In this document: positions 1 through 64,000 of the stretch, one piece after another
Layout of the letters: every line of letters begins with the position of its first letter
Position numbering within the stretch: the stretch's first letter is position 1
Assembly: GCA_023653025.1 (NCBI GenBank)
Contig: JAMNXS010000005.1
Span: 1 to 64,000 of the forward strand
Origin: Burkholderiaceae bacterium
Lineage (GTDB): Bacteria > Pseudomonadota > Gammaproteobacteria > Burkholderiales > Burkholderiaceae_D
Direction: 5' to 3'
Length of the DNA stretch: 64,000 nucleotides
Notes under the pieces: generated by a model
Databases searched by the model: none
What the model saw: the letters and a program-made list of their open reading frames with translations, nothing else
Told to the model about the DNA's origin: nothing
Translations under genes and position numbers: made by a program

Positions 1-1251
1 ATCGACGAAGAGCACCGCTTCGGCGTGCGCCAGAAAGAGGCACTGAAGGCCCTGCGCGCCGAAGTCGACGTGCTGACGCTGACCGCGACGCCGATCCCGC
101 GCACGCTCGGGATGGCGCTCGAGGGCCTGCGCGACTTCTCGGTGATCGCGACCGCGCCGCAGAAGCGGCTGGCGATCAAGACCTTCGTGCGCAGCGAGTC
201 CGACTCGGTGATTCGCGAGGCCTGCCTGCGCGAGCTCAAGCGCGGCGGCCAGGTGTACTTCCTGCACAATGAGGTCGAGACAATCGAGAACCGCAAGGCC
301 AAGCTCGAGGCGCTGCTGCCGGAGGCGCGCATCGCCGTCGCCCATGGCCAGATGCATGAGCGCGAGCTGGAAACGGTGATGCGCGACTTCGTCCAGCAGC
401 GCTTCAATATCCTGCTCTGCACCACCATCATCGAGACCGGCATCGACGTGCCGAGCGCGAACACCATCATCATGCACCGCGCCGACCGCTTCGGCCTGGC
501 GCAGCTGCACCAGCTGCGCGGCCGCGTCGGCCGTTCGCACCACCAGGCCTATGCCTACCTGCTGGTGCATGACGTGCAGTCGCTCACCAAGCAGGCCGAG
601 CGCCGGCTGGAGGCGATCCAGCAGATGGAGGAACTCGGCAGCGGCTTCTTCCTCGCCATGCACGACCTCGAAATCCGCGGTGCCGGCGAAGTGCTCGGCG
701 AGAGTCAGTCCGGCGAGATGACCGAGATCGGCTTCCAGTTGTATTCCGACATGCTGAATGCGGCGGTCAAGGCGCTGAAGAACGGCAAGGAACCGGATCT
801 GGCGGCGCCGCTCTCGACCACCACCGAGATCAACCTGCATGTCCCGGCGCTGCTGCCGTCGGACTTCTGCGGCGACGTGCATGAGCGCCTGTCGATCTAC
901 AAGCGGCTGGCCAACTGCGAGAAGCCCGAGGGCATCGACGACCTGCAGGAAGAACTGATCGACCGCTTCGGCGACCTGCCCGATCCGGTCAAGGCGCTGA
1001 TCGAGACGCACCGGCTGCGCCTGTCAGCGCGCACGGTCGGCATCGTGAAGATCGACGCACACGGCGAGTCGGCCGTGCTGCAATTCGAGCCCAAGCCGCC
1101 GATCGACCCGATGCGCATCATCGACCTTGTGCAGAAGAGCCGCAACGTGAAGCTTTCCGGACAGGACAAGCTGCGCATCACCGCCGCCATGCCGGACCTC
1201 GCGGCCCGGGTATCGCAACTGAAATCGACGATCAAGGCGCTGGCCGCCTGA
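1..1251 (+). CDS. mfd: Mfd, transcription-repair coupling factor (C-terminal part, 5' truncated by window)
   Basis: Mfd is a DNA translocase that removes stalled RNA polymerase from lesions and recruits UvrA. The reading frame is open from base 1 and begins inside the helicase motor with the DEEHRFGV box. It continues with TLTATPIPRTL (motif III region), TTIIETGIDVP and QLRGRVGRS (motifs V and VI). The last ~150 residues match the C-terminal regulatory domain (D7). The start codon and the UvrB-like and RNAP-interaction domains lie left of the window. The stop is 5 bases before serB, so the two may be co-transcribed. The family assignment is certain from the motifs. Confidence 0.97.
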   Translation: MDEEHRFGVRQKEALKALRAEVDVLTLTATPIPRTLGMALEGLRDFSVIATAPQKRLAIKTFVRSESDSVIREACLRELKRGGQVYFLHNEVETIENRKAKLEALLPEARIAVAHGQMHERELETVMRDFVQQRFNILLCTTIIETGIDVPSANTIIMHRADRFGLAQLHQLRGRVGRSHHQAYAYLLVHDVQSLTKQAERRLEAIQQMEELGSGFFLAMHDLEIRGAGEVLGESQSGEMTEIGFQLYSDMLNAAVKALKNGKEPDLAAPLSTTTEINLHVPALLPSDFCGDVHERLSIYKRLANCEKPEGIDDLQEELIDRFGDLPDPVKALIETHRLRLSARTVGIVKIDAHGESAVLQFEPKPPIDPMRIIDLVQKSRNVKLSGQDKLRITAAMPDLAARVSQLKSTIKALAA

Positions 1252-1256
1252 GACCC

Positions 1257-2111
1257 ATGAAGCCTGAACCGAAACTGATCCTGCAAGGCCCCGGCGCGAC
1301 CGATGACGCGGTGCAGAAAATCGCTGCGCTGGCCGGCGCCGGCAGCCTGCACCCGCTCGGGCCGTTCGCGTGGCGCTGCGATGATGTGCGCGCCGAGCCA
1401 GCCGTGCGCAAGGAGATCGCCGCCGCCGCGCTGGCGGCCCGGCTGGACGCCGCCTTCGTGCCGGCCGGCCTGCGCATCAACGATTTCCGGCTGGTGGTCA
1501 TGGACATGGATTCGACGCTGATCACGATCGAGTGCATCGACGAAATTGCCGACATGCACGGACTGAAGAGCCAGGTGGCCGCGATCACGGAATCGGCGAT
1601 GCGCGGCGAACTCGAGTTCGGCGAAAGTCTGCAGCAGCGCGTGGCCCTGCTGAAAGGGCTGGATGCGTCTGCGCTGGATCAGGTTTTCGAGGAGCGGCTC
1701 GAGCTGACGCTGGGCGCGCATGCGATGCTGCACGCGATGAAGCAGGCCGGCCTGCGCACGGTGCTAGTCTCCGGCGGGTTTACCTACTTCACCGAGAGAT
1801 TGCAGCGGGATCTGGAACTCGATGTGACCCGCGCGAATCTGCTGGAAGTCGTCGATGGCAAGTTGACCGGCTGCGTGATCGGCGACATTGTCGATGCCGA
1901 CGCCAAGAAAGCGACCGTGGTGGCGCAAGCGGCCGAACTCGGCGCGCCGCCGTCGGCTGCCATCGTGATCGGCGACGGGGCGAATGACCTGCAGATGATG
2001 TCGGTCGCAGGCCTGTCGGTGGCCTTCCGCGCCAAGCCGGTGGTGCAGGAAAAGGCCGCCGTGGCGTTGAATTTTTCGGGGCTGGATGGGGTGTTGAATT
2101 TATTTCGTTGA
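1257..2111 (+). CDS. serB: Phosphoserine phosphatase SerB
   Basis: This is the last enzyme of serine biosynthesis, hydrolysing O-phosphoserine in the cytoplasm. The 284-residue protein has the HAD nucleophile motif DMDST at residues 83-87 (Asp83 nucleophile, Asp85 acid/base), then the SerB-specific TIECIDEIAD. Motif II is VSGGF and motif III is VIGDGANDLQMM. The ~80-residue N-terminal part before the HAD core is the usual regulatory extension. It starts 5 bases after mfd. The gene ends just before a palindromic intergenic repeat. Confidence 0.96.
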   Translation: MKPEPKLILQGPGATDDAVQKIAALAGAGSLHPLGPFAWRCDDVRAEPAVRKEIAAAALAARLDAAFVPAGLRINDFRLVVMDMDSTLITIECIDEIADMHGLKSQVAAITESAMRGELEFGESLQQRVALLKGLDASALDQVFEERLELTLGAHAMLHAMKQAGLRTVLVSGGFTYFTERLQRDLELDVTRANLLEVVDGKLTGCVIGDIVDADAKKATVVAQAAELGAPPSAAIVIGDGANDLQMMSVAGLSVAFRAKPVVQEKAAVALNFSGLDGVLNLFR

Positions 2112-2116
2112 TTGAC

Positions 2117-2190
2117 GGCGGGTTTCGCTGCGCTCTACCCGCCCTACATCGTTCCTCGTAGGGCGGATAGAGCCGCAGGCGAAATCCGCC
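2117..2190. repeat. REP-like palindromic intergenic repeat, copy A
   Basis: Two arms face each other: GGCGGGTTTCGC...CTACCCGCCCTAC at 2117-2147, and the near-complement GTAGGGCGGATAGAGC...GCGAAATCCGCC at 2158-2190, separated by about 10 bases. Transcribed RNA would fold into a long hairpin. A second, more perfect copy lies at 11280-11366. Both sit directly downstream of a plus-strand stop codon. No coding potential is seen. It is probably a REP/RAYT-type mobile palindrome; no RAYT transposase is present in the window. Confidence 0.85.
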
Positions 2191-2208
2191 AATGCACAAG
2201 GGCAGGCC

Positions 2209-2598
2209 ATGACCGATCAAATCACCTTCGACCCCGCCACCGAGAACAACAAGACCTGGCTCTGGTGGCTGTATGTGATGCATGGCGCGTCGCTCGCGTT
2301 TTCGCTCGGCGCGCTGTCCTTCATTCCGCTGATCCTCAACTACGTCAAGCGCGACGAGACCGAGGGAACGTTCCTGCGCACCCATCACAGCTGGCAGATC
2401 CGTTCGTTCTGGTGGTATGTGGTCTGGATGGTCGTTGGCGGCCTGCTGTTTGCGACCATCATCGGCATACCGCTGGCTGGACTGGTCTGGCTGGCGGCGT
2501 GGGTCTGGAAGGCCTACCGACTGATCAAGGGCTTCCTCGACCTCGGCAAGAACCTGCCTATGCGAGGCTATGCAATGCCTGCGCAATATCCGCAATGA
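2209..2598 (+). CDS. Small DUF4870-like integral membrane protein
   Basis: The 129-residue protein has about three hydrophobic segments: residues ~18-45, ~67-90 and ~90-105. It has a short charged N-terminus and a His/Trp-rich loop (HHSWQIRSFWW) typical of the DUF4870 family. Function is unknown; it is an inner-membrane protein by composition. It starts 19 bases after the REP-like element. Its last 41 bases overlap the end of the convergent metC gene, so the tail (after DLGKNLPM) may be a run-on. No partner gene is apparent. Confidence 0.8.
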   Translation: MTDQITFDPATENNKTWLWWLYVMHGASLAFSLGALSFIPLILNYVKRDETEGTFLRTHHSWQIRSFWWYVVWMVVGGLLFATIIGIPLAGLVWLAAWVWKAYRLIKGFLDLGKNLPMRGYAMPAQYPQ

Positions 2599-3730
2599 GA
2601 TCGTCCGGGTCTTCGAGACCGATGTTCAGGCGTACCAACTGCCCCGCCTCGTCCCAGCGGCTGCGCATCGACGCCATCCGGTAAGGGACGGCAAGGCTGT
2701 TCGCACCGCCCCAGCTGTAGCCGATCTTGAACAGCTTCAGGCTGTCGATGAAACTATCGGTCTGCTCCTCCGCGTACTGCGGGTGGAACAGCACCGAGAA
2801 CAGGCCGCCGGCGCCCGTGAAGTCGCGCCGCCAGATCGCATGGCCCGGGCAGTCGTCGAAGGCCGGATGCAGCACTTTCGCGATTTCCGGCCGGGCCTTC
2901 AGCCACGCGGCGACTTTGCGTGCGGCAGCGTCATGCGCGTCGAAGCGCAGCTTCATCGTCGGCAGGCCGCGCAGCACGAGGTAGGTATCGTCGGCCGACA
3001 CCCCCATGCCAAGCCGCATGTGCGCCATCTCGATGCGCCGGTGCAGCGCCTGGTCGGCCGTGATCACGGCACCCATCAGCACGTCCGAACCGCCGGAATG
3101 GTATTTGGTCAGCGCCTGCATCACGATGTCGACGCCATGGTCGAACGCGCGGAACGCGAGGCCCGCCGCCCAGGTGTTGTCGAGCGCGACTGGCACACCC
3201 CGTGCCTTCGCCGCCCGGCAGATGGCCGGAATGTCGGGCACCTCCATCGACACCGAGCCCGGTGCCTCGGTCCAAATCAGCTTCGTGTTCGGCCGGATCA
3301 GTTCGGCGATGCCCTCCCCGACCAGCGGATCGTAGAAGCGCGCAGTGATCCCGAAATCTTTTTGCAGCCAGTTCGCCAGCTCTCGGTTCGGGTTATAAAC
3401 GTTATCCGGCACCATCAGGTCGTCGCCGGCGGCCAGCAGCGCGAGGTCGATCATGGCGATCGCCGCCAGTCCGCTCGGTGCCAGCAGGCAGTGCCGGCCA
3501 CCCTCGATCTCGGCCAGCCGCGCCTCGAGAGTGAAGGTGGTCGGCGTGCCGTGCAGGCCGTAGGTATACGAGGTCTTGTCCTGCCAGTGGCGGGCCCGCA
3601 GCGCGGCGACGTTCCTGAACAGCACCGTCGATGCATGATGAATCGCGGTCGGGAATGCCGCAAAGCCCTCGGGCGGACGGTAGTCCGTCGTCGTCAGCAG
3701 GGTCTGCAGCGATTTGCTGTCGTCGGCCAT
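2558..3730 (-). CDS. metC: Cystathionine beta-lyase (Cys/Met metabolism PLP enzyme)
   Basis: This PLP-dependent enzyme cleaves cystathionine to homocysteine in methionine biosynthesis. The 390-residue protein has the Cys/Met-metabolism fold: APSGLAA (phosphate-binding region), ALDNTWAAG, and the PLP lysine in ALTKYHSGGSD (Lys209). The ATG at 3730 was chosen because GAGG lies 9 bases upstream and homologues begin near here; a GTG at 3766 would overlap rimO. The gene follows rimO by 17 bases on the same strand. Sequence style favours MetC over MetB (start SKSLQT.LLTTTDY, YTYGLHGTPT), but related gamma-lyases are not fully excluded. Confidence 0.88.
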   Translation of the reverse strand: MADDSKSLQTLLTTTDYRPPEGFAAFPTAIHHASTVLFRNVAALRARHWQDKTSYTYGLHGTPTTFTLEARLAEIEGGRHCLLAPSGLAAIAMIDLALLAAGDDLMVPDNVYNPNRELANWLQKDFGITARFYDPLVGEGIAELIRPNTKLIWTEAPGSVSMEVPDIPAICRAAKARGVPVALDNTWAAGLAFRAFDHGVDIVMQALTKYHSGGSDVLMGAVITADQALHRRIEMAHMRLGMGVSADDTYLVLRGLPTMKLRFDAHDAAARKVAAWLKARPEIAKVLHPAFDDCPGHAIWRRDFTGAGGLFSVLFHPQYAEEQTDSFIDSLKLFKIGYSWGGANSLAVPYRMASMRSRWDEAGQLVRLNIGLEDPDDLIADIAQALHSLA

Positions 3731-3747
3731 CGTGGTCCGCCTCTTGT

Positions 3748-5112
3748 TCAATCCACCGTGCCCCACAGGTCGTGCGCATCGGCGGCGGTGATGCGCACAT
3801 CGACGAAGCTGCCGACCTGCAGTTCGCGCCCGGGCTCGTACGGCCGCTTGACGTAGACCACGCCATCGATGTCCGGCGCATCGGCCGACGAGCGTCCGGT
3901 CGCGCCATTGCGGTCGACCGCGTCGATCAGCACGCGCAGGGTCTGGCCGACTTTGGCCTGCAGGCGCTCGCGCGAGATGGTTTCCTGCAGTTGCATCACG
4001 CGCGCGCGCCGCTCCTCGCGCACGGCGTCGGGCACCGGGTCGGCAATTGCATTGGCCGCTGCGCCGTCGACCGGCGAATAGGCGAAGCAGCCGAGCCTAT
4101 CGATTCTTGCCTCCTTCAGGAAATCCAGCAGGTAATCGAATTCCTCGTCGGTCTCGCCGGGGAAGCCGGCGATGAAGGTCGAGCGAATCGTGATGTCGGG
4201 GCAGGCCTCGCGCCAGGCGCGGATGCGCTCGATATTCTTCTCGCCATTGGCCGGGCGCTTCATGCGCTTGAGCACGTCCGGATGCGCATGCTGCAGCGGC
4301 ACGTCGAGGTAAGGCAGCACGTGGCCGCCGTTCATCAGCGGTATCACCTCGTCGACGTGCGGATACGGATAGACGTAGTGCAGCCGCACCCAGGCGTCGT
4401 GCTGCTTGGCCAGCTCGCCGAGCGCGCGCACGAGGTCGGTCATGTGCGTGCGTACCGGCTTGCCGTTCCAGAAGCCGGTGCGGAATTTGATGTCGACGCC
4501 GTAGGCGCTGGTGTCCTGAGAGATGACCAGCAATTCCTTCACGCCGGCCTTGAACAGGTTCTCGGCCTCCAGCATCACCTCGGCGATCGGGCGCGAGACG
4601 AGGTCGCCGCGCAGCGACGGAATGATGCAGAAGCTGCAGCGATGATTGCAGCCTTCGGAAATCTTCAGGTAGGCATAGTGCTTCGGTGTGAGCTTGATGC
4701 CCTGCGGCGGCAGCAGGTCGAGGAATGGCTCGTGCGGCTTGGGCAGGTGGGTATGCACCGCATCCATCACCTCGCCGAGCGCGTGCGGGCCGGTAACGGC
4801 CAGTACCTTCGGATGCACTTTCTGCACGAGGTCGCCGCCCGACGCATCCTTCTTTCCGCCGAGGCAGCCGGTGACGATGACCTTGCCGTTCTCGTGCAGC
4901 GCCTCGCCGATCGCGTCGAGCGACTCCTGCACGGCGGCGTCGATGAAGCCGCAGGTATTGACGATCACGAGGTCGGCCCCGTCATAGGACTTCGCGGTCT
5001 CGTAGCCCTCGGCCCGCAATTGGGTCAGGATGTGCTCGGAGTCGACCAGGGCTTTCGGGCAACCGAGCGAGATGAAACCGACTTTCGGGGAACTGGGAGG
5101 AGATGAGGACAT
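3748..5112 (-). CDS. rimO: Ribosomal protein S12 methylthiotransferase RimO
   Basis: RimO is a radical-SAM enzyme that adds a beta-methylthio group to an aspartate of ribosomal protein S12. The 454-residue protein has the N-terminal UPF0004 domain with three cluster cysteines (SLGCPK Cys18, NTCGF Cys54, TGCLGG Cys83). The radical-SAM motif C-x3-C-x2-C is at Cys155/159/162 (GCNHRCSFC), and a TRAM domain is at the C-terminus. [11 protein letters not shown] separates RimO from MiaB. The ATG at 5112 is preferred over an upstream GTG at 5163 because homology begins right after it, although no strong ribosome site is visible. Confidence 0.95.
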
Positions 5113-5166
5113 GAAAAGCACAAATGATGAAAAGACCAACGGCAGAGGCGCCGCACGCCCCACATT

Positions 5167-5469
5167 TTACCCGGGATGGGATGACGGTCGGACACAGTCG
5201 GAAACCCGCATCTCGACGTGCAGGCCGACGGCAGCGACCATGTTCACGAGGGTATCGAGACTGAACAGCTCGATCTTGCCCCTGACGAGATCAGACACTC
5301 GCGGTTGCGTGACGCCCAGCAGCTTCGCTGCCTGCTCCTGACTCAATCCCGCTTCGGCAATGCGCCGCTCCAGAGCCATCATCAGCGACTAGCGGAGCTT
5401 CATGCTTTCCGCCATTTCCGACGTGTCTTCGATCACATCCCAGACGCTCTCATGCCTATGGGTTTTCAT
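5167..5469 (-). pseudogene. HigA-like XRE antitoxin, broken by an in-frame amber codon
   Basis: Reading from ATG 5469 gives MKTHRHESVWDVIEDTSEM AESMKLR, then TAG (5389-5391), then SLMMALERRIAEAG and a clear XRE helix-turn-helix (SQEQAAKLLGVTQPRVSDLV). Both halves are in the same frame and match the start and body of the HigA antitoxin that pairs with Gp49-like (RelE-superfamily) toxins. One base change explains the stop, for instance TCG to TAG. A 71-residue product could restart at ATG 5382 with the DNA-binding domain intact, so residual repressor activity is possible. The neighbouring toxin remnant is also ruined. Confidence 0.85.
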
Positions 5470-5654
5470 CGCTCTCTGCTCCTCATCAAGTCTCGCTAAC
5501 GCCTTGTCGCAAGCTCGAGGTCAGCGCCGGCCATCTCGCGAACGCGGATTTCCCTGACACCCTGTCCGATCGTCGGCAAGGGCTTCCAGTCTGACGGCTC
5601 CAGACCTTGTTGAACCCGGTCGATCTGAGAGCCGACCTCGCGCCGCGCTTGCTC
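5466..5654 (-). pseudogene. HigB/Gp49-like toxin remnant
   Basis: The frame reads EQARREVGSQIDRVQQGLEP, then SDWKPLPTIGQGVREIRV, a recognisable part of the Gp49-like RelE-superfamily toxin. It then jumps from MAGAD to LELATRR, so the ~25-30 residue core strand block is missing. A TAG follows at 5496-5498, where family members usually have a Tyr, then RDLMRSRER and a TGA that overlaps the antitoxin ATG by four bases (5466-5469). The normal ~20-residue N-terminus is also absent and is replaced by the phaR terminator region. The gene is dead by three independent lesions. Confidence 0.8.
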
Positions 5655-5659
5655 GCAAC

Positions 5660-5685
5660 AAAAAAGCCGGCGGGTCGCCGGCTTT
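5660..5685 (-). terminator. Rho-independent terminator of phaR
   Basis: The hairpin GCCGGC-gggtc-GCCGGC (5666-5682) is flanked on the minus-strand 3' side by six T residues (AAAAAA at 5660-5665 on the plus strand). It lies 43 bases beyond the phaR stop and directly abuts the toxin remnant. Confidence 0.8.
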
Positions 5686-5727
5686 GCGCAAGGATCCCGA
5701 TCACGCAGGTGCCGGGCTGCTCGGTGT

Positions 5728-6312
5728 CTACTTGCTCTCGGCCTTCGCCGCTTCAGGCGCACGCGCCGGCGTCACGCCGGGGAAAGGAAAGACGCCGAAC
5801 ACGTTCTTTGCCTGGCTCTGCATCTGCTCCTGCATCTGGATGAACAGGCTCTTGCTCTGCTCGATGTAGTTGCTCATCATCCCCTGCATCATCGGCGCCT
5901 GCACGCTCATGAACTGGGTCCACATTTCGGGGCTGAAGGCTTTTTCTTCCACCAGGCCTTTCGAGTTCTCGGCCAGCTTGTTCTGGATGTCGATGAAGAC
6001 CTGGATGTTCTTCTCGAGGTAGGACCCCATCATGCCCTGCATCGCATGGCCGTAGTAGCGAATGATCTGCGACAGCGCCGCGCTCGAGAACATTGGCTGG
6101 CCGTTCGCCTCTTCCTCGAGGATGATCTGCAGCAGGATGCTGCGCGTCAGGTCTTCTTCGGTCTTCGCATCGACCACCATGAACTCTTCATTGGCCAGCA
6201 CCAGTTGCTTGACGTCGGCCAGCGTAATGTAGGAGCTGGTCTGCGTATCGTACAGGCGGCGGTTCGGATATTTCTTGATCAGGCGCTCGGAGGACTTCTT
6301 GGTCGTCGTCAT
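5728..6312 (-). CDS. phaR: PhaR, polyhydroxyalkanoate synthesis repressor
   Basis: PhaR represses phasin and PHA genes and binds PHA granules. The 194-residue protein opens with the diagnostic KKYPNRRLYDTQTSSYITL (PHB/PHA accumulation regulator DNA-binding domain). Repeats rich in Met and Gln follow (SNYIEQSKSLFIQMQEQM), typical of the C-terminal granule- or oligomer-binding part. The ATG at 6312 was chosen over an upstream TTG at 6339. It lies 172 bases downstream of phaC on the same strand and ends in a clean terminator. A TATAAT at 6395-6400 probably belongs to its own promoter. Confidence 0.95.
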   Translation of the reverse strand: MTTTKKSSERLIKKYPNRRLYDTQTSSYITLADVKQLVLANEEFMVVDAKTEEDLTRSILLQIILEEEANGQPMFSSAALSQIIRYYGHAMQGMMGSYLEKNIQVFIDIQNKLAENSKGLVEEKAFSPEMWTQFMSVQAPMMQGMMSNYIEQSKSLFIQMQEQMQSQAKNVFGVFPFPGVTPARAPEAAKAESK

Positions 6313-6366
6313 GGGGGATCCAGTTATCGTGCGTCGCAATGCAGGTTTGCGATCTTATTCATGAAG

Positions 6367-6400
6367 CCGGACAGCCGTCCGGTCGGGCCGCTCGATTATA
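6367..6400 (-). promoter_or_regulatory. Candidate phaR promoter (-10) with downstream inverted repeat
   Basis: The minus strand reads TATAAT at 6400-6395. No good -35 is visible 16-18 bases upstream. Just downstream in the transcribed direction, CCGGAC-agcc-GTCCGG (6367-6382) is a perfect 6-bp inverted repeat in the phaR leader. It could be an autoregulatory operator or an RNA hairpin; neither is proven. Confidence 0.4.
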
Positions 6401-6484
6401 GTCCCGAAAAACAAAAACTTGCCGGCGATCTTGTCGCAGCGCCAGACCCATATTGCATCGCACCTTTTTGTCGCAAAGGCCGCG

Positions 6485-8242
6485 TCAGTCCGCCTTGACC
6501 TGTACGTAGCGCCCCGGCGCCGGCTCGATCGGCTGGTGGCGGGTATTGCCGTAGCGCGCCGGCGCCTTGACCTGCTTGCCCGCATGCCTGACCAGGAAGG
6601 CGGACCACTCAGACCACCAGCTGCCCGGGTGCTCGACCGCACCGGCCATCCAGGCGTCGGCCGACGCCGGCAGCTTGTCGTTGACCCAGTAGCTGCGCTT
6701 TTTCTTGACCGGCGGATTGATCACGCCGGCGATGTGGCCGGAGGCGCCCAGCACGAAACGGTTGGCGCCGCGCTTGCCCTTATTGATCAGTCCGGTGCTG
6801 GCATAGGCCGACAGCCAGGGCACGATGTGATCCTCGCGCGACGCGTAGATGAAGGCCGGCGCCTGGATCTTGCCGAGATCGACCGGGTCGCCGCCGACGG
6901 ACAGCACGCCGGGTTCGCGCAACCGGTTCTCCAGGTACATGTTGCGCAAGTAGTAACAGAACATCGGGCCGGGCAGGTTCGTGCTGTCCGAGTTCCAGTA
7001 CAACAAGTCGAAAGGCGGCGGATCTTCGCCCTTCAGGTAATTCGACTCGACATAGTTCCAGACCAGGTCGTTCGGACGCAGGCTCGAGAACGCCGCGGCG
7101 AAGTCGCGGCCGGGCATCAGGCCGCCCTTGCCGATGGCTTGCTCGCGCTGCAGCACCTGCGCCTCGTCCACGTACACGTCGATCGCGCCGACATCGGCAA
7201 AGTCGAGCATGGTGGTCAGCAGCGTCACGCTGGAAGCCGGCTTGCGGCCGCGCGCGGCCAGCGTCGCCAGCGCCATCGCGAGCAAGGTGCCGCCAACGCA
7301 GAAGCCGAGGGTGTTCAACTGCTTCTGGCCGCTGATGTCGAGTGCCGCGTCGATCGCCCCGATCACGCCGCGTTCGACGTAATCGTCCCAGCCGAGATGG
7401 CCGAGCGAGGCATCGGGGTTCGCCCACGACACGACGAACACCGTATGGCCCTGCTCGACCGCGTAGCGGATCAGCGAGTTGTCGGGCTGCAGGTCGAGAA
7501 TGTAGAACTTGTTGATGCAGGGCGGGACGATCAGCAGCGCACGCTCGTACACATCCTTCGTCAGCGGCCGGTACTGCAGCAGCTGCATCAGCTCGTTCTC
7601 GTAGACGACCGCCCCTTCGGTGGTCGCGACATTCGTGCCGACCTCGAACGCGGTCTCGTCGGTCTGCGAGATGTGGCCCTTGCGCAGGTCGGACAGCATG
7701 TGCATGATGCCGCGCGCCAGGCTGCTGCCCCTGGTTTCCACCAGCTTCTGCTGGGCCTCGGGATTGGTGGCGAGGAAGTTTTTCGGCGACAGCGCGTCGA
7801 TCGCCTGCTGCGTCGCGAAGCGGATCTTGCGGCGGGTTTTCGCGTCGGCCTCGACCGCCTCGGCCAGCGCGTTCAGGGTGCGCGCATTGAGCAGGTAGGT
7901 AGCGGCATTGAAGGCGTGCAGCGGATTCGACTGCCACGCGGGGTCGGAGAAGCGGCGATCCCGCAGGTCGGGCGAGCGCTGCGCGACCAGCGCGGTCCAC
8001 AACGTGGTCATCTCGTCGATGTAGTCCTTCTGCAGCGCCGCCAGCTTGTCGGGCGGCACCAGCGCGCCGAGCGCGCTGGCGGCCGGCATGGCGGGCATAC
8101 CCGGCATACCCGGCATACTTCGCAGCCCCGGCGCCGCCGACTGCATCAGGTTGAACATCGACTGCCAGCTGGCCGGATCGGTCATCTGTGACAGCCATTC
8201 GGAAGCGGTCGCCTGCTGGGCGCCGCGATCGGACTTGTTCAT
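6485..8242 (-). CDS. phaC: Class I poly(3-hydroxyalkanoate) synthase PhaC
   Basis: PhaC polymerises 3-hydroxyacyl-CoA into cytoplasmic PHA granules. The 585-residue length fits class I synthases. The lipase-like box GFCVGG carries the nucleophile Cys315. The later SREDHIVPW and GASGHIAGVINPP blocks supply the Asp and His of the triad. An alpha/beta-hydrolase core follows the ~200-residue PhaC N-domain (DPAWQSNPL, FNAATYLLNA). Near residue 43 there is an odd Met-Pro-Gly microrepeat (MPGMPGMPAMP). phaR follows on the same strand. Confidence 0.97.
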   Translation of the reverse strand: MNKSDRGAQQATASEWLSQMTDPASWQSMFNLMQSAAPGLRSMPGMPGMPAMPAASALGALVPPDKLAALQKDYIDEMTTLWTALVAQRSPDLRDRRFSDPAWQSNPLHAFNAATYLLNARTLNALAEAVEADAKTRRKIRFATQQAIDALSPKNFLATNPEAQQKLVETRGSSLARGIMHMLSDLRKGHISQTDETAFEVGTNVATTEGAVVYENELMQLLQYRPLTKDVYERALLIVPPCINKFYILDLQPDNSLIRYAVEQGHTVFVVSWANPDASLGHLGWDDYVERGVIGAIDAALDISGQKQLNTLGFCVGGTLLAMALATLAARGRKPASSVTLLTTMLDFADVGAIDVYVDEAQVLQREQAIGKGGLMPGRDFAAAFSSLRPNDLVWNYVESNYLKGEDPPPFDLLYWNSDSTNLPGPMFCYYLRNMYLENRLREPGVLSVGGDPVDLGKIQAPAFIYASREDHIVPWLSAYASTGLINKGKRGANRFVLGASGHIAGVINPPVKKKRSYWVNDKLPASADAWMAGAVEHPGSWWSEWSAFLVRHAGKQVKAPARYGNTRHQPIEPAPGRYVQVKAD

Positions 8243-8341
8243 GCGGTTTCCCCGTATTGTTTTCCCTGAATACCGGCGCCTGCGTGGATGTGTGGGGGGT
8301 GTTACGATCCTTGGCTATTGTTCTTCACAGGCAGATCTGAC

Positions 8342-8584
8342 GTGCATATCGCTGCGGTGGGCTGGATTTACGTGACGCTGATGATGGCCATCACCGAAGA
8401 GACGGTGGTCGCTGGCATTATGACGTTTTTCCTATATGGCGTGTTGCCAAGCTTGCTAATCATTTATGTCGGCGGCACCGGCCAGCGCCGCCGGCGTCGC
8501 GAACAGGAAAGGCTGCGCGCGATGCAGGAGCGGCAAGCCGCCGCGGAGCGCGCGGACAAGCCGGCGACCGACGACGCTACTTGA
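8342..8584 (+). CDS. Small conserved membrane protein of unknown function
   Basis: An 80-residue protein is read from GTG 8342 (VHIAAVGWIYVTLMMAI...). A longer start at 8288 is possible but gives an unlikely Cys/Trp-rich lead. One or two hydrophobic segments (residues ~3-15 and ~20-42) are followed by an arginine-rich, charged tail (QRRRRREQERLRAM). I recall similar small proteins (WIYVTLMMA..E.TVVAG) in betaproteobacteria, without known function. AGGCAGA lies upstream. Its last 8 bases overlap the convergent pgeF stop. Confidence 0.65.
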   Translation: MHIAAVGWIYVTLMMAITEETVVAGIMTFFLYGVLPSLLIIYVGGTGQRRRRREQERLRAMQERQAAAERADKPATDDAT

Positions 8585-9344
8585 TCCAGATCATCGAGGC
8601 CATGCGTCCCGTCGCGCCGTCGCGCCTGAACGAATAAAAACTCTGCGGCTCGCCGGCCGTGCAGTGCGTGCCGCCGGCCACGTCGGCAACGCCGGCCCGG
8701 GCCAGCGCCCGCCGGGCCAGCGCCGGCAGATCGGCCAGGTATTTCCCGGGCCGCGACGGCAGCGGCCGGAAAGCGGCCACCGCCTCGTCGCCCAGACCGG
8801 CGAAGGCGCGCACGACCTCCTCGCCCACTTCGAATTCGCGCGGCCCGATGGCCGGCCCCAGCCAGCCCAGCACGCGGCCGGCACCGGCGTCGCGCATCGC
8901 GGCAACGGTCGCCTCCAGCACACCGGCGGCCAGCCCGCGCCATCCGGCGTGGGCCGCGCCCACCACCCGACCGTGCTCGTCGGCCAGCAGCACCGGCAGG
9001 CAATCGGCTGTCATGATCGCGCAGACCACGCCCGGCGTCGCGCTGACGCTGGCATCGGCTTCCGGCGGTACGGGCGCGCTGCCGGGCCGGTCGGCGTCGA
9101 TCACTCTCACGCCGTGTACTTGCCTGAGCCACACCGGCTCGGCCGGCAGCAGCGTCCGCAGGCGCGCGCGATTGGCCGCGACCGACTGCGGCGCATCGCC
9201 AACATGGGTGCCGAGGTTCAGCCCGCCACCACCCGCGGCATCGTCATAGGGCGCGGTGCTCACGCCGCCGCGGCGCGTGGTCGACAGGGCCGCGATAGTA
9301 GCCGGCAACTGCGGCCAGCACAGGTCGACCAGCGGCAGGGTCAT
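8577..9344 (-). CDS. pgeF: PgeF/YfiH-type laccase-domain protein (purine nucleoside phosphorylase / peptidoglycan editing factor)
   Basis: This family (formerly laccase or polyphenol oxidase domain) includes the E. coli peptidoglycan editing factor and LACC1-type purine nucleoside enzymes. The 255-residue protein has the hallmark metal ligands: LRQVHG, TADCLPVLL, and HAGWRGLAAGV, with GPAIGP and a final YSFRRDGATGR. The start ATG at 9344 overlaps the rluD stop by four bases, the common rluD-pgeF arrangement. It is therefore co-transcribed with rluD. The exact in vivo substrate cannot be read from the sequence. Confidence 0.92.
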   Translation of the reverse strand: MTLPLVDLCWPQLPATIAALSTTRRGGVSTAPYDDAAGGGGLNLGTHVGDAPQSVAANRARLRTLLPAEPVWLRQVHGVRVIDADRPGSAPVPPEADASVSATPGVVCAIMTADCLPVLLADEHGRVVGAAHAGWRGLAAGVLEATVAAMRDAGAGRVLGWLGPAIGPREFEVGEEVVRAFAGLGDEAVAAFRPLPSRPGKYLADLPALARRALARAGVADVAGGTHCTAGEPQSFYSFRRDGATGRMASMIWIK

Positions 9345-10411
9345 GGCCGGATGCCCGCCCTCTGTAGGAGTGCGTCGAAGTCCGCCGGCACGGGCGCCTG
9401 CCATTCGCAGGGCTCGCCGTCGGCCGGATGTGCCAAGGCCAGCCGCTCGGCATGCAGCGCCTGGCGCGGGAACAGGTGAGCCAGATGCTGCTTGCCGTAG
9501 ACGGCGTCGCCGACCAGCGGAAAACCGATTGACTGCAGATGAACGCGGATCTGGTGCGTGCGGCCGGTCTCGAGCCGGCAGCGCAGCAAGGCGACCGGCT
9601 TGCCGTCGAGCGTGCCGGAGGCGACCTTCTGGTAATGGGTGACGGCCGGCTTGGCCAGCGGCGACTTGCTGACGGCCATCTTCGTCCGCTCGCGCGGATG
9701 ACGCCCGATCGCCGCCTCGATGCGGCCGCTGGACACCGGCTGGCCCCAGACCAGCGCGAGATACTCGCGGCCCATGCTGCGGTCCTGCAACTGGCGTACG
9801 AGATCGGTCTGGGCGGTCAGCGTTCTGGCGACGACCAGCAGGCCGCTGGTGTCCTTGTCGAGGCGATGGACGATGCCCGCGCGCGGTACGCCGGCCAGGT
9901 GCGGCCAGCGGTGCAGCAGGCCATTGAGCAACGTGCCGCTCCAGTTGCCTGCCGCCGGATGCACGACCAGGCCCACCGGCTTGGCAATGACGATGATCTC
10001 GTCGTCCTCGTGCACGACATCGAGCGGCACCGGCTCGGGCGCGAACGCGTGATCGGAATCCGCGGGCCTTGGCTGGACGACGATGCGCTCGTCGCCGACC
10101 ATGGTCGCCCGCGCCTTCGCCGACTTGCCGTCGACGGTGACGAGACCGTCGTCGATCCATTGCTGCAAGCGCGCGCGCGAGAACTGCGGCAGCAGGGTCG
10201 AGAGCACCTTGTCGAGCCGCATGCCGCCGGACGCGGCGTCGAGGGTCAGCAGGATCGGCGACCAGTCGGGTGCATCGCTCGCACCGGACTCGGCATCGTC
10301 GATATCATCGACATCATCGACATCTTCGGCGTCGTCGCCATCATGGGGGGCGCCGAGCTCGATCGGCTGGGGGGCAAAAGGCTTGCTGTCTGGTTTCACT
10401 CGAGTTTCCAT
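9341..10411 (-). CDS. rluD: 23S rRNA pseudouridine synthase RluD
   Basis: RluD makes pseudouridines in helix 69 of 23S rRNA. The 356-residue protein has an S4-like RNA-binding domain (residues ~60-110: MRLDKVLSTLLPQFSRARLQ). The RluA-family catalytic motif GIVHRLDKDTSGLLVVA carries the nucleophilic Asp. The first ~50 residues are an unusual acidic extension with DD repeats (AEDVDDVDDIDDAE). It is divergent from bamD across a 44-base gap, a conserved betaproteobacterial arrangement, and is followed by pgeF. Confidence 0.95.
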   Translation of the reverse strand: METRVKPDSKPFAPQPIELGAPHDGDDAEDVDDVDDIDDAESGASDAPDWSPILLTLDAASGGMRLDKVLSTLLPQFSRARLQQWIDDGLVTVDGKSAKARATMVGDERIVVQPRPADSDHAFAPEPVPLDVVHEDDEIIVIAKPVGLVVHPAAGNWSGTLLNGLLHRWPHLAGVPRAGIVHRLDKDTSGLLVVARTLTAQTDLVRQLQDRSMGREYLALVWGQPVSSGRIEAAIGRHPRERTKMAVSKSPLAKPAVTHYQKVASGTLDGKPVALLRCRLETGRTHQIRVHLQSIGFPLVGDAVYGKQHLAHLFPRQALHAERLALAHPADGEPCEWQAPVPADFDALLQRAGIRP

Positions 10412-10421
10412 CGGCTATAAT
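10394..10421 (+). promoter_or_regulatory. Likely sigma70 promoter of bamD
   Basis: A perfect TATAAT lies at 10416-10421, with TTTCAC at 10394-10399 as a weak -35 (16-base spacing). The -10 is 35 bases before the bamD ATG. The promoter overlaps the start of the divergent rluD gene, so the two genes may influence each other. Confidence 0.5.
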
Positions 10422-10455
10422 CGCCGGCATACCGGATCCGCCCCTGACCTCCCTC

Positions 10456-11253
10456 ATGTTGAAGAATTCCCTGAAACTCGCGTTAATCGTGCTGGCCCTG
10501 TTGACGTCGGGCTGCGGCTCGCTCGGCGAGAAACCGGATGAGACCAAGGGCTGGTCCGCCGACAAATTATACGCCGAGGCCCTCGACGAACTGCAGCGCG
10601 GCGCGTACGACAAGTCGATCAAGATGTTCGAGAAGCTCGAATCGCGCTTCCCGTTCGGCCAGTACGCGCAGCAGGCGCAGATGCAGATCGCCTATGCGTA
10701 TTACAAGCAGAACGAGCAGGCGCAGTGCCTGGCCGCCATCGAGCGCTTCATCCGCCTGCATCCGAATCACCCGAACGTGGACTACATGTACTACCTGCGC
10801 GGGCTGGCCAACTTCAACGACAGAAAAGGCCTGTTCGATTTCGTCAGCGCGCAAGACCCGACCGAGCGCGACCCGAAGGCCGCGCGTGCCGCTTTCGACG
10901 CGTTCAAGCAACTGGTCGAGCGCTTCCCCGACAGCCGCTATGCGTCGGACGCGCAAGACCGTCTGAAGTACCTGGTAGAGGCCATGGCCCAGTACGAGGT
11001 TCACGTCGCGCGCTACTACTTCCGGCGCGGCGCCTATGTCGCGTCGCTGAACCGCGCGCAGAACGTCGTGCGCAACTACCCGGCTTCCGGCTCGGTGCGC
11101 AGCGCCCTGCGTCTGGAGATCCTCGCCTACGACGCGCTGGGCATGGAGCAGCTGCGCGACGACGCCAAGCGGGTCTACGAGCTCAACTACAAGGACGACG
11201 CGCTGGCGAAGGCTGCCGAGGCAGCCGGCAAACCGTGGTGGAAGGTCTGGTAA
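10456..11253 (+). CDS. bamD: Outer membrane assembly lipoprotein BamD (ComL)
   Basis: BamD is the essential lipoprotein of the BAM complex that inserts beta-barrel proteins into the outer membrane. The 265-residue protein starts with a type II signal peptide ending LLTSGC (lipidated Cys19). It continues with TPR units (SADKLYAEALDELQRGAYD, IAYAYYKQNEQAQCLAAIER) and the family signature HPNHPNVDYMYYLRGL. The ATG at 10456 gives the correct signal peptide; an upstream in-frame extension to 10270 is antisense to rluD and rejected. The tail KPWWKVW is typical. Confidence 0.95.
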   Translation: MLKNSLKLALIVLALLTSGCGSLGEKPDETKGWSADKLYAEALDELQRGAYDKSIKMFEKLESRFPFGQYAQQAQMQIAYAYYKQNEQAQCLAAIERFIRLHPNHPNVDYMYYLRGLANFNDRKGLFDFVSAQDPTERDPKAARAAFDAFKQLVERFPDSRYASDAQDRLKYLVEAMAQYEVHVARYYFRRGAYVASLNRAQNVVRNYPASGSVRSALRLEILAYDALGMEQLRDDAKRVYELNYKDDALAKAAEAAGKPWWKVW

Positions 11254-11279
11254 CCCGCCGGGTCCGCAGCGGGGTTGAC

Positions 11280-11366
11280 GGCGGGTTTCGCCATGCTCTA
11301 CCCGCCCTACGGTTCTGGTGAATCACAGTGATTGCGTAGGGCGGGTAGAGCGCAGCGAAACCCGCC
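11280..11366. repeat. REP-like palindromic intergenic repeat, copy B
   Basis: The arm GGCGGGTTTCGCC...CTACCCGCCCTAC (11280-11310) faces its near-perfect complement GTAGGGCGGGTAGAGCGCAG...CCCGCC (11336-11366) around a 25-base loop. It is the same element as at 2117-2190 but with better-matched arms. It lies between the bamD stop and the convergent yaaA stop, where the transcribed hairpin could also end transcription. Confidence 0.88.
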
Positions 11367-11374
11367 ACCCATCA

Positions 11375-12148
11375 TCAAACCATCCTGCGCCGAAACACCC
11401 ACGTCGCATCGTCCGACGCCTGCGCATCGAACGCATAGCCATCCGCATCGAAGGCCTTCAGTTTCTCCGGCCTCGTAATCTTGTGATCGATCGCATAGCG
11501 CGCCATCAGCCCGCGCGCGCGCTTTGCAAAGAATGAAATGATCTTGTAGCGGCCGCCCTTCCAATCCTCGAAGACCGGCGTGATCACAGGCGACTGCAGC
11601 AATGCCGGCCGAACCGACTTGAAATACTCTTCCGACGCAAGGTTCACCAGTGCCGGGGCTTTTGCGGCGGCCAGCGCCTCGTTCAGCGCCTGCGTGATGG
11701 CCTCGCCCCAGAAGGCGTACAGGTCCTTGCCGCGCGCGGTGGCCAGCCGGGTGCCCATCTCCAGCCGGTAGGCTTGCATCAGGTCCAGCGGGCGCAGCAG
11801 CCCGTACAGCCCGGACAGGATGCGCAGATGATCCTGTGCCCACGACAGCTGCTTCGCGCTGAGACTGCGGGCATCCAGGCCGTCGTAGACGTCGCCGTTG
11901 AAGGCCAGCACCGACGGCCGCGAGTTGTTCGTGCTGAACTTCTTCGACCAGCTGGCGAAGCGCCCGGCATTCAGCTGCGCCAGTGGATCGGATATTTTCA
12001 TCAGGCTGCCGATGGCCGCCGGCGGCATCGCACGCAGCACCGACACCAGCTCCGCGGAGCGGGGTATAAAATCCGGCACCGTGTGCTGCACGTCGGGAAT
12101 CGGGGACTCGTAGTCGAGGGTCTTGGCGGGCGAAAGTACGATCAGCAT
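11375..12148 (-). CDS. yaaA: YaaA, peroxide stress protein (DUF328)
   Basis: YaaA lowers intracellular free iron during peroxide stress in E. coli. The 257-residue protein carries the family start [16 protein letters not shown]. It also has [38 protein letters not shown] and the C-terminal [16 protein letters not shown] 12148 matches the family start exactly; longer frames to 12403 are antisense noise. The gene is convergent with bamD and divergent from the PIN-domain gene. Confidence 0.95.
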
Positions 12149-12204
12149 CGGCGTCGGGGCGGTCCGGTGCCAAGGGCCGCCGAACCAGGAAAAATTTTTT
12201 TCGA

Positions 12205-12687
12205 ATGATACAGATTCTGCCCAAACGCATCGTCCTCGACACCAACGTCTGCCTCGACCTGTTCGTGTTCCGCGATCCGCGCTGGCAGCCGCTGCTGTCT
12301 GCCATGCGCGCGGGCGAGGTGCAGGGCGTGACCCGCAGCGACTGCCGCACCGAGTGGACGCTAGTGATCGCCTATGCGAAGCTGGGCCTCGATGCCGACG
12401 CACAGGCGGCGGCCACGGCCGAGTTCGATGCGCTGATACCGGCGCTGGCGTGGCCGGTGGCGCCGGACTTGCCCGCGCTGCCGGTCTGCCGCGACCCGGA
12501 CGATCAGAAGTTCCTCGAGCTGTCTGCCGCCAGCAGCGCCTCCTGCCTGATATCGAAGGACAAGGCGCTGCTGAAGCTGGCGGGGAAGATGCGCCGGCGC
12601 GGCGGCTTCGAGATCATGTCGCCGGACCAATGGATTGCCCGGCACGCGCGGCAGCCACTACCGGCTGCCGTGCAAACGGTACAATAA
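12205..12687 (+). CDS. PIN-domain protein (putative toxin component, orphan)
   Basis: This 160-residue PIN-fold protein is of the 'putative toxin component, PIN family' type, predicted to be a Mg-dependent RNase. Acidic active-site residues are visible in [13 protein letters not shown], in CRTEWT, in [12 protein letters not shown] and in LISKDKALL. No antitoxin-like gene flanks it: upstream is divergent yaaA and downstream an aminotransferase. It may therefore be a stand-alone RNase rather than half of a toxin-antitoxin pair. ATG 12205 follows an A/T-rich stretch without a strong ribosome site. Confidence 0.85.
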
Positions 12688-12716
12688 AAGCATGCTTTTG
12701 CTTCGCCCCCTGCCCC

Positions 12717-13907
12717 ATGCTCGCTGAAAACGATGACGTCACCCGCCTTGCCCGGCTCGAACCGCTGGTATCGAAGCTGCCGCGGGTCGGCACGACCATC
12801 TTTTCGGTGATGTCGGCGCTGGCCGCCGAGACTGGCGCGGTGAATCTCGGCCAGGGATTTCCCGACTTCGATTGCGACCCGAAGCTGATCGATGCCGTCA
12901 GCGAGGCGATGCGCAACGGCTTGAACCAGTACGCAGCGATGGCGGGAGTACTGCCGCTGCGGCAGGCGATCGCCGACAAGGTTCGGGCCCAGTACGGCCA
13001 TGCCTACGATGTCGATGCCGAGATCACCGTCACCGCCGGCGCCACGCAGGGCATCCTGACGGCCATGCTGTGCGCAGTGCGGCAAGGCGACGAAGTGATC
13101 GTCATCGAGCCGGCCTACGACTGCTACGTGCCGGCCATCGAGCTTGCCGGCGGCAAGCCGGTGTTCGTGGCCATGATGCTGGGTGAGAACGGCTATGCGG
13201 TGCCGTGGGATGCCGTCGCTGCAGCCGTGACGCCGAGGACGCGGATGATCGTCGTGAACTCCCCGCACAACCCGACCGGCTCGGTGTTTTCACCGACCGA
13301 CCTGGCGGCGCTGTCGGACATCGTGCGCGGCACTCAGATCCTGATCCTGTCCGATGAAGTCTACGAGCACATGGTGTTCGACGACCTGCGGCACGAGTCG
13401 GTATGCCGCACCCCGGAGCTTGCCGAGCGGGCCTTCGTGGTCTCAAGCTTCGGCAAGACCTTGCATGTCACTGGCTGGAAGGTCGGCTACGTGGCCGCGC
13501 CGGCGAGGCTGTCGGCGGAATTCCGCCGCGTGCACCAGTTCACTGTCTTCGCGGTCAACGCCCCCATGCAGTACGGGCTCGCCGCCTACCTGCAAGATCC
13601 AACGCCCTGTCTCGACGTGGCCCCGTTCTACGCCCATAAGCGCGACCTGTTCCGCGACGGACTGGCCGGCACCCGCTTCCGGCTGCTGCCTGCGCGCGGC
13701 ACCTATTTCCAGTGCGCGGATTATCGCGCCATCTCCGATATGCCCGAGGCGGAGTTCAGCGGCTGGCTGACGACGGAATTCGGCGTGGCAGCGATCCCGG
13801 TCTCGGCCTTCTACGACACGCCACGCGAAACGGGCATCATCCGCTTCTGCTTCGCCAAGAAGGACCAGACGCTCAACACCGCCATCGAGCGCCTGTCGCG
13901 CCTCTGA
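12717..13907 (+). CDS. Class I/II PLP aminotransferase (methionine aminotransferase YbdL-like)
   Basis: The 396-residue fold-type I aminotransferase has GQGFPDFDCDP, NQYAAMAGV, VTAGATQGI, NSPHNPTGSVF and LSDEVYEHMVFD. The PLP lysine lies in SSFGKTLHVTGWKVGY. The start of the protein and the NLGQGFPDFD box resemble methionine/glutamine-keto-acid transaminases such as YbdL and kynurenine aminotransferases. Function is probably methionine salvage or keto-acid transamination. The ATG at 12717 lies 29 bases after the PIN gene; a TACAAT at 12680-12685 could be its own -10. Exact substrate is not readable. Confidence 0.88.
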   Translation: MLAENDDVTRLARLEPLVSKLPRVGTTIFSVMSALAAETGAVNLGQGFPDFDCDPKLIDAVSEAMRNGLNQYAAMAGVLPLRQAIADKVRAQYGHAYDVDAEITVTAGATQGILTAMLCAVRQGDEVIVIEPAYDCYVPAIELAGGKPVFVAMMLGENGYAVPWDAVAAAVTPRTRMIVVNSPHNPTGSVFSPTDLAALSDIVRGTQILILSDEVYEHMVFDDLRHESVCRTPELAERAFVVSSFGKTLHVTGWKVGYVAAPARLSAEFRRVHQFTVFAVNAPMQYGLAAYLQDPTPCLDVAPFYAHKRDLFRDGLAGTRFRLLPARGTYFQCADYRAISDMPEAEFSGWLTTEFGVAAIPVSAFYDTPRETGIIRFCFAKKDQTLNTAIERLSRL

Positions 13908-13936
13908 GCGCCCCGGAAAGAGCGGCTTTTGAAAAT

Positions 13937-13963
13937 AAAAACGGCCTCCGCGGAGGCCGTTTC
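13937..13963 (-). terminator. Terminator between aminotransferase and GST genes
   Basis: The 10-bp perfect palindrome ACGGCCTCCG/CGGAGGCCGT (13941-13960) is followed, on the minus strand, by a T-rich run (complement of GAAAATAAAA). It ends the GST transcript. A short TTT on the plus strand may let it work for the aminotransferase too. A near-identical stem occurs at 52442-52464. Confidence 0.8.
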
Positions 13964-13980
13964 GCATCGCCGAACCGCGT

Positions 13981-14646
13981 TCAGCCGGCGGCCTTGCGCT
14001 CGGCTCGCCACTTCTGCATCGCGATCGTGTTCTCCTTGCGGTCGGCGGCTACTCGCTGGACCGACGCACGCTCGCCGAGCAGTTTCAGGTAGTCCTTGAC
14101 CGGATACGCGGCCAGCACGTCCTCGCCGTAGATCGCCTTCGAGGCCATGCTCACCAGCGGCAGGTGGACGTAGGCGACGCAGTCGGCCAGCGTGAATTCC
14201 GCGCCGCCGACATGCGGCGAAAACTTCGCGAGGCGGCCGAATGCTTCGGCATTGCGCTTGAGCAGGCGCTGCGCTTTTTCCTTGGTCTCGTCGCTGACTT
14301 TCCCTCCGAAAAACGCCTCCGCGTACAGCTCGCGCGCGACCAGTTCGAGGTGCAGTTCGATGAACTGGATCAGTTCGCGCTGCTTGGCCGCGGCCAGCGG
14401 ATCCTTCGGCAGCAAGGGCTGCTGCGGGTACGCGGACTCGAGGTAATCGATGATCACCTGCGACTCGCACAGCGTCTGTCCGCTCGCCTCGATGAACGGG
14501 ATTTTCCCCAGCGGCGAACGCGCCGCCAGCTCGGGCGAACCGTCGAGCCACTGCAGTTTTTCTTCGAACGGTATGGCTTTTTCGAGCAGCACGAGCTTGA
14601 CCTTGTTGTAGTAATTGCTGGCCGAAAAACCGTGTAGCGTGATCAT
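13981..14646 (-). CDS. Glutathione S-transferase family protein
   Basis: The 221-residue GST has an N-terminal thioredoxin-like domain (MITLHGFSASNYYNKVKLVL, then SPLGKIPFIE with the cis-Pro, and ESQVIIDYLE). An all-helical C-terminal domain follows (GGAEFTLADCVAYVHLPLV). ATG 14646 was chosen for its AGGAG seven bases upstream; the frame extends to 14715 without a ribosome site. It likely conjugates or reduces small electrophiles with glutathione; the substrate is unknown. It stands alone and is divergent from the enoyl-CoA hydratase gene. Confidence 0.9.
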   Translation of the reverse strand: MITLHGFSASNYYNKVKLVLLEKAIPFEEKLQWLDGSPELAARSPLGKIPFIEASGQTLCESQVIIDYLESAYPQQPLLPKDPLAAAKQRELIQFIELHLELVARELYAEAFFGGKVSDETKEKAQRLLKRNAEAFGRLAKFSPHVGGAEFTLADCVAYVHLPLVSMASKAIYGEDVLAAYPVKDYLKLLGERASVQRVAADRKENTIAMQKWRAERKAAG

Positions 14647-14733
14647 GTCTTCTCCTCTGACGCTCAGTGGCGGGTGGTTTGCAAGCGTGTGCGCGCAGTC
14701 TATCATTCCGGTCATTACCAGACCGGAAATCCC

Positions 14734-15513
14734 ATGCCTGCCGAACTCCTCGCGTCGCGACGCGACCAGACGCTGATCCTCACGCTATCCAATCCCGGCG
14801 CAAGAAATGCCCTGCATCCGGACATCTATGCCGCCGGCGTCGAGGCGCTGGAGACGGCCGAGCGCGACCCCGAGGTGCGCGCCATCGTCCTGACCGGCGC
14901 CGGCGACGTCTTCTGCGCCGGAGGCAACCTGAACCGGCTGCTGGAAAACCGCGCGAAGGAGCGCACGGTGCAGGCCGATTCGATCGACCAGCTGCACGGC
15001 TGGATCGCCGCCATCCGCGATGGCAGCAAGCCGGTGATTGCGGCCGTCGAGGGTCCGGCCGCCGGCGCCGGGTTCTCGCTGGCGCTGGCCTGCGACCTGA
15101 TCGTCGCCGCGCAGTCGGCGAAGTTCGTGATGTCCTATGCCCGTGTCGGCCTGACGCCCGATGGCGGCGGCTCGTGGTTCCTGTCGCAGGCGCTGCCGCG
15201 CCAGCTGGCAACGGAGATAATTCTCGAGGGCCAGCCGGTGAGCGCGGCGCGGCTGCACGAGGCCGGCGTGGTCAACCGCATCGCGCCCGATGGCGGCGCA
15301 CTCGACGCCGCGCTGGCCTGGAGCGAGCGGCTGGCAGCCCTGTCGCCACAGGCGACCATGAACATCAAGGCCCTGCTGCGCGAGGCGCCATCCAACACGC
15401 TGGCCGCCCACTTCGACAGCGAGAAGCGCAGTTTCGTCGACAGCCTGCACCATCGCGACGGCCTCGAGGGCATCAGCGCCTTCCTCGAGAAGCGCGCACC
15501 CCGCTACAGCTGA
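14734..15513 (+). CDS. Enoyl-CoA hydratase/isomerase family protein (oxepin-CoA hydrolase, alternative type-like)
   Basis: The 259-residue crotonase-fold enzyme has the first oxyanion-hole motif FCAGGNLNRLLENR and the second in EGPAAGAGFSLALACDL. SYARVGLTPDGGGSWFL is the usual catalytic-region block. The overall start (LTLSNPGARNALHPDIY) and NLNRLLENR resemble proteins annotated as alternative-type oxepin-CoA hydrolase (PaaG-like) in Burkholderiales; that finer call is from memory of the family. It opens a plus-strand acyl-CoA gene run with a histidine phosphatase 22 bases downstream. It acts on CoA thioesters in the cytoplasm. Confidence 0.87.
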   Translation: MPAELLASRRDQTLILTLSNPGARNALHPDIYAAGVEALETAERDPEVRAIVLTGAGDVFCAGGNLNRLLENRAKERTVQADSIDQLHGWIAAIRDGSKPVIAAVEGPAAGAGFSLALACDLIVAAQSAKFVMSYARVGLTPDGGGSWFLSQALPRQLATEIILEGQPVSAARLHEAGVVNRIAPDGGALDAALAWSERLAALSPQATMNIKALLREAPSNTLAAHFDSEKRSFVDSLHHRDGLEGISAFLEKRAPRYS

Positions 15514-15535
15514 CCACCTCACGCGAGACCGCCCC

Positions 15536-16240
15536 ATGAGTTTCAATCCCCGCCGCCGGGTCTACCTGATGCGACATGGCAGCGTCACCTACTTCGACGC
15601 CGCCGGCAAGCCGGTGCTGCCGGAAATGGTGCCGCTCAACGAGCAGGGCCGGATGCAGGCGAGCGCCGCCGGCCGGGTGTTCGCCGACCACGGCGTGCGC
15701 TTCGACCGCGTGATCGTCTCGGGCCTGCCGCGCACGGTCGAGACCGCTGCCCGCGTGCTGGCCGAGACCGGGCAGCCGATCGCGCTCGAGGAGTGGCCGG
15801 ATCTGGTCGAGATCCGCGGCGGCAAGCTCGCCGCCATACCCGACGCCGAACTGAAGGAGGCTTTCACCGGCGCCTTCGAAGGCATCGCGCCCGAGCACAA
15901 GCGCTTCCTCGGCGGCGAGAGCATCGGCGAGCTGATGGACCGTATCCATCCCGCCGTCGATCGCCTGCGCGCCGATGCCGAATGGGATACGGTGCTGCTG
16001 GTGCTGCACGGGGGCGTGAACCGGGCGATCCTGTCGTACGCGCTTAGCGGCCAGCGACTGTTCATGGGCAACATTGCGCAAACCGCCGGCTGCATCAACG
16101 TGCTCGACGTCGGGCAGCATCCGGCCGACTGGGTGGTGCGCGTGGTGAACTATTCGCCGCCGTCGCTGCTGCAGGCCGAATCGCGGGGCACGACCATGGA
16201 GGCGCTGTTCCACCAGTACCGCCGGTCGCGCGGTATCTGA
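15536..16240 (+). CDS. Histidine phosphatase family protein
   Basis: The 234-residue phosphoglycerate-mutase-like phosphatase begins with the catalytic YLMRHGSVTYFD (RHG, phospho-His). It has the conserved SGLPRTVETA arginine region, a WPDLVEIRGGKL acidic loop, and the second His in LLVLHGGVNRAIL. It lies between the enoyl-CoA hydratase (22 bases) and the phosphotransferase (34 bases) in an apparent operon, the usual place for this subgroup near acyl-CoA dehydrogenases. Substrate is unknown. Confidence 0.9.
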   Translation: MSFNPRRRVYLMRHGSVTYFDAAGKPVLPEMVPLNEQGRMQASAAGRVFADHGVRFDRVIVSGLPRTVETAARVLAETGQPIALEEWPDLVEIRGGKLAAIPDAELKEAFTGAFEGIAPEHKRFLGGESIGELMDRIHPAVDRLRADAEWDTVLLVLHGGVNRAILSYALSGQRLFMGNIAQTAGCINVLDVGQHPADWVVRVVNYSPPSLLQAESRGTTMEALFHQYRRSRGI

Positions 16241-16274
16241 GCGCGCCCGGGAACCACAGGCACGGAGACACACG

Positions 16275-17342
16275 ATGTACGAAGAATTCGAAGGCACTAA
16301 ACCCGTGTCGGAACGGATGAAGGTCGATCTCGACGCGCTGGGCGCCTACCTGCGCACGCAGGTCGACGGCTTTGCCGGCGCGCTGCAGATCGCGCAGTTC
16401 AAGGGCGGCCAATCCAATCCCACGTTCAAGCTGACCGCCGGCGACCGGCATTACGTGCTGCGCACCAAGCCCGCGCCGGCCGCCAAACTGCTGCCGTCGG
16501 CGCATGCGATCGACCGCGAGTTCCGCGTAATGGATGCGCTGTCGAAGGCCGGCTTCCCGGCCGCGCGGCAGTACGCGCTGTGCCTCGACGAATCCGTGAT
16601 CGGCCGCGCGTTCTACCTGATGGAGTTCATCGACGGCCGCGTGCTGTGGGACCAGTCACTGTCCGGCATGACGCCGGTGCAGCGCGGCGCGATCTATGAC
16701 GAGATGAACCGCGTGATCGCGCAACTGCACAGCCTCGACTATCGGGCGCTGGGGCTCGAGAGCTTCGGCAAGCCGGGCAACTATTTCGCGCGCCAGATCG
16801 ACCGCTGGACCAAGCAGTACAAGGCGGCCGAAACCGAGCACATTCCGGCGATGGAGTCGCTGATCGACTGGCTGCCGAAGCACATCCCCGACGGCGAGAT
16901 CACGACCATCGTGCATGGCGACTTCCGGCTCGACAACCTGATCTTCCACCCGACCGAGCCGCGCATCCTTGCCGTGCTCGACTGGGAACTGTCGACGCTG
17001 GGCCACCCGCTGGCGGATTTTTCGTACCACTGCATGAGCTGGCACATCGCGCCCGGCCTGTTCCGCGGCATCGGCGGGCTGGACCTTGCCGCGCTCGGCA
17101 TTCCGTCGGAAGACGAGTACGTCGCCCGCTACAGCGAACGCACCGGCATCGCGATCGACAAGCAGGACTTCCGCTTCTACCTCGCCTACAACATGTTCCG
17201 CATGGCCGGCATCCTGCAGGGCATCATGAAGCGCTATCAGGACGGCACGGCATCCAGCGAACAGGCACTGCGCAACGGCCAGGCGGCGCGGCCGATGGCC
17301 GAGATGGGCTGGGGCTATGCCTCCGGCGAGAAGCACCTGTAG
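16275..17342 (+). CDS. Phosphotransferase family protein (ACAD10/11-type APH kinase)
   Basis: The 355-residue aminoglycoside-phosphotransferase-fold kinase has the Brenner motif HGDFRLDNLIF and the metal-binding AVLDWELSTLGHPLADFSYH. The N-lobe contains FKGGQSNPTFKLT and YVLRTKP. In this family the bacterial kinase sits beside an acyl-CoA dehydrogenase and corresponds to the kinase half of eukaryotic ACAD10/ACAD11, which phosphorylates 4-hydroxyacyl-CoAs. The adjacent dehydrogenase gene supports that role. It is not an antibiotic-resistance gene. Confidence 0.9.
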   Translation: MYEEFEGTKPVSERMKVDLDALGAYLRTQVDGFAGALQIAQFKGGQSNPTFKLTAGDRHYVLRTKPAPAAKLLPSAHAIDREFRVMDALSKAGFPAARQYALCLDESVIGRAFYLMEFIDGRVLWDQSLSGMTPVQRGAIYDEMNRVIAQLHSLDYRALGLESFGKPGNYFARQIDRWTKQYKAAETEHIPAMESLIDWLPKHIPDGEITTIVHGDFRLDNLIFHPTEPRILAVLDWELSTLGHPLADFSYHCMSWHIAPGLFRGIGGLDLAALGIPSEDEYVARYSERTGIAIDKQDFRFYLAYNMFRMAGILQGIMKRYQDGTASSEQALRNGQAARPMAEMGWGYASGEKHL

Positions 17343-17432
17343 AAAAGCGCTTGCAGAGAAGCGCCTGCCACCGACGAACACCGACGAGACACCGGCATCA
17401 CCAACAATAGCGACACCCACCAGGAGACGACG

Positions 17433-18695
17433 ATGGATTTTGCCTATTCCGACCGCTGCCAGGCCCTGCGCGAGAAACTGCTGCAGTTCATGGATGCACA
17501 CATCTACCCGAACGAGCGCGCCTACAAGGAGGAAGTGGACCGCAACGGCCACGAGCAAGGCAACCGCTGGCTGCCGACTCAGATCATCGAGGACCTGAAG
17601 CCGATCGCTCGCGCACAGGGGCTGTGGAATCTGTTCCTGCCGCAATCGCCGCGCGCGCCCGAGGGCCTGTCCAACCTCGATTACGCGCCGCTGTGCGAGA
17701 TCATGGGCCGTATCCCGTGGGCGCCCGAGGTATTCAACTGCTCCGCGCCCGACACCGGCAACATGGAGACCATCGAGCGCTACGGCAGCGAGGAGCACAA
17801 GCGCCAGTGGCTGGAGCCGCTGCTGCGCGGCGAGATGCGCTCGGCCTTCGCGATGACGGAGCCGGACGTGGCTTCGTCGGACGCGACCAACATCGGTACC
17901 CGCATCGAGCGCCGCGGCGACGACTACGTGATCAATGGCCGCAAGTGGTGGATCTCCGGCGCCGGCGATCCGCGCTGCAAGATCTTCATCCTGATGGGCA
18001 AGACCGATCCCGAAGCGCCGCGCCATGCGCAGCAGTCGATGATCCTGGTGCCGGCCGAGACGCCGGGCATCACCATCGTGCGGCCGCTGTCGGTGTTCGG
18101 CTATGACGATGCGCCGCACGGCCACTGCGAAATCATCTTCGACAACGTGCGCGTGCCGGCGTCGAACATGCTGCTGGGCGAAGGTCGCGGCTTCGAGATC
18201 GCGCAAGGCCGCCTCGGCCCGGGCCGCATCCATCACTGCATGCGCGCCATCGGCACTGCCGAGCGGGCGCTGGAGCTGATGTGCCGCCGGCTCGATTCGC
18301 GCGTGGCCTTCGGCCGCAAGATCTCCGAGCAGGGCGTCTGGCGCGAGCGCATCGCCGAATCGCGCATCATGATCGACAGCGCGCGCCTGCTGGTGCTGAA
18401 AGCCGCCTACATGATGGACACGGTCGGCAACAAGGTCGCCAAGACCGAGATCGCGATGATCAAGGTGCTGGCGCCGAACGTCGCGCAGCAGGTGATCGAC
18501 TGGGCGATCCAGGCGCATGGCGGCGGCGGCGTCTCCGACGATTTCCCCCTGGCCCAGCTATGGGCACACAACCGCACGCTGCGTCTGGCCGACGGGCCGG
18601 ACGAGGTGCACCGCAATGCGATCGCGAAACTGGAACTGGCGAAATACGTCAGCCTGCCGGGCGAGTCGCTGGACCTGCCGGTGACGCGGCAATGA
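17433..18695 (+). CDS. Acyl-CoA dehydrogenase (ACAD11-like)
   Basis: The 420-residue FAD-dependent acyl-CoA dehydrogenase has [17 protein letters not shown] and the FAD-binding [12 protein letters not shown]. The terminal block [18 protein letters not shown] with [12 protein letters not shown] is the ACAD10/11 subgroup signature. It partners the phosphotransferase 90 bases upstream. Together they resemble the two activities that turn 4-hydroxyacyl-CoA into an enoyl-CoA. A good AGGAG lies before the ATG. The stop overlaps the next ATG by four bases, so the GST is translationally coupled. Confidence 0.93.
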
Positions 18696-19384
18696 TCGAC
18701 CTCTACTCGATGGCCACGCCCAACGGCCACAAGGTGCACATCATGCTCGAGGAGTGCGGCTTGCCGTACCGCGTGCATCATGTCGACATCGGGGCGGGCG
18801 ACCAGTTCAAGCCGGCGTTTCTCGCGATCTCGCCGAACAACAAGATCCCCGCCATCGTCGATCCCGATGGCCCGGACGGACAGCCGATGTCGCTGTTCGA
18901 ATCCGGCGCCATTCTGGTCTACCTCGCCGGCAAGGTGAACCGCTTCCTCGGCGATACCGACCGCGAGAAGTTCACCGTGCTGCAGTGGCTGATGTGGCAG
19001 ATGGGCGGCCTCGGCCCCATGCTCGGGCAGGCGCATCACTTCCGCATCTACGCACCGGAAAAGATCGACTATGCGGTGGCCCGCTACACCAACGAAGCGA
19101 AGCGCCTGTACGGCGTGCTGGACAAGCAACTGGCGCAGCACCGTTTCCTTGCCGGCGACGAGTACACCATCGCCGACATCGCCGCCTTCCCATGGACGCG
19201 CTCATGGAAAAACCAGGGCATAGACTGGGCCGATTATCCGAACGCGAAGCGCTGGCATGACGCCATCGCCGCACGGCCGGCGGTGCAGCGCGGCGTCGAG
19301 GTGCTGGCCAGCCTGAGAAAGCCGCTGGTGGACAAGAAGGCCACGGAAATGCTGTTCGGATCGGCGCAGTACCAGCGGCGCTGA
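18692..19384 (+). CDS. Glutathione S-transferase, YfcG/YghU (Nu-class)-like
   Basis: The 230-residue GST has the Nu-class N-terminal motif [19 protein letters not shown], in which TPNG binds glutathione disulfide. NNKIPAIVD (cis-Pro) and [11 protein letters not shown] follow, then a helical C-terminal domain ([14 protein letters not shown]). E. coli YfcG is a disulfide-bond oxidoreductase of this class. The ATG at 18692 overlaps the acyl-CoA dehydrogenase stop by four bases, so it is the last gene of that operon. A terminator follows at 19411. Confidence 0.9.
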
Positions 19385-19410
19385 CGCTTCCCGCAGCGCC
19401 GTTTTCCGGG

Positions 19411-19446
19411 CGTGCCGGCGGGTGTTCCTCCGGCACGACTTTTTCT
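19411..19446 (+). terminator. Rho-independent terminator after the GST gene
   Basis: The stem GTGCCGG (19412-19418) pairs with CCGGCAC (19430-19436) around an 11-base loop and is followed by gacTTTTTc. It closes the 14.7-19.4 kb plus-strand operon and insulates the brnTA promoter. Confidence 0.75.
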
Positions 19447-19508
19447 CCCCTCCACGTTCGCCCGCCAAGCTTTTTCTTGCACGGCACCCTTCCTTGGCCG
19501 TCGGGGCG

Positions 19509-19566
19509 GTAACAAAAATTTAACATCTACAGTCATTTTTGACTTGGATGAACCAATTTTTGTTAC
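19509..19566 (+). promoter_or_regulatory. 12-bp inverted repeat upstream of brnT (candidate BrnA operator)
   Basis: GTAACAAAAATT at 19509-19520 is repeated as the perfect inverse AATTTTTGTTAC at 19555-19566, 34 bases apart. The second arm ends 7 bases before the brnT ATG. The stretch is very A/T-rich compared with its surroundings and includes TTGACT (19539-19544). BrnA antitoxins autoregulate brnTA, so this is a natural operator candidate. The exact -10 is not clear. Confidence 0.6.
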
Positions 19567-19573
19567 TACAATA

Positions 19574-19861
19574 ATGAAACTCCTGATTTCCTACGATCCT
19601 GCAAAACGCGAACGCACGCTGCAGGACCGCGGTCTGGACTTTGCCCGCGCGGCGGAGGTATTCGCTGGCCACCACTTCACTGCAGCGGATCTCCGCAAGG
19701 CGTACGCTGAGCAGCGCTGGATCACGGTGGGCAGGCTGAACGGGAGGATGGTGGTCGTCGTATGGACGCCGCGCGGGGATGCGGAACGGCGCATCATCAG
19801 CATGAGGAAAGCCAATGAACGTGAACAAGAAAACTTCGCCTACTTCCTGGACCGACCCTGA
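19574..19861 (+). CDS. brnT: BrnT-family ribonuclease toxin
   Basis: The 95-residue BrnT toxin (RelE-like fold RNase) reads ISYDPAKRERTLQDRGLDFARA, then VGRLNGRMVVVVWTPRGD and RRIISMRKANEREQ. These match the family's central beta-sheet and C-terminal Arg-rich helix. BrnT blocks translation by cleaving RNA and is neutralised by BrnA. The start ATG 19574 follows the inverted-repeat region. The frame is intact. It overlaps brnA by 47 bases, the normal toxin-first order for this system. Confidence 0.93.
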   Translation: MKLLISYDPAKRERTLQDRGLDFARAAEVFAGHHFTAADLRKAYAEQRWITVGRLNGRMVVVVWTPRGDAERRIISMRKANEREQENFAYFLDRP

Positions 19862-20084
19862 CGAGGCGCCGGAACTGGACGAGTCGTTTTTCGAACGCGC
19901 CGACGAGTTCGATGGCGAACGCATGGTCCGGCGCGGCCGTCCGCCGGGCAGCGGCAACAAGGTCTCGACTACCGTACGCTTCGATGCCGATATCCTTGCC
20001 GCCTTCCGTGCCCAAGGCCCGGGGTGGCAGACTCGAATGAACGAGGCACTGCGCGAATGGCTGCAGAGGCGGAATGACGGCTAG
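19815..20084 (+). CDS. brnA: BrnA-family antitoxin
   Basis: The 89-residue antitoxin has an acidic N-terminal part (DPDEAPELDESFFERADEF) and then the ribbon-helix-helix DNA-binding domain (VSTTVRFDADILAAFRAQGPGW QTRMNEALREWL). BrnA wraps BrnT and represses the promoter. It lies within the end of brnT in another frame, so translation is probably coupled. The frame is intact and the pair looks functional. Confidence 0.93.
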   Translation: MNVNKKTSPTSWTDPDEAPELDESFFERADEFDGERMVRRGRPPGSGNKVSTTVRFDADILAAFRAQGPGWQTRMNEALREWLQRRNDG

Positions 20085-20113
20085 GCCCGCACCGACAACG
20101 ATCCTCGGCTCGA

Positions 20114-20569
20114 TCAGTAGTACTGTCTCAGCACCGCCTCGGCCACGCAAACCGGCTTCTCGCCGTCTTCCTGCTCGACCGTGTACTTCCACACGCTCTG
20201 TACGCAGTCCGGGTGGCGCTCGACCGACTGCAGCGAAAAGCGGCCGCGGATGCGGCGGCCGACGCGCAGCGGCGACGGAAAGCGCACCTTGTTCGTGCCG
20301 TAGTTGATGCTCATTTTCGCGAACGGGAAGGCAACTTCAGCTTCGAAGAAGCGCGGCAGCAGCGACAGCGTCAGGTAACCGTGCGCGATGGTGCCGCCGA
20401 ACGGCGATTCGCGCCGCGCGCGGTCCTCGTCGACGTGGATCCACTGCGGATCGTCGGTCGCCTCGGCGAACAGGTTCACGCGCTGCTGCGACAGCGTCAT
20501 CCAGTCGGAGACCGCGACTTCCTTGCCGACCTCGGCCTCGAGCGCCTCGGCGCTGTCGAAATGCTTCAT
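20114..20569 (-). CDS. MaoC-family (R)-enoyl-CoA hydratase-like protein
   Basis: The 151-residue hot-dog-fold protein has the hydratase-2 motif, with catalytic Asp and His in ATDDPQWIHVDEDRA, and then GTIAHGYLTLSLLP. MaoC/PhaJ-type enzymes hydrate trans-2-enoyl-CoA to (R)-3-hydroxyacyl-CoA and can feed PHA synthesis. That is plausible here because phaC is in the genome, but it is inference. ATG 20569 fits the family start. It is the last gene of a minus-strand operon with two acyl-CoA dehydrogenases, 22 bases after the first. Confidence 0.9.
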   Translation of the reverse strand: MKHFDSAEALEAEVGKEVAVSDWMTLSQQRVNLFAEATDDPQWIHVDEDRARRESPFGGTIAHGYLTLSLLPRFFEAEVAFPFAKMSINYGTNKVRFPSPLRVGRRIRGRFSLQSVERHPDCVQSVWKYTVEQEDGEKPVCVAEAVLRQYY

Positions 20570-20591
20570 ACGTTTGGCTTTCGTGGAATGC

Positions 20592-21731
20592 TTATTCGTG
20601 GGCAGCAAATCCCGGCTGCGCAGCAAAGCGCGCCAGGTGGTGATCGGTGTCGCCCAGCGTCAGTTCGATCGCCGCCAGCCGCTTGAACAGGTGGGCGGCG
20701 GGCAGTTCGTTGGTCACGCCCATGCCGCCGTGCAGCTGCACCGCCTGCTGGCCGATGAACTTCATCGCCTGGCCGACGCGCGCCTTGGCCGCCGACACCG
20801 TGCGGCGCCGCTCGGCCGGATCGTCGGCAGCCACCTTGACCGCCGCCAGCATGGCCATCGAGCGCGCCTGCTCCAGATGCACCACCATATCCGCCATCCG
20901 ATGCTGCAGCGCCTGGAACTTGCCGATCGGGACGCCGAACTGCTGGCGCGTCTTCAGGTAGTCCAGCGTGGCATCGAACAGCGCCTCCAGCACGCCGAGC
21001 GCCTCGGCGCACAGCAGGGCCGTACCGTGGTCGGCGGTGGCCTCGAGCAGCGGCCAGCCCTCGCCTTCGCCGCCGAGCAGCGCCGATGCCGGCACGCGAA
21101 CGTCGGTCAGTTCGACGGCGGCGATACGCAGGCCGTCATTGCCGCGCGCATCGCGGAAGGTGATGCCGGCGGCATCGGCAGGCACGGCGAACAGCGAGAT
21201 GCCATCGGTGTCGCGCGGCGCTCCGCCGGTGCGCGCGGAAACGATCAGCACACCCGCCTGCGCGCCATGCAGCACGCCGTGCTTCTCGCCGCGCAGCACA
21301 TAGCCGGTGCCGGCGCGCTCGGCCCGGGTCTCGATGTCGAACAACTCATGCCGCGCCTGCCGCTCGCCGAACGCACAGGCGAGTCTCAGCGTGCCGGCGG
21401 CCACGGCCTCCAGCACGCTGGCCTGTCCGCCGGCGCGGGACAGGCAATGCGTGCCCAGCGCCGTCGCGAACACCGGCTCGACCACCAGCGCGCGACCCAG
21501 CGCACGCATGACCACCATCTGGTCGATCGCGCTGCCGTCGAAACCGCCATGATCGGACGGCACCGGCAGCGCCGGCACGCCGAGTTCGGCCAGCTCCTGC
21601 CAGGCCGCCTCGGAAAATCCGGCTTCCGAGCGGACGATCTGCTTACGCTGCTCGAAGCCGTAGTCCTTCTCTGCCCAGCGCGCAAGCGCGTCGGCCAGTT
21701 GCTGCTGTTCGGGATTGAGTTCGAAGTCCAT
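20592..21731 (-). CDS. Acyl-CoA dehydrogenase, PimD-like small subunit
   Basis: The 379-residue protein of the acyl-CoA dehydrogenase fold begins MDFELNPEQQQLADALARW and has GRALVVEPVF, CAFGERQ and a C-terminal helical domain (AVQLHGGMGVTNELPAAHLF). In this subgroup the N-terminal FAD/substrate motifs are weak, and it works beside a second dehydrogenase, as in pimeloyl-CoA dehydrogenase PimC/PimD pairs. The next gene upstream is exactly such a partner, 8 bases away. The likely substrate is a medium-chain or dicarboxyl-CoA; not provable from sequence. Confidence 0.9.
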   Translation of the reverse strand: MDFELNPEQQQLADALARWAEKDYGFEQRKQIVRSEAGFSEAAWQELAELGVPALPVPSDHGGFDGSAIDQMVVMRALGRALVVEPVFATALGTHCLSRAGGQASVLEAVAAGTLRLACAFGERQARHELFDIETRAERAGTGYVLRGEKHGVLHGAQAGVLIVSARTGGAPRDTDGISLFAVPADAAGITFRDARGNDGLRIAAVELTDVRVPASALLGGEGEGWPLLEATADHGTALLCAEALGVLEALFDATLDYLKTRQQFGVPIGKFQALQHRMADMVVHLEQARSMAMLAAVKVAADDPAERRRTVSAAKARVGQAMKFIGQQAVQLHGGMGVTNELPAAHLFKRLAAIELTLGDTDHHLARFAAQPGFAAHE

Positions 21732-21739
21732 GCCCTGCC

Positions 21740-22936
21740 TCACAGTCCGAGAATCATCTGGGTGATGATGTTCTTCTGGATCTCGTTCGATCCGCCATAG
21801 ATCGACGTCTTGCGGTAGTTGAAGTAGTAGGGCATCAGCGGCGCCGCGTCATCGTCGCCGCCGGCGCTATGCTCGCTTTCCCCCTCGAGGTAGTCGGGAT
21901 CGAAGGGCAGACCCAGCGGCCCGGCCGCCTCGACCATCAACTCGGTCAGCGCCTGCTGTATCTCGGTACCCTTGATCTTCAGCACCGAAGCCTCCGGCCC
22001 GGGGGCCTTGCGTTTGGACTCTTGCGAGATCACACGCAGCACGGTGATCTCGAGCGCCATCAGGTCGACCTCCAGCGACGCCAGCTTCGATGCAAACAGC
22101 GGATCCTCGATTAGCGGCCTGCCGCCCTTGCGGATGCGCGCGGCCAGCCGCTTGAGGAAAGCCAGTTCGCGCTTGGAGCGGCCGACGGCGGCGATGCCGG
22201 TGCGCTCGTGGCCGAGCAGGTATTTCGCATAGGTCCAGCCGCGGTTCTCTTCGCCCACGAGGTTCGCCGCCGGCACCTTCACGTTGTCGAAGAAGACTTC
22301 ATTAACTTCGTGGTCTTCGTCGAGCGTGATGATGGGGCGCACCGTGATGCCGGGCGTCTTCATGTCGATCAGCAGGAAGGAAATGCCCTCCTGCTTGCGC
22401 GCATCGGGATCGGTACGCACCAGACAGAACATCATGTCGGCATGCTGGCCGAGCGTGGTCCAGGTTTTCTGGCCGTTGACGATGTAGTGCTCACCGTCGC
22501 GCACCGCGCGCGTCTTCAGCGACGCGAGGTCGGATCCGGAGCCGGGTTCGGAATAGCCCTGGCACCACCAGTCGTCGCAGGACAGGATGCGGGGCAGGTA
22601 ATGCCGCTTCTGAGCGTCGCTGCCGAAGGCGATGATGACCGGCGCGACCATGTTCACGCCGAAGGGCAGGATGGGCGGCGTGCCGGCGCGCGCGCATTCT
22701 TCTTCCCACAGGTGCTGCTGCACGCGGCTCCAGCCGGTGCCGCCATGCTCGACCGGCCAGTTCGGCGCGACCCAGCCCTGCCGGTGGACGATGCGGTGCC
22801 AGCGCAGATAGTCGTCGCGCTGCAGCCGGCGGTGGTTGAGCACCTTGCGGCTGAGGTCGGCCGGCAGGTTCTGCGCCAGCCATGCGCGCACCGTATCGCG
22901 AAACGCCAGGTCCTCTGGCGCGTAGTTCAAGTCCAT
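21740..22936 (-). CDS. Acyl-CoA dehydrogenase, PimC-like large subunit
   Basis: The 398-residue FAD-dependent acyl-CoA dehydrogenase has CQGYSEPGSGSDLASLKTRA (FAD/substrate region), VNGQKTWTTLGQHADMMF and a terminal YGGSNEIQKNIITQMILGL. The start MDLNYAPEDLAFRDTVRAWL is typical of PimC-like proteins. It is the first gene of the operon with the PimD-like partner and the MaoC hydratase. The minus-strand leader carries CGAACGGTCG (complement at 22968-22977), a near-palindrome of the type bound by TetR regulators. No regulator gene is adjacent. Confidence 0.93.
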   Translation of the reverse strand: MDLNYAPEDLAFRDTVRAWLAQNLPADLSRKVLNHRRLQRDDYLRWHRIVHRQGWVAPNWPVEHGGTGWSRVQQHLWEEECARAGTPPILPFGVNMVAPVIIAFGSDAQKRHYLPRILSCDDWWCQGYSEPGSGSDLASLKTRAVRDGEHYIVNGQKTWTTLGQHADMMFCLVRTDPDARKQEGISFLLIDMKTPGITVRPIITLDEDHEVNEVFFDNVKVPAANLVGEENRGWTYAKYLLGHERTGIAAVGRSKRELAFLKRLAARIRKGGRPLIEDPLFASKLASLEVDLMALEITVLRVISQESKRKAPGPEASVLKIKGTEIQQALTELMVEAAGPLGLPFDPDYLEGESEHSAGGDDDAAPLMPYYFNYRKTSIYGGSNEIQKNIITQMILGL

Positions 22937-23035
22937 GCTGTCTCCGACGGTCTGTTATTTTTAAGCACGACCGTTCGGATTCTACATGAGGTCAAGCTGC
23001 CGCGCCGATGCGCGCGCCGACCGGGGGTACGGCGA

Positions 23036-23155
23036 TCAGTTGATGTAGGAGTGGAAGGGATCGGGATGCCTGACCTCGCCGAACTGCGCGCCGGTCGGCA
23101 TGCTGCCGCACGCGGCCAGCAGGGCTGCTGCCAGAAGAGTCGCCAGTGTCTTCAT
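23036..23155 (-). CDS. Very small lipoprotein (39 residues)
   Basis: From ATG 23155 the frame encodes MKTLATLLAAALLAACGSMP followed by TGAQFGEVRHPDPFHSYIN and TGA. The first 16 residues form a complete lipoprotein signal with the lipobox LLAAC, so Cys16 would be lipidated. The mature part is only 24 residues. GAGG lies 8 bases upstream of the ATG. Gly/Ser at +2/+3 favours transfer to the outer membrane. Function is unknown; I do not recognise the mature sequence. It sits alone between two minus-strand genes. Confidence 0.7.
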   Translation of the reverse strand: MKTLATLLAAALLAACGSMPTGAQFGEVRHPDPFHSYIN

Positions 23156-23502
23156 TGATTTCCTCGCTTTCTCGATTGAGTTGATGTTTCGCGGAGCCGT
23201 CGCCGTCCGCAGGGAGCGGGCGACAGGTCTGCGATCTGAGCATGCCGCGACGCGATAGTTTCATTCGGCTGCTGATGACAGGTATCGTCATCCACAGATC
23301 GAATGACTGTGCGGAGATCGTAGCATTACGCGGGCTCAGCCTAGCAGAGGAAACGATCGGAGGATTCTGATTGGGCGGTTAGAGAACGCATCGTCTGCAC
23401 AGTTTGTTTTTGCTCATCCCGCGCATCCTTCAACGCTCCGTACCGCGCGGCGGCCGCGTACGCGGCGCTCGATGCCGGCGGCCGGCATCGGACAGAATGC
23501 CG
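23156..23502. other. 347-base gap without a supported gene
   Basis: No frame with coding character was found. Near the right end GATGCCGG-cgg-CCGGCATC (23474-23492) is a strong perfect hairpin just past the Sel1-gene stop, but it lacks a T-run on the minus strand. The middle is less GC-rich than its flanks and must hold the promoter of the small lipoprotein gene. No convincing -10/-35 pair was found. Confidence 0.5.
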
Positions 23503-24669
23503 TTATCCGCCGGCCACGAAGCTGTCGACCCGACAGTCGGCCATTTCCCTCTCCTTGTCGCTCAGCTTGCGCTGTACCAGCGCCGCATTGCGGGCCGCCA
23601 GTGCATGGCCCGAGCGCTCGCTGATCCGGTACCACTGGTAGGCCCGGCCGTCGTCCTGCTCGACCCCCTGCCCGTGCGCATACAGGAAACCGAGATTGAA
23701 CTGCGCCTTCGCATGTCCGCGCCGGGCGGCGTCGAGGTAGCAGCGCGCCGCCTGCTCGAAGTCCTGCCGTGTGCCCAGACCCTGCGCATGCATCTGGCCG
23801 AGTTCGAACCGGGCATCGACCATGCCTTGCGCGGCCGCCTGCTCGAAATACTCGCGCGCCCGCACCAGGTGGGGGGCGGTCTCCCGGCGCGAGCCCGGGA
23901 CGCTCGCAAAAAAAATCTCGCCATCCTTGTACAGTTCGCCGAGCCGGATCTGCGCCAGCGGATGACCTTGCGCGGCCGCCCGTTCGAGCAGCTTCACGCC
24001 CTCGGCACGGCTGGCGATCTGCTCGCTCAGGGACTCGCCAAGGTAATGCTGCGCATCGGCATGGTCGCGGCCGGCGGCCAGCCGCAGCAGGCGCCGGCCT
24101 TCGTCGACATGGCGCTCGACGCCCTCGCCCCTCAGGTAGGCCACCCCGAGCCGGGTCTGCGCCGGCGGGTAGCGAAAGACGAGCGCACGCCGGTACCATT
24201 CCGAGGCCATTTCCGGGTCGCGATCGACGCACCGCCCGTCGGCCAGACGCTCGCCTATGGCGACCATCGCCGCCGGGTCGCGGCCCGCCAGCGCGGTGCG
24301 GAATGCCTGTTCGGCCTGCTCGAACTCGCCGGCAAGGCGGAAGGCCTCCTTCTGCTCGGACCGGCTCATGTCGTCGAGCATCTGCTGCAAGCTGCGCGCC
24401 TCGCGCGGGTCGTCGCGGCCCACCGCGAGCACCATCCACAGCGCGGCCCGCAGCCGGTCTTTCGGCCGCCCCTCGCCGCGCAGGTGCATCTGCGCCAGCT
24501 GGTAGCGCGCCGCCAGCCGGCCCATCAACGCGGCGAGCTGGAAGAACCGGTGGGCAGCGCGAAAATTGACGCGCGTGCCATTACCCAGTCGCAGGGCCAG
24601 CGCACGTTCGTACAGCGTGTCGGCGGAGGTGCCGGCGAGTTCGTCGAGGGTTCGTTCGATCGCGTTCAT
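23503..24669 (-). CDS. Sel1-repeat (TPR-like) protein
   Basis: The 388-residue protein is made of Sel1-like repeats of about 36 residues. Examples are AAHRFFQLAALMGRLAARYQ, AGVKLLERAAAQGHPLAQIR-type units, REYFEQAAAQGMVDARFELG and ARRGHAKAQFNLGFLYAHGQ. Sel1 repeats mediate protein-protein contacts. No signal peptide is visible, so it is probably cytoplasmic. ATG 24669 opens the repeat-bearing frame; the frame runs on to 24915 without support. A TATACT at 24701-24706 (minus strand) may be its -10. It borders the T6SS island, but no specific link can be shown. Confidence 0.85.
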   Translation of the reverse strand: MNAIERTLDELAGTSADTLYERALALRLGNGTRVNFRAAHRFFQLAALMGRLAARYQLAQMHLRGEGRPKDRLRAALWMVLAVGRDDPREARSLQQMLDDMSRSEQKEAFRLAGEFEQAEQAFRTALAGRDPAAMVAIGERLADGRCVDRDPEMASEWYRRALVFRYPPAQTRLGVAYLRGEGVERHVDEGRRLLRLAAGRDHADAQHYLGESLSEQIASRAEGVKLLERAAAQGHPLAQIRLGELYKDGEIFFASVPGSRRETAPHLVRAREYFEQAAAQGMVDARFELGQMHAQGLGTRQDFEQAARCYLDAARRGHAKAQFNLGFLYAHGQGVEQDDGRAYQWYRISERSGHALAARNAALVQRKLSDKEREMADCRVDSFVAGG

Positions 24670-24847
24670 CCGAATGCGTCTATTAACAAAAAGCAATGCA
24701 AGTATACGGGCCGCTGCCGAAAGCGCACAGACCAGGTATCCGGATTGCCGCGTCCCGGTCGCGATGGCTCGGCGGTAGCGAGTTACCGGATTCGCAACAG
24801 CGCCACGATGCGGCCATCGGCGACGTCCGCTATGTCGCCAAAGGCTG

Positions 24848-24862
24848 ATACTTAAGTATAAT
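24848..24862 (+). promoter_or_regulatory. T6SS-island motif, site 1 (palindrome merged with -10)
   Basis: The sequence is ATACTTAAGTATAAT. The first 12 bases are a perfect palindrome (ATACTTAAGTAT), and its end forms the -10 hexamer TATAAT (24857-24862). No -35 is found 17 bases upstream. The site precedes the 24890 operon by about 30 bases. Matching sites lie at 29736-29750 (minus) and 30451-30465 (plus). Confidence 0.65.
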
Positions 24863-24889
24863 TTGACGGTTCCTGCCGCCCATCCGCGC

Positions 24890-25726
24890 ATGCGCGGCCA
24901 CACGCATCCATCCATGGCCCATCCGATACCCGCCGACGACCGCGAGCATTTCGCCGCCGTACAGCAAGCGCTGGCGGAGGACGGCCTGCATGTCGCGATG
25001 GCCAGCGCCGATCCGGCGAAGCTGCATGCCTATGCCGGCGCGCTGGCGCGCGCCATCGCGGGCACGCGGGGCTGGCATGTCGAGGCCTACCGCGCCAGCC
25101 GCCTCGAGTCGGTCGTTGCCGACCTGATGCTGCAGCGCTTCGACGCGGCGCTGTCGCGCATTTCGGGATCGCCGTCCGGCCGGACCCGCGCCGCCGCGCA
25201 CAGCCCGGACCCGGCGGGATATGCGCTGTTCATCCCGGATGCGCAGGCCATGCCGCTACCGGAATTCAAGCAACTGCTGCGGGTGGCCGCCGGCACGCAC
25301 CGGCTGCGCCTGATTGCCCTGTTCGACGACAGGCGCCCGCTCGCCTGCGCCGCCCACCTGCGCGCGATGGGGACTCAGGCCGCGCACTGGTCGCTCGACG
25401 ATGAAGACGAGCCGGCACCGGCAAGCGGCCGCACCGGGCCGGCAGCCCGCGCGCACATTGCGCATATTGCGCACATTGCGCGCCCGCCGCACCCGGCACG
25501 ACCGCTGCGCCTGGGGGCGGCCAGCCTCGCTGCGGCGGCCGCCCTGTTGCTGGCCTTGCTGCCTGCGGCGCCGTGGCGTCCGGCAGATGGCCATACCGGC
25601 ACGACGGCGACGTCCTCGACCCTGACCCGCAGCGGGCTGGTGCAACTCGCCGGCGAACCGCCGGCCGATGTCCAAGGCAAATCGTCCGCCGCCGCCACGG
25701 CCGACGGCACAGAGGCTGAGCCATGA
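24890..25726 (+). CDS. Unknown membrane-anchored protein with AAA-like, P-loop-less domain
   Basis: A 278-residue protein from ATG 24890 (ATG 24914 and a TTG at 24863 are alternatives; no ribosome site decides). The block YALFIPDAQAMPLPEFKQLL followed by RLRLIALFDDRRP resembles the Walker B/sensor region of ExeA/MshM-type AAA ATPases, but no Walker A loop is seen. Residues ~210-235 form one transmembrane segment (LRLGAASLAAAAALLLALLP). The tandem HIAHIAHIA near residue 190 is odd. It is translationally coupled to the next gene (4-base overlap). I do not recognise an orthologous family; function unknown. Confidence 0.7.
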   Translation: MRGHTHPSMAHPIPADDREHFAAVQQALAEDGLHVAMASADPAKLHAYAGALARAIAGTRGWHVEAYRASRLESVVADLMLQRFDAALSRISGSPSGRTRAAAHSPDPAGYALFIPDAQAMPLPEFKQLLRVAAGTHRLRLIALFDDRRPLACAAHLRAMGTQAAHWSLDDEDEPAPASGRTGPAARAHIAHIAHIARPPHPARPLRLGAASLAAAAALLLALLPAAPWRPADGHTGTTATSSTLTRSGLVQLAGEPPADVQGKSSAAATADGTEAEP

Positions 25727-27126
25727 GCGTCGGCGTCGGGCATGCCCTCTTCTTCGTGCTCGCCAGCGTCGTCCTCGCGCTGCTGGCGCTGCCGGCCCTG
25801 CCACGTGAGGGCCGCCCCGGCGTTGCCGAGGGATTCGGCTGGCTCGCCATGGCAGCCGGGCTTTGCCACCCGCTGGCGGTCGTGGTCGCCGACGGCTATG
25901 GTCTCGCCGGTGACCTCACTCCCTTCCTCGCCGGCGACCTCGTCGCGGTCGCGGCGCTCGCGGGGGCCGCGGCCAACCGTGCCCCCGGCGGCCGGGGCTT
26001 CGCTCCGCTACTGCTGGTTGCCGCAAGCGCGCTGGCGGCCGGCACGCAGGCCTTGCCGGCCACCGGCCCCGGCATCAGCGGCGCGCTGCTGGCCTCGGTG
26101 CTGCTGTGTGTAGCGCTGATCGGCGCCGGCGCGGAGTGCGCGCGCCACGCGCGGCTGTTCCGCGAATCCACTCGAGCGCTTGCCGTGCTGGCGCTCGCCT
26201 GCGGCGCAGCGGCGCTGCTGTGGCTGGTGGCGGCGCTGCTGCTGGCTGGGGCCGCAGCACCGGCGGCATCCACTGTGCCGCTGCTCGAGGGCGCCGGGAT
26301 GCTGTGGCTGCTGCTGAAACTGGCGATGAGCGCCGCGCTGCTGCAACTGTTCGCCGCACGCCGCGGCGAGCGCGACGAGCGGCTGCAGCGCGCCCTGGTG
26401 TCGGCGGCGAACGAGGCCGTGCACGACTTGCGCGTGCTGGCCCAGGCCTTTTACCAGATGCCGGCGCGCGCGCTGGTCGCGGGCCGCGACGGACAACTGC
26501 TGTTCGCCACAGCCGAGGCCCGCCGCCAGCTGGGCTATCCCGACCTCTCGGGGCGCACGCTGGAAGATTTGTTCGTCGCGGTGCAGCCGGCCGGCAACCA
26601 GCGCGTGCGCGCGCTGCTCGAAAGACAAGACCGGCAGGCCCAGTTGCTGCAGATCCGAATGGGGACGGTAGAGTGCGGCGGCCAGTCCTGCCACCTGTTG
26701 CTGCTGGAGCCGCAGGCTTTCGATTTCTCGGGCGTGCGGGACCTGCTGGTCGACTCGCGCCACGACGATGCGCACGAGGCCACGGGCCTGCTCGACCATC
26801 ACTTCGCGCTCGTCGCGATGGCCGACGGCTGGTTCCGGCTGATGGAGCCGCTCGACCGCTACGCGGGCTCGGGCCTGTTCTGGGACAAGCTGCGCATACT
26901 CTCGGCCGGCGACAGCGAGATCAGCCATCTCGAATCGACCGCAGCCAGCGCGCCCGAGGCCGATGGCTGGCTCAGAATGCGCAACGGCGGCGGGCTGTCG
27001 GTCTCGCTGCGACGGCTGCTGACGCCGGAACAGAAGACCTTCTATCGCGTCCGGCTCGTGCTGGTTGACGAGGCGCGCCATGCGGTCGCCGGCGTGCCCT
27101 GCGCCGATGATGGCGGACGGGCATGA
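25723..27126 (+). CDS. Multi-TM protein with C-terminal PAS-like domain
   Basis: The 467-residue protein has about six transmembrane segments in the first ~215 residues (FFVLASVVLALLALPAL, PLLLVAASALAAG, LLASVLLCVALIGAG, LAVLALACGAAALLWLVAAL and others). A cytoplasmic part follows: MPARALVAGRDGQLLFATAE with LGYPDLSGRTLEDLF reads like a PAS sensory domain. No histidine-kinase, GGDEF or other output domain is seen. It likely senses something at or in the membrane and passes it to a partner. ATG 25723 and GTG/ATG coupling at 27123 put it in one operon with its neighbours. Confidence 0.7.
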   Translation: MSVGVGHALFFVLASVVLALLALPALPREGRPGVAEGFGWLAMAAGLCHPLAVVVADGYGLAGDLTPFLAGDLVAVAALAGAAANRAPGGRGFAPLLLVAASALAAGTQALPATGPGISGALLASVLLCVALIGAGAECARHARLFRESTRALAVLALACGAAALLWLVAALLLAGAAAPAASTVPLLEGAGMLWLLLKLAMSAALLQLFAARRGERDERLQRALVSAANEAVHDLRVLAQAFYQMPARALVAGRDGQLLFATAEARRQLGYPDLSGRTLEDLFVAVQPAGNQRVRALLERQDRQAQLLQIRMGTVECGGQSCHLLLLEPQAFDFSGVRDLLVDSRHDDAHEATGLLDHHFALVAMADGWFRLMEPLDRYAGSGLFWDKLRILSAGDSEISHLESTAASAPEADGWLRMRNGGGLSVSLRRLLTPEQKTFYRVRLVLVDEARHAVAGVPCADDGGRA

Positions 27127-27581
27127 TGAAGACCGGCGCCCTACCCTCCGTGCTCGGCCGGCAAATCGAGCGCACCCGACGCGAGCACAAGCTGTCGGTT
27201 TCGATACTCGCGATGCTCTCCGGCCTCGGCGACCAGCAGGTGCAGTCCCTCGAGAGCGGGAATGACGAGGGCTTTGTGAACGACGCGCACCGCGTCGATT
27301 GCGCGCGCCGGGTCGCCCAGGCACTCGGGCTGCCGCGTGACCATTTCCTGCAGCAGGAAGGCACCGACGCAATAGCCTCCAATAGCGCGCCGGAATCGGG
27401 CCTGGCGCGCGAACACTGGCAGCACCTGCCGCTGGCGTCGCTCGACGTGCTGTCGTCGCTGCCGGCCTGCGAATTGCCGCCGGCGGCAGAACAGCGCCGA
27501 GGCGGATCGCCGATGCTTGCCGCTCTCGCACTGTGCATCGTGCTGGCCGGATTGCTGCTGGCCATCGCCACCCTGCATTGA
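27123..27581 (+). CDS. Membrane-anchored XRE-type DNA-binding protein
   Basis: This 152-residue protein has an N-terminal XRE/cro-like helix-turn-helix (LGRQIERTRREHKLSVSILA MLSGLGDQQVQSLESG). It has a middle linker and a C-terminal single transmembrane helix (PMLAALALCIVLAGLLLAIA). The layout is RodZ-like but without a periplasmic domain. It could be a membrane-tethered transcription factor controlled by the PAS protein, whose gene it overlaps by four bases. It is a candidate for binding the 15-bp motif of this island. Function is inferred only from domains. Confidence 0.75.
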   Translation: MMKTGALPSVLGRQIERTRREHKLSVSILAMLSGLGDQQVQSLESGNDEGFVNDAHRVDCARRVAQALGLPRDHFLQQEGTDAIASNSAPESGLAREHWQHLPLASLDVLSSLPACELPPAAEQRRGGSPMLAALALCIVLAGLLLAIATLH

Positions 27582-27620
27582 AACGCCGGCACGCGCTCCG
27601 CTCCGTTACAATCGCCGCCG

Positions 27621-28277
27621 ATGACTACCGCTGCTTCCCTGCTGATCATCGACGATCACCCGATGATCCGCGTCGCGCTTGCCGATGCGCTGCGCGCGCG
27701 CTTTCCCGCACTCCGGCTCGAAACCTGCGCCGATGCCGAGACCGGCATCGCCCAGCTGAAGGCCGACTTGCGCCGCAAGAAAGACCATCCATGGTGGGTG
27801 TTGATGGATCTGGGCCTGCCCGGCCTTGGCGGCCTGGAGGCGATACGCGCGGTAACGGCACTCGGCCCGTCGGTCCGCGTAATCACGATCTCCGGCAACG
27901 ATGACGAGTTGCAAGTCGGGGCCGCGATCGGCGCCGGCGCGTCGGCCTTCATCAGCAAGGCGGCACCGCTCGAAAGCACGGTGACGATCATCGCCCAGGC
28001 CATAGCCGGCACCCTGCTGCGCGGCAGCTGGCTGTCCGCTCACGGACTGGCCGACAGTTCGCGGCTCAACCGCATCGCACTGACCGACCGGCAGGTGCAG
28101 GTACTGTCGATGATCTGCCACGGCATGAGTAACCGGGACATTGCCGATAGCCTCGGCATCACCGAGATCACGGCCAAGTCCCATGTCGGCAGCATCTTCC
28201 GCGAGTTGCATGTCGCCAGCCGCACGCAGGCCGTGCTGGTGGCGCAGCGGCTGGGGCTGTTCAAAAATACCAATTGA
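27621..28277 (+). CDS. NarL/FixJ-type response regulator
   Basis: The 218-residue regulator has a receiver domain with the acidic pair Asp11-Asp12 (LLIIDDHPMIR), phospho-acceptor Asp63 in VLMDLGLPG, and the conserved Lys in FISKAAP. A C-terminal LuxR/GerE helix-turn-helix follows: LTDRQVQVLSMICHGMSNRD and ITEITAKSHVGSIFRELHV. It faces the hybrid kinase gene tail-to-tail, 36 bases apart. It probably has its own promoter: TACAAT at 27607-27612 is close to the ATG. It is the best candidate for the island's transcription factor. Confidence 0.93.
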   Translation: MTTAASLLIIDDHPMIRVALADALRARFPALRLETCADAETGIAQLKADLRRKKDHPWWVLMDLGLPGLGGLEAIRAVTALGPSVRVITISGNDDELQVGAAIGAGASAFISKAAPLESTVTIIAQAIAGTLLRGSWLSAHGLADSSRLNRIALTDRQVQVLSMICHGMSNRDIADSLGITEITAKSHVGSIFRELHVASRTQAVLVAQRLGLFKNTN

Positions 28278-28313
28278 CGGCAACGGCGACGCCGGCCTCG
28301 CGCGCCGTTCGGG

Positions 28314-29645
28314 TCAGGATTGCAGGCTCGACAGGCTGCGGTTGATCGCCTCGCGCAGGCGATCCGCGCCGAACGGGCGAATCAGCACGCTGACGCGCGC
28401 ACCCCGGCCCGGATCCGGCTCGGCGAGCAGCGGCTCGTCGCTGCAAAGTATCAGCGGGAACTCGGCATTGAACTCCTCGTTGATGCGCATCACCGCCTGC
28501 ATCGCCGGTTCGGATGGCAGGCGCGCATCGACCAGCAGTACCGAGGGCACGCGGTCGATGCGCGCCAGTTCCCGGATCGCCTCCGCGGACGAGGCGGCGG
28601 CCAGCACTTCCACCCCCAGCCCGGGCGCGATCAGACCGAGCGCATGCGCAACCTCGGGATCGCCATCGAGGCAGACCAGCAGCGTGTTCGCAGGCGGCCT
28701 GACCACGACCTCGGTCAGGACGCCGCGCAGCAGGCGCTCCTCCTGCATAGCCCGGGCCTCGGCCTCGGACGGGTCATGGGTACACAGCGGAAGGTCGATC
28801 GCGAACACCGAGCCCAGCCCGACGTGGCTGCGCACCGACACGCTGGCGCCGATGCGGCCGGCGAGCCGCCGCGCGATCGACAGTCCGAGGCCGACGCCCT
28901 GCTCGGCCATGGCCGCGCTGTCGCCGCGCTTGAATTCCTCGAAGATTTTCCTGCGCATGCCGGCCGCGATCCCGGACCCGGTATCGACCACCGCGATCCG
29001 GCAGCGGCCGTCGCGCTCCGAGATCCTGACGCGGATCCCGCCGCGCCTCGTATAGCGCAGCGCATTGCTGATGAAATTGCGCAAGATGCGCTCGAGCAGC
29101 CGCGGGTCGGTGTCCGCGTAAGCCCGCCCCATGTCGTTGGCGCGAAGATGCAGCGCGAGGCCGAGATCATCGGCGACGCGCTGGTGCTGCCGCAGCAAGT
29201 GTTCGCAGAAGGACTGCAGGTGGACACGCTCGGCGTCCACCGCCAGCGCACCGCTGTCGAGACGGCTAATGTCGAGCACCGAATCGAAGACCTCGTTCAT
29301 GTAACCAATGCCCTGCTTCAGCCGGAGCAGGCTCTCCAGAGCGCGGGCGCGTTCCGCGGCCTCCATGCCGGCCGTAGCGAGGCTGCGCTCGATGCCATCG
29401 AGGTAAAGGTTGACGGCCTGCATCGGCTGCTTCAGGTCGTGGCTGAAAGCGGCAAGGAAACGCGAACGCTCGAGGTCGGCATCGCGCAACTCGGCACGCC
29501 GCCGTGCGAGTTCCTGTAGCAGGCTGTCGATGCGCACCGCCGCCTGCCGCACGCGGGAGCGCCGCCGCAGCGCCATGACCAACGCCGCAGTCAGCACCGG
29601 CACGCCCAGCGCTGCCAGCAGGGCGAGCGCCCCGAAATCAACCAT
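28314..29645 (-). CDS. Hybrid sensor histidine kinase
   Basis: The 443-residue protein has one N-terminal transmembrane segment (residues ~5-26), a short coiled-coil, then the HisKA dimerisation box FSHDLKQPMQAVNLYL with phospho-His69. The HATPase domain has N-box LRNFISNALRYT, DTGSGI and GVGLGLSI. A degenerate C-terminal receiver follows (VLLVDARLPS, probable Asp near 380). No sensor domain is present, so a partner may supply input. ATG 29645 was preferred over a TTG at 29681; GGAGGAG lies 11 bases upstream. A copy of the island motif lies ~90 bases before it. Confidence 0.92.
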   Translation of the reverse strand: MVDFGALALLAALGVPVLTAALVMALRRRSRVRQAAVRIDSLLQELARRRAELRDADLERSRFLAAFSHDLKQPMQAVNLYLDGIERSLATAGMEAAERARALESLLRLKQGIGYMNEVFDSVLDISRLDSGALAVDAERVHLQSFCEHLLRQHQRVADDLGLALHLRANDMGRAYADTDPRLLERILRNFISNALRYTRRGGIRVRISERDGRCRIAVVDTGSGIAAGMRRKIFEEFKRGDSAAMAEQGVGLGLSIARRLAGRIGASVSVRSHVGLGSVFAIDLPLCTHDPSEAEARAMQEERLLRGVLTEVVVRPPANTLLVCLDGDPEVAHALGLIAPGLGVEVLAAASSAEAIRELARIDRVPSVLLVDARLPSEPAMQAVMRINEEFNAEFPLILCSDEPLLAEPDPGRGARVSVLIRPFGADRLREAINRSLSSLQS

Positions 29646-29710
29646 GCCCAGCAATGCTCCTCCCCGGGCAGGCCTGCCCAAAAAACTACTGCCTCACATT
29701 GTTTCTTTGA

Positions 29711-29740
29711 TTGTTTCTTTGCGGATATATCGCGTATTAT
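29711..29740 (+). promoter_or_regulatory. Candidate plus-strand promoter of the 29786 gene
   Basis: TTGTTT (29711-29716) and TATTAT (29735-29740) are 18 bases apart and lie ~50 bases before the ATG at 29786. The -10 overlaps motif site 2, so a protein bound there could act on both divergent genes. Confidence 0.5.
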
Positions 29741-29750
29741 ACTTTAGTCT
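29736..29750 (-). promoter_or_regulatory. T6SS-island motif, site 2 (upstream of hybrid kinase)
   Basis: On the minus strand it reads AGACTAAAGTATAAT, with TATAAT as the -10 (29741-29736). It differs from the site 3 sequence ATACTAAAGTATGAT at two positions. It points at the kinase gene, about 90 bases away. Confidence 0.6.
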
Positions 29751-29785
29751 GAACAAGCGGCGTAGCAAAAGGAGCAACTCAATCC

Positions 29786-30415
29786 ATGCAGAAGCCACCG
29801 TTTTCGCAGGACGGGGAGTGGCAGGGCGACGAGGCCGGCCAGCCGGGATCGCGCCGGGAGCACTCGCCCGACCATCCGTTCGGCCGCGCCTTCAACGGGT
29901 CGGCCGGTGCGCCTGCGCGACGCAGCCCGACGCCGAGCAGCACCCGCCTCGAGCCGGATCTTGGCAGCGACGACGACGAAACGCCGGGACGACTGCCGCC
30001 GGGCTTCGGCGACCTCGCCCGGCGCGTCGCGGAAACCAACCTGCTGGTCGACCGTGCGATCTCGTCGATCTCGGCCGAGCACGGACAGCCGCACTCAGCC
30101 GAGACGCTGTCCGACCTTGGCGAGAACCTGAGCCAGCTGTTTTCCCAGCTCTATGAGGGCAGCGCCGACGGCGGGGCCAGCCCGTGGCACGCGATTACCG
30201 ACTCGCTCGGCGACCTGTCGGCAAAAATCGACCGGCGCGAACAGCTGCGCGCCGAACTGCAGATGAACCAGCACGCGATCGACAAGGCCAAGGCGCGCCT
30301 GATCGACCAGATACAGGAAGCCGCCAGGGTCGAGCAGGAGCGGCTTTCACTGACGCGCATGCGCAGCCGGCTCGCGGCGGTGATGGCCGACAAGCTGCTG
30401 AACAAGCTGCGCTGA
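29786..30415 (+). CDS. Unknown T6SS-island protein with C-terminal coiled coil
   Basis: The 209-residue protein has an N-terminal ~75 residues that are Pro/Gly/charged-rich and probably disordered. The middle is a helix-rich region (FGDLARRVAETNLLVDRAIS). The C-terminal part is strongly helical and charged (LRAELQMNQHAIDKAKARLI, QEAARVEQERLSLTRMRSRL), most likely a coiled coil. There is no signal peptide or TM. AGGAG lies 12 bases before the ATG. It sits 135 bases before tssB with its own promoter. I do not recognise a family; a cytoplasmic T6SS accessory or scaffold role is a guess from position. Confidence 0.75.
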   Translation: MQKPPFSQDGEWQGDEAGQPGSRREHSPDHPFGRAFNGSAGAPARRSPTPSSTRLEPDLGSDDDETPGRLPPGFGDLARRVAETNLLVDRAISSISAEHGQPHSAETLSDLGENLSQLFSQLYEGSADGGASPWHAITDSLGDLSAKIDRREQLRAELQMNQHAIDKAKARLIDQIQEAARVEQERLSLTRMRSRLAAVMADKLLNKLR

Positions 30416-30450
30416 AAAAATTGCCATCGATAAATTTTTTTCTTGCACTC

Positions 30451-30465
30451 ATACTAAAGTATGAT
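30451..30465 (+). promoter_or_regulatory. T6SS-island motif, site 3 (upstream of tssB)
   Basis: The sequence is ATACTAAAGTATGAT: near-palindrome ATACT-AA-AGTAT (30451-30462) with TATGAT (30460-30465) as -10, the same geometry as site 1. An alternative promoter, TTGCAC (30444-30449) with TAGTAT (30467-30472) at 17 bases, would place the palindrome in the spacer as an operator. The tssB ATG is 86 bases downstream of the -10. Confidence 0.65.
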
Positions 30466-30550
30466 TTAGTATTGTTGCGAAGAACCAAATTTGCGGGTCC
30501 GGCACCGGACCCATGGCAAACCGCGGGTTTCCTGGAAGGGGTAAGGATCT

Positions 30551-31120
30551 ATGGCTGAGAGCTTGCAGAAGTGGATGGGGCGCAATCGTCCGCCCCGCGT
30601 TCAGATCACCTATGACGTAGAGATCGGCGACGCGATCGAGAAGCGAGAGTTGCCGCTGGTCGTCGGGGTGATGGCCGACCTGATGGGCAAGCCGGCATCG
30701 GCGCCGCCGAAAATGAAGGACCGCCGCTTCGTCGAGATCGACCGCGACAACTTCGACGACATCCTCGCCAAGATCGGGCCCCGCCTCGACATGAGCGTGG
30801 CGGACACGATGAAGGGCGAAGGCAACCTGAAGGTGGAACTCGATTTCCGCAAGTTCGCCGACTTCCATCCGGAAGCCATCGTGCAGCAGGTGCCGCGTCT
30901 GCAGAAGCTGCTGCAGGCCCGCCTCGAACTGCGCGACCTGCTGGCCAAGCTCGATGGCAACGACGACCTCGACGGCCTGCTGGCCAACGTGGTCGGCAAC
31001 ACCGACGAGCTCAAGCAGTTGCGCGCAGCGACCGACGAGCCGGCGGCAGACAAGCAGGACGACAAGAAAGACGACAAGAAGGCCGGCAAGAAAGCCGACG
31101 ATGCACCGGCAGCCGAGTGA
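30551..31120 (+). CDS. tssB: TssB, T6SS contractile sheath small subunit
   Basis: TssB (VipA) pairs with TssC to form the contractile sheath in the cytoplasm. The 189-residue protein begins with the typical MAESLQKWMGRNRPPRVQIT and YDVEIGDAIEKRELPLVVGV. It has LPLVVGVMADL and RRFVEIDRDNFDDIL, and a C-terminal DELKQLRAATDEP. The tail is unusually Lys/Asp-rich (KQDDKKDDKKAGKKADD). It is the first core gene of the run, 36 bases before tssC. GGAAGGGG upstream gives a good ribosome site. Confidence 0.97.
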   Translation: MAESLQKWMGRNRPPRVQITYDVEIGDAIEKRELPLVVGVMADLMGKPASAPPKMKDRRFVEIDRDNFDDILAKIGPRLDMSVADTMKGEGNLKVELDFRKFADFHPEAIVQQVPRLQKLLQARLELRDLLAKLDGNDDLDGLLANVVGNTDELKQLRAATDEPAADKQDDKKDDKKAGKKADDAPAAE

Positions 31121-31155
31121 CGGCGCCCGGCTCCTGAACCTCACAGGTGATTGAC

Positions 31156-32640
31156 ATGGCAGACACGAAATCCTCCGCATCCGGCTCCGGCGCATCGGGC
31201 TCTGGCAGCCTGCTCGACCAGATCGTCCAGAACGGCAAAATGGCCAATGAGCCTTCGCAGGAAATCTATGCGAAGAAGCTGATCGGCCAGTTCGCCTCGC
31301 AGATTCTCGACGAGGACATGAAGTTCAGCCCGGACAAGGGCGTGGTCGCGATGATCAACGAGCGCATCGCCGAGATCGACGACCTGCTGACGAAACAGGT
31401 CAACGCGATTCTCCATCATCCGGAATTCCAGGCACTGGAAGCCTCGTGGCGCGGCCTGCACGATTTCGTGTTCGGCACCGAGACCTCGACGCGGCTGAAG
31501 ATCCGCCTGATGGCAGTCAGCAAGAAGGAGTTGCTGAATGATCTCGAGACGGCGGTCGACTACGACACCAGCGTGCTGTTCAAAAAGATCTACGAAGAGG
31601 AATACGGCACTTTCGGCGGCAACCCCTACTCCGTGCTGATCGGCGACTACTATTTCGGGCGCCATCCGCAGGATGTCGCGCTGCTCGAGCGCATGTCGAA
31701 GGTGGCGGCCGCCGCGCACGCGCCCTTCGTCGCCGCCGCCTCCCCTGCCCTGTTCGACATGCGGAGCTTTACCGAACTCGGTGGCCCGCGCGACATGTCC
31801 AAGATTTTCGAGAGCGCCGAACTGGTGACCTGGAAGGCATTCCGCGAGGCGGAAGATTCACGCTATGTCGCGCTGACGCTGCCGCGCTACCTGTCGCGCC
31901 TGCCGTACGGAGCCAAAACGGTGCCGGTAGAACAGTTCGCGTTCGAGGAAGACGTGGATGGCAAGGAACACGACAAGTACCTGTGGTCCAACGCCGCCTA
32001 CCAGCTCGGCCTGCGCGTCACCGACGCCTTCGCCAAATACGGCTGGACGACCGCGATCCGCGGCGTCGAGGGCGGCGGCAAGGTCGAGGGCATGCCGGCA
32101 CACACCTATCAGACCGACGAGGGTGACATCGCGCTCAAGTGCCCAACCGAAGTGACCATCACCGACCGTCGCGAGAAGGAACTCAATGACCTCGGCTTCA
32201 TCGCGGTCGTGAACTCGAAGGGCTCGAACTTCGCCGCCTTCTTCGGCGGCCAGACGGTGAACAAGCCCAAGGTCTACAACAAGGACAATGCCAACGCCAA
32301 CGCCCAGTTGTCGGCGCGCCTGCCCTACATGCTGGCAGCCTCCCGCTTCGCGCACTACGTGAAGGTGATCGTGCGCGACAAGATCGGCAGCTTCCAGACC
32401 CGCTCCACGCTGCAGAACTACCTCAACACCTGGATCTCGGACTACATCTGCCTGAACGAGTCGGCGCCGCAGGCGACCAAGGCCAAGCTGCCGCTGGCCT
32501 CCGCCCGCATCGACGTCAGCGAGGTGCCCGGCAAGCCCGGCGCGTACACCGCCGTGGTGTTCGTGCGGCCGCACTTCCAGATGGAAGAGCTGACGGCATC
32601 GATCCGCATGGTCGCGGAGCTGCCGGCGCCGGCGGCCTGA
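31156..32640 (+). CDS. tssC: TssC, T6SS contractile sheath large subunit
   Basis: TssC (VipB) forms the main body of the T6SS sheath. The 494-residue protein shows LEASWRGLHDFVFGTETS, KEELLN-type helices, and FGGNPYSVLIGDYYFGRHPQ. The conserved RLPYGAKTVPVEQFAFEED and the end block FQTRSTLQNYLNTWISDY also fit. ATG 31156 is preferred over GTG 31147 because AGGTGA lies about 7 bases upstream. It is followed by hcp. Confidence 0.97.
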   Translation: MADTKSSASGSGASGSGSLLDQIVQNGKMANEPSQEIYAKKLIGQFASQILDEDMKFSPDKGVVAMINERIAEIDDLLTKQVNAILHHPEFQALEASWRGLHDFVFGTETSTRLKIRLMAVSKKELLNDLETAVDYDTSVLFKKIYEEEYGTFGGNPYSVLIGDYYFGRHPQDVALLERMSKVAAAAHAPFVAAASPALFDMRSFTELGGPRDMSKIFESAELVTWKAFREAEDSRYVALTLPRYLSRLPYGAKTVPVEQFAFEEDVDGKEHDKYLWSNAAYQLGLRVTDAFAKYGWTTAIRGVEGGGKVEGMPAHTYQTDEGDIALKCPTEVTITDRREKELNDLGFIAVVNSKGSNFAAFFGGQTVNKPKVYNKDNANANAQLSARLPYMLAASRFAHYVKVIVRDKIGSFQTRSTLQNYLNTWISDYICLNESAPQATKAKLPLASARIDVSEVPGKPGAYTAVVFVRPHFQMEELTASIRMVAELPAPAA

Positions 32641-32680
32641 CCGAACAGACACGCAACGTGACATCGCACCGGAGTGAACC

Positions 32681-33244
32681 ATGCCCGCACTGAACATCCC
32701 GAATTTCGCCCGCAGCAACAGCTTCAATGACGGCCTGTCATCGGCGCCGCTGTCCGGCGACATCTATACGCTGACCATCAAGGATGTGGCCGGCGAAAAC
32801 CTGATCACCGGCCCGGAGGCCGGCGCGATGATGGTCGCCACCTGGACCTTCGCCGTCGACCTGCCGCTGGACGTGAACGTTGCGAACTCGAAGCGATCGA
32901 CCGGACGCGCGCGCTTCCAGGAGATGGAGTTCACGAAAGTGGTCGATGCCGCCACGCCGACGCTATACGCCAATTGTGCGGCCGGCACCAGCCTCGGCGA
33001 GGCCAAGCTGCAGGTCGGCCGCGTTTCCGGCGGCGAGTACAAGGAGGTGATGTCAATCACCCTGACCAATCCGATCGTCTCGCAGATCTCGACCGGCGGT
33101 TACGGCGAGGGCAAGGTACCGATGGATACCTTCACCATCAACTTCACCAAGTGCGCGATGGAGTACACCGCGCAGGATCCGGAAAACGCGACCGGAGGCA
33201 AGACCGCCTTCGGCTGGGACATCACCACCAACACGGCCGCCTGA
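32681..33244 (+). CDS. hcp: Hcp (TssD), T6SS inner tube protein
   Basis: Hcp hexamers stack into the secreted inner tube. The 187-residue protein has a beta-rich Hcp core. It differs from the classic start: an N-terminal ~25 residues (PALNIPNFARSNSFNDGLSS) precede the first strand, then YTLTIKDVAGENLITG follows. The late block VMSITLTNPIVSQISTGGYG and TFTINFTKCAMEYTAQDPEN are typical (EVxLxNAxVxxI-like). Position between tssC and tssE is canonical. The N-terminal extension might carry a fused or signalling role; no extra domain is recognised. Confidence 0.9.
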   Translation: MPALNIPNFARSNSFNDGLSSAPLSGDIYTLTIKDVAGENLITGPEAGAMMVATWTFAVDLPLDVNVANSKRSTGRARFQEMEFTKVVDAATPTLYANCAAGTSLGEAKLQVGRVSGGEYKEVMSITLTNPIVSQISTGGYGEGKVPMDTFTINFTKCAMEYTAQDPENATGGKTAFGWDITTNTAA

Positions 33245-33285
33245 ACGGAGGGCGCGCGCTGAGGCCGGCGACGAGGTGAACAGGC

Positions 33286-33753
33286 ATGTCGCGCCTGATA
33301 CCGGGCGGTGCAATCCCGCTGTTCGACAAACTCGACCAGCGCGCCGCCGACGCCGACGCACAGGGTGACGCGCTGTCGGTCGCGGGCGTCGAGGCTTCCG
33401 TGCTGCGCGAACTGCGCCGGCTGCTGAACTCTCGCTCGCGCCTGACCCTCGACGATTTCCACGCTGCGCCGCTGACGGTGCTCGACTACGGTATTCCGGA
33501 CTACAGCGCGCGCTCCGCGCAAAGCGAGGCGGACCGCCGCCTGATCGCCGCCGCGATCGTGCGCGCGATCGAAGTCTTCGAGCCGCGAGTCGCCGACATC
33601 GACGTGAAGCTGGTCAACGGCAGTTCCGGCAAGACCATCGCGCTGTTCGCCATTGCTGCCAGCATCCGCGTCGCGCAGACCGTGCGACGCATCAATTTCA
33701 CGCTGGCCACCGGGGAATACCTTGCCCCGGAAGGCTCCGCGGAGGCCGCCTGA
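33286..33753 (+). CDS. tssE: TssE, T6SS baseplate (gp25-like)
   Basis: TssE is the baseplate protein homologous to T4 gp25 and triggers sheath polymerisation. The 155-residue protein has the conserved LRRLLNSRSRLT and LTVLDYGIPDYSARSAQS. The later EPRVADIDVKLVN matches the gp25 wedge domain. GAGG lies upstream of the ATG. The stop overlaps the tssF start by one base. Confidence 0.94.
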   Translation: MSRLIPGGAIPLFDKLDQRAADADAQGDALSVAGVEASVLRELRRLLNSRSRLTLDDFHAAPLTVLDYGIPDYSARSAQSEADRRLIAAAIVRAIEVFEPRVADIDVKLVNGSSGKTIALFAIAASIRVAQTVRRINFTLATGEYLAPEGSAEAA

Positions 33754-35513
33754 TGCACGCCACCGACAACGACATCCTCGACTATTACCAGCGCGAATTG
33801 GCCTGGCTGCGCGAGCAGGGCCAGGACTTCGCGCGCCGCTACCCGAAGGTCGGTGCCCGCCTCGACCTGCACGGCGGCGAATCGCGCGATCCGCACACCG
33901 AGCGGCTGATCGAGTCGGTCGCCTTCCTGACCGCTCGCGTGCGGCGCGACATTGATGCCGAATTTCCGCAGGTGGCGACTGCGCTGCTGGACAATCTCTG
34001 CCCTTCGCTGCTGGCGCCGATCCCGTCGATGACGGTCGTGCAGATGGAACTCGACGGCGGCCAGGGCAAGGTGACAGCCGGACTGCGCGTGCCGCGCCAC
34101 GGCGCGCTGGTGGCCTCGGCCGATGGCGGCGAGGAAGTGCGCTTCAGAACGGCATGGGAGACGACGCTGTGGCCATTGTCGGTTGCCGACGCCCGGGTCG
34201 ATGATGACGGCTGCATCGCCCTCCGGATTGCCGCACACCGCGGCGCCGACCTGGCCGAACTCGAACTCGATACGCTGCGACTGCACCTCTGCGGCGACTG
34301 GGGCACCGTGGCCACGCTCTTCGAATGTCTGGCCGTGCGCCTGCGCTCGATCGCGGTCGAGCAGCAGGACGGGCGCCTGCAGCGCCTGCCGCCATCGGCC
34401 TGTGCCCGGGTCGGCTTCGAGCCGGGGCAAGCCGTACTGCCGCAGGCGCCCGGCGCACATCCGGCCTATGCCCTGTTGCAGGAATACTTCGCGTTCCCGC
34501 AAAAATTCCATTTTTTCGACATCCGCGGCCTACGGGCGCTGAAGCTGGCCGGGGACGAATTCACGCTCAGGATCGATGCCGGCGGTACGTCGCGCCGGCT
34601 AAGGCAGCTTGCTGCCACCAACATCCGCCTCGGCTGCGTGGTCGCGGTCAATCTGTTTCCGCGCACCTCCGAGCCGGTCCAGATCGACCATACGCGGCAC
34701 GAAGTGCTGCTGGTCGGCGACCGCGTGCGCGAGGCGCACACGGAAATCCACACCATTGAACAGGTGACCGCCTCGGACCCGGGATCGGACCGTCCGGTGC
34801 CCGTGCCGCACTTTTCTTCGCTCCAGCATGCGGCCGTACCCGACGACGGCGTCTACTGGTCTGCGCGCCGCGAACGCAGCTTAAGGCGCGGCATCACCGG
34901 CACCGACCTGTTCCTGTCCTTCGTCGACCAGCGCAACATGCGCAGCGCGCCGTCGTCGCCCGTCATCTACGCGCGCACGCTGTGTACCAATCGCGGCCTG
35001 GCCGAGCAGGTCACGCGCGAGACGCGGCTGCGCGGCGAGGGCATGCCGGGGGGACTGGTGATGCGCTGCCTGGTCGAGCCGTCGCCGCAGCGCAATCCGC
35101 CGCTGGATGCCGAGACCGTGTGGCGGCTTGCGTCGCTGCTGACGCTGAACCACGGCACGCTGGCCGGCGGCGACACCGGACGCGACCGTCTGCGCGAGAT
35201 ACTGGCGCTATTCGCTTCGGACCAGCACAGGGATCTTGAACAGATCCGCGGCATCGCCGGGCTCAATGCCCGGCCGGTCACGCGCCAGATCGGCGGCGAG
35301 GCCTGGCGCGGCCATTGTCGCGGCACCGGGCTGCGCCTAGAGCTCGACGCCGAGGCCTTCGTCGGGTCGTCGACCGTACTGTTCTCGGCGGTGCTGGCGC
35401 ATTTTTTCTCGCTGTACACCACTGTAAACTCCTTCGTCGAACTGGGCGTCTGGCGCGGCGACGAATGCCTGTTGCAGTGGAAGCCGATGGTCGGCGCCCG
35501 GGAGCTGGTGTAA
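33753..35513 (+). CDS. tssF: TssF, T6SS baseplate
   Basis: TssF forms the baseplate wedge with TssG, TssK and TssE. The 586-residue protein begins with DNDILDYYQRELAWLREQGQ and FARRYPKVGARLDL, the characteristic N-terminal signature. ESVAFLTARVRRDIDAEFP and later LCTNRGLAEQV match. TssF and TssG genes are adjacent with only the stop codon between them, as usual. The frame is intact and of normal length. Confidence 0.97.
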   Translation: MHATDNDILDYYQRELAWLREQGQDFARRYPKVGARLDLHGGESRDPHTERLIESVAFLTARVRRDIDAEFPQVATALLDNLCPSLLAPIPSMTVVQMELDGGQGKVTAGLRVPRHGALVASADGGEEVRFRTAWETTLWPLSVADARVDDDGCIALRIAAHRGADLAELELDTLRLHLCGDWGTVATLFECLAVRLRSIAVEQQDGRLQRLPPSACARVGFEPGQAVLPQAPGAHPAYALLQEYFAFPQKFHFFDIRGLRALKLAGDEFTLRIDAGGTSRRLRQLAATNIRLGCVVAVNLFPRTSEPVQIDHTRHEVLLVGDRVREAHTEIHTIEQVTASDPGSDRPVPVPHFSSLQHAAVPDDGVYWSARRERSLRRGITGTDLFLSFVDQRNMRSAPSSPVIYARTLCTNRGLAEQVTRETRLRGEGMPGGLVMRCLVEPSPQRNPPLDAETVWRLASLLTLNHGTLAGGDTGRDRLREILALFASDQHRDLEQIRGIAGLNARPVTRQIGGEAWRGHCRGTGLRLELDAEAFVGSSTVLFSAVLAHFFSLYTTVNSFVELGVWRGDECLLQWKPMVGARELV

Positions 35514-36506
35514 ATGGCCGCGCCGGAAACCGCCCTGCTGCAGCGGCTGCTCGATCAGCCTCAGCAATTCGACCTGTTTCAGGCCATCAGCCTGCTCGAG
35601 CGCGAGGGCGTCGCCGAGGGCCGCGCCGAAATCGGCGAGCCCGGGACCGAGGCGGTACGCCTCGGCAGCCATCTGTCGCTCGGCTTCGAAGCCAGCGACG
35701 TGCGGGCCGCGACCCGGCAGCCGCCGACCGGCGAGGCCTTCCGCCTGACGACGCCGGTGCTGTCGCTGGCCGGTCACGCCGGGCCGCTGCCGACCGCCTT
35801 CACCGAAATGCTGCTCGAGCGCCAGGGCGCGAAAGATTTCGCCACGGCCGACTTCCTCGACATCTTTCATCATCGGCTGATCTCGCTGTTCTACCTGAAC
35901 CGGAAGCGGCGCCGGCCCGGGCTGGGCTGGGCCTCGCCGCAGGCATCGACCGTCGCACGCGCGAGTTCGCGGCTGTGCGGCCTGGAGGCCGGCGAACACG
36001 TCGGCCAGCGGCCAAGGCTGCGCCACGCAGGCCTGCTCGGCGGCGCGCCGCGCTCGATGGCGGCGCTGTGCGCGCTGCTTACCGATCGCTACGGTATGCC
36101 ATTCGCGGGCGAGCAGTTCGTCGGCGGCTGGCAGCGGCTGGAGGACGACGAAGTGATGGCGGTGGGCGATGCCCGGCGCCCGCCCGAACTGGGACGCACT
36201 GCCTTCGTCGGGCGCCGGGTCTGGGACCAGGCAGCCGGCATCCGGCTCTACGCCGACGAGCAGCCGCTCGCACGCGTTCTGCAGTTGCTGCCCGGCGGCG
36301 AACTGCATGACGATTTCAAGGCTGCCGTGCGACACTTCCTGCCAGCGGCGCTGCGCGTCGAAGTGTGCCTGCGACCCGCCGCCGACGAGGTGCCCGCCGG
36401 ACGCCTCGGAGCCGACGGCGCGCCGCGCCTCGGATGGAATGCATGGATGAGCGATGCCGCCCACGGCGCGCGCTTCACTTTCGAATCTGCCGGCCATGAG
36501 CACTGA
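35514..36506 (+). CDS. tssG: TssG, T6SS baseplate
   Basis: TssG is the TssF partner in the baseplate. The 330-residue protein reads LLDQPQQFDLFQAISLLERE at the start. It contains the conserved PTAFTEMLLERQ and FLDIFHHRLISLFY, and ends near LGWNAWMSD. It starts directly after the tssF stop. The end overlaps the tssH start by 11 bases, so translation is coupled. Confidence 0.96.
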   Translation: MAAPETALLQRLLDQPQQFDLFQAISLLEREGVAEGRAEIGEPGTEAVRLGSHLSLGFEASDVRAATRQPPTGEAFRLTTPVLSLAGHAGPLPTAFTEMLLERQGAKDFATADFLDIFHHRLISLFYLNRKRRRPGLGWASPQASTVARASSRLCGLEAGEHVGQRPRLRHAGLLGGAPRSMAALCALLTDRYGMPFAGEQFVGGWQRLEDDEVMAVGDARRPPELGRTAFVGRRVWDQAAGIRLYADEQPLARVLQLLPGGELHDDFKAAVRHFLPAALRVEVCLRPAADEVPAGRLGADGAPRLGWNAWMSDAAHGARFTFESAGHEH

Positions 36507-38772
36507 ACTGCGAACGCTGATCCTGCGGCTGGATGCCGAGACCCGCGCCGCGATGGAGCGCGCGGCCGAACTGTGCGCGCAGCAGACGCATTTTTCGGTC
36601 GATCCCGAACATCTGCTGGCCGAGCTGCTGCGCAGCGACGACAGCTCGCTGGCCGCGCTGCTCGCGCATTTCCGGCTGTCGCTGCCGCGCACGCGGGAGC
36701 AGTTGCAGCAGGCACTAGAGCGACTCAAGCGCGGCAACGGCCGCACGCCGGTACTGTCCGAGCACCTGCCGCCGCTGCTCGAGCAGGCGTGGGTAATTGC
36801 GTCGATGCAGCTGGGCGAGTCGCAAATCGATGCCGGCTGCGTGCTGCTGGCGGCGCTCGAGTCGAGCGCCATGCGCGGACTGCTGCTTGAGTCGGCACCG
36901 AACCTGCTGCAACTGCCGCGCGAGGCGCTGCGCACCGAATTGCGCGGCCGCGCCGGCGCGCCAGCCGCCGCTTCGTTGACCCTGGCGGCACGCACGAAGA
37001 CACCCGCGCTCGACCAGTACACGAACGACCTGACCGCGCAGGCCGCCACCGGCGCGCTCGACCCGGTCGTCGGACGCGACGATGAAATCCGCCAGCTGAT
37101 CGAAGTCCTGATGCGGCGGCGGCAGAACAACCCAATCCTGACCGGCGAGGCCGGTGTCGGCAAGACGGCGGTGGTCGAGGGCTTCGCGCAGCGCGTCGTC
37201 GCCGGCACGGTGCCGCCTGCGCTGCAGGGCGTCTCGGTGCGTGCGCTCGACCTCGGGCTGTTGCAGGCCGGCGCCGGCATGCGCGGCGAGTTCGAGCGGC
37301 GCCTGAAGGAGGTAATCGTCGAGGTCAAGGCCGCCGTGCCGCCGGTCGTGCTGTTCATCGACGAAGCACACCAGCTGATCGGCGCCGGCGGCAGCGAGGG
37401 CGCGGGCGACGCGGCCAACCTGCTCAAGCCTGCGCTGGCGCGCGGCGAGCTGCGCACCATCGCAGCGACCACCTGGTCCGAGTACAAGCAGTTCATCGAG
37501 CGCGACCCGGCACTGACGCGTCGCTTCCAGGTGGTGAAGATCGACGAGCCGCACGAGGATGTGGCCGTCGAGATGCTGCGCGGCGTGCTGCCCCGGCTGG
37601 AACAGCACCACCGGCTGCGGATCGATGAAGGCGCGCTGCGCGACGCCGTGCAGCTGTCGCACCGCTATCTGCGCGCGCGGCAGCTGCCCGACAAGGCGAT
37701 CGGCGTGCTCGATACCGCGTGCGCGCGCGTTGCCCATGCCGGCGGCAGCACGGTCGACCGCGAGGCGGTCGCCGACGTATTGTCGAGCTGGACCGGCATA
37801 CCGCTCGGACGCATGCTCGCCGACGAGCAGCAGACCGTACTGCAACTGCACGATCGCTTGAAGGAAAGGATCATCGGCCAGGACGACGCGCTCGATGCCA
37901 TTGCGCGGCGCATACGCAGCCATCGCGCCGGGCTCGACGATCCGGCCAAACCGGTCGGCGTGTTCCTGCTTGCCGGCCCGAGCGGCGTCGGCAAGACCGA
38001 GACCGCATGCCAACTGGCCGAACTGCTGTACGGCGGCACGCAGCACATGATCACGGTGAACCTGTCCGAGTTCCAGGAGGCGCACTCGGTAGCCGGGCTA
38101 AAGGGTGCGCCGCCCGGCTATGTCGGCTACGGGCGCGGCGGCGTGTTGACCGAGGCGGTACGCCGCCAGCCGTACAGCCTGATCCTGCTGGACGAGATGG
38201 AAAAGGCGCACCCGGATGTGCTGGAGCTTTTCTACCAAGTGTTCGACAAGGGTACGATGGACGACGCCGAGGGCACGACCATTGACTTCCGCAACACGCT
38301 GATCCTGCTGACTTCGAATGCCGGCCAGGATGTCGTCGCCGGGGTGTGCGCGCGCAACCCCGATGCCGGCGCGGCCGAGATCAACGAGGCGCTGCGCCCC
38401 GCGCTGCTGCGGCAGTTCCCGTCCGCTTTCCTCGGCCGCGTGGTGCTCGTTCCCTACCGTCCGATCCCGGATGCGCAACTGCGGCGCATCGTCGGGCTAA
38501 AGCTCGCGCAACTCGCCGACCGCCTGCGCCGCCACCACGGCGCGGATTTCACGTGGGACGACTATGCGGCCGAGGCCATTGCCGCGCGCTGCCATGAGGT
38601 GGAGAGCGGCGCGCGCAATATCGACCACATCATTACCCAGTCGCTGCTGCCCGAACTGGCCTCGCAAGTACTCGAGCGGCTTGCCGCCCACACGAAATTC
38701 AGCCGGGTGCGGCTGACGGTGGATGTGCGCAGCGGCTTTCGCTTCGAACTCTCCGACGGAGAGGTGTCATGA
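36496..38772 (+). CDS. tssH: TssH (ClpV) T6SS AAA+ ATPase, M-domain-less
   Basis: ClpV recycles contracted TssBC sheaths. The 758-residue protein has a Clp N-domain (~1-150) and two AAA+ modules. Module 1 has Walker A GEAGVGKT (~217) and Walker B VVLFIDEAHQ. Module 2 has Walker A GPSGVGKT (~495) and Walker B LILLDEMEKAHP. ClpV/ClpB proteins usually carry a ~100-120 residue coiled middle domain between DKAIGVLDTACARVA and the SSWTGIPLGRM strand. Here only ~25 residues separate them, so the M-domain is gone. It is shorter than usual by about that length. Confidence 0.95.
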   Translation: MSTELRTLILRLDAETRAAMERAAELCAQQTHFSVDPEHLLAELLRSDDSSLAALLAHFRLSLPRTREQLQQALERLKRGNGRTPVLSEHLPPLLEQAWVIASMQLGESQIDAGCVLLAALESSAMRGLLLESAPNLLQLPREALRTELRGRAGAPAAASLTLAARTKTPALDQYTNDLTAQAATGALDPVVGRDDEIRQLIEVLMRRRQNNPILTGEAGVGKTAVVEGFAQRVVAGTVPPALQGVSVRALDLGLLQAGAGMRGEFERRLKEVIVEVKAAVPPVVLFIDEAHQLIGAGGSEGAGDAANLLKPALARGELRTIAATTWSEYKQFIERDPALTRRFQVVKIDEPHEDVAVEMLRGVLPRLEQHHRLRIDEGALRDAVQLSHRYLRARQLPDKAIGVLDTACARVAHAGGSTVDREAVADVLSSWTGIPLGRMLADEQQTVLQLHDRLKERIIGQDDALDAIARRIRSHRAGLDDPAKPVGVFLLAGPSGVGKTETACQLAELLYGGTQHMITVNLSEFQEAHSVAGLKGAPPGYVGYGRGGVLTEAVRRQPYSLILLDEMEKAHPDVLELFYQVFDKGTMDDAEGTTIDFRNTLILLTSNAGQDVVAGVCARNPDAGAAEINEALRPALLRQFPSAFLGRVVLVPYRPIPDAQLRRIVGLKLAQLADRLRRHHGADFTWDDYAAEAIAARCHEVESGARNIDHIITQSLLPELASQVLERLAAHTKFSRVRLTVDVRSGFRFELSDGEVS

Positions 38773-40796
38773 GAACCGGCTACACGCAGGATTCGCTCCG
38801 CATCTCGGTCAGCACCGCGTTCGGCAAGGACAAGCTGCTGGTCGACGGCTTCGCCGGCACCGAGGAACTGTCGCGCCCCTTCGGCTTCAGCCTGTCGCTG
38901 AAATCCTCCGAGGTGACGCTCGATCCGGCGACCATCGTCGGCACATCCGCCACCGTGACCGTCACCCACCCGGACGGCATGACCCGGCATTTCAGCGGCA
39001 TCGTCAGCCGCTTCCTGCAGTCCGGGATGGATACCGACTTCGCGTACTACAGCGCAGAGATGGTGCCGGCGCTGTGGCTGCTGTCGCTGTCGCGCGACCG
39101 CGTGATCTGGCAGAACAAGACGCCGGTCGAGATTATCGAAGCCGTCCTGAACGCCAACAGCATCGTCTTCGAGAACCAGCTGGCAGGCAGCTATGACGTG
39201 CGCGAGTACTGCGTGCAGTACGACGAGACACCGCTGGACTTCATCACGCGCCTGATGGAGCAGGAAGGCATCTTCTATTTCTTCACGTTCGCCGCCGGCG
39301 CGCATACGCTGGTACTAGCCGACGCGCCGGATGCGATCGCCGACTGCGACGGCGGCCCGTTGGTGATGCGCGGCCGCGGCGACGACCGCAACTGGCCCGA
39401 CACTGTGATGCGGTTCGAGGCCGGTGGCCGCCTCGTGACGCAGAACTTCAGCGGCTCGGACTACGACTGCGCGCAGCCAAGCACCGCGTTGGCGGCAAGT
39501 GCTGCCGGCAGCGCCGGGCGCGGCACGGTGTACGACTACCCTCACCTGCGCACCACGGTCGACGGCGGCGCGAAGATGCTGAACCTGCGCTCTCAGGCCA
39601 GCCAGGTCGAGGCCTCGACCGCCAGCGGAGAAAGCACATGCAACAGCCTGCATGCCGGCGGCGCCTTCACGCTGACCGAGCATCCGAACCCGGCGCTGAA
39701 TGCGCGTTATGCGTTGCGGCGGGTCACGCACCGCGCGACCGAAAACGGCTACAGCAACCACTTCGACGCCTTCCCCGCGTCGCGCGTATTCCGGCCGGCG
39801 CGCAGCGTGCCGCGACCGGTGGTACCCGGCAGCCATTCGGCGATCGTGGTCGGCCCGGACGGCGAGGAAATCTGGACCGATGCGCTCGGCCGCGTCAAGC
39901 TGAAGTTCCACTGGGACTTGTCGGATGCCGCCGACGACAGCAGTTCCTGCTGGGTGCGCGTGGCGCAAGCCTGGGCCGGCAATGGCTGGGGCAGCCTGTT
40001 CATCCCGCGCATCGGGCAGGAGGTAATCGTCAGCTACCTCGACGGCGATCCGGACCGGCCGCTGGTGACAGGCAGCGTTTACAACGGCGAGCAGGCCACG
40101 CCGGTGGAACTGCCGGGCAAGCAGATGCAGAGCGTGATCCGATCGCGCCCTACCAAAACCGGCGATGGCCGGTCGGCATCGGCCGAGATCGAGGATGGCC
40201 GCATTCACGGCAACGAGATCCGCTTCGACGACAAGCTAGGCGACGAGGAACTCTACCTGCATGCCGAGCGCGACCTGAAGATCGATATCGAGGACGACCT
40301 CGAGACCACGCTGTACAAGGGTTCGGAAGAACACCTGATCAAGAAGGGCGACCGCACCATCGAAGTGACCGAAGGCAAAGAAATGCATACCGTCGGCGGC
40401 GCGCGCGACCTCAGCGTTACCGGCGACGAGACGCATGCCAACAGCGGCGAGTTCTCGCACACGGTGGAGAAGAGCTACACGCTGGAGGTGACCAAGGACC
40501 TGACGCAGACGGTCAAGGGCAACACGACGATCACGATCAGCGGCGACCTCGTCATCGACGTCAGCGGCAGCATCACCCTCAAGTCCGGCGGCAAGCTCGA
40601 TATCGCCTCCGGCGCGGACATGGGCATCAAGTCCGCTGCGAACCTGAACGCGCAGTCCGGCGCCACGCTCGGCGTCAAGGCTGGCGCCGACCTGAAGCTG
40701 GAGGGACTGAGCATCGCGGGCAAGGCCTCGGCCTCGGCCGAACTGGATGGCGGAAGCATGCTGACCCTGAAGGGCGGCATGGTGAAGATCAACTGA
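38769..40796 (+). CDS. vgrG: VgrG (TssI), T6SS spike
   Basis: VgrG trimers form the spike tip on the Hcp tube. The 675-residue protein has the gp27-like part with ELSRPFGFSLSLKSS and DTPLDFITRLMEQEG-like text (YDETPLDFITRLMEQEGIFYF). A gp5 OB-fold follows with RVAQAWAGNGWGSLFIPRIG and QEVIVSYLDGDPDRPLVTGS. The C-terminal part is a beta-helix of short repeats (KSGGKLDIASGADMGIKSAA, NLNAQSGATLGVKAGADLKL). No effector domain is attached. Start ATG 38769 overlaps the tssH stop by four bases. Confidence 0.97.
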   Translation: MRTGYTQDSLRISVSTAFGKDKLLVDGFAGTEELSRPFGFSLSLKSSEVTLDPATIVGTSATVTVTHPDGMTRHFSGIVSRFLQSGMDTDFAYYSAEMVPALWLLSLSRDRVIWQNKTPVEIIEAVLNANSIVFENQLAGSYDVREYCVQYDETPLDFITRLMEQEGIFYFFTFAAGAHTLVLADAPDAIADCDGGPLVMRGRGDDRNWPDTVMRFEAGGRLVTQNFSGSDYDCAQPSTALAASAAGSAGRGTVYDYPHLRTTVDGGAKMLNLRSQASQVEASTASGESTCNSLHAGGAFTLTEHPNPALNARYALRRVTHRATENGYSNHFDAFPASRVFRPARSVPRPVVPGSHSAIVVGPDGEEIWTDALGRVKLKFHWDLSDAADDSSSCWVRVAQAWAGNGWGSLFIPRIGQEVIVSYLDGDPDRPLVTGSVYNGEQATPVELPGKQMQSVIRSRPTKTGDGRSASAEIEDGRIHGNEIRFDDKLGDEELYLHAERDLKIDIEDDLETTLYKGSEEHLIKKGDRTIEVTEGKEMHTVGGARDLSVTGDETHANSGEFSHTVEKSYTLEVTKDLTQTVKGNTTITISGDLVIDVSGSITLKSGGKLDIASGADMGIKSAANLNAQSGATLGVKAGADLKLEGLSIAGKASASAELDGGSMLTLKGGMVKIN

Positions 40797-40803
40797 GGCG
40801 GTA

Positions 40804-41661
40804 ATGGAAGCATTCGACGGCAAGCTGCACGCGCAGGAAGACAGGATAGAGATACGCGACGACCGGAGCGTGCTGCGGCAGTCGATCGACCTGAAAGACC
40901 GCAAGGTCGACGGGCTGGTGCAGATTTTCGACGGCGACGGGCAGCTGCAGATGCGCAACGCGTTCCGCGACAACCTGCCCGACGGCGACAGCGAGTACTA
41001 CCGCGGCGAGCAGCTGCAGATGCGGCAGACCTTCGAGGCGGGCAAGCTGCAGGGGCCGACCGAGATCTACGACCCAGCCGGCAACCTGACGGCCGAACTG
41101 AATTACGCCGACGGCAAACTCGAGGGCAAGGCGAAGTACTACCTGTTCGGCACCCTGGTGCGGGTCGCACGCTACCGCGAGGGTCTGCTGCACGGGCTGT
41201 CCGAAGATTTCCTTCCGGACGGCCGTCCTGCCCAACGTTCACCCTACCAGTCGGGTGTGCTGCACGGCCTCGTCGAGCGCTTCTGGCCGAACGGGCAGCT
41301 GATGGAAAAGACGAATTACAGCAAGGGACGCCAGGTCGGCGAGTCGCAGCGCTTCGGCCCGAACGGCAAGCCAATGCGCTCGCCGAAAGCCGCCGCACCG
41401 GCGGCATCGCAGACGACCGCACCGCGTGCGACCGCACTGCATGCGACCACGTCGCCAGCGAGCGCATCGCGCGCGCCTGCCAGTGCGACGGCGCGTGCCG
41501 CGCACCCGGCTTCCGGCCAGTCGCGCGCAGCCGCCCGATCGACACCGCCCCCGGCACGGCGGACCACAGCGGCCGGTCATGAAGCGGCGCACACGGCCCA
41601 CGAAGCACCGCACGTGGTCCAGCAGCCGGGTCGGCTCGAGAAGCTGTTTAGGGGAGACTGA
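40804..41661 (+). CDS. MORN-variant (YwqK-like) repeat protein in the vgrG cluster
   Basis: The 285-residue protein has about seven MORN-variant/YwqK-type repeats in the first ~185 residues (VQIFDGDGQLQMRNAFRDN, TEIYDPAGNLTAELNYADGK, ERFWPNGQLMEKTNYSKGRQ). A C-terminal ~95-residue tail is Ala/Thr/Pro/His-rich (ATSPASASRAPASATARA-like). YwqK-family repeats occur in antitoxin and immunity-type proteins, and MORN units bind membranes or partners. It is 7 bases after vgrG and touches the next gene by one base, so it belongs to the spike cassette. It might be an adaptor, cargo or immunity factor; not decided. Confidence 0.8.
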   Translation: MEAFDGKLHAQEDRIEIRDDRSVLRQSIDLKDRKVDGLVQIFDGDGQLQMRNAFRDNLPDGDSEYYRGEQLQMRQTFEAGKLQGPTEIYDPAGNLTAELNYADGKLEGKAKYYLFGTLVRVARYREGLLHGLSEDFLPDGRPAQRSPYQSGVLHGLVERFWPNGQLMEKTNYSKGRQVGESQRFGPNGKPMRSPKAAAPAASQTTAPRATALHATTSPASASRAPASATARAAHPASGQSRAAARSTPPPARRTTAAGHEAAHTAHEAPHVVQQPGRLEKLFRGD

Positions 41662-42047
41662 TGGGGAAACTGGTCTGCGCCGGCGCGATGCTCAAGTGTT
41701 CGTTCGGAATGGCACCGGCAACGCTGAACGTGCTGCCGATGAACCGCGTGCTGTCCGGTGCGCCGGCGGCCAACATCATGGATAACGTCCCGATGCTGAA
41801 CATCATGCCGTTCGGCATGTGCCAGTCGCTGGCCAACCCGACGGTCGCGGCTGCGACCGCGGCGGCGATGGGCGCGCTGACGCCGATGCCGTGCATCCCG
41901 ATGACGGTCGCGCCGTGGGTGCCGGGATCGGGCAGCGTAATGATTGCCAGCATGCCGGCACTGAATGACGGGTCGAAGCTGATCTGCAACTGGGGCGGCT
42001 CGATCGAGATCTCGATGGCCGGGCAGGCCACGGTGGAGGTGGCATGA
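41661..42047 (+). CDS. DUF4280 / PAAR-like protein
   Basis: The 128-residue protein has the PAAR-like DUF4280 pattern. It begins KLVCAGAMLKCSFGMAPATL, which caps a domain, then contains MDNVPMLNIMPFGMCQSLAN, ALTPMPCIPMTVAPW and NDGSKLICNWGGSIEI. The paired Cys and the repeated Pro-Met strands are typical. Such proteins sharpen the VgrG tip or carry effectors. It starts one base before the MORN gene stop ends and overlaps the next gene by four bases. No toxin domain is fused. Confidence 0.88.
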   Translation: MGKLVCAGAMLKCSFGMAPATLNVLPMNRVLSGAPAANIMDNVPMLNIMPFGMCQSLANPTVAAATAAAMGALTPMPCIPMTVAPWVPGSGSVMIASMPALNDGSKLICNWGGSIEISMAGQATVEVA

Positions 42048-42304
42048 GAGTCGTGCTGTCGCTGACACCGCGCCTGGTCGCCATCTGCACGGTCTGCATG
42101 GTGCTGATCGTGCTGTTGCTGGTGATGCTCGGCTTCGAGCTGGGCGAGCGGACTGCCCATGCCGAATTCGAGGCGCAGGCGACGGCGCGCGCAAGCGCCG
42201 GCGGTGCGACGGAGAAAAAAGAGGCGCTCACCTACTCGCCGGTAGCCGCGCCGTCGCCGACGGCGGTGCTGTACAGCGCCACCGCGCCGGGGAAGTCGCC
42301 ATGA
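42044..42304 (+). CDS. Small single-TM protein of the T6SS operon
   Basis: The 86-residue protein has a transmembrane segment at residues ~10-32 (LVAICTVCMVLIVLLLVMLG) and a ~50-residue Ala/Ser/Pro-rich tail, probably periplasmic given the short Arg-bearing N-terminus. It overlaps the DUF4280 gene and tssJ by four bases each, so it is translated within the operon. I do not recognise the family; it may be an envelope accessory of the membrane complex. Confidence 0.7.
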   Translation: MRVVLSLTPRLVAICTVCMVLIVLLLVMLGFELGERTAHAEFEAQATARASAGGATEKKEALTYSPVAAPSPTAVLYSATAPGKSP

Positions 42305-42798
42305 GGCTGCTCTGCATTCTGCTACCTCGCATCCTGCTGCTGCAGTTAGCGCTGCTGCTGGCCAGCTGCAGCACGGTCAGCAGTGTGAACAGCTTTCTGT
42401 TCCCGCCAGGCGTGAAGCCGGACTGGGATTCGCTGTCGCTGTATGTCGATCCGGCCGCGAACCGCGACTTTCCAATGGCGGTGGATATCGTGCTGGTCTC
42501 CGACGAGGCCCTTGCGAAGCGGATTGCGGCGATGAAGGCGGCCGACTGGTTCGCCGCGCGTGACGGGCTGCGCAAGATGCCGGGCGGCGAGCTCGACATT
42601 GTCAGCGTCGAGCTGCCGCCGGGCGAGTCGCTGACGCTGCCGGGCAAGCGGTTCTCGGGGCGACGGGTATTCGCCGCGCTGGCATTCGCCGACTATTTTT
42701 CGGGCGGCGAACAGAGCGCGCGGCTGGAAACGCTGACCGGCAAGATCTCGATCGAATTCGGCGCGGCCGACTTCACGGTGCATGCCAAGGGCAAATGA
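42301..42798 (+). CDS. tssJ: TssJ-like T6SS outer-membrane lipoprotein
   Basis: TssJ is the outer-membrane lipoprotein that docks TssM. The 165-residue protein has a lipoprotein signal with the lipobox LLAS-C (Cys ~23). A beta-sandwich-like mature part follows: LSLYVDPAANRDFPMAVDIV and VSDEALAKRIAAMKAADWF. It ends with RVFAALAFADYFSGG. The identity is supported by position directly before tssK-tssL-tssM; sequence similarity to classical TssJ is only moderate. Confidence 0.85.
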   Translation: MRLLCILLPRILLLQLALLLASCSTVSSVNSFLFPPGVKPDWDSLSLYVDPAANRDFPMAVDIVLVSDEALAKRIAAMKAADWFAARDGLRKMPGGELDIVSVELPPGESLTLPGKRFSGRRVFAALAFADYFSGGEQSARLETLTGKISIEFGAADFTVHAKGK

Positions 42799-42832
42799 AT
42801 GAACACGACATCCGGAAAACGAGGTAACAGGA

Positions 42833-44152
42833 ATGAAATGTCCTGACCGCATACAGTGGCACGAGGGCCTGCTGCTGGCGCCGCAGCACTTCCAGCAGGA
42901 ATCAGCACGCGTCGACGCGCTGCTGGGCTGGCACACGCTGACCGGCGCGCCCTACGCCTGGGGTGTGAAGCGGCTGAAATTCGATCAGGCGCTGATCGCC
43001 TCCGGCACGCTGCGCGTGCTCGAACTCGAGGCCATCCTGCCCGACGGTACGGCCGTGTCCGTGATGCCGAACGACCCGCAGGCGATCGACCTGTCGCTGA
43101 AACTCGATGGGCTGCGGGACACGCTTGCCCGCGGGCCGCAGACCGTCTGGCTGTGCCTGCCGGTCTCGCGCAACATGAAGATGCCGGAGCTTGCGTCGCG
43201 CTTCCTGTCGATGAAGGCCGAACCGGTGGAGGACGAGGTGTCGGATGCCGCGCCGGCCGACATTCCGCGGCTGGTGCCCAACCTGTCGCTGGCCGCCGGC
43301 GACGCGCCGCCCGCGCTGATGGTCGGCATGGCGATTGCCAGCGTGCTCGACGACGACGGCGTGATCAGGCTCGGCGACGTTCTGCCGGCCCTGCTCGACC
43401 TGAACGCGGCGCCGGCCCTGCTGGATGCCGTACGCGAACTCGCGCGCACGCTGCGCAGCAAGGCGGCTTTCATCGCACGCCAGGCGGCAGGCGCGCCCCA
43501 GGCCGAGCAGCGCGCCGAGCGCCTGCTGCTGTTGCAGCGCCTGTCCTGTCTGGTGCCTGCCCTGCCCGTGATCGAGGCGCAGCTGCAGGCCGCCGTGATT
43601 CCGCCGTGGCCGCTTTATCTCGCGCTGTGCAACCTGCTGGGGCCGATGTCGCTGCTGCGCCCGGGCGCAGTGCCGGTCACGCCGCCTCCCTACGATCATG
43701 CGCAGCCGCACCTCGGCTTCGGACCGCTGCTGGCCGAGCTTGGCGAGAATCTGGCCGAGGTCAGCCAGGATTACCGAGAAGTCGGCTTCGAATGGAGCGA
43801 CGGCGTCTTCGCACTGGCGCTGCGCCCCGAGTGGATCGGGCAGCGCCTCGTGGTTGGCCTGAAGGGAGCGCGCGACAGCGAGCTGGAAGACTGGATGGAC
43901 ACGGCCGTGATCGGACCCGCCCACACCTTCGGCGAGCTGCGGGCGAGGCGCGTGCTGGGCTACCGCCGCGCGCGCATCGCGGGCGCGCCCGAGCTGCAGC
44001 TGCGTAGCCTGCCGGATGTGATGCTGTACGAGATCATTCCGGGCCCCGAACTGCTGCGCGGAGATGCGCGGCTGGTGATCGGACCCTCGGGCCGCGCCGG
44101 CCAGGGCAGGCCGGCCAGCGTCGCGCTGTTCGTCGGCACACAAGGCTATTGA
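42833..44152 (+). CDS. tssK: TssK, T6SS baseplate-to-membrane adaptor
   Basis: TssK links the baseplate to the TssJLM complex. The 439-residue protein starts with the diagnostic RIQWHEGLLLAPQHFQQESA, the shoulder domain signature, and continues with ALLGWHTLTGAPYAWGVKRL. LEAILPDGTAVSVMPND and PQTVWLCLPVSR also match. The end (LPDVMLYEIIPGPELLRGDA-like) corresponds to the C-terminal domain. Length is normal. Confidence 0.97.
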   Translation: MKCPDRIQWHEGLLLAPQHFQQESARVDALLGWHTLTGAPYAWGVKRLKFDQALIASGTLRVLELEAILPDGTAVSVMPNDPQAIDLSLKLDGLRDTLARGPQTVWLCLPVSRNMKMPELASRFLSMKAEPVEDEVSDAAPADIPRLVPNLSLAAGDAPPALMVGMAIASVLDDDGVIRLGDVLPALLDLNAAPALLDAVRELARTLRSKAAFIARQAAGAPQAEQRAERLLLLQRLSCLVPALPVIEAQLQAAVIPPWPLYLALCNLLGPMSLLRPGAVPVTPPPYDHAQPHLGFGPLLAELGENLAEVSQDYREVGFEWSDGVFALALRPEWIGQRLVVGLKGARDSELEDWMDTAVIGPAHTFGELRARRVLGYRRARIAGAPELQLRSLPDVMLYEIIPGPELLRGDARLVIGPSGRAGQGRPASVALFVGTQGY

Positions 44153-44165
44153 ACGGGATGTGCTA

Positions 44166-45065
44166 ATGGGCAAGCTGACACTTCCGTCACGGTCGCCAGC
44201 ACCGGCGATCGCTACGCTGATCGAGCCGCACCGGCCGGCGCCGGCTGCGGCACCGGCTGCAGCACCGAATGCCGCCAGCTCGCTGCTGCTGCAGCGGCTG
44301 CGGCTTTTCGTGGGCGAGGTTGCGCGCCTGCTCGACGGCTACGCGCTGGCGCTGCCGGACAATGGACAGGCATCCGATGACCAGCGCCGCTTCGCGGCCG
44401 ACGCTTGCGAGACGCTGGCGCGCGCGATCGCGGCGCAGACGATGGAGATATCGCGCGTCGGCAGTCCGTCCGATCGTGCGGCTGTCGACGAGCTACGCTA
44501 TCTGATGGCCGCCGTCGCCGACGAGCTGCTGCTGACCAATGCCTGGCCGGGGCGCGACCGTTTCACCGAATGCCTGGTCGAGATGCGCCTGTTCGGCAGC
44601 AGCGTCGCCGGCGACGAAATCTTCCGCCGCATCGAGGCCCTGCTAGACGATGGCGCGCAGCCGTCAGCCATGACGCCGCTGTATCTGTTCGCGATCTCGA
44701 TAGGCTTCGAGGGCCGCTACCACGGTGACGATGCGGCGCAGGATCTGGCAGCGCTGCGCGATGCCCTGTTCCGCAAGATCCATGCGCGCGAACCGGAACT
44801 GCACCCCGACCTCGCCGACCTGCCGCGCCATGCCGGCCGCGTGCTGTCGCCGCAGGCCTACCGGCAACCGCTGTCCGACATCGCGCCGGTGCGCTTTTTC
44901 CGCATCAGCCGGCCGACCGTGGTGTTCCTGGCCAGCATGGCCTTGCTGCTGGGCCTGTCGCAGGCAGCTTGGCTGTGGTCATCCGCGCCGGTGCGCCGCG
45001 CGCTGGAGCCGGGGATGCCCGCCAAGCCTGCACAGCCGGCGCCCACCGAGGCCGGCCGTGGGTAA
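44166..45065 (+). CDS. tssL: TssL (DotU/IcmH family), T6SS membrane complex
   Basis: TssL is the inner-membrane partner of TssM. The 299-residue protein has a cytoplasmic DotU domain with YLMAAVADELLLTNAWPGRD and FTECLVEMRLFGSSVAGDEI. It ends with one transmembrane helix (VVFLASMALLLGLSQAAWLW) and a short tail. No peptidoglycan-binding (OmpA-like) domain is attached, so anchoring to the cell wall needs another protein. ATG 44166 preferred over GTG 44160. Ends 8 bases inside tssM. Confidence 0.94.
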   Translation: MGKLTLPSRSPAPAIATLIEPHRPAPAAAPAAAPNAASSLLLQRLRLFVGEVARLLDGYALALPDNGQASDDQRRFAADACETLARAIAAQTMEISRVGSPSDRAAVDELRYLMAAVADELLLTNAWPGRDRFTECLVEMRLFGSSVAGDEIFRRIEALLDDGAQPSAMTPLYLFAISIGFEGRYHGDDAAQDLAALRDALFRKIHAREPELHPDLADLPRHAGRVLSPQAYRQPLSDIAPVRFFRISRPTVVFLASMALLLGLSQAAWLWSSAPVRRALEPGMPAKPAQPAPTEAGRG

Positions 45066-48000
45066 CTATTCTCTGGTCTGGATCCTGCTGTCGCTGGGCG
45101 CCGTGATCGGCGTGCTGACGGTCGCCGTGCGTTTTGGCATCCGCAACGACGACGACGACGGCTCGGCGCGGCGCCGGCCGCTCGATCTCGTGCGCATCCG
45201 GCAGTCGTTCCGGCGCGCGGTAAAAATTATCGAGGCCAATGTCGCCGAGCGGGACAAGCGCTACGCGGTGCCGTGGGTGGTGCTGCTGCACGATGGCGAT
45301 CCGGCCACCCGGCCGGCGCTCGAGGACTGCGGCCTGTCGGGCGTGCTGGCCGAAGCAATGCCCGCGCCGTCCGAGAACGAGCCGCGCTGGCATGTGTTCG
45401 ACCGCGGCGTCGTGGTCGAACTGGAATCCGCGCAACTCGATGCCGCTTACGGCCGCGACGCGCTGGAAAAACGCTGGGAGGCATTCCTTGCCTTGTGCGG
45501 CCGCTACCGGCCGCAACGGCCGCTCGACTCGATCGTAGTGTCTGTGCCGGCCGCACTGCTGGCCGACCGCTCGGTCGAGGGACGCGAACTGCTGCGGCAA
45601 CGCGCCGAGGCCGCAAGCCGGCGGATCTGGATCGCGCAGAACCGCTACGCGATGCGTTTCGCGGTCTATGTCGTCATTTCCGGCTGCGACGAGCTCCCGG
45701 GCTTCTCGCCGTTTGCTCAGGCGCTGCCAGCGGCCATGCGCGACAGCATGTTGGGCTGGTCCTCGCCGTACCAGCCGGCTGCGCTCTACCGCCCCGAGTG
45801 GGCAACAGCCGCCTTCGACCAGATCGAGCAGGACGTTTCCGACGCCGCAGCCGAACTGTTTGCGTCGAATGCGCGGGTGCCGGTCGCGACTGAGCTGTTC
45901 CTGCTGCCATCACGCATCGCCGCGCTGCGCGGCGGGGCGACCGAGTACCTGGACGAATTGCTGCGGCCGAACGCTTTCCATGAGCCGTTCTTCATGCGCG
46001 GCATCTACCTGACCGGCAGCAGCGAGCGTCCGCTGTTCCTGCGCGATGTGGCCGAGCAAAAGATCTTCGCCGAGTTCGGCCTCTCGCGCGCGGCCCATTC
46101 GCAGAAGCTGGCGCGCCCCGTGCTGTCGCGTGTCATGCGCTGGGTGATGGTCGGCTTGCCGGTGGTCTTCGCCGCCGGCATCGTGCTGTCCACGGTGCAG
46201 TTGCAGCGCGTGCTGCCGGCGCTGGCCGAGGGATTGGAAGGACTCAAGCGCGACACCGAAGTCCGCGCGCGCGCGACCAATCAGGGCGAGCGGCTGGATT
46301 TCGATTGGTACCGGAAAACCGCGCTGCAGCTGATGGTGGGCCTGTCGGATCTGCAGTCGCGGCGCCTGTCGAGCAAGGTTAAGCTGACCGACCCTTCGCT
46401 CATCAATCCGTTCATGCCCGGATCATGGCCCATGTTCGATGACCTGCGGGAGCGTGCCGTCGCGCGCATCCAGCAGAATTTTGCGGACCTTGCCGTGCAC
46501 ACGCTGCAGCAGGCGGTCTACCGCCGCACCGCGGAACTCACCAATGCGCCACTGTCGCCCGCCAGCGGCGCATTGACGAACGGCAGCGATGATTGCGATG
46601 CGCCGCGCCCGCGCTCGGCGGCGCTGCAGCCGGGCACGGCCTCGTCGCTGGTGCCCGAGGACCTGCCCGAATTCGCCGTGCTGGCCCACTACGCCGGCGA
46701 CCTGCAGCGCCTGTCGTCGAGCGTGAACGCGATGCACCGGCTGTCGACGCCGAGCCGCGACGGCCAGCAGCAGCTGCGCGCGCTGGTGCTGGACATGCTG
46801 GGCGTCGACCTGCCGGGCGATCTGGAAAGCAGCGTCAGCCTATTCGCCGAGGCCGGCCGCAAGCAGGGCTCGCTGATCGACAAGAGCGCAGTCGCGCTGG
46901 CCGCGCGCTGCGGCTTCGTCAAGGGCATGATCGGCCTCCACCAGCGCCTGTTCGCCGGCAACGCGCTGCTGGCCAGCGAGGAGCGCGTCCAGGCCGCGCG
47001 AAACCAGCTCGAGGAACTGTTCGAGGGCAACCATGCGCCGGACAGCGCCGAGGTGATTGCCGCCTTCCGCGACCTGCAGGAGGCGCTGGCCGAGCAGAGG
47101 GCGCTTCTCGGCCCGGGACGCGGCGCCTGGCTGCTGCAGGAAGATTTCAAGCCGGGACGCGCCTACGATGCGCTGATGAAGCAGTTTGCCGACAATGCGC
47201 TGGTCGGCCCCGAGGTGGTGGACCAGGTAATGCGCAAGGCGCGCGAGGAGTTCGCGCGGACGCGGCAAAAGGCCACGTCGCTGTTCGGCGACGACGGTAG
47301 CGAACTGGTCGTCGGCAAGGACGGCGTGCTGGCGATGTCGAAAGACCGGCTGGCACTGATGTCGGCGCTCGACCAGGTACTGGCGCAGCCGCTGATGCAG
47401 CCGGCCGTCGGCAACTCGCTGGAGCCGACGGCGCGCGGTACACTGGTGCAATGGGATGTCGAACAGCTCGCACGGGCCGTCAAGCTGGGCGACGGCCACC
47501 GCAAGACGCTGACCGACGACTTGCCGAAGTTCCCGGCCGACCTGCAGCCGGTCGTGCGCGACGCGATCGACTACCAGTACGCATTGCGCCTGGTGGATCT
47601 GATCGCACGCGCCTATAGTCCGGTGGATGCCGCCGCGGGCGAGCCGCCGGCAACGCTGGAGGCGGCCAGCGCGCACCTGCGAAAACTGGTCGCGCTGCTT
47701 GGCGAACTCGGCCAGGACGGCGAATCGCGCGCGCTGCAGACCATCATCGCGCACGATGCCGGCGCCCGCTTGCGGCGCCTGAGCGAGGCGCTCGCTGATG
47801 CGAAGCTGTACGCGGTAGCCGACGATGACGAGCCGCGGCCGGCCGAGCGCGAGACCCTGAATCTGTTCGCCCATACCGGCGGCGAGGTGGGCGAATATCT
47901 GGCGCAGCAATTGGCGCGGCTGCAGGCCCTGTCGGGTCAGGCGCAGATGCTGCGCGGCGCGCTGCCAACCGACGCGCGCGCGACGGGCGACGCGACCCGG

Positions 48001-49020
48001 TGGAGCGGGATCGGGCGCGAACTGGACTTACATGTGGCAAAAGATCCGAAGGGCAGCATCAGCCGGCTCGAGCGCTTCCTGACCGAGCTCGGGCGCGAGC
48101 TCGATGGACCGGGCTGCCTCGCCGTGCTCAAGGCCAACGAGCCGCCGAAGCGGCCGTCGAACTACATCGCCGAGCGCCATGCCGAGCTGCATCGTGCGCT
48201 CGCCCGCCGCTGCCTGACGCTCGATCGGCGCTCCTTTGCCGAGCAATGGGCCGCCTTCGCCGCCGACTTCAACCGGCTGCTGAAGGGCCGCCGCCCCTTC
48301 ATCGGCAACCGCAGCAGCTTGCGCGGGAGCGAGTTTGCCGCGATCGCCGTGGCCGACCTGTCGGAGACTGGCGCGCTGCTGGCGCGGCTGCCGCAGGTGT
48401 CGCCCGAAGTCTTCGCGCGCAATAACGTGCCCGAAGGCTCGGCACTGCCGATCCGCGACTTTGCGGCCGCCGCGCTGCAGGTGCGGCAACTGCTGTCTCC
48501 GCTGTTTCCTGCCGACGGCGCGCAAGCGGCAGCCCTCGATGTCGCCGTGCGCTTCCGCGCCAATGTGAATGCCGAGATCGACGGCAACAAGATCATCGAC
48601 TGGGCGCTCGTCGTCGGCGAGCAGACCTTGAGGCTGCGCGACGCGCCGCGCGCACTGCGCTGGAAACCCGGCGATCCGGTGCGGCTCACGCTGCGGTTCG
48701 CGAACGATGCGCCACTGACACCGCGCGCCGATCCCGACAACCCCTATCTCGAGGTCAGCCGCAAGAGCGCTGTGTTCCGTTTCGACGGGCCGTGGGCGCT
48801 GCTCGACATGCTCCAACTGCTGCGCGACCCACAAGCCTCCGATGCGCGCATGTCGGTGCTGAAACTCGAGGTACCGGTGCTGGCCGACCCGAAGGACGGC
48901 ACGCCGCGACCGAGGCCCGTACGCGCCTTCGTCGCGCTGGCCGTATCCGAACCGGGCAAGACGGCGCCGCTGGCCTGGCCCTCCGCCTTCCCCGACAAGG
49001 CCCCTGCCGTGGAGCGATGA
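45058..49020 (+). CDS. tssM: TssM (IcmF family), T6SS membrane core, Walker A missing
   Basis: TssM spans the envelope as the T6SS channel core. From GTG 45058 the protein has 1320 residues. An N-terminal TM (SLVWILLSLGAVIGVLTVAV) is followed by a cytoplasmic domain, a second TM near residue 360 (WVMVGLPVVFAAGIVLSTVQ) and a long periplasmic part. Where TssM usually has a P-loop (GxxGxGKT) this one has WVVLLHDGDPATRPALEDCG, so NTP binding is lost. Only one N-terminal TM is visible instead of the usual two. The reading frame continues upstream inside tssL and was cut at the GTG. Confidence 0.93.
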   Translation: MGNYSLVWILLSLGAVIGVLTVAVRFGIRNDDDDGSARRRPLDLVRIRQSFRRAVKIIEANVAERDKRYAVPWVVLLHDGDPATRPALEDCGLSGVLAEAMPAPSENEPRWHVFDRGVVVELESAQLDAAYGRDALEKRWEAFLALCGRYRPQRPLDSIVVSVPAALLADRSVEGRELLRQRAEAASRRIWIAQNRYAMRFAVYVVISGCDELPGFSPFAQALPAAMRDSMLGWSSPYQPAALYRPEWATAAFDQIEQDVSDAAAELFASNARVPVATELFLLPSRIAALRGGATEYLDELLRPNAFHEPFFMRGIYLTGSSERPLFLRDVAEQKIFAEFGLSRAAHSQKLARPVLSRVMRWVMVGLPVVFAAGIVLSTVQLQRVLPALAEGLEGLKRDTEVRARATNQGERLDFDWYRKTALQLMVGLSDLQSRRLSSKVKLTDPSLINPFMPGSWPMFDDLRERAVARIQQNFADLAVHTLQQAVYRRTAELTNAPLSPASGALTNGSDDCDAPRPRSAALQPGTASSLVPEDLPEFAVLAHYAGDLQRLSSSVNAMHRLSTPSRDGQQQLRALVLDMLGVDLPGDLESSVSLFAEAGRKQGSLIDKSAVALAARCGFVKGMIGLHQRLFAGNALLASEERVQAARNQLEELFEGNHAPDSAEVIAAFRDLQEALAEQRALLGPGRGAWLLQEDFKPGRAYDALMKQFADNALVGPEVVDQVMRKAREEFARTRQKATSLFGDDGSELVVGKDGVLAMSKDRLALMSALDQVLAQPLMQPAVGNSLEPTARGTLVQWDVEQLARAVKLGDGHRKTLTDDLPKFPADLQPVVRDAIDYQYALRLVDLIARAYSPVDAAAGEPPATLEAASAHLRKLVALLGELGQDGESRALQTIIAHDAGARLRRLSEALADAKLYAVADDDEPRPAERETLNLFAHTGGEVGEYLAQQLARLQALSGQAQMLRGALPTDARATGDATRWSGIGRELDLHVAKDPKGSISRLERFLTELGRELDGPGCLAVLKANEPPKRPSNYIAERHAELHRALARRCLTLDRRSFAEQWAAFAADFNRLLKGRRPFIGNRSSLRGSEFAAIAVADLSETGALLARLPQVSPEVFARNNVPEGSALPIRDFAAAALQVRQLLSPLFPADGAQAAALDVAVRFRANVNAEIDGNKIIDWALVVGEQTLRLRDAPRALRWKPGDPVRLTLRFANDAPLTPRADPDNPYLEVSRKSAVFRFDGPWALLDMLQLLRDPQASDARMSVLKLEVPVLADPKDGTPRPRPVRAFVALAVSEPGKTAPLAWPSAFPDKAPAVER

Positions 49021-50135
49021 TGTCTGCCGACGAACTTGATACTGTGGTCAACGAACTGCTGCAGCCACTGGCCGGCCCGGATCCGGCCGGCCGCTGGTGG
49101 CGCTATGAACGCGCCTACATGGAACTGTCGCGCTCGCGCGAGGAAGACGATCCCGACCTGCCGCTGGGCGAGTGGGAACGACCGCTGGTCAAGGCGAACT
49201 GGAAGCGGGTTGCCGCCGAGTGCGCGCGCCTCTTGCGCGAGGAGACCAAGGACTTCCAGATCGCGGCCTGGCTGTGCGACGCCTGGGTCCGCCTGTACCA
49301 GATGGAAGGGTTGCGGGCCGGGGTCGCACTGATTGACGGGCTCGCCGGCCGCTACTGGATCAACGGCTGGCCGGGCATCGAGGATGGCGATACCGAGCGC
49401 CGTGCCGCACCTTTCGTGTGGATGAATACCAGCCTGCCGCTGACAGTAAAGCTGCACGTGACGCTGCTGGCAGCAGGCGCGCAGCGCGAGCAGTCGCTGC
49501 GGCTGGCGGATTGGGAACGGGCGTCGTCGCGCGACGAGGTGAAGACGGACACGGCATCGGCCGAGCCGTCGGCGCCGACGCGGCAGACCATACGCGCCAG
49601 CGTCAGGGCCGCCGACGGCCCCGGGCTGGCCCGCCTGGTCGCGCAGTCGGAAGCCACGGCTGCCGTACTCGCATCGCTGTCGGCACAACTCGACGACAGG
49701 CTTGCGCGGGAGGCGCCGTCGCTGTCGCGCCTGCAAGCCATGGTCGAATCGATCCGGGTGGCGGCCGACAGCCTGTTGCGAGAACTGCCGGCGCCCTCCC
49801 CTGCCTCGGGCGCGGCGATGGCTGCAGCATCCATGGCAGCACCGGGCGAAACACCCGACGCAGCACCCAATGCAGCAGCCGCAACCGCCCCGGTCGCCCC
49901 GGTCACCCGCTCGTCAGGCTCGGGCTTCGAGCACCGAGAGCATGCCTATCAGGTGCTAGCGGCGGCGGCGGCCTATCTCGAGTCGATCGAGCCGCACAGC
50001 CCGACTCCCTACCTGGTGCGGCGCGCAGTCGAACTGGGGCAGATGAGCCTGCCCGAGATGCTGCGGCAGGTAACGGCCGATGCCGGCTCGCTGGACAAGT
50101 TCTTCAGCCTGTTGGGCATCTCGGCGCCGCGCTGA
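49017..50135 (+). CDS. tssA: TssA, T6SS assembly/cap protein
   Basis: TssA organises sheath and tube polymerisation. The 372-residue protein has the ImpA N-terminal domain: ELLQPLAGPDPAGRWWRYER, then EEDDPDLPLGEWERPLVKAN and AAWLCDAWVRLYQMEGLRAG. A Pro/Ala-rich linker follows, then a C-terminal domain (YLVRRAVELGQMSLPEMLRQ). Two ATGs in a row (49017 and 49020) overlap the tssM stop. It ends the T6SS operon; no terminator hairpin is evident before the convergent GGDEF gene. Confidence 0.95.
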   Translation: MMSADELDTVVNELLQPLAGPDPAGRWWRYERAYMELSRSREEDDPDLPLGEWERPLVKANWKRVAAECARLLREETKDFQIAAWLCDAWVRLYQMEGLRAGVALIDGLAGRYWINGWPGIEDGDTERRAAPFVWMNTSLPLTVKLHVTLLAAGAQREQSLRLADWERASSRDEVKTDTASAEPSAPTRQTIRASVRAADGPGLARLVAQSEATAAVLASLSAQLDDRLAREAPSLSRLQAMVESIRVAADSLLRELPAPSPASGAAMAAASMAAPGETPDAAPNAAAATAPVAPVTRSSGSGFEHREHAYQVLAAAAAYLESIEPHSPTPYLVRRAVELGQMSLPEMLRQVTADAGSLDKFFSLLGISAPR

Positions 50136-50162
50136 GCGTACCGGCCGCCTCCGTGTCCGGAC

Positions 50163-51284
50163 TCAGGACGCCGGCTCGAACTCGGCTTCCTCCAGCACGA
50201 TCGTGCGGTTGCGCCCCCCGCGCTTGGCGGCATACAGGGCACGGTCGGCGCGGACGTAGATGTCCTCCCATGCCGGGTCGGCAGAACGGCGCCGGGTGGC
50301 GCCGATGCTGAGCGTGGGCGCCGCCACGCAGGAGCGCACGGATTGCCAGCCCTCGGCCACCGCACGCGACAGCCGCTCGCCGAGCCGCTGCAAGGCACCA
50401 GCCCCGACATCACCAGCCACCAGCACCGCGAGTTCGTCGCCGCCCAGCCGATAGACCTCTTCCCCGCTGCTGCGAATACCGCGCTGCACCGTCCGGGCGA
50501 CATGCCGTAACACCTCGTCGCCGACATCGTGGCCATGGGTATCGTTGATGCGCTTGAAGTGGTCGATGTCGATCAGGAGCAGCGCATAAGGCGTCTCAGA
50601 GATCGTCGGAGAGGGCGAGGCGGCATGGATCTGCGCCATCCGGTGATTGAAGTAACGGCGGTTGTACAAGCCGGTCAGCCCGCAGGTGATGGACTCGTGC
50701 TCGAGCTGCTCGACCAGCCGCCGCAACTCGCCCAGCAGGTTGTCGCGGGACTGGTCGGCGATCATCCGGTTCAGCTCGGCCTGGATTTTCTGGGCAAACA
50801 GTTCGGTCAGTTCCACAGTCAGCTTCAGGCCGTCGCCGTCGATGACGGATTCGTTGAAGAAGAGCGCGACATGGCCGACCATCCGCGATTCGCCATCGAA
50901 CAAGGGAACGCCGATGAAGCTCTGGAATTGGCTGCCGCGCGTCGCATCGAACAGTTCGCAGACACGTTCGCTGATGGCGACGCTGCGGCCGATTTTCATC
51001 GACGACCATGGATCCTCCAGCCGCTGCTGGTAGATCAGGTCGCAGGGCGTACCACAGAGCTGGAAGGTCCAGCCGTCGGTTGCCTGCCCGTCCCGGTGGG
51101 CCGCAATCATCCGGACGGTACCGGGTGCGCCATGTACCGTCTGCGAGATGAACACGAAGTCGGCCCCGAGGGTGCGGCCCAGCGACTCGACCGCCGCGCG
51201 CATGAAGGCTTCGCCGACGAAGCGGGCGGTGTCGTTGAGCAGGGTTTTCAGAGCCGTAAAGCTGTCGCGCTGGATCAAGTGCAT
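50163..51284 (-). CDS. GAF-GGDEF protein (probable diguanylate cyclase)
   Basis: The 373-residue protein has an N-terminal GAF-like sensory domain (~20-170) and a C-terminal GGDEF domain. The latter shows GLTGLYNRRYFNHRM, LLLIDIDHFKRINDTHGHDV and the signature YRLGGDELAVLV at 281-285. The usual last F is L (GGDEL), and the Asp before LTGL is Cys-Gly, so activity may be altered. No RxxD product-inhibition site was seen just before the signature. If active, it makes cyclic di-GMP. It is convergent with tssA across a 27-base gap; a link to T6SS control is only positional. Confidence 0.9.
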   Translation of the reverse strand: MHLIQRDSFTALKTLLNDTARFVGEAFMRAAVESLGRTLGADFVFISQTVHGAPGTVRMIAAHRDGQATDGWTFQLCGTPCDLIYQQRLEDPWSSMKIGRSVAISERVCELFDATRGSQFQSFIGVPLFDGESRMVGHVALFFNESVIDGDGLKLTVELTELFAQKIQAELNRMIADQSRDNLLGELRRLVEQLEHESITCGLTGLYNRRYFNHRMAQIHAASPSPTISETPYALLLIDIDHFKRINDTHGHDVGDEVLRHVARTVQRGIRSSGEEVYRLGGDELAVLVAGDVGAGALQRLGERLSRAVAEGWQSVRSCVAAPTLSIGATRRRSADPAWEDIYVRADRALYAAKRGGRNRTIVLEEAEFEPAS

Positions 51285-51474
51285 CGTCCTCGGGATGGTT
51301 GCCAGGATGCGGAGAAATCAGACCATTGCTGGCCGTCAGGGTCGGCCTTGCGTGGCCGATCATTACGTCAATGAGTGGGATAAACAAAAAACGTTCAGAA
51401 ATTTCCGGGCACGAACACCCGTAACGTCTTCACGATAGGCTTTCAGCGAACGCTGCCGGAGATCCGGACAAGCT

Positions 51475-51559
51475 TGGTGTCAGCGACGGGACTCGAACCC
51501 GTATCCCTTGCGGGGGCGAATTTTAAGTTCGCTATGTATACCAATTCCATCACGCTGAC
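51475..51559 (-). tRNA. tRNA-Leu (anticodon TAA)
   Basis: Acceptor arms GTCAGCG/CGCTGAC pair over 7 bp, with discriminator A and an encoded CCA. The anticodon loop CTTAAAA gives TAA, which decodes UUA. A long type II variable arm (CCCCGCAAGGG) confirms leucine. The T-loop is GGGTTCGAGTC. Length is 85 with CCA. Confidence 0.96.
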
Positions 51560-51715
51560 AAATCGCGCCAACCAACGAGAGTAGCGGCTGCTGCAGAGTG
51601 CAGCAGCCCTCGGGGAGGTCTGACCTTGATACCGTGCAGGCTCCTGCGGGAGCCGCGAGAAGATGCGGACGCTATTGTAAACCCGACAGCATGGCGCGCC
51701 TGCATGCGCGTTGCA

Positions 51716-52282
51716 TCAGGCTATCCATTTCGACAAGGCAGTAAATGCGCCGAGCGCGACGACCACGATGGTGCCGAGCTTGATCGTCATCCGATGCTCG
51801 AGGATGATGAAGCGCTGGTCGATTTGGGCAAGACGCTGGTCGATGCCGTCGAGGCGCTTGTCGATATCGGCGAAACGCTTGTCAATGCCGTCCAGACGCT
51901 TGTCGATATCGGCGAAACGCTTGTCCATGCCGTCCAGACGCTTGTCGATGCCGTCGAGGCGCTTGTCGATATCGGCGAAACGCTTGTCCATGCCGTCCAG
52001 ACGCTTGTCGATGCCATCCAGGCGCTGATCGATGCCGCCCAAGCGCCTGTCGATATCGGTGAAACGCTTGTCGGTGGGGACGAAACGCTGTTCGAGGCTG
52101 GCAAACTTCGGATCAAGCCCGTGAAGGCCGCGCTGGACCGCTCCCTCTACGTCGTCCTTGGTGGCGAGGTTCACCAGCGAATCGCGCGTGACGTCGATGA
52201 TGGCCACCGACTGCTCTTCGGTGAGACCGGTGCCGCGAAGGCGCTTCATCATGTTGAGCGAGTCGAAGACGATGGCTGTCAT
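51716..52282 (-). CDS. DUF1640-like coiled-coil membrane protein with heptad repeats
   Basis: The 188-residue protein (ATG 52282; ATG 52312 possible) starts MTAIVFDSLNMMKRLRGTGL and TEEQSVAIIDVTRDSLVNLA, like DUF1640 proteins. It ends with one TM helix (MTIKLGTIVVVALGAFTALS). Between them fourteen 7-residue units (DKRLDGI, DKRFADI, DQRLAQI) make a long coiled coil encoded by 21-bp DNA repeats. Function is unknown. TATACT (52319-52324, minus strand) may be its -10. It lies between the tRNA-Leu and the prophage junction. Confidence 0.85.
   Translation of the reverse strand: MTAIVFDSLNMMKRLRGTGLTEEQSVAIIDVTRDSLVNLATKDDVEGAVQRGLHGLDPKFASLEQRFVPTDKRFTDIDRRLGGIDQRLDGIDKRLDGMDKRFADIDKRLDGIDKRLDGMDKRFADIDKRLDGIDKRFADIDKRLDGIDQRLAQIDQRFIILEHRMTIKLGTIVVVALGAFTALSKWIA
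51812..52105. repeat. Fourteen tandem 21-bp repeats inside the coiled-coil gene
   Basis: Units such as acgcttgtcgatatcggcga and acgcttgtccatgccgtcca recur every 21 bases from 51812 to 52105. Two unit types alternate (encoding DKRFADI and DKRLDGI/M). The inner units are near-identical and the flanks more diverged, the usual trace of recent expansion. Each unit is 7 codons, so copy-number change keeps the frame. Confidence 0.9.
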
Positions 52283-52434
52283 GGCAAGGTGATCCTGACG
52301 TTCAAGCTTCATGCGCGGAGTATAGACTCGGCACATGAGTTCTTGCAGCGTTGATATCAGCCTCGTGAACGCTGCACAACGGATTCGTTCGACACAAGTC
52401 TGTCGTATTCGAAAACCGAACCGCCATCGTACAA

Positions 52435-52464
52435 AAACAAAACGGCCTCCGAAGCGGAGGCCGT
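52435..52464 (-). terminator. Terminator of the original tRNA-Cys transcript
   Basis: The stem ACGGCCTCC (52442-52450) and GGAGGCCGT (52456-52464) has a 5-base loop. On the minus strand it is followed by a T-rich tract (complement of ACAAAAACAA). It lies just past the tRNA-Cys 3' end, in chromosomal DNA. Confidence 0.75.
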
Positions 52465-52472
52465 CAATAAAT

Positions 52473-52521
52473 TGGAGGCGGGGGTCGGAATCGAACCGGC
52501 GTAGACGGCTTTGCAGGCCAC
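52473..52521 (-). pseudogene. 3' fragment of tRNA-Cys(GCA): prophage attachment site (attL)
   Basis: On the minus strand the sequence from tRNA position 27 to the CCA is present: the anticodon stem-loop with GCA (CTGCAAA loop), variable region GTCTAC, T-arm GCCGGTTCGATTCCGAC, acceptor CCCCGCC and discriminator T, as in tRNA-Cys. The D-arm and 5' acceptor strand are missing: past 52521 the sequence is unrelated A/T-rich DNA. This is the expected left end of an element that integrated at a tRNA 3' end. The restored full tRNA would be at the far end, outside the window. The T-stem has one C-A mismatch. Confidence 0.85.
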
Positions 52522-52660
52522 CCGCGAATCGTTAAAAATCAATTCATTAGACCCTGTTTTGTTTCGCCATTTTGTTTCCCAGAGGGATCAAAACCCGCAT
52601 TCTGCCGTAAGAAAAAAGCCCGTGGCGAACAGAATTTCTGCCTAAAATCCATTCACCAAT

Positions 52661-52870
52661 CTATTCACCACTCCGCCGCTTCGCCCTCTGCATCGCATCC
52701 CAATCGTCGCGGCAGAACGTATCGCAGAAGCGCATCGGATCGCTTAGTTCTTCCCCGCAGAAGTAGCACTCGCCTGTGTACGGATGCGCGACAGCCCTGC
52801 GGATACGGCTGATGCCGTCCTCAATAGCCGCTGCAATCTTCTCGTCGGAGCGGTCTGCTTCGTCGGTCAT
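52661..52870 (-). CDS. Small phage zinc-finger protein
   Basis: The 69-residue protein contains CYFCGEELSDPMRFCDTFCRD: a C-x2-C-x9-C-x3-C zinc-ribbon-like pattern with charged flanks (MQRAKRRSGE tail). It resembles DksA/TraR-like phage zinc-finger proteins only in a general way. ATG 52870 overlaps the phosphoesterase stop by four bases. It is the last prophage gene before the tRNA junction. Role unknown, perhaps transcriptional. Confidence 0.75.
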   Translation of the reverse strand: MTDEADRSDEKIAAAIEDGISRIRRAVAHPYTGECYFCGEELSDPMRFCDTFCRDDWDAMQRAKRRSGE

Positions 52871-53829
52871 ACCTTGATGACCTCCCCTCGGAAGTACACC
52901 AGCCCCGCATCCTCGCTGACCACCTCAACCAGTTCAGGCGGCATCAGCTTGCCCTCGTAGAAGGTCAGCACCGCAAAGCCGCTCCGGTGGTTCGCAGGCG
53001 AGTCCTCGGCATAGGCAAACTGATCCCCTAACGGATCAGCCAGCGTCCCTGTATCGACCCCGTAGCGCGTTCGTTGCGAACTAAAGTCCGTCCACGGCGT
53101 GACTTTCAGGCTATGGAGATGCCCCGTTATGACCGACACCCCTGCCTTCAAAGCGTTGTTGTAGGTTGCATGAACCCCGTTGTGCCAGCGATGCTTAATC
53201 AGCGTATGGTCGTTGACCATGATGGAGGTCGAGAACTGCCAGCGCGGAAAGTGATGGGTCAAGTCAAACCCTGTGACCCCTTCGTATTCCGGCACAAGGT
53301 TGGCGATCCGCGCATTGAACCGGAGGTCATGATTCCCCCATGTCCAGTGCAACTTCGCGTTACCTGCTACTGCCTCAACCTCGGCCAGCCTGTCCCTGAC
53401 CGCTTCCAACTCTTGCTTGACCGTAGGACGGGCTTCAAAGCCATTGGCGGGGTGGCGGCTGACTCTTGCACCGTCGAAGGCATCGCCATTTATAACGACC
53501 ATCTGCGGCTTCATTTCGCCAATGATCCTTACAAATGCACGGTGCGCGGTGCTGATGAGATTCGGCCAGTAGTGACAATCTGAAGCCACCACAATCACAC
53601 CATCATCGACTTCGACAACTACCCGCTTACCATTTTGCGGCAGAGTCACATTGAAGGTCGGGCTGCGCTTGTGAGGCGAATTCAGCATCACCCCGTACCG
53701 CTCTTCGATGCGCCGTCTGCGCTGCTGGATGTTCCTTGCATCGACCTCAAGTATCTTTGCCATCTCCGTGGCACTTGGGTGCTTCTCCCACAGTGCCATG
53801 AATTCCTTGTCCGTACACCGCGCAGTCAT
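52867..53829 (-). CDS. Phage calcineurin-like metallophosphoesterase
   Basis: The 320-residue protein has all metallophosphoesterase metal motifs: D-x-H in ASDCHYW, NGDAFDG, WGNHDLR and the late ITGHLHSL (plus HRWHNG). The first ~50 residues look like a helix-turn-helix (SATEMAKILEVDARNIQQRR). Phages use such enzymes as nucleases or phosphatases; the substrate is unknown. The ATG at 53829 has a G-tract almost touching it (see the homopolymer finding); ATG 53799 is an alternative. Last-but-one gene of the prophage late run. Confidence 0.88.
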   Translation of the reverse strand: MTARCTDKEFMALWEKHPSATEMAKILEVDARNIQQRRRRIEERYGVMLNSPHKRSPTFNVTLPQNGKRVVVEVDDGVIVVASDCHYWPNLISTAHRAFVRIIGEMKPQMVVINGDAFDGARVSRHPANGFEARPTVKQELEAVRDRLAEVEAVAGNAKLHWTWGNHDLRFNARIANLVPEYEGVTGFDLTHHFPRWQFSTSIMVNDHTLIKHRWHNGVHATYNNALKAGVSVITGHLHSLKVTPWTDFSSQRTRYGVDTGTLADPLGDQFAYAEDSPANHRSGFAVLTFYEGKLMPPELVEVVSEDAGLVYFRGEVIKV

Positions 53830-53838
53830 CTCCCCCCC

Positions 53839-54045
53839 CTAGCTGTCACATTTGCGCTTAAATTCGCCGCACCATCCATCCGGCAGCGACATCGAGAACG
53901 AAAACCCCAACCCGTCCTCACCATCTGGGAACACCGTGGGCGGCAAGCGTCTGCACTCGCCCAACTCCTCCTTTTTGTCATGCACAAAAAAAGCGCACCT
54001 CGCGCATTTGGGCATCCAATCCTCGTCGGGCTTCTTCCTCGGCAT
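53839..54045 (-). CDS. Small phage Cys-rich protein
   Basis: The 68-residue protein has CARCAFFVHDKKEELGECRR and a later GWCGEFKRKC, four to five cysteines that could hold zinc or an Fe-S cluster. It starts directly after the Rz stop. Two bases separate its end region from the phosphoesterase ribosome site. Function unknown. Confidence 0.75.
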   Translation of the reverse strand: MPRKKPDEDWMPKCARCAFFVHDKKEELGECRRLPPTVFPDGEDGLGFSFSMSLPDGWCGEFKRKCDS

Positions 54046-54516
54046 TCATTCCTCGTTGTAGGCGCGGATGATCGATTGCAGAGCCTCCAGCCGCCTCATG
54101 CTGTCTCGGCACGCCTCGTAGTTGTCGATCACGGTTTCGGCAACGACTTGAGCGGCAACGGGGGCGACATCAGTTCTGGCGGCACTAGCAGGCGGCACTT
54201 CTGTGGCGGTGGCAGCGGCATCGTGGAGCAACCTGAAATCAGCACTAGCAGGGCAATCATTCGATACACGGGCAACCTCTCTCGTAATCGTTCGATAAAC
54301 AACCCGCTCCTGGTGGGCAGCTTGGTGGACGGTTCTTGCCACAGAATCGGCAGTCTGTTGCTGCTTCCTTGCGGACTCTGCTGCAGCTAGAACACTTGCC
54401 GCTTTCTCCGCATCCCACGCCCTCTGCACGGCTTCCCTGCCCATCGTGTAGCACTTCCATCCTGCCCCCGCTAAAACAATCGATATGACCGCCGTAATCG
54501 CCAGCCTCAAGTACAT
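54046..54516 (-). CDS. Rz: Rz-like inner-membrane spanin
   Basis: The 156-residue i-spanin has an N-terminal TM (LAITAVISIVLAGAGW) and a long periplasmic helical/charged part (AVQRAWDAEKAASVLAAAES). Spanins fuse inner and outer membrane in the last step of lysis. An Rz1-type lipoprotein gene is nested in another frame (54129-54269), which confirms the identity. It overlaps the small upstream gene by ten bases. Confidence 0.88.
   Translation of the reverse strand: MYLRLAITAVISIVLAGAGWKCYTMGREAVQRAWDAEKAASVLAAAESARKQQQTADSVARTVHQAAHQERVVYRTITREVARVSNDCPASADFRLLHDAAATATEVPPASAARTDVAPVAAQVVAETVIDNYEACRDSMRRLEALQSIIRAYNEE
54129..54269 (-). CDS. Rz1: Rz1-like outer-membrane spanin lipoprotein, nested in Rz
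   Basis: In the frame shifted from Rz, GTG 54269 (or ATG 54260) opens VYRMIALLVLISGCSTMPLP and continues PPQKCRLLVPPELMSPPLPL to KSLPKP, stop 54129-54131. The lipobox LISG-C gives a lipidated Cys14; the mature protein is ~33 residues and Pro-rich, exactly like Rz1. AGAGAGG lies 6 bases before the GTG. It is completely embedded in Rz, as in lambda. Confidence 0.85.
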   Translation of the reverse strand: MYRMIALLVLISGCSTMPLPPPQKCRLLVPPELMSPPLPLKSLPKP

Positions 54517-54722
54517 TTCGCCTTCTCCACTGCTTCCAGCCTCTCCCGAAGGTCATGCACGATCCCCGCGCAAATCTGGAGGTTCTGGTTCATCTGATAC
54601 CATTGGATTTCAATCCGCTGGACATCCTCACGGTCTAGGACTACCGAACCATCCTTCATGTGTTCGATTGCCAGCGTCGAGGCCGATAGCCCCAAGAACA
54701 AGCCCAAAACGAAGTTACGCAT
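54507..54722 (-). CDS. Small secreted or membrane phage protein
   Basis: The 71-residue protein has an N-terminal hydrophobic stretch (FVLGLFLGLSASTLA) like a signal anchor, then a charged helical part (RIEIQWYQMNQNLQICAGIV). It lies between endolysin (8-base overlap) and Rz (10-base overlap), in the lysis cassette. It may act in lysis control, but no family is recognised. Confidence 0.75.
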   Translation of the reverse strand: MRNFVLGLFLGLSASTLAIEHMKDGSVVLDREDVQRIEIQWYQMNQNLQICAGIVHDLRERLEAVEKAKCT

Positions 54723-55185
54723 CTGACCCTCCCATGCACAGTCGATATTCCTGCTGGCGACGGATCGTCAGCCCCCGCAACGGCTTGTTATTGAACTTGT
54801 CCCACTTCAGGATTTCGGTACACGCGCCTCTGTAATCCCGCGCCTTCAATTTCTTCACCAGCGTGGACTTGCAGGCAGCACCCGTCCCTACGTTGTACGC
54901 CCATGAAACGATGGCATCCCACTCATGCTGATGCAGGGGGATGTCGCCAATGCAGCGTTTGAGGTCTTTCTGGAAGTTCTCCGTATGCGCGGAGAGTTTG
55001 ATGAGAGCGCGAACCGGATCGGTTCTATCGCCTAGTTTGACGTTGTGAGTGTCCCCAAAGCCGATAGTCGGGACATCGCCAGGAACGGGAATGTAGGCTG
55101 TCTCGCGGTAGCCTTCGTGAACCGCAATGCCCACCAACGCTGCCGCAGACAGCGACAGGCTGGCAAGCATCAGCCGGTTATTCAT
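54715..55185 (-). CDS. Phage endolysin (GH24 lysozyme), signal-anchor type
   Basis: The 156-residue muramidase has an N-terminal hydrophobic segment (LASLSLSAAALVGIAV) that probably acts as a signal-anchor-release domain. The GH24 triad follows: catalytic Glu in AVHEGYRETAY, Asp in VPGDVPTIGFGDT, and Thr. The later DAIVSWAYNVGTGAACKSTL fits P21/RrrD-type lysozymes. ATG 55185 was chosen because it begins the signal-anchor. The frame runs on to 55266. It overlaps the holin by 8 bases. Confidence 0.92.
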   Translation of the reverse strand: MNNRLMLASLSLSAAALVGIAVHEGYRETAYIPVPGDVPTIGFGDTHNVKLGDRTDPVRALIKLSAHTENFQKDLKRCIGDIPLHQHEWDAIVSWAYNVGTGAACKSTLVKKLKARDYRGACTEILKWDKFNNKPLRGLTIRRQQEYRLCMGGSDA

Positions 55186-55366
55186 CGCCAGCCACACCCT
55201 TCTTCTTGGCGATTTGCAGGTGCTGGTGCTTGAACCAGATATTGACCAGCAGGCCGACAAGCGCAATGACTACGCCGGAAACCGCAGCGAACTCATTGGC
55301 CGTCAACCCGAAGAACACTGCCGATCCTGCGCCTGTGTATGTTGCCGCTGTCGCTGCCTTTTCCAT
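55178..55366 (-). CDS. Phage holin
   Basis: The 62-residue protein has two hydrophobic segments (residues ~10-28 and ~30-47: GVVIALVGLLVNIWF) and a basic tail (KHQHLQIAKKKG). This is the layout of class II holins, directly before the endolysin gene. Together they permeabilise the membrane for lysis. Confidence 0.85.
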   Translation of the reverse strand: MEKAATAATYTGAGSAVFFGLTANEFAAVSGVVIALVGLLVNIWFKHQHLQIAKKKGVAGDE

Positions 55367-55368
55367 CG

Positions 55369-56163
55369 CTATGCCTTGATGATAAAGTTAATGCCCATGT
55401 AGGGCGGCAGGTTGGCGTTTGTGCCAGATACGCCGGATGCGTCGATTGTGTGAGCGTGTGCGCTGCCAGTCGAATCAACGATGTATGTGTTATTCCCAGA
55501 TACCCCCATCCCCGGCTGAGTAAACGCTGTAACGTTGTTTCCGAAGTAATCAATGTCCGTATGCCACCCGTATACCGTTGAATGGTTATGTGCGCCGCCG
55601 TTTTGGACCGTATGAGCGTGGCTGACCACCACCGCATCCTTCGAACCACCTGTCGCTGCTACCGCCGCAATCGTGCCTGCGCCTATTGGCATCCGATCAG
55701 CGTAATTCGGCAGATTGAAAGTGGTTGCGCCGTCACCCGCGCCAAAAGTTGTCCCAAGCAGCGCAAACAAAGCGGCATAAGTTGAGCGGCTTACCGCACT
55801 ACCATTACACAGCAACCAGCCTAGCGGAGCCGTTGCGGTAGGCCACATCATCAGGCCACCTGTCGGCGCACCATTCGCTAGTACAAAGGCAGTGGTGGCG
55901 ATTTGTTGGGTGTTTGTGCCGGGAGCCGCAGTCGGGGCTGTCGGCACGCCGGTCAGGGTCGTTGTACCCGTGACCACTAGGTTGCCGCCCACCGTCAGAT
56001 CATCACCCGCTGCGCCCGTCTGGAACTCCTTCAGGTCGCTCATCAACTGGCGAATCGCGTTGTTGATGCCGGAAGGAGCACACCCTTCGGCAATATTGAT
56101 GCCGTTGATGTCGGTGTTATTCGCAGGGTTGGTGCTGAATTCGGAAATCTTTGTCTTTGCCAT
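55369..56163 (-). CDS. Phage tail-collar-domain fibre protein
   Basis: The 264-residue protein starts with a short attachment part (MAKTKISEFSTNPANNTDIN) and a Thr/Ala/Pro-rich linker. The tail-collar domain follows: GGLMMWPTATAPLGWLLCNG and LFALLGTTFGAGDGATTFNL with LPNYADRMPIGAG. His pairs (SHAHTVQNGGAHNHS) in the end part are typical of iron-binding fibre tips. It is a likely receptor-binding fibre. The next gene, the holin, is two bases downstream. Confidence 0.9.
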   Translation of the reverse strand: MAKTKISEFSTNPANNTDINGINIAEGCAPSGINNAIRQLMSDLKEFQTGAAGDDLTVGGNLVVTGTTTLTGVPTAPTAAPGTNTQQIATTAFVLANGAPTGGLMMWPTATAPLGWLLCNGSAVSRSTYAALFALLGTTFGAGDGATTFNLPNYADRMPIGAGTIAAVAATGGSKDAVVVSHAHTVQNGGAHNHSTVYGWHTDIDYFGNNVTAFTQPGMGVSGNNTYIVDSTGSAHAHTIDASGVSGTNANLPPYMGINFIIKA

Positions 56164-56165
56164 GA

Positions 56166-58106
56166 TTAGTTCCCAAGTAGACCGCCAACCGTGCCAAGTG
56201 CGCCAGAGGTGGGCGGCATCATTGACGGTCGCCGGTTCTGTGCGCGACGGCGCAGTTCATCAATGATTGCTTTCTGCTCTGCCGGATCGGACGAAAACAG
56301 ACGCTTTTGCAGTTCAGCCGACGATTCCTCGCTGATGCCCTTGGCGCGTGCCACAACCCGCTTTGTGAGGTTCAGCGCGGTACTGAGCGTGTTACCTCGC
56401 GCAACATCGGAGATAGAGTCAACAAACAAGTTTGCGTCATCGTTCATCGCTAGACGCTCGGCGGTTTTGGAGTTGCCCAAGACGTTCTTCATCGTGCGCG
56501 ACTGCTTGTCCAAAGCCTCGACGTACTTAACAAAGTCCTGATACGACTTCTCGTTATCAAAGGCGTACCGCAGTAGCGATTTTTGCTTTGCGCTCTTGAA
56601 TATTTGGCGGGTGAAGTCGCCGCCCTTGAAGTTGTCCAGACGCTGATTGATGTCAGCAATCATCCCCAAACGGAACGACTCGCGCTCGGCCTGCGTCATG
56701 TTCTTCAGTTTCGCCAGCAGTTCGGTTTCGCTCAGTTTCTGGTAGTTCGTGCCGTTTTCAAACGCCGATTGGATGCGTGCGGAGTCAGCAAAACGCTTGT
56801 TGGCTTTGGCGTAGTCAGGGTTCTGCTGCTTGATGAGGTTGTTGAAGTCTTCGCGTAGCTTGCTTATATCGCGGCCATAACTCGACATCTTGCCGAAACT
56901 GTCGATTTCTTTTTCCACCATCCGATCCAGACCAATCTTCAACTGGTGCAGGATTTCGGTGGAAATGAACTGCGCGTTTCTGATCTGCTCAAACGGCGGC
57001 AGTTTGCGACCCTGTGCATCTGCACGCTTGACCGCTTCCTGATACGCTTGCTGGATCGCCTCACGGTCAACAAACTGACGGAACGGAACCGCAGAAATGT
57101 CCTTGCTGTAGGCTTTGGGATACGCAGCATTTGCCGCCTTGCGCTGCGACTCCGCAAGGTCGTTCATGAACTGGAATTTGTCCACATTGGCAGGCAGTCC
57201 TGCTTTCTGCGTCAAGCCGCGCACCAGTTCGTTCGGCTGTTCTATGTACCGGCCTTCTAGAAAACCCTCTGTCGCGCCTTTTGCCTTGCTCGGTACGACA
57301 TATGCGCTGTAACCCAGATCAGACAGGCTCTTGCCTTGGTCGGCAAGGGTAGGATTCGGCACACCCAGACGGCGTAGTTCATTAAGGTTCCTGGCGATCT
57401 GGTCAGGGCTAAGACCGTCCTTCATCATCCGGTCTTCAATCAGGCGCATGGCAACATCAGACTGATCGCCCAGACCAAACGAATTGCCGATATTGCGCCC
57501 CGTCTTTCCAACAAAGCCAGCAAGCGGCGGAATCGCACCGCCAAGAATTACGCCAGCCACACCAGAGGTCGCAGCCGCCTTGCCAATGTCACCAATCCCT
57601 TGCGCTTCACCCGCGCCAGTAATGCCGCCAGCAATCCCGCCTGCACCCGCGCCGATGCCGACAGTTTTGAGCAAAGAGTTTGTCGCTGTCGCACCCTGCC
57701 CAAGCCCTTTTGCAAAAACACCTAGTGGCAACGCAATCCCACCGGCAATTTCCAACCCTGTTTTTGCAAGCGGGTACTCGTTACCAAAAGCTTCCTGCTG
57801 GCCTCGCAGTTGGTCGCGCAACGCGATGTATTCTTCGCCGCTGATTTGCCCGGTGCGAAGCATGGCCTCCAACTCATCGGCAAAGCCAAAAGTCAGACCG
57901 CTAGCGGTAGACCGGATTGACTCGAGCGCAGCGTTGTAGCTCCGCCGAGGCATGCCTTTAGGAATCGCTCCGCCGGTAGGCTTTGCTGGCGATTGGTCTG
58001 GATCGCGCTCTATTTTTCCTACGCCGACATAAGCCCTGCCCTGCTCATCTTGGCCTTTGATAGTTGGGTCGCTAACAATGGTGGCTTCTTCCCATGCATT
58101 CGCCAT
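56166..58106 (-). CDS. Large phage virion/DNA-ejection-type protein
   Basis: The 646-residue protein begins with a charged linker and a Gly/Ala-rich amphipathic stretch at ~115-190 (GATATNSLLKTVGIGAGAGG, IAGGITGAGEAQGIGDIGKA), such as is found in podovirus internal proteins that cross membranes. The rest is largely helical (AESQRKAANAAYPKAYSKDI). No enzyme motif is seen. It touches its upstream neighbour by one base. Its role as ejection protein is inferred from size, position and composition. Confidence 0.78.
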   Translation of the reverse strand: MANAWEEATIVSDPTIKGQDEQGRAYVGVGKIERDPDQSPAKPTGGAIPKGMPRRSYNAALESIRSTASGLTFGFADELEAMLRTGQISGEEYIALRDQLRGQQEAFGNEYPLAKTGLEIAGGIALPLGVFAKGLGQGATATNSLLKTVGIGAGAGGIAGGITGAGEAQGIGDIGKAAATSGVAGVILGGAIPPLAGFVGKTGRNIGNSFGLGDQSDVAMRLIEDRMMKDGLSPDQIARNLNELRRLGVPNPTLADQGKSLSDLGYSAYVVPSKAKGATEGFLEGRYIEQPNELVRGLTQKAGLPANVDKFQFMNDLAESQRKAANAAYPKAYSKDISAVPFRQFVDREAIQQAYQEAVKRADAQGRKLPPFEQIRNAQFISTEILHQLKIGLDRMVEKEIDSFGKMSSYGRDISKLREDFNNLIKQQNPDYAKANKRFADSARIQSAFENGTNYQKLSETELLAKLKNMTQAERESFRLGMIADINQRLDNFKGGDFTRQIFKSAKQKSLLRYAFDNEKSYQDFVKYVEALDKQSRTMKNVLGNSKTAERLAMNDDANLFVDSISDVARGNTLSTALNLTKRVVARAKGISEESSAELQKRLFSSDPAEQKAIIDELRRRAQNRRPSMMPPTSGALGTVGGLLGN

Positions 58107-59602
58107 TATTTTCTCCCCGGTTTGACGCGCAGATTTCCGTTCGGGTCGTAGAACTCCGCCCCTGGTGGAAGGCGATCGTATTCAGCATCCGATGTGATGT
58201 AAGGCGCAAACTCTGGAGCCGTCAGAGTCTGCTCTGGGTCATCTAAGTTGTTGTTCTTGCGCCGCCTGACGATATTGGTGCTGGAGTTTTTCGCTGCTCT
58301 AGCATTGAGATCGCGCAGCTTTGCAATGGCCGCGGCAGCGTCTTTCTGCGACTCAGCAGATTGCAGTTCCTTCGCCGCCCGCTCTGCATCACCTTCAGTT
58401 TGCGTACCTTTATTAAGGCGCAGTGATTCATTCACCAATCGTGTGCGGAATCGGTTGAAATCGTTTCGAGCTGCCGCATCATCTCCGGTTGCGCCAAGAA
58501 AGTTTTCAACAGGCGTGGTAAGCCGGTTGTAAAGACCAAACTTGATCCGTCCGCTTCCAATCTTTTTCAAGTAATCATTTGCTTCGTTTGCAAGGTCAAT
58601 CGCAGACTGGCCTTTTTCAAAGTCCTCGTCCTCTGCCTTGATGACAGACGCTGGCGGCGGCTTCCCGCTCCCCTTGTTGACCGGCTCATACGGGACAGCT
58701 TGCCCCGTAGTCGCGTCATAGGCGGGCAAACCTGCTTGCATCGGGGGGAATACCGCACGTCCGTTTTTGTCAAACACTGGTTCCTTGCCGTACATCGGCT
58801 TTGGCTCTGCCGGTGCTTTTGGCTCGGTTCCGGCGACCTGCGTGACCTCCCCGTTCGCGCCAAGCTGGAAACGGCGGTTCGTTGGCAGGCCTAGTTGCCT
58901 CTGCTCCTCCACTGACAGCAGACGAGCCTGGGGCTTTGGCGTGGTTCCAGAAACTAGGTCAACCGTGCCGTCTGTCTTGCGCTGGTACACCTGACCGCCA
59001 TCAATGGGCAGCCCCAACTGCACAGCTTGATCTCTGTTCAGCACGCTTGCTTGCGGCCTCATTGATGCCAAGGTTGAATCAACCACCTTGCCGGCATCAA
59101 GAATCATCAGATCGGATTGAGTCAGAGGCTCGCCACGCTCGGCTTTTTGAATGACTGCCATCCTTCGCTGGCGATCTTGCTCTTTGAAGTCCGATTCTTG
59201 GGCTGCAATGTCGGCGGCTTGCATTTCACGCGCCGCACGCTGCTGGAAGGCTTGCGCCTGTGCCTGACGAGTCGCGTTAATCATCGCGTTTTGGTACACG
59301 CCCTGCGAGGTTTGTAGGCCCGTACCCAGAGCGTTCAGGATGTTCTGCGCCGCACTCCTGCGCGGCCCCTGCGGACTCATCCCGTTGGCAATCGCGATCG
59401 CCGCACCCAGCAGACCGGACACATTCGCCTGTCGGCTGATAGCCCCCGCCTGCTGTTCACCCAGAAGCCCCGCGATTTGCGCCGGATTGCCACCGAAGAC
59501 GTTCGGCAGGTAGTCCGCTATGCCACGCGGCTGCATTGGTTGCTGCTGGCGCAGATACCGCGCTTCAGCTTCGTCCATCGGCATTCCGAAGATCGTATCC
59601 AT
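58106..59602 (-). CDS. Phage virion-associated protein, unknown
   Basis: The 498-residue protein is helix-rich with Gln/Ala-rich segments at the start (RQAQAQAFQQRAAREMQAAD). A repeated motif follows: QAVQLGLPIDGGQVYQRKTD and RQLGLPTNRRFQLGANGEV are two copies of one ~35-residue unit. It has a Pro/Lys middle and a charged end. It is probably a structural or ejection protein beside the 646-residue one. No enzymatic motif; family not recognised. Confidence 0.75.
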   Translation of the reverse strand: MDTIFGMPMDEAEARYLRQQQPMQPRGIADYLPNVFGGNPAQIAGLLGEQQAGAISRQANVSGLLGAAIAIANGMSPQGPRRSAAQNILNALGTGLQTSQGVYQNAMINATRQAQAQAFQQRAAREMQAADIAAQESDFKEQDRQRRMAVIQKAERGEPLTQSDLMILDAGKVVDSTLASMRPQASVLNRDQAVQLGLPIDGGQVYQRKTDGTVDLVSGTTPKPQARLLSVEEQRQLGLPTNRRFQLGANGEVTQVAGTEPKAPAEPKPMYGKEPVFDKNGRAVFPPMQAGLPAYDATTGQAVPYEPVNKGSGKPPPASVIKAEDEDFEKGQSAIDLANEANDYLKKIGSGRIKFGLYNRLTTPVENFLGATGDDAAARNDFNRFRTRLVNESLRLNKGTQTEGDAERAAKELQSAESQKDAAAAIAKLRDLNARAAKNSSTNIVRRRKNNNLDDPEQTLTAPEFAPYITSDAEYDRLPPGAEFYDPNGNLRVKPGRK

Positions 59603-59609
59603 CGCTCAC

Positions 59610-60089
59610 CTAGATCAGAGAGATCGGTTGACGCTGCATCTGCTGCGCGAGAATCCCGCCTATCGGCGCGTCTTGCAGCCCACGGGTCTGCATCGGCATG
59701 GCTTGCGGCATCTGAACTTGGGAGGGCTGCATCATGTTGTTTGCCATGTCCAGACCCTGCATCGCCATGAACGGGTTCTGCTGTGCATACGTTCCGATAG
59801 CGTTCGGGATTTCCTTCATCGTTGCTAGCAGGCCGGGATTAGCCATTGCCTGACCCGCAGCGGTGTTCATCGCGCCGTAGGACAGAGCCGGTTGTGCTGC
59901 CATGCCTGCCGCTGCTTGCGTGCCTGCTGCCGCTCCTGCCGCGCCTTGGGCTGCGCTGTAGATGCCGCTGCCAATACCGCCCGTGATGCCCCCCATGAGT
60001 GCGCCGGTCAGGGGATTCCCGCCGCGTGCAGCCGATACGCCGCCACCCAAAGCCGCACCAATCAGCATCGGTTCCATCCCGCTCATCAC
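59610..60089 (-). CDS. Small Gly/Ala/Met-rich phage virion protein
   Basis: The 159-residue protein has a Gly-rich membrane-like N-terminal part (LTGALMGGITGGIGSGIYSA) and a Met/Gln/Pro-rich tail (QPSQVQMPQAMPMQTRGL). The composition suits a membrane-active internal virion protein. It overlaps the next gene by four bases. Function is not known. Confidence 0.75.
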   Translation of the reverse strand: MMSGMEPMLIGAALGGGVSAARGGNPLTGALMGGITGGIGSGIYSAAQGAAGAAAGTQAAAGMAAQPALSYGAMNTAAGQAMANPGLLATMKEIPNAIGTYAQQNPFMAMQGLDMANNMMQPSQVQMPQAMPMQTRGLQDAPIGGILAQQMQRQPISLI

Positions 60090-60805
60090 TTGCCTCCTGT
60101 CGGTGTGGCCTGCGACACTGTTTTCTGCTCCATCGGCGCACCATAAAAGATGCTGGCCGTGCGCTGGAGCCGGTCAAACGGCAGGTTGTCTTGTGCCATC
60201 AAGCCCTGAATGCGGTTCATGTCGTAGCCTTCCTGCGCCTGACCCACCTTCAGCAGCTTGTCGATGTCGTTGTAGTCCGCAGCCGCCATTGCAGGCGCAG
60301 CATTGATTGCTGCCATCTGACGCGCACGCTCAGCCTCAGACGATTGATACGTCATGTTTGCCATCGCATTGCCGATACCCGTGCCAAAGCCCTGACCGGC
60401 ACGCTGGAACATCTGCGAAGCAGCATCCGAACCGTAGCGACCCGCCGAAGACAGTTGGCTCTGCAAGCCCCTGAACCCCTCCTGTGCGGCCTGCACGGTA
60501 GGCTGATAGGCAGCAGACAGTGCGCCTTGCAGGAACGGGTTAACCGAGTTGCCCTGAATGGTTTGCAGCATCTGCTGCTGTGCTGCCGGAACCAGCGGAT
60601 TACCCGCCATCGCACGGCTTTGCGCCATGCCCAGAGCCTGCGTGGTCGCCTGCGAAGGATCGACGTATAACTGCTGCCCTGCCAGTGCAGACGGGGCTTG
60701 ATACGCGGATTTAGCCTCGGACAAGGCAAAATCAACGTATGGCTTGAATTCCGGTGATAACTCGGTTCTGGTTTCGCTCTGCTGACCGCCGCCGCCGCCA
60801 CCCAT
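60086..60805 (-). CDS. Phage virion protein, unknown
   Basis: The 239-residue protein starts at ATG 60805 with a glycine run (MGGGGGGQQSETRTELSPEF). GAGG lies 8 bases upstream, so this start beats ATG 60826, which would overlap the neighbouring gene. The body is helical and Gln/Ala-rich (PLVPAAQQQMLQTIQGNSVN), as in podovirus tail-tube or ejection accessory proteins. It overlaps the Gly-rich gene by four bases. Confidence 0.75.
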   Translation of the reverse strand: MGGGGGGQQSETRTELSPEFKPYVDFALSEAKSAYQAPSALAGQQLYVDPSQATTQALGMAQSRAMAGNPLVPAAQQQMLQTIQGNSVNPFLQGALSAAYQPTVQAAQEGFRGLQSQLSSAGRYGSDAASQMFQRAGQGFGTGIGNAMANMTYQSSEAERARQMAAINAAPAMAAADYNDIDKLLKVGQAQEGYDMNRIQGLMAQDNLPFDRLQRTASIFYGAPMEQKTVSQATPTGGK

Positions 60806-60807
60806 AT

Positions 60808-61206
60808 TTACACCTCGCTCATCCATTTGCGCGGTCTGAAACCATAGGATTTCGCCCTACGATCCCATCCCGGCCTGTGGCTAGAAAACGTCAGGTATTT
60901 ATTACCCGCTTCCCTCGCCATATTTTTGATAAATTGTAAAGCGTCTTTTACGGTTTTCTCGTCATTACCAACGGAATAAGCCGCCCAAATATGCAGTTCC
61001 TGCTCAATCGGCTGCAATATGAAAAACCCCTCGTACCGATTATTCTCGATCAGCACCCACAGCATCGCCTTCTGGTTGAAACAGTCTGTATAAACGTCCT
61101 CGACAATCCAGTTTTCGGGGCTTCGGCCCTTGATTTTCTCCAGCCCCGGGCGAATCGACCCCCACCATTTCCTCAAGTCCTGCTGCGGTATGAACCGATA
61201 TTCCAT
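60808..61206 (-). CDS. Small phage protein, possibly acetyltransferase-like
   Basis: The 132-residue protein has AMLWVLIENNRYEGFFILQP then HIWAAYSVGNDEKTVKDALQ and YLTFSSHRPGWDRRAKSYGF. This strand-helix order with an end RxxxYGF is loosely like GNAT-fold phage proteins. The acetyl-CoA motif is not clear. It starts one base inside its neighbour's end, in the virion operon. Confidence 0.65.
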   Translation of the reverse strand: MEYRFIPQQDLRKWWGSIRPGLEKIKGRSPENWIVEDVYTDCFNQKAMLWVLIENNRYEGFFILQPIEQELHIWAAYSVGNDEKTVKDALQFIKNMAREAGNKYLTFSSHRPGWDRRAKSYGFRPRKWMSEV

Positions 61207-61511
61207 CAGCCCACCACCACATACGAGAATTTACGGTCTGATAATGCGTTGGACGGATGGGTTATAACCGCAGACCCCTTATTGCGAGCCGAAACGTACA
61301 TACTCCCCATAAATGCAGCAGCATTGACCGTTAGCGGAGTGAAAATAATCGCGGAACCATAGCCGATCCGCTCGTCCGTTAATGTCGTGATTGTCCCGTT
61401 TGATAGCGCGATTTCGCCGGTATTGTTCGTTTTCCCCGACATCGCGCCATTAACGACTTCAGCTACCTGACGGGCATCGCCACCAAACGGCGGGAGGGTT
61501 CGGTAGGTCAT
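61206..61511 (-). CDS. Small phage virion-operon protein
   Basis: The 101-residue protein begins MTYRTLPPFGGDARQVAEVV at ATG 61511 (an upstream run-on to 61562 is rejected) and has a beta-rich end (ITTLTDERIGYGSAIIFTPL). It looks like a small head-tail or decoration protein. The ATG overlaps the preceding gene stop by four bases. Family not recognised. Confidence 0.75.
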   Translation of the reverse strand: MTYRTLPPFGGDARQVAEVVNGAMSGKTNNTGEIALSNGTITTLTDERIGYGSAIIFTPLTVNAAAFMGSMYVSARNKGSAVITHPSNALSDRKFSYVVVG

Positions 61512-62932
61512 CGCGCCCCCTGCCCTGCAATGTCCACCTCCACCCCGACAATCGTCTGCCAATCGCCACCTGTGGCCTGCACCTTGACGCGGTGGTATCT
61601 ACCGGCAGAGCGCACGCTGCATCGGCCTTCGTAGTCCGCAGCCACCAGATCGCCGTATTCGGCAGGGCTGTTAAGCAAATCACGCGAAGCCACCGCGACA
61701 GACCCTGAACCGCCATCGACCAGCGGACGGGCTAGCGTAATCACTGACCTTCCCACATCGATGTCGGCAGAGGCGACGGTGGCGGTCTTCTTCGCCCCCG
61801 TAAACGTCACAATTTTTTGCCCCCGCACGCCGGTAAACAGCAGTTGACCGCCAGCCCACAGTCGGGAGTCGAGCGAGGTTTCCAGCGCGTCCAGATTGCT
61901 GCTGAACGTATCCAGTTGCTCCAGCGTCGAGGAAGGGGTCAGCGCGTAGGAAATCGAACTTACATCCGTATCGGCGTAACTCCAGCGGTTCAGGGCGATG
62001 GAGTACATCAGCAGCGTCTTGCCGCCGAAGGTGTTCGGGAAAGCCCAGATAATCAGCTTGTTGACCGGATCAACCGTGGCACTCATGCCCGAAGCAATCT
62101 GCGACGGGATGGCATTGGCGAAGAACCAGCGGTCAACTTTCTCGTCCCCGATTGGCTTCGTCGTTTGACCGTCGCAGACATAGAAACCATCGTCTGCAAG
62201 GAAGTACGTCAGGCCGCCAAACTGGGCAATTGACCCGTCCGAAATACATCCAAGGGTGCGAGAGATCGCATCAAACTGGAAGAACAACGGCGAGCCTATG
62301 TAGGACATCCGGTAGATGGCGCGTTCCAGAAATATCAGCCCGTACTCGCCCCCCGCCATGCCGGTAATGTCGCCGCCATCAGGCAGCACCTGAGAATCAG
62401 CCTGCGAGGTCGCGGAGGGTGTCCACAGAGTTTCGTTGTTGATGTCTGACCAATAGACCTTGTTTTCTTCGCCGCTGACATTTGCCGCCACCACAAAGTC
62501 GCGCACCACCGTAATGAAGCGTGCGGACGGCGCATCAGCGGACAGGTCGGCGAAGCTCGTCGCAGTGTTCAGTTCATACGCTTGCAACTTGCCCTGACCG
62601 TTTGCCAGAATCATCTTCGATCCGAACTGAGTCACATCCCAACCTTCAACTGCCGAATAACCCGATACCGTCATCGGGTCGAGCGACAGGTCGGCATTGT
62701 CGAACTTGTAGATTTGCGTAGCACCGGCAGCAAACAGCGTAGTCGCCCCGCCGAACTTGCCAGCAAACGACACCAGCAGGTTCTGCCCTGCACTGGCCGA
62801 GTAGTCCACCGCTTCGCGTACCGGCGCATAGCCTGCCGCCACCGGATAGCAGTTCAGCGCATCGGTGACGTTCCCTGCGATCCCCGGCATATCCGGTGTC
62901 CACTCGCCAAACGCAATCTTCGTCTTTGCCAT
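61508..62932 (-). CDS. P22 gp10-like packaged-DNA stabilisation protein
   Basis: The 474-residue protein matches the size of the P22 head-completion protein gp10. It has MAKTKIAFGEWTPDMPGIAG, then SYSAVEG-like text, VVAANVSGEENKVYWSDINN and LPDGGDITGMAGGEYGLIFL, and beta-propeller-like repeats with YRMSYIGSPLFFQFDAISRT. These recall gp10-like hub proteins of several podophages. It closes the portal after DNA packaging. Called from pattern and size, so moderate certainty. Confidence 0.72.
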   Translation of the reverse strand: MAKTKIAFGEWTPDMPGIAGNVTDALNCYPVAAGYAPVREAVDYSASAGQNLLVSFAGKFGGATTLFAAGATQIYKFDNADLSLDPMTVSGYSAVEGWDVTQFGSKMILANGQGKLQAYELNTATSFADLSADAPSARFITVVRDFVVAANVSGEENKVYWSDINNETLWTPSATSQADSQVLPDGGDITGMAGGEYGLIFLERAIYRMSYIGSPLFFQFDAISRTLGCISDGSIAQFGGLTYFLADDGFYVCDGQTTKPIGDEKVDRWFFANAIPSQIASGMSATVDPVNKLIIWAFPNTFGGKTLLMYSIALNRWSYADTDVSSISYALTPSSTLEQLDTFSSNLDALETSLDSRLWAGGQLLFTGVRGQKIVTFTGAKKTATVASADIDVGRSVITLARPLVDGGSGSVAVASRDLLNSPAEYGDLVAADYEGRCSVRSAGRYHRVKVQATGGDWQTIVGVEVDIAGQGAR

Positions 62933-63580
62933 TTATTGCCTCAACCATTGATTTGCAGAGTCGGTGATGGGAGTCCAGTAGTTCGGCAAATCGTCTACAT
63001 AGCCAAACAGCCAGTAATCAGGCTGGACGTATTCCTGCTCATCGATCCTGCCCCATGTGTTCGATCCTGCCGACGCATCGACCCAGACGGACGGGGAAAC
63101 GGCAGAAGGCGACCAAATGCCGGAATCTGGTGCAACCGGCAACCAGTTCTCACCCAATATCTCGCCATCGGCAGAGATGATCGCCAACCCGCTGACCGAT
63201 CCGACACCGGCAAGGATTGCGTTGGCTTGGGCTTGTACCGTGGCTTCTGCCGTAATGTCGGCGTTACCCGAATACTGGACACCACCGAGAGCGGTCAGGA
63301 AGGCTTCACCGACGATTGCGCCATCAGACAGGCGAACTCGGATGCCCTGTCCCTCGACCTGTGCGTTAGCGGTGATCTCGCCCTGCGACTCTTGGATGCG
63401 CGTACCAAGTGCTGCTACCTGTGCGGCAGCGGTAATGTCGGCTGCACTGTCGCGCACGCGAATGCCGATAGCAGCAACGTCAGCCTGACCCGCTATGTCG
63501 GCAGCACCATCGATAAGGACGGCATCGCCCTCGGCGTAGCCGTAAGTCCAGTAGTCATAGGTGACGTATTGCAGGCTCAT
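62933..63580 (-). CDS. Phage protein with tandem beta repeats
   Basis: The 215-residue protein (ATG 63580) has at least five repeats of about 20-24 residues: GAADIAGQADVAAIGIRV, SAADITAAAQVAALGTRI, QGEITANAQVEGQGIRV and related. It ends with Trp/Tyr-rich segments (YWLFGYVDDLPNYWTP) that mirror the start (YDYWTYGYAEGDAV). Probably a structural fibre or appendage. Its ATG shares one base with the preceding stop. Confidence 0.75.
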   Translation of the reverse strand: MSLQYVTYDYWTYGYAEGDAVLIDGAADIAGQADVAAIGIRVRDSAADITAAAQVAALGTRIQESQGEITANAQVEGQGIRVRLSDGAIVGEAFLTALGGVQYSGNADITAEATVQAQANAILAGVGSVSGLAIISADGEILGENWLPVAPDSGIWSPSAVSPSVWVDASAGSNTWGRIDEQEYVQPDYWLFGYVDDLPNYWTPITDSANQWLRQ

Positions 63581-63891
63581 TAGCCAGCTTTCGGGTACTT
63601 GTCTTTTACCGCTTGGATTGCAGCCTTCCATGCGTCATAGCCGCCGTGATACAGCAGATCAAGCTGGTCAACGATGGGCGGGTATTCGGCGGCGCGAAGA
63701 TCGACATAGGTAGGTTGAAACGGCGGCAGTTCCTGCAATGCGCCGTCAACGATTTTGTGCGGCTTGCGCAAAGCCGCCGCCCACTGTTCTTCAGTTAGTT
63801 CAATGCGCGGCTCGGGGATGTCTTGGTGAACATCGTTAGCATAGAATCCTTTGATCTCGCCAGAGGTCGGGTCGTAATGTGCGTATTTCAT
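63580..63891 (-). CDS. Small phage protein, tail-fibre-chaperone-like
   Basis: The 103-residue protein reads MKYAHYDPTSGEIKGFYAND then RIELTEEQWAAALRKPHKIV and ends VDQLDLLYHGGYDAWKAAIQ. A short start 'xYxxYDPxTGxIxGFY' and the late 'D-x-LW/YHGG' block are seen in small phage tail proteins of the XkdW/assembly type. Exact role unknown. It runs into the repeat-protein gene by one base. Confidence 0.75.
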   Translation of the reverse strand: MKYAHYDPTSGEIKGFYANDVHQDIPEPRIELTEEQWAAALRKPHKIVDGALQELPPFQPTYVDLRAAEYPPIVDQLDLLYHGGYDAWKAAIQAVKDKYPKAG

Positions 63892-63892
63892 A

Positions 63893-64000
63893 TTAGCTTC
63901 CTATTGCAAAGAAGAAGCAAGTTGGGCCTCCAGCAAATACAGTTAACCGGAACTGCGAAGCACTCAGCACAGAGCAGGTCGGGGCTGGCGGGTTAGTTTG
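63893..64000 (-). CDS. Phage protein, C-terminal fragment (continues past the window)
   Basis: The minus frame is open from the window edge to TAA at 63893-63895 and reads QTNPPAPTCSVLSASQFRLT then VFAGGPTCFFFAIGS. GGAAG at its end gives the next gene its ribosome site. Only 35 residues are visible, too few for a family call. The start lies to the right. Confidence 0.6.
   Translation of the reverse strand, partial: QTNPPAPTCSVLSASQFRLTVFAGGPTCFFFAIGS

What the first reader, a model, noticed from the sequence alone, without database searches (positions are those of the whole stretch)
24848..30465. A 15-bp palindrome/-10 motif shared by three promoters of the T6SS island
Site 1 (24848-24862, plus) ATACTTAAGTATAAT, site 2 (29736-29750, minus) AGACTAAAGTATAAT and site 3 (30451-30465, plus) ATACTAAAGTATGAT agree at 11 of 15 positions and share one layout: a near-palindrome whose end forms TATRAT. 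They sit before the sensory operon, the hybrid kinase and tssB, and none has a good -35. This suggests a dedicated regulon in which one protein controls its own signalling genes and the secretion operon. The candidate binders are the NarL-type regulator (27621-28277) and the membrane-bound XRE protein (27123-27581). Overlap with the -10 fits repression better than classical activation.
Basis: partly seen in the sequence, partly recalled or inferred. Interest (0 to 1): 0.72.

Follow-up and report, generated by a model that had tools for sequence, protein, structure and literature searches.

The report
Private operator of a T6SS regulator
Three promoters of a type VI secretion (bacterial "harpoon") gene island share a 12-letter mirror-image sequence found nowhere else in this genome and kept by aquatic relatives beside one signalling protein, so it is very probably the private switch by which that protein controls both itself and the weapon.

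Summary
The 15-mer occurs at exactly the three stated sites and nowhere else in the 2.89-Mb genome. Its core is a 12-bp palindrome, ATACTWWAGTAT; with up to one mismatch it too has only these three copies. Palindrome and layout are conserved: 71 sites in 21 loci from 20 freshwater and marine betaproteobacterial genomes, before the sensory operon, between kinase and a T6SS-linked gene, and before tssB. T6SS loci without the NarL/kinase pair lack it (0 of 26).

The motif follows the NarL-type regulator, not the XRE protein: NarL's recognition helix is invariant, XRE's varies or is lost, and diverged NarL/kinase pairs beside an adhesin or a ParA/glycosylation locus, with no T6SS in view, also carry it.

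Best model: the NarL-family response regulator binds as a dimer over the -10 (sites 1, 2) or in the -35/-10 spacer (site 3), most likely repressing and autoregulating. Two reader details fail: site 3 has a -35 (TTGCAC-18-TAGTAT), and site 2 also faces a T6SS-linked gene. Binding and repression are inferred, not measured. New variant of a known kind.

The parts
24848..24859 (+). Site 1: palindromic operator ATACTTAAGTAT before the sensory operon
   Evidence: Unique in genome; conserved in 19 loci
24857..24862 (+). Putative -10 TATAAT of site 1, overlapping the operator
   Evidence: TATAAT or TATACT in all freshwater relatives, ATG 10 nt after the palindrome in 10 of them
29739..29750 (-). Site 2: operator AGACTAAAGTAT (ATACTTTAGTCT on +) between kinase and gene 29786
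   Evidence: 1 mismatch; ATACTTTAGTGT in 9 relatives
29736..29741 (-). Putative -10 TATAAT towards the kinase
   Evidence: Conserved in all same-genus islands
29738..29743 (+). Putative -10 TATACT towards gene 29786
   Evidence: Conserved; in marine loci preceded by TTGACA at 16 bp
30443..30448 (+). Putative -35 TTGCAC of the tssB promoter
   Evidence: TTG 7-9 bp before the palindrome in 18 of 18 loci
30451..30462 (+). Site 3: operator ATACTAAAGTAT in the -35/-10 spacer of tssB
   Evidence: Exact; invariant in all same-genus islands
30467..30472 (+). Putative -10 TAGTAT of tssB, part of a half-operator (30461-30472, ATGATTTAGTAT)
   Evidence: TTAGTATTG invariant in same-genus islands; 2-mismatch hit
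27621..28277 (+). NarL/FixJ-family response regulator, proposed binder
   Evidence: Response_reg and GerE; recognition helix invariant in orthologues; VraR and NarL closest solved
28314..29681 (-). Sensor kinase with degenerate C-terminal receiver
   Evidence: HisKA and HATPase_c; receiver decayed
27123..27581 (+). Membrane-anchored XRE-like protein, not the binder
   Evidence: HTH lost in G147, very diverged in G245
24863..27126 (+). Two sensory-operon genes under site 1 (24863-25726, start probably ATG 24914; 25723-27126)
   Evidence: No Pfam match; order conserved
29786..30415 (+). T6SS-linked gene, second target of site 2
   Evidence: Conserved before tssB in every island of this type
30551..31120 (+). 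tssB (VipA), first gene after site 3
   Evidence: T6SS_VipA 6e-54

Best explanation
The three sites are operators of the island's own NarL/FixJ-family response regulator (27621-28277). A dimer binds the palindrome ATACTWWAGTAT (shown: unique in the genome, conserved, tied to the regulator; inferred: binding). At site 1, and in both directions at site 2, the operator overlaps the -10; at site 3 it fills the spacer between the -35 and -10 of tssB. Bound regulator should therefore exclude RNA polymerase: it represses its own sensory operon, the kinase with the divergent T6SS-linked gene 29786, and the tss operon together, and the island kinase changes its binding through phosphorylation (inferred). 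Likelihoods: private regulon of the NarL regulator about 0.87; repression as main mode, given that, about 0.7.
For: Uniqueness in 2.89 Mb. Three positions conserved in 20 genomes, 71 sites, six invariant columns, G+C 32-66%. Loci fetched by the NarL recognition helix alone carry it. Same-genus genomes without the cassette lack promoter copies; 0 of 26 other tssB loci have it. Recognition helix invariant in the island orthologues, while the XRE HTH is lost or diverged. NarL/kinase pairs with other cargo and no XRE homologue keep the motif. The motif fades with regulator similarity: present down to 239 bits, variant at 186-190, absent in 9 of 9 loci at 156 bits and below. Core ACTWWAGT equals the DosR operator core (PMC2275270); closest solved proteins VraR, NarL, LiaR. 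Repression: operator between -35 and -10 in 18 of 18 tssB promoters; a consensus marine promoter TTGACA-16-TATACT flanked by two operators; in G245 one operator fills a 28-bp divergent intergenic region.
Against: No binding or expression data. Freshwater sites 1 and 2 lack a recognisable -35, which could also mean dependence on an activator. Many NarL-family regulators activate. In the window, site 1 is 54 nt from the likely start, unlike its relatives. Extra site pair in G275 before a Cds6_C gene, so the regulon is not always island-only.
Confidence: 0.65

Rival explanations
1. Same regulator and operators, but the phosphorylated NarL protein activates: it helps RNA polymerase at promoters with poor -35 elements, as some NarL-family activators are thought to do from sites close to the core promoter (BvgA at fim3; own knowledge, not checked).
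For: Freshwater sites 1 and 2 have no good -35. Known two-component T6SS control by EsrA-EsrB is activation (PMC6136808). Marine operators 22-23 bp apart match the 22-bp spacing of BvgA dimers (PMC7250471).
Against: Operators cover the -10 or fill the spacer; the marine site-2 promoter is near consensus and should need no activator.
Confidence: 0.24
2. The membrane-bound XRE protein (27123-27581) is the binder.
For: It lies in the same operon and has an HTH-like N-terminus; XRE proteins often bind palindromes.
Against: Its HTH region is lost in G147 and hardly recognisable in G245, where the operators are perfect; the NarL/kinase loci of G308 and G314 have no XRE homologue but keep the motif.
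Confidence: 0.03
3. No specific regulator: the three sequences are merely similar AT-rich -10 regions in a G+C-rich genome.
For: Each contains or touches TATRAT, a -10-like hexamer.
Against: Palindromic symmetry, uniqueness genome-wide, invariance over 20 genomes from 32 to 66% G+C, weakly conserved flanks, absence from T6SS loci lacking the cassette.
Confidence: 0.03
4. An unlinked transcription factor, encoded elsewhere, uses the palindrome.
For: No binding data exclude it.
Against: The motif tracks the NarL/kinase cassette across genomes and cargo types, and is missing from promoters of same-genus genomes without the cassette.
Confidence: 0.05

Closest known systems
DosR/DevR dormancy regulon (Mycobacterium tuberculosis)
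   Same: NarL-family regulator; palindromic operator whose centre is the same ACTWWAGT (TTSGGGACTWWAGTCCCSAA, PMC2275270)
   Different: DosR sites have longer GGG/CCC arms and serve a regulon of about 50 genes; here the arms are AT and the regulon is the island
VraR / LiaR cell-envelope stress regulators
   Same: Closest solved regulators by sequence, closest DNA-binding domains; autoregulation of their own operon (PMC6612188)
   Different: Firmicute systems; VraR upregulates its own operon; kinase, cargo and operator position differ
EsrA-EsrB of Edwardsiella piscicida
   Same: Two-component control of T6SS by a regulator with a related HTH (PMC6136808; EsrB 7vim)
   Different: EsrB is a wide activator of about 990 further genes and of T3SS; here a private, probably repressive operator
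BvgA of Bordetella
   Same: Dimers on inverted half-sites, centres 22 bp apart (PMC7250471), as in the doubled marine operators
   Different: BvgA sites are described as upstream and activating; here single operators lie in the spacer or on the -10

Membership tests
NarL/FixJ (LuxR-type HTH) response regulators | Receiver domain with phospho-acceptor Asp and conserved Lys | tested here: met
   Response_reg 1.5e-15; D12, D63, S91, K113 invariant
NarL/FixJ (LuxR-type HTH) response regulators | C-terminal GerE/LuxR HTH | tested here: met
   GerE 1.5e-16; aligned to VraR and LiaR
NarL/FixJ (LuxR-type HTH) response regulators | Binds an inverted repeat as a dimer | not testable with these tools
   Inverted repeat found and tied to the gene; binding not measured
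DosR-type regulon | Operator core ACTWWAGT | tested here: met
   against PMC2275270
DosR-type regulon | Full TTSGGG...CCCSAA arms | tested here: not met
   Arms are AT...AT; so not a DosR operator, only a similar core
EsrB-type global T6SS activators | Wide regulon beyond the secretion locus | tested here: not met
   Three operators in the genome, all in the island
Hybrid kinase phosphorelay | Intact receiver on the kinase | tested here: not met
   Acid pocket and Lys lost in most island kinases, domain absent in G147; intact in G308 and G314
Sigma-54-dependent T6SS promoters | TGGCAC-N5-TTGC at -24/-12 near the tss promoter | tested here: not met
   Only 2-mismatch matches, inside coding sequence

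The most novel reading that the evidence does not exclude
A portable two-component cassette with its own fixed 12-bp operator has been joined to different surface or secretion cargo (T6SS; a 2322-aa haemagglutinin-like protein; a ParA/HMW1C/flagellin-like locus), and the operator doubles as the -10 of divergent, often leaderless promoters, so that one palindrome both makes and represses two opposite transcripts.
Probability: 0.35. Interest if true: 0.7.

Novelty: new variant of a known kind. Interest (0 to 1): 0.55.

Why it matters
It gives a concrete, testable regulator-operator pair for a T6SS in freshwater and marine betaproteobacteria known here almost only from metagenome-assembled genomes. 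The operator is specific enough to predict the regulon in each genome, it separates two candidate regulators, and it shows what looks like one control cassette placed next to unrelated surface systems. An operator inside the core promoter, with closely spaced divergent starts in some relatives, is an unusual arrangement for a NarL-family regulator.

Tried and rejected
XRE as binder: rejected. Chance AT-rich -10 similarity: rejected. Sigma-54 promoter for tss: no match outside coding sequence. First genome-contig scan with the XRE protein found nothing. Further ATACNNNNGTAT copies in G249 and G097 are not confined to the regulator loci, some lie beside phage-like genes; not used as evidence. 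Class-wide search outside the order: no hit at E <= 1e-40. Literature search for such T6SS control in freshwater Oxalobacteraceae found nothing close. BvgA geometry at fim3 could not be read in the library and is marked as own knowledge. No structure prediction was run, since it could not show DNA binding.

Full report
Observation. The three 15-mers are at the stated places and agree at 12 of 15 positions. The degenerate 15-mer has three matches in the 2.89-Mb genome, all three being these sites, and none for the reversed control. The core is the palindrome ATACTWWAGTAT. With at most one mismatch it occurs three times in the genome, again only here; hits with two mismatches are scattered, apart from one overlapping site 3 at 30461-30472. 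The patterns were derived from these sites, so their presence is by construction; what is informative is that nothing else in the genome matches, and the conservation below.

Conservation. Nine same-genus genomes carry the same island, and each of the three positions that lies on the contig holds the palindrome with at most one change. At site 3 the footprint CTTG-N5-ATACTAAAGTAT-N2/3-TTAGTATTG is invariant; at site 1 little besides the palindrome and the start of its -10 is conserved. Other loci were found by tssB or by the NarL recognition helix and a second short NarL peptide, without using the motif. They include marine genomes (TMED41, TMED82, TMED100, MED-G174, AH-287-N17, AH-736-P17) with G+C down to 32%, and they carry the same positions, often doubled. 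In total 71 sites in 21 loci from 20 genomes; A1, C4, A8, G9, T10 and T12 never vary. Chance expectation per locus at one mismatch was 0.00-0.37. In same-genus genomes without the cassette the motif is absent or, in G302, a single copy that appears to lie inside a gene. Of 29 other tssB loci of the order, only the three with the cassette have it within the 1.5 kb flanks.

Which protein. The NarL-type regulator has complete receiver residues and an invariant recognition helix [ST]EITAK[SA]H in the T6SS-island orthologues, even at 48% overall identity, and AEITAKAH in the 39-41% relatives of G308 and G314. The XRE protein is 46-51% identical within the genus, barely recognisable in G245, and in G147 the corresponding gene seems reduced to a small membrane protein without the HTH, although the three operators there are perfect. 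Two same-genus genomes have a NarL of 39-41% with a kinase and the motif, and no XRE homologue or T6SS in view. In G308 the motif stands 66 bp before a 2322-aa haemagglutinin-like gene. In G314, on two short contigs, it stands between a ParA-like gene and the regulator, and before a kinase operon followed by an HMW1C-type glycosyltransferase gene. Ranked by similarity to the regulator profile, the motif is present down to 239 bits; variant palindromes ATACNNNNGTAT stand before the kinase at 186-190 bits (G249, between the kinase and a tssA-tssB-tssC operon; G097, 9 nt before the kinase ATG); nothing is found in 9 of 9 loci at 156 bits and below. The variants are suggestive only, since the same palindrome class has 30 and 8 copies in those two genomes.

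Promoter geometry. Site 3: a TTG is found 7-9 bp before the upstream palindrome in 18 of 18 loci. A -10-like hexamer follows the palindrome (TAGTAT in the genus at 17-18 bp; TAATAA, TAAACT or TAAAAA elsewhere, read by eye). Site 1: in 10 freshwater loci the ATG comes 10 nt after the palindrome, 7 nt after TATAAT or TATACT; in G245 it comes 6 nt after, following TAGTAT; this suggests leaderless transcripts (inference). The window itself has a longer distance (start probably ATG 24914, by alignment with relatives). Site 2: -10-like hexamers on both strands, TATAAT towards the kinase and TATACT towards gene 29786. In marine loci the + promoter is TTGACA-16-TATACT with one operator abutting the -35 and one on the -10. 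In G245 the two start codons lie about 28 bp apart with one palindrome between them.

Mechanism. A dimeric regulator on these sites would collide with RNA polymerase, so repression with autoregulation is the best reading (about 0.7 given the regulon). Activation from an unusual position is the main rival, because freshwater sites 1 and 2 lack a recognisable -35 and the family is rich in activators. The kinase probably phosphorylates the regulator directly: its receiver is degenerate, and absent in G147. The signal and the sign of the phosphorylation effect are unknown.

Relation to the known. [quoted passage not shown] The nearest solved proteins are VraR and NarL, and LiaR for the DNA-binding domain (4wuh and relatives are LiaR by own knowledge, the table says only response regulator). 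EsrA-EsrB is a known precedent for two-component T6SS control (PMC6136808). Different here: a regulon confined to the island in this genome, operators inside the core promoter, and the same cassette beside other cargo. I rate it a new variant of a known kind. Shown: sequence, uniqueness, conservation, co-occurrence. Inferred: binding, repression, leaderless starts.

Noticed in passing
L137 (G308) 1449-11133: Diverged NarL (39%) and kinase with an intact receiver beside a 2322-aa haemagglutinin-like gene; the palindrome lies 66 bp before that gene's start.
   Followed up: partly
L112 and L113 (G314): NarL (41%), ParA-like gene, kinase, HMW1C-type glycosyltransferase and a 1177-aa protein with a weak flagellin match, with palindromes at two intergenic regions.
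   Followed up: partly
L109 (G275) 8670-8703: Two palindromes 22 bp apart before a gene for a membrane protein with a Cds6_C NTF2-like domain, outside the T6SS island: a possible extra regulon member.
   Followed up: partly
L127 5957-6850 and relatives: In marine islands the first gene after site 1 is ParA/MinD-like (QKGGVGKS); it has no counterpart in the freshwater islands, whose site-1 gene matches the next marine gene in layout.
   Followed up: no
window 28314-28700, minus strand: C-terminal receiver of the island kinase is degenerate (Lys to Arg, acid pocket changed); in G147 the domain is missing.
   Followed up: yes
L176-L178 (G249): Three ATACTTAAGTAT copies, two near phage-like genes, each with an uncharacterised ORF shortly downstream; relation to the NarL regulator unclear.
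   Followed up: partly
L082 (G304) 6152-8307: About 2 kb of extra DNA between the XRE gene and the NarL gene, compared with the other islands.
   Followed up: no
window 52001-64000: G+C drops from about 0.67 to 0.57 while most sampled contigs of the genome are 0.63-0.68; same-genus relatives are near 0.55.
   Followed up: partly
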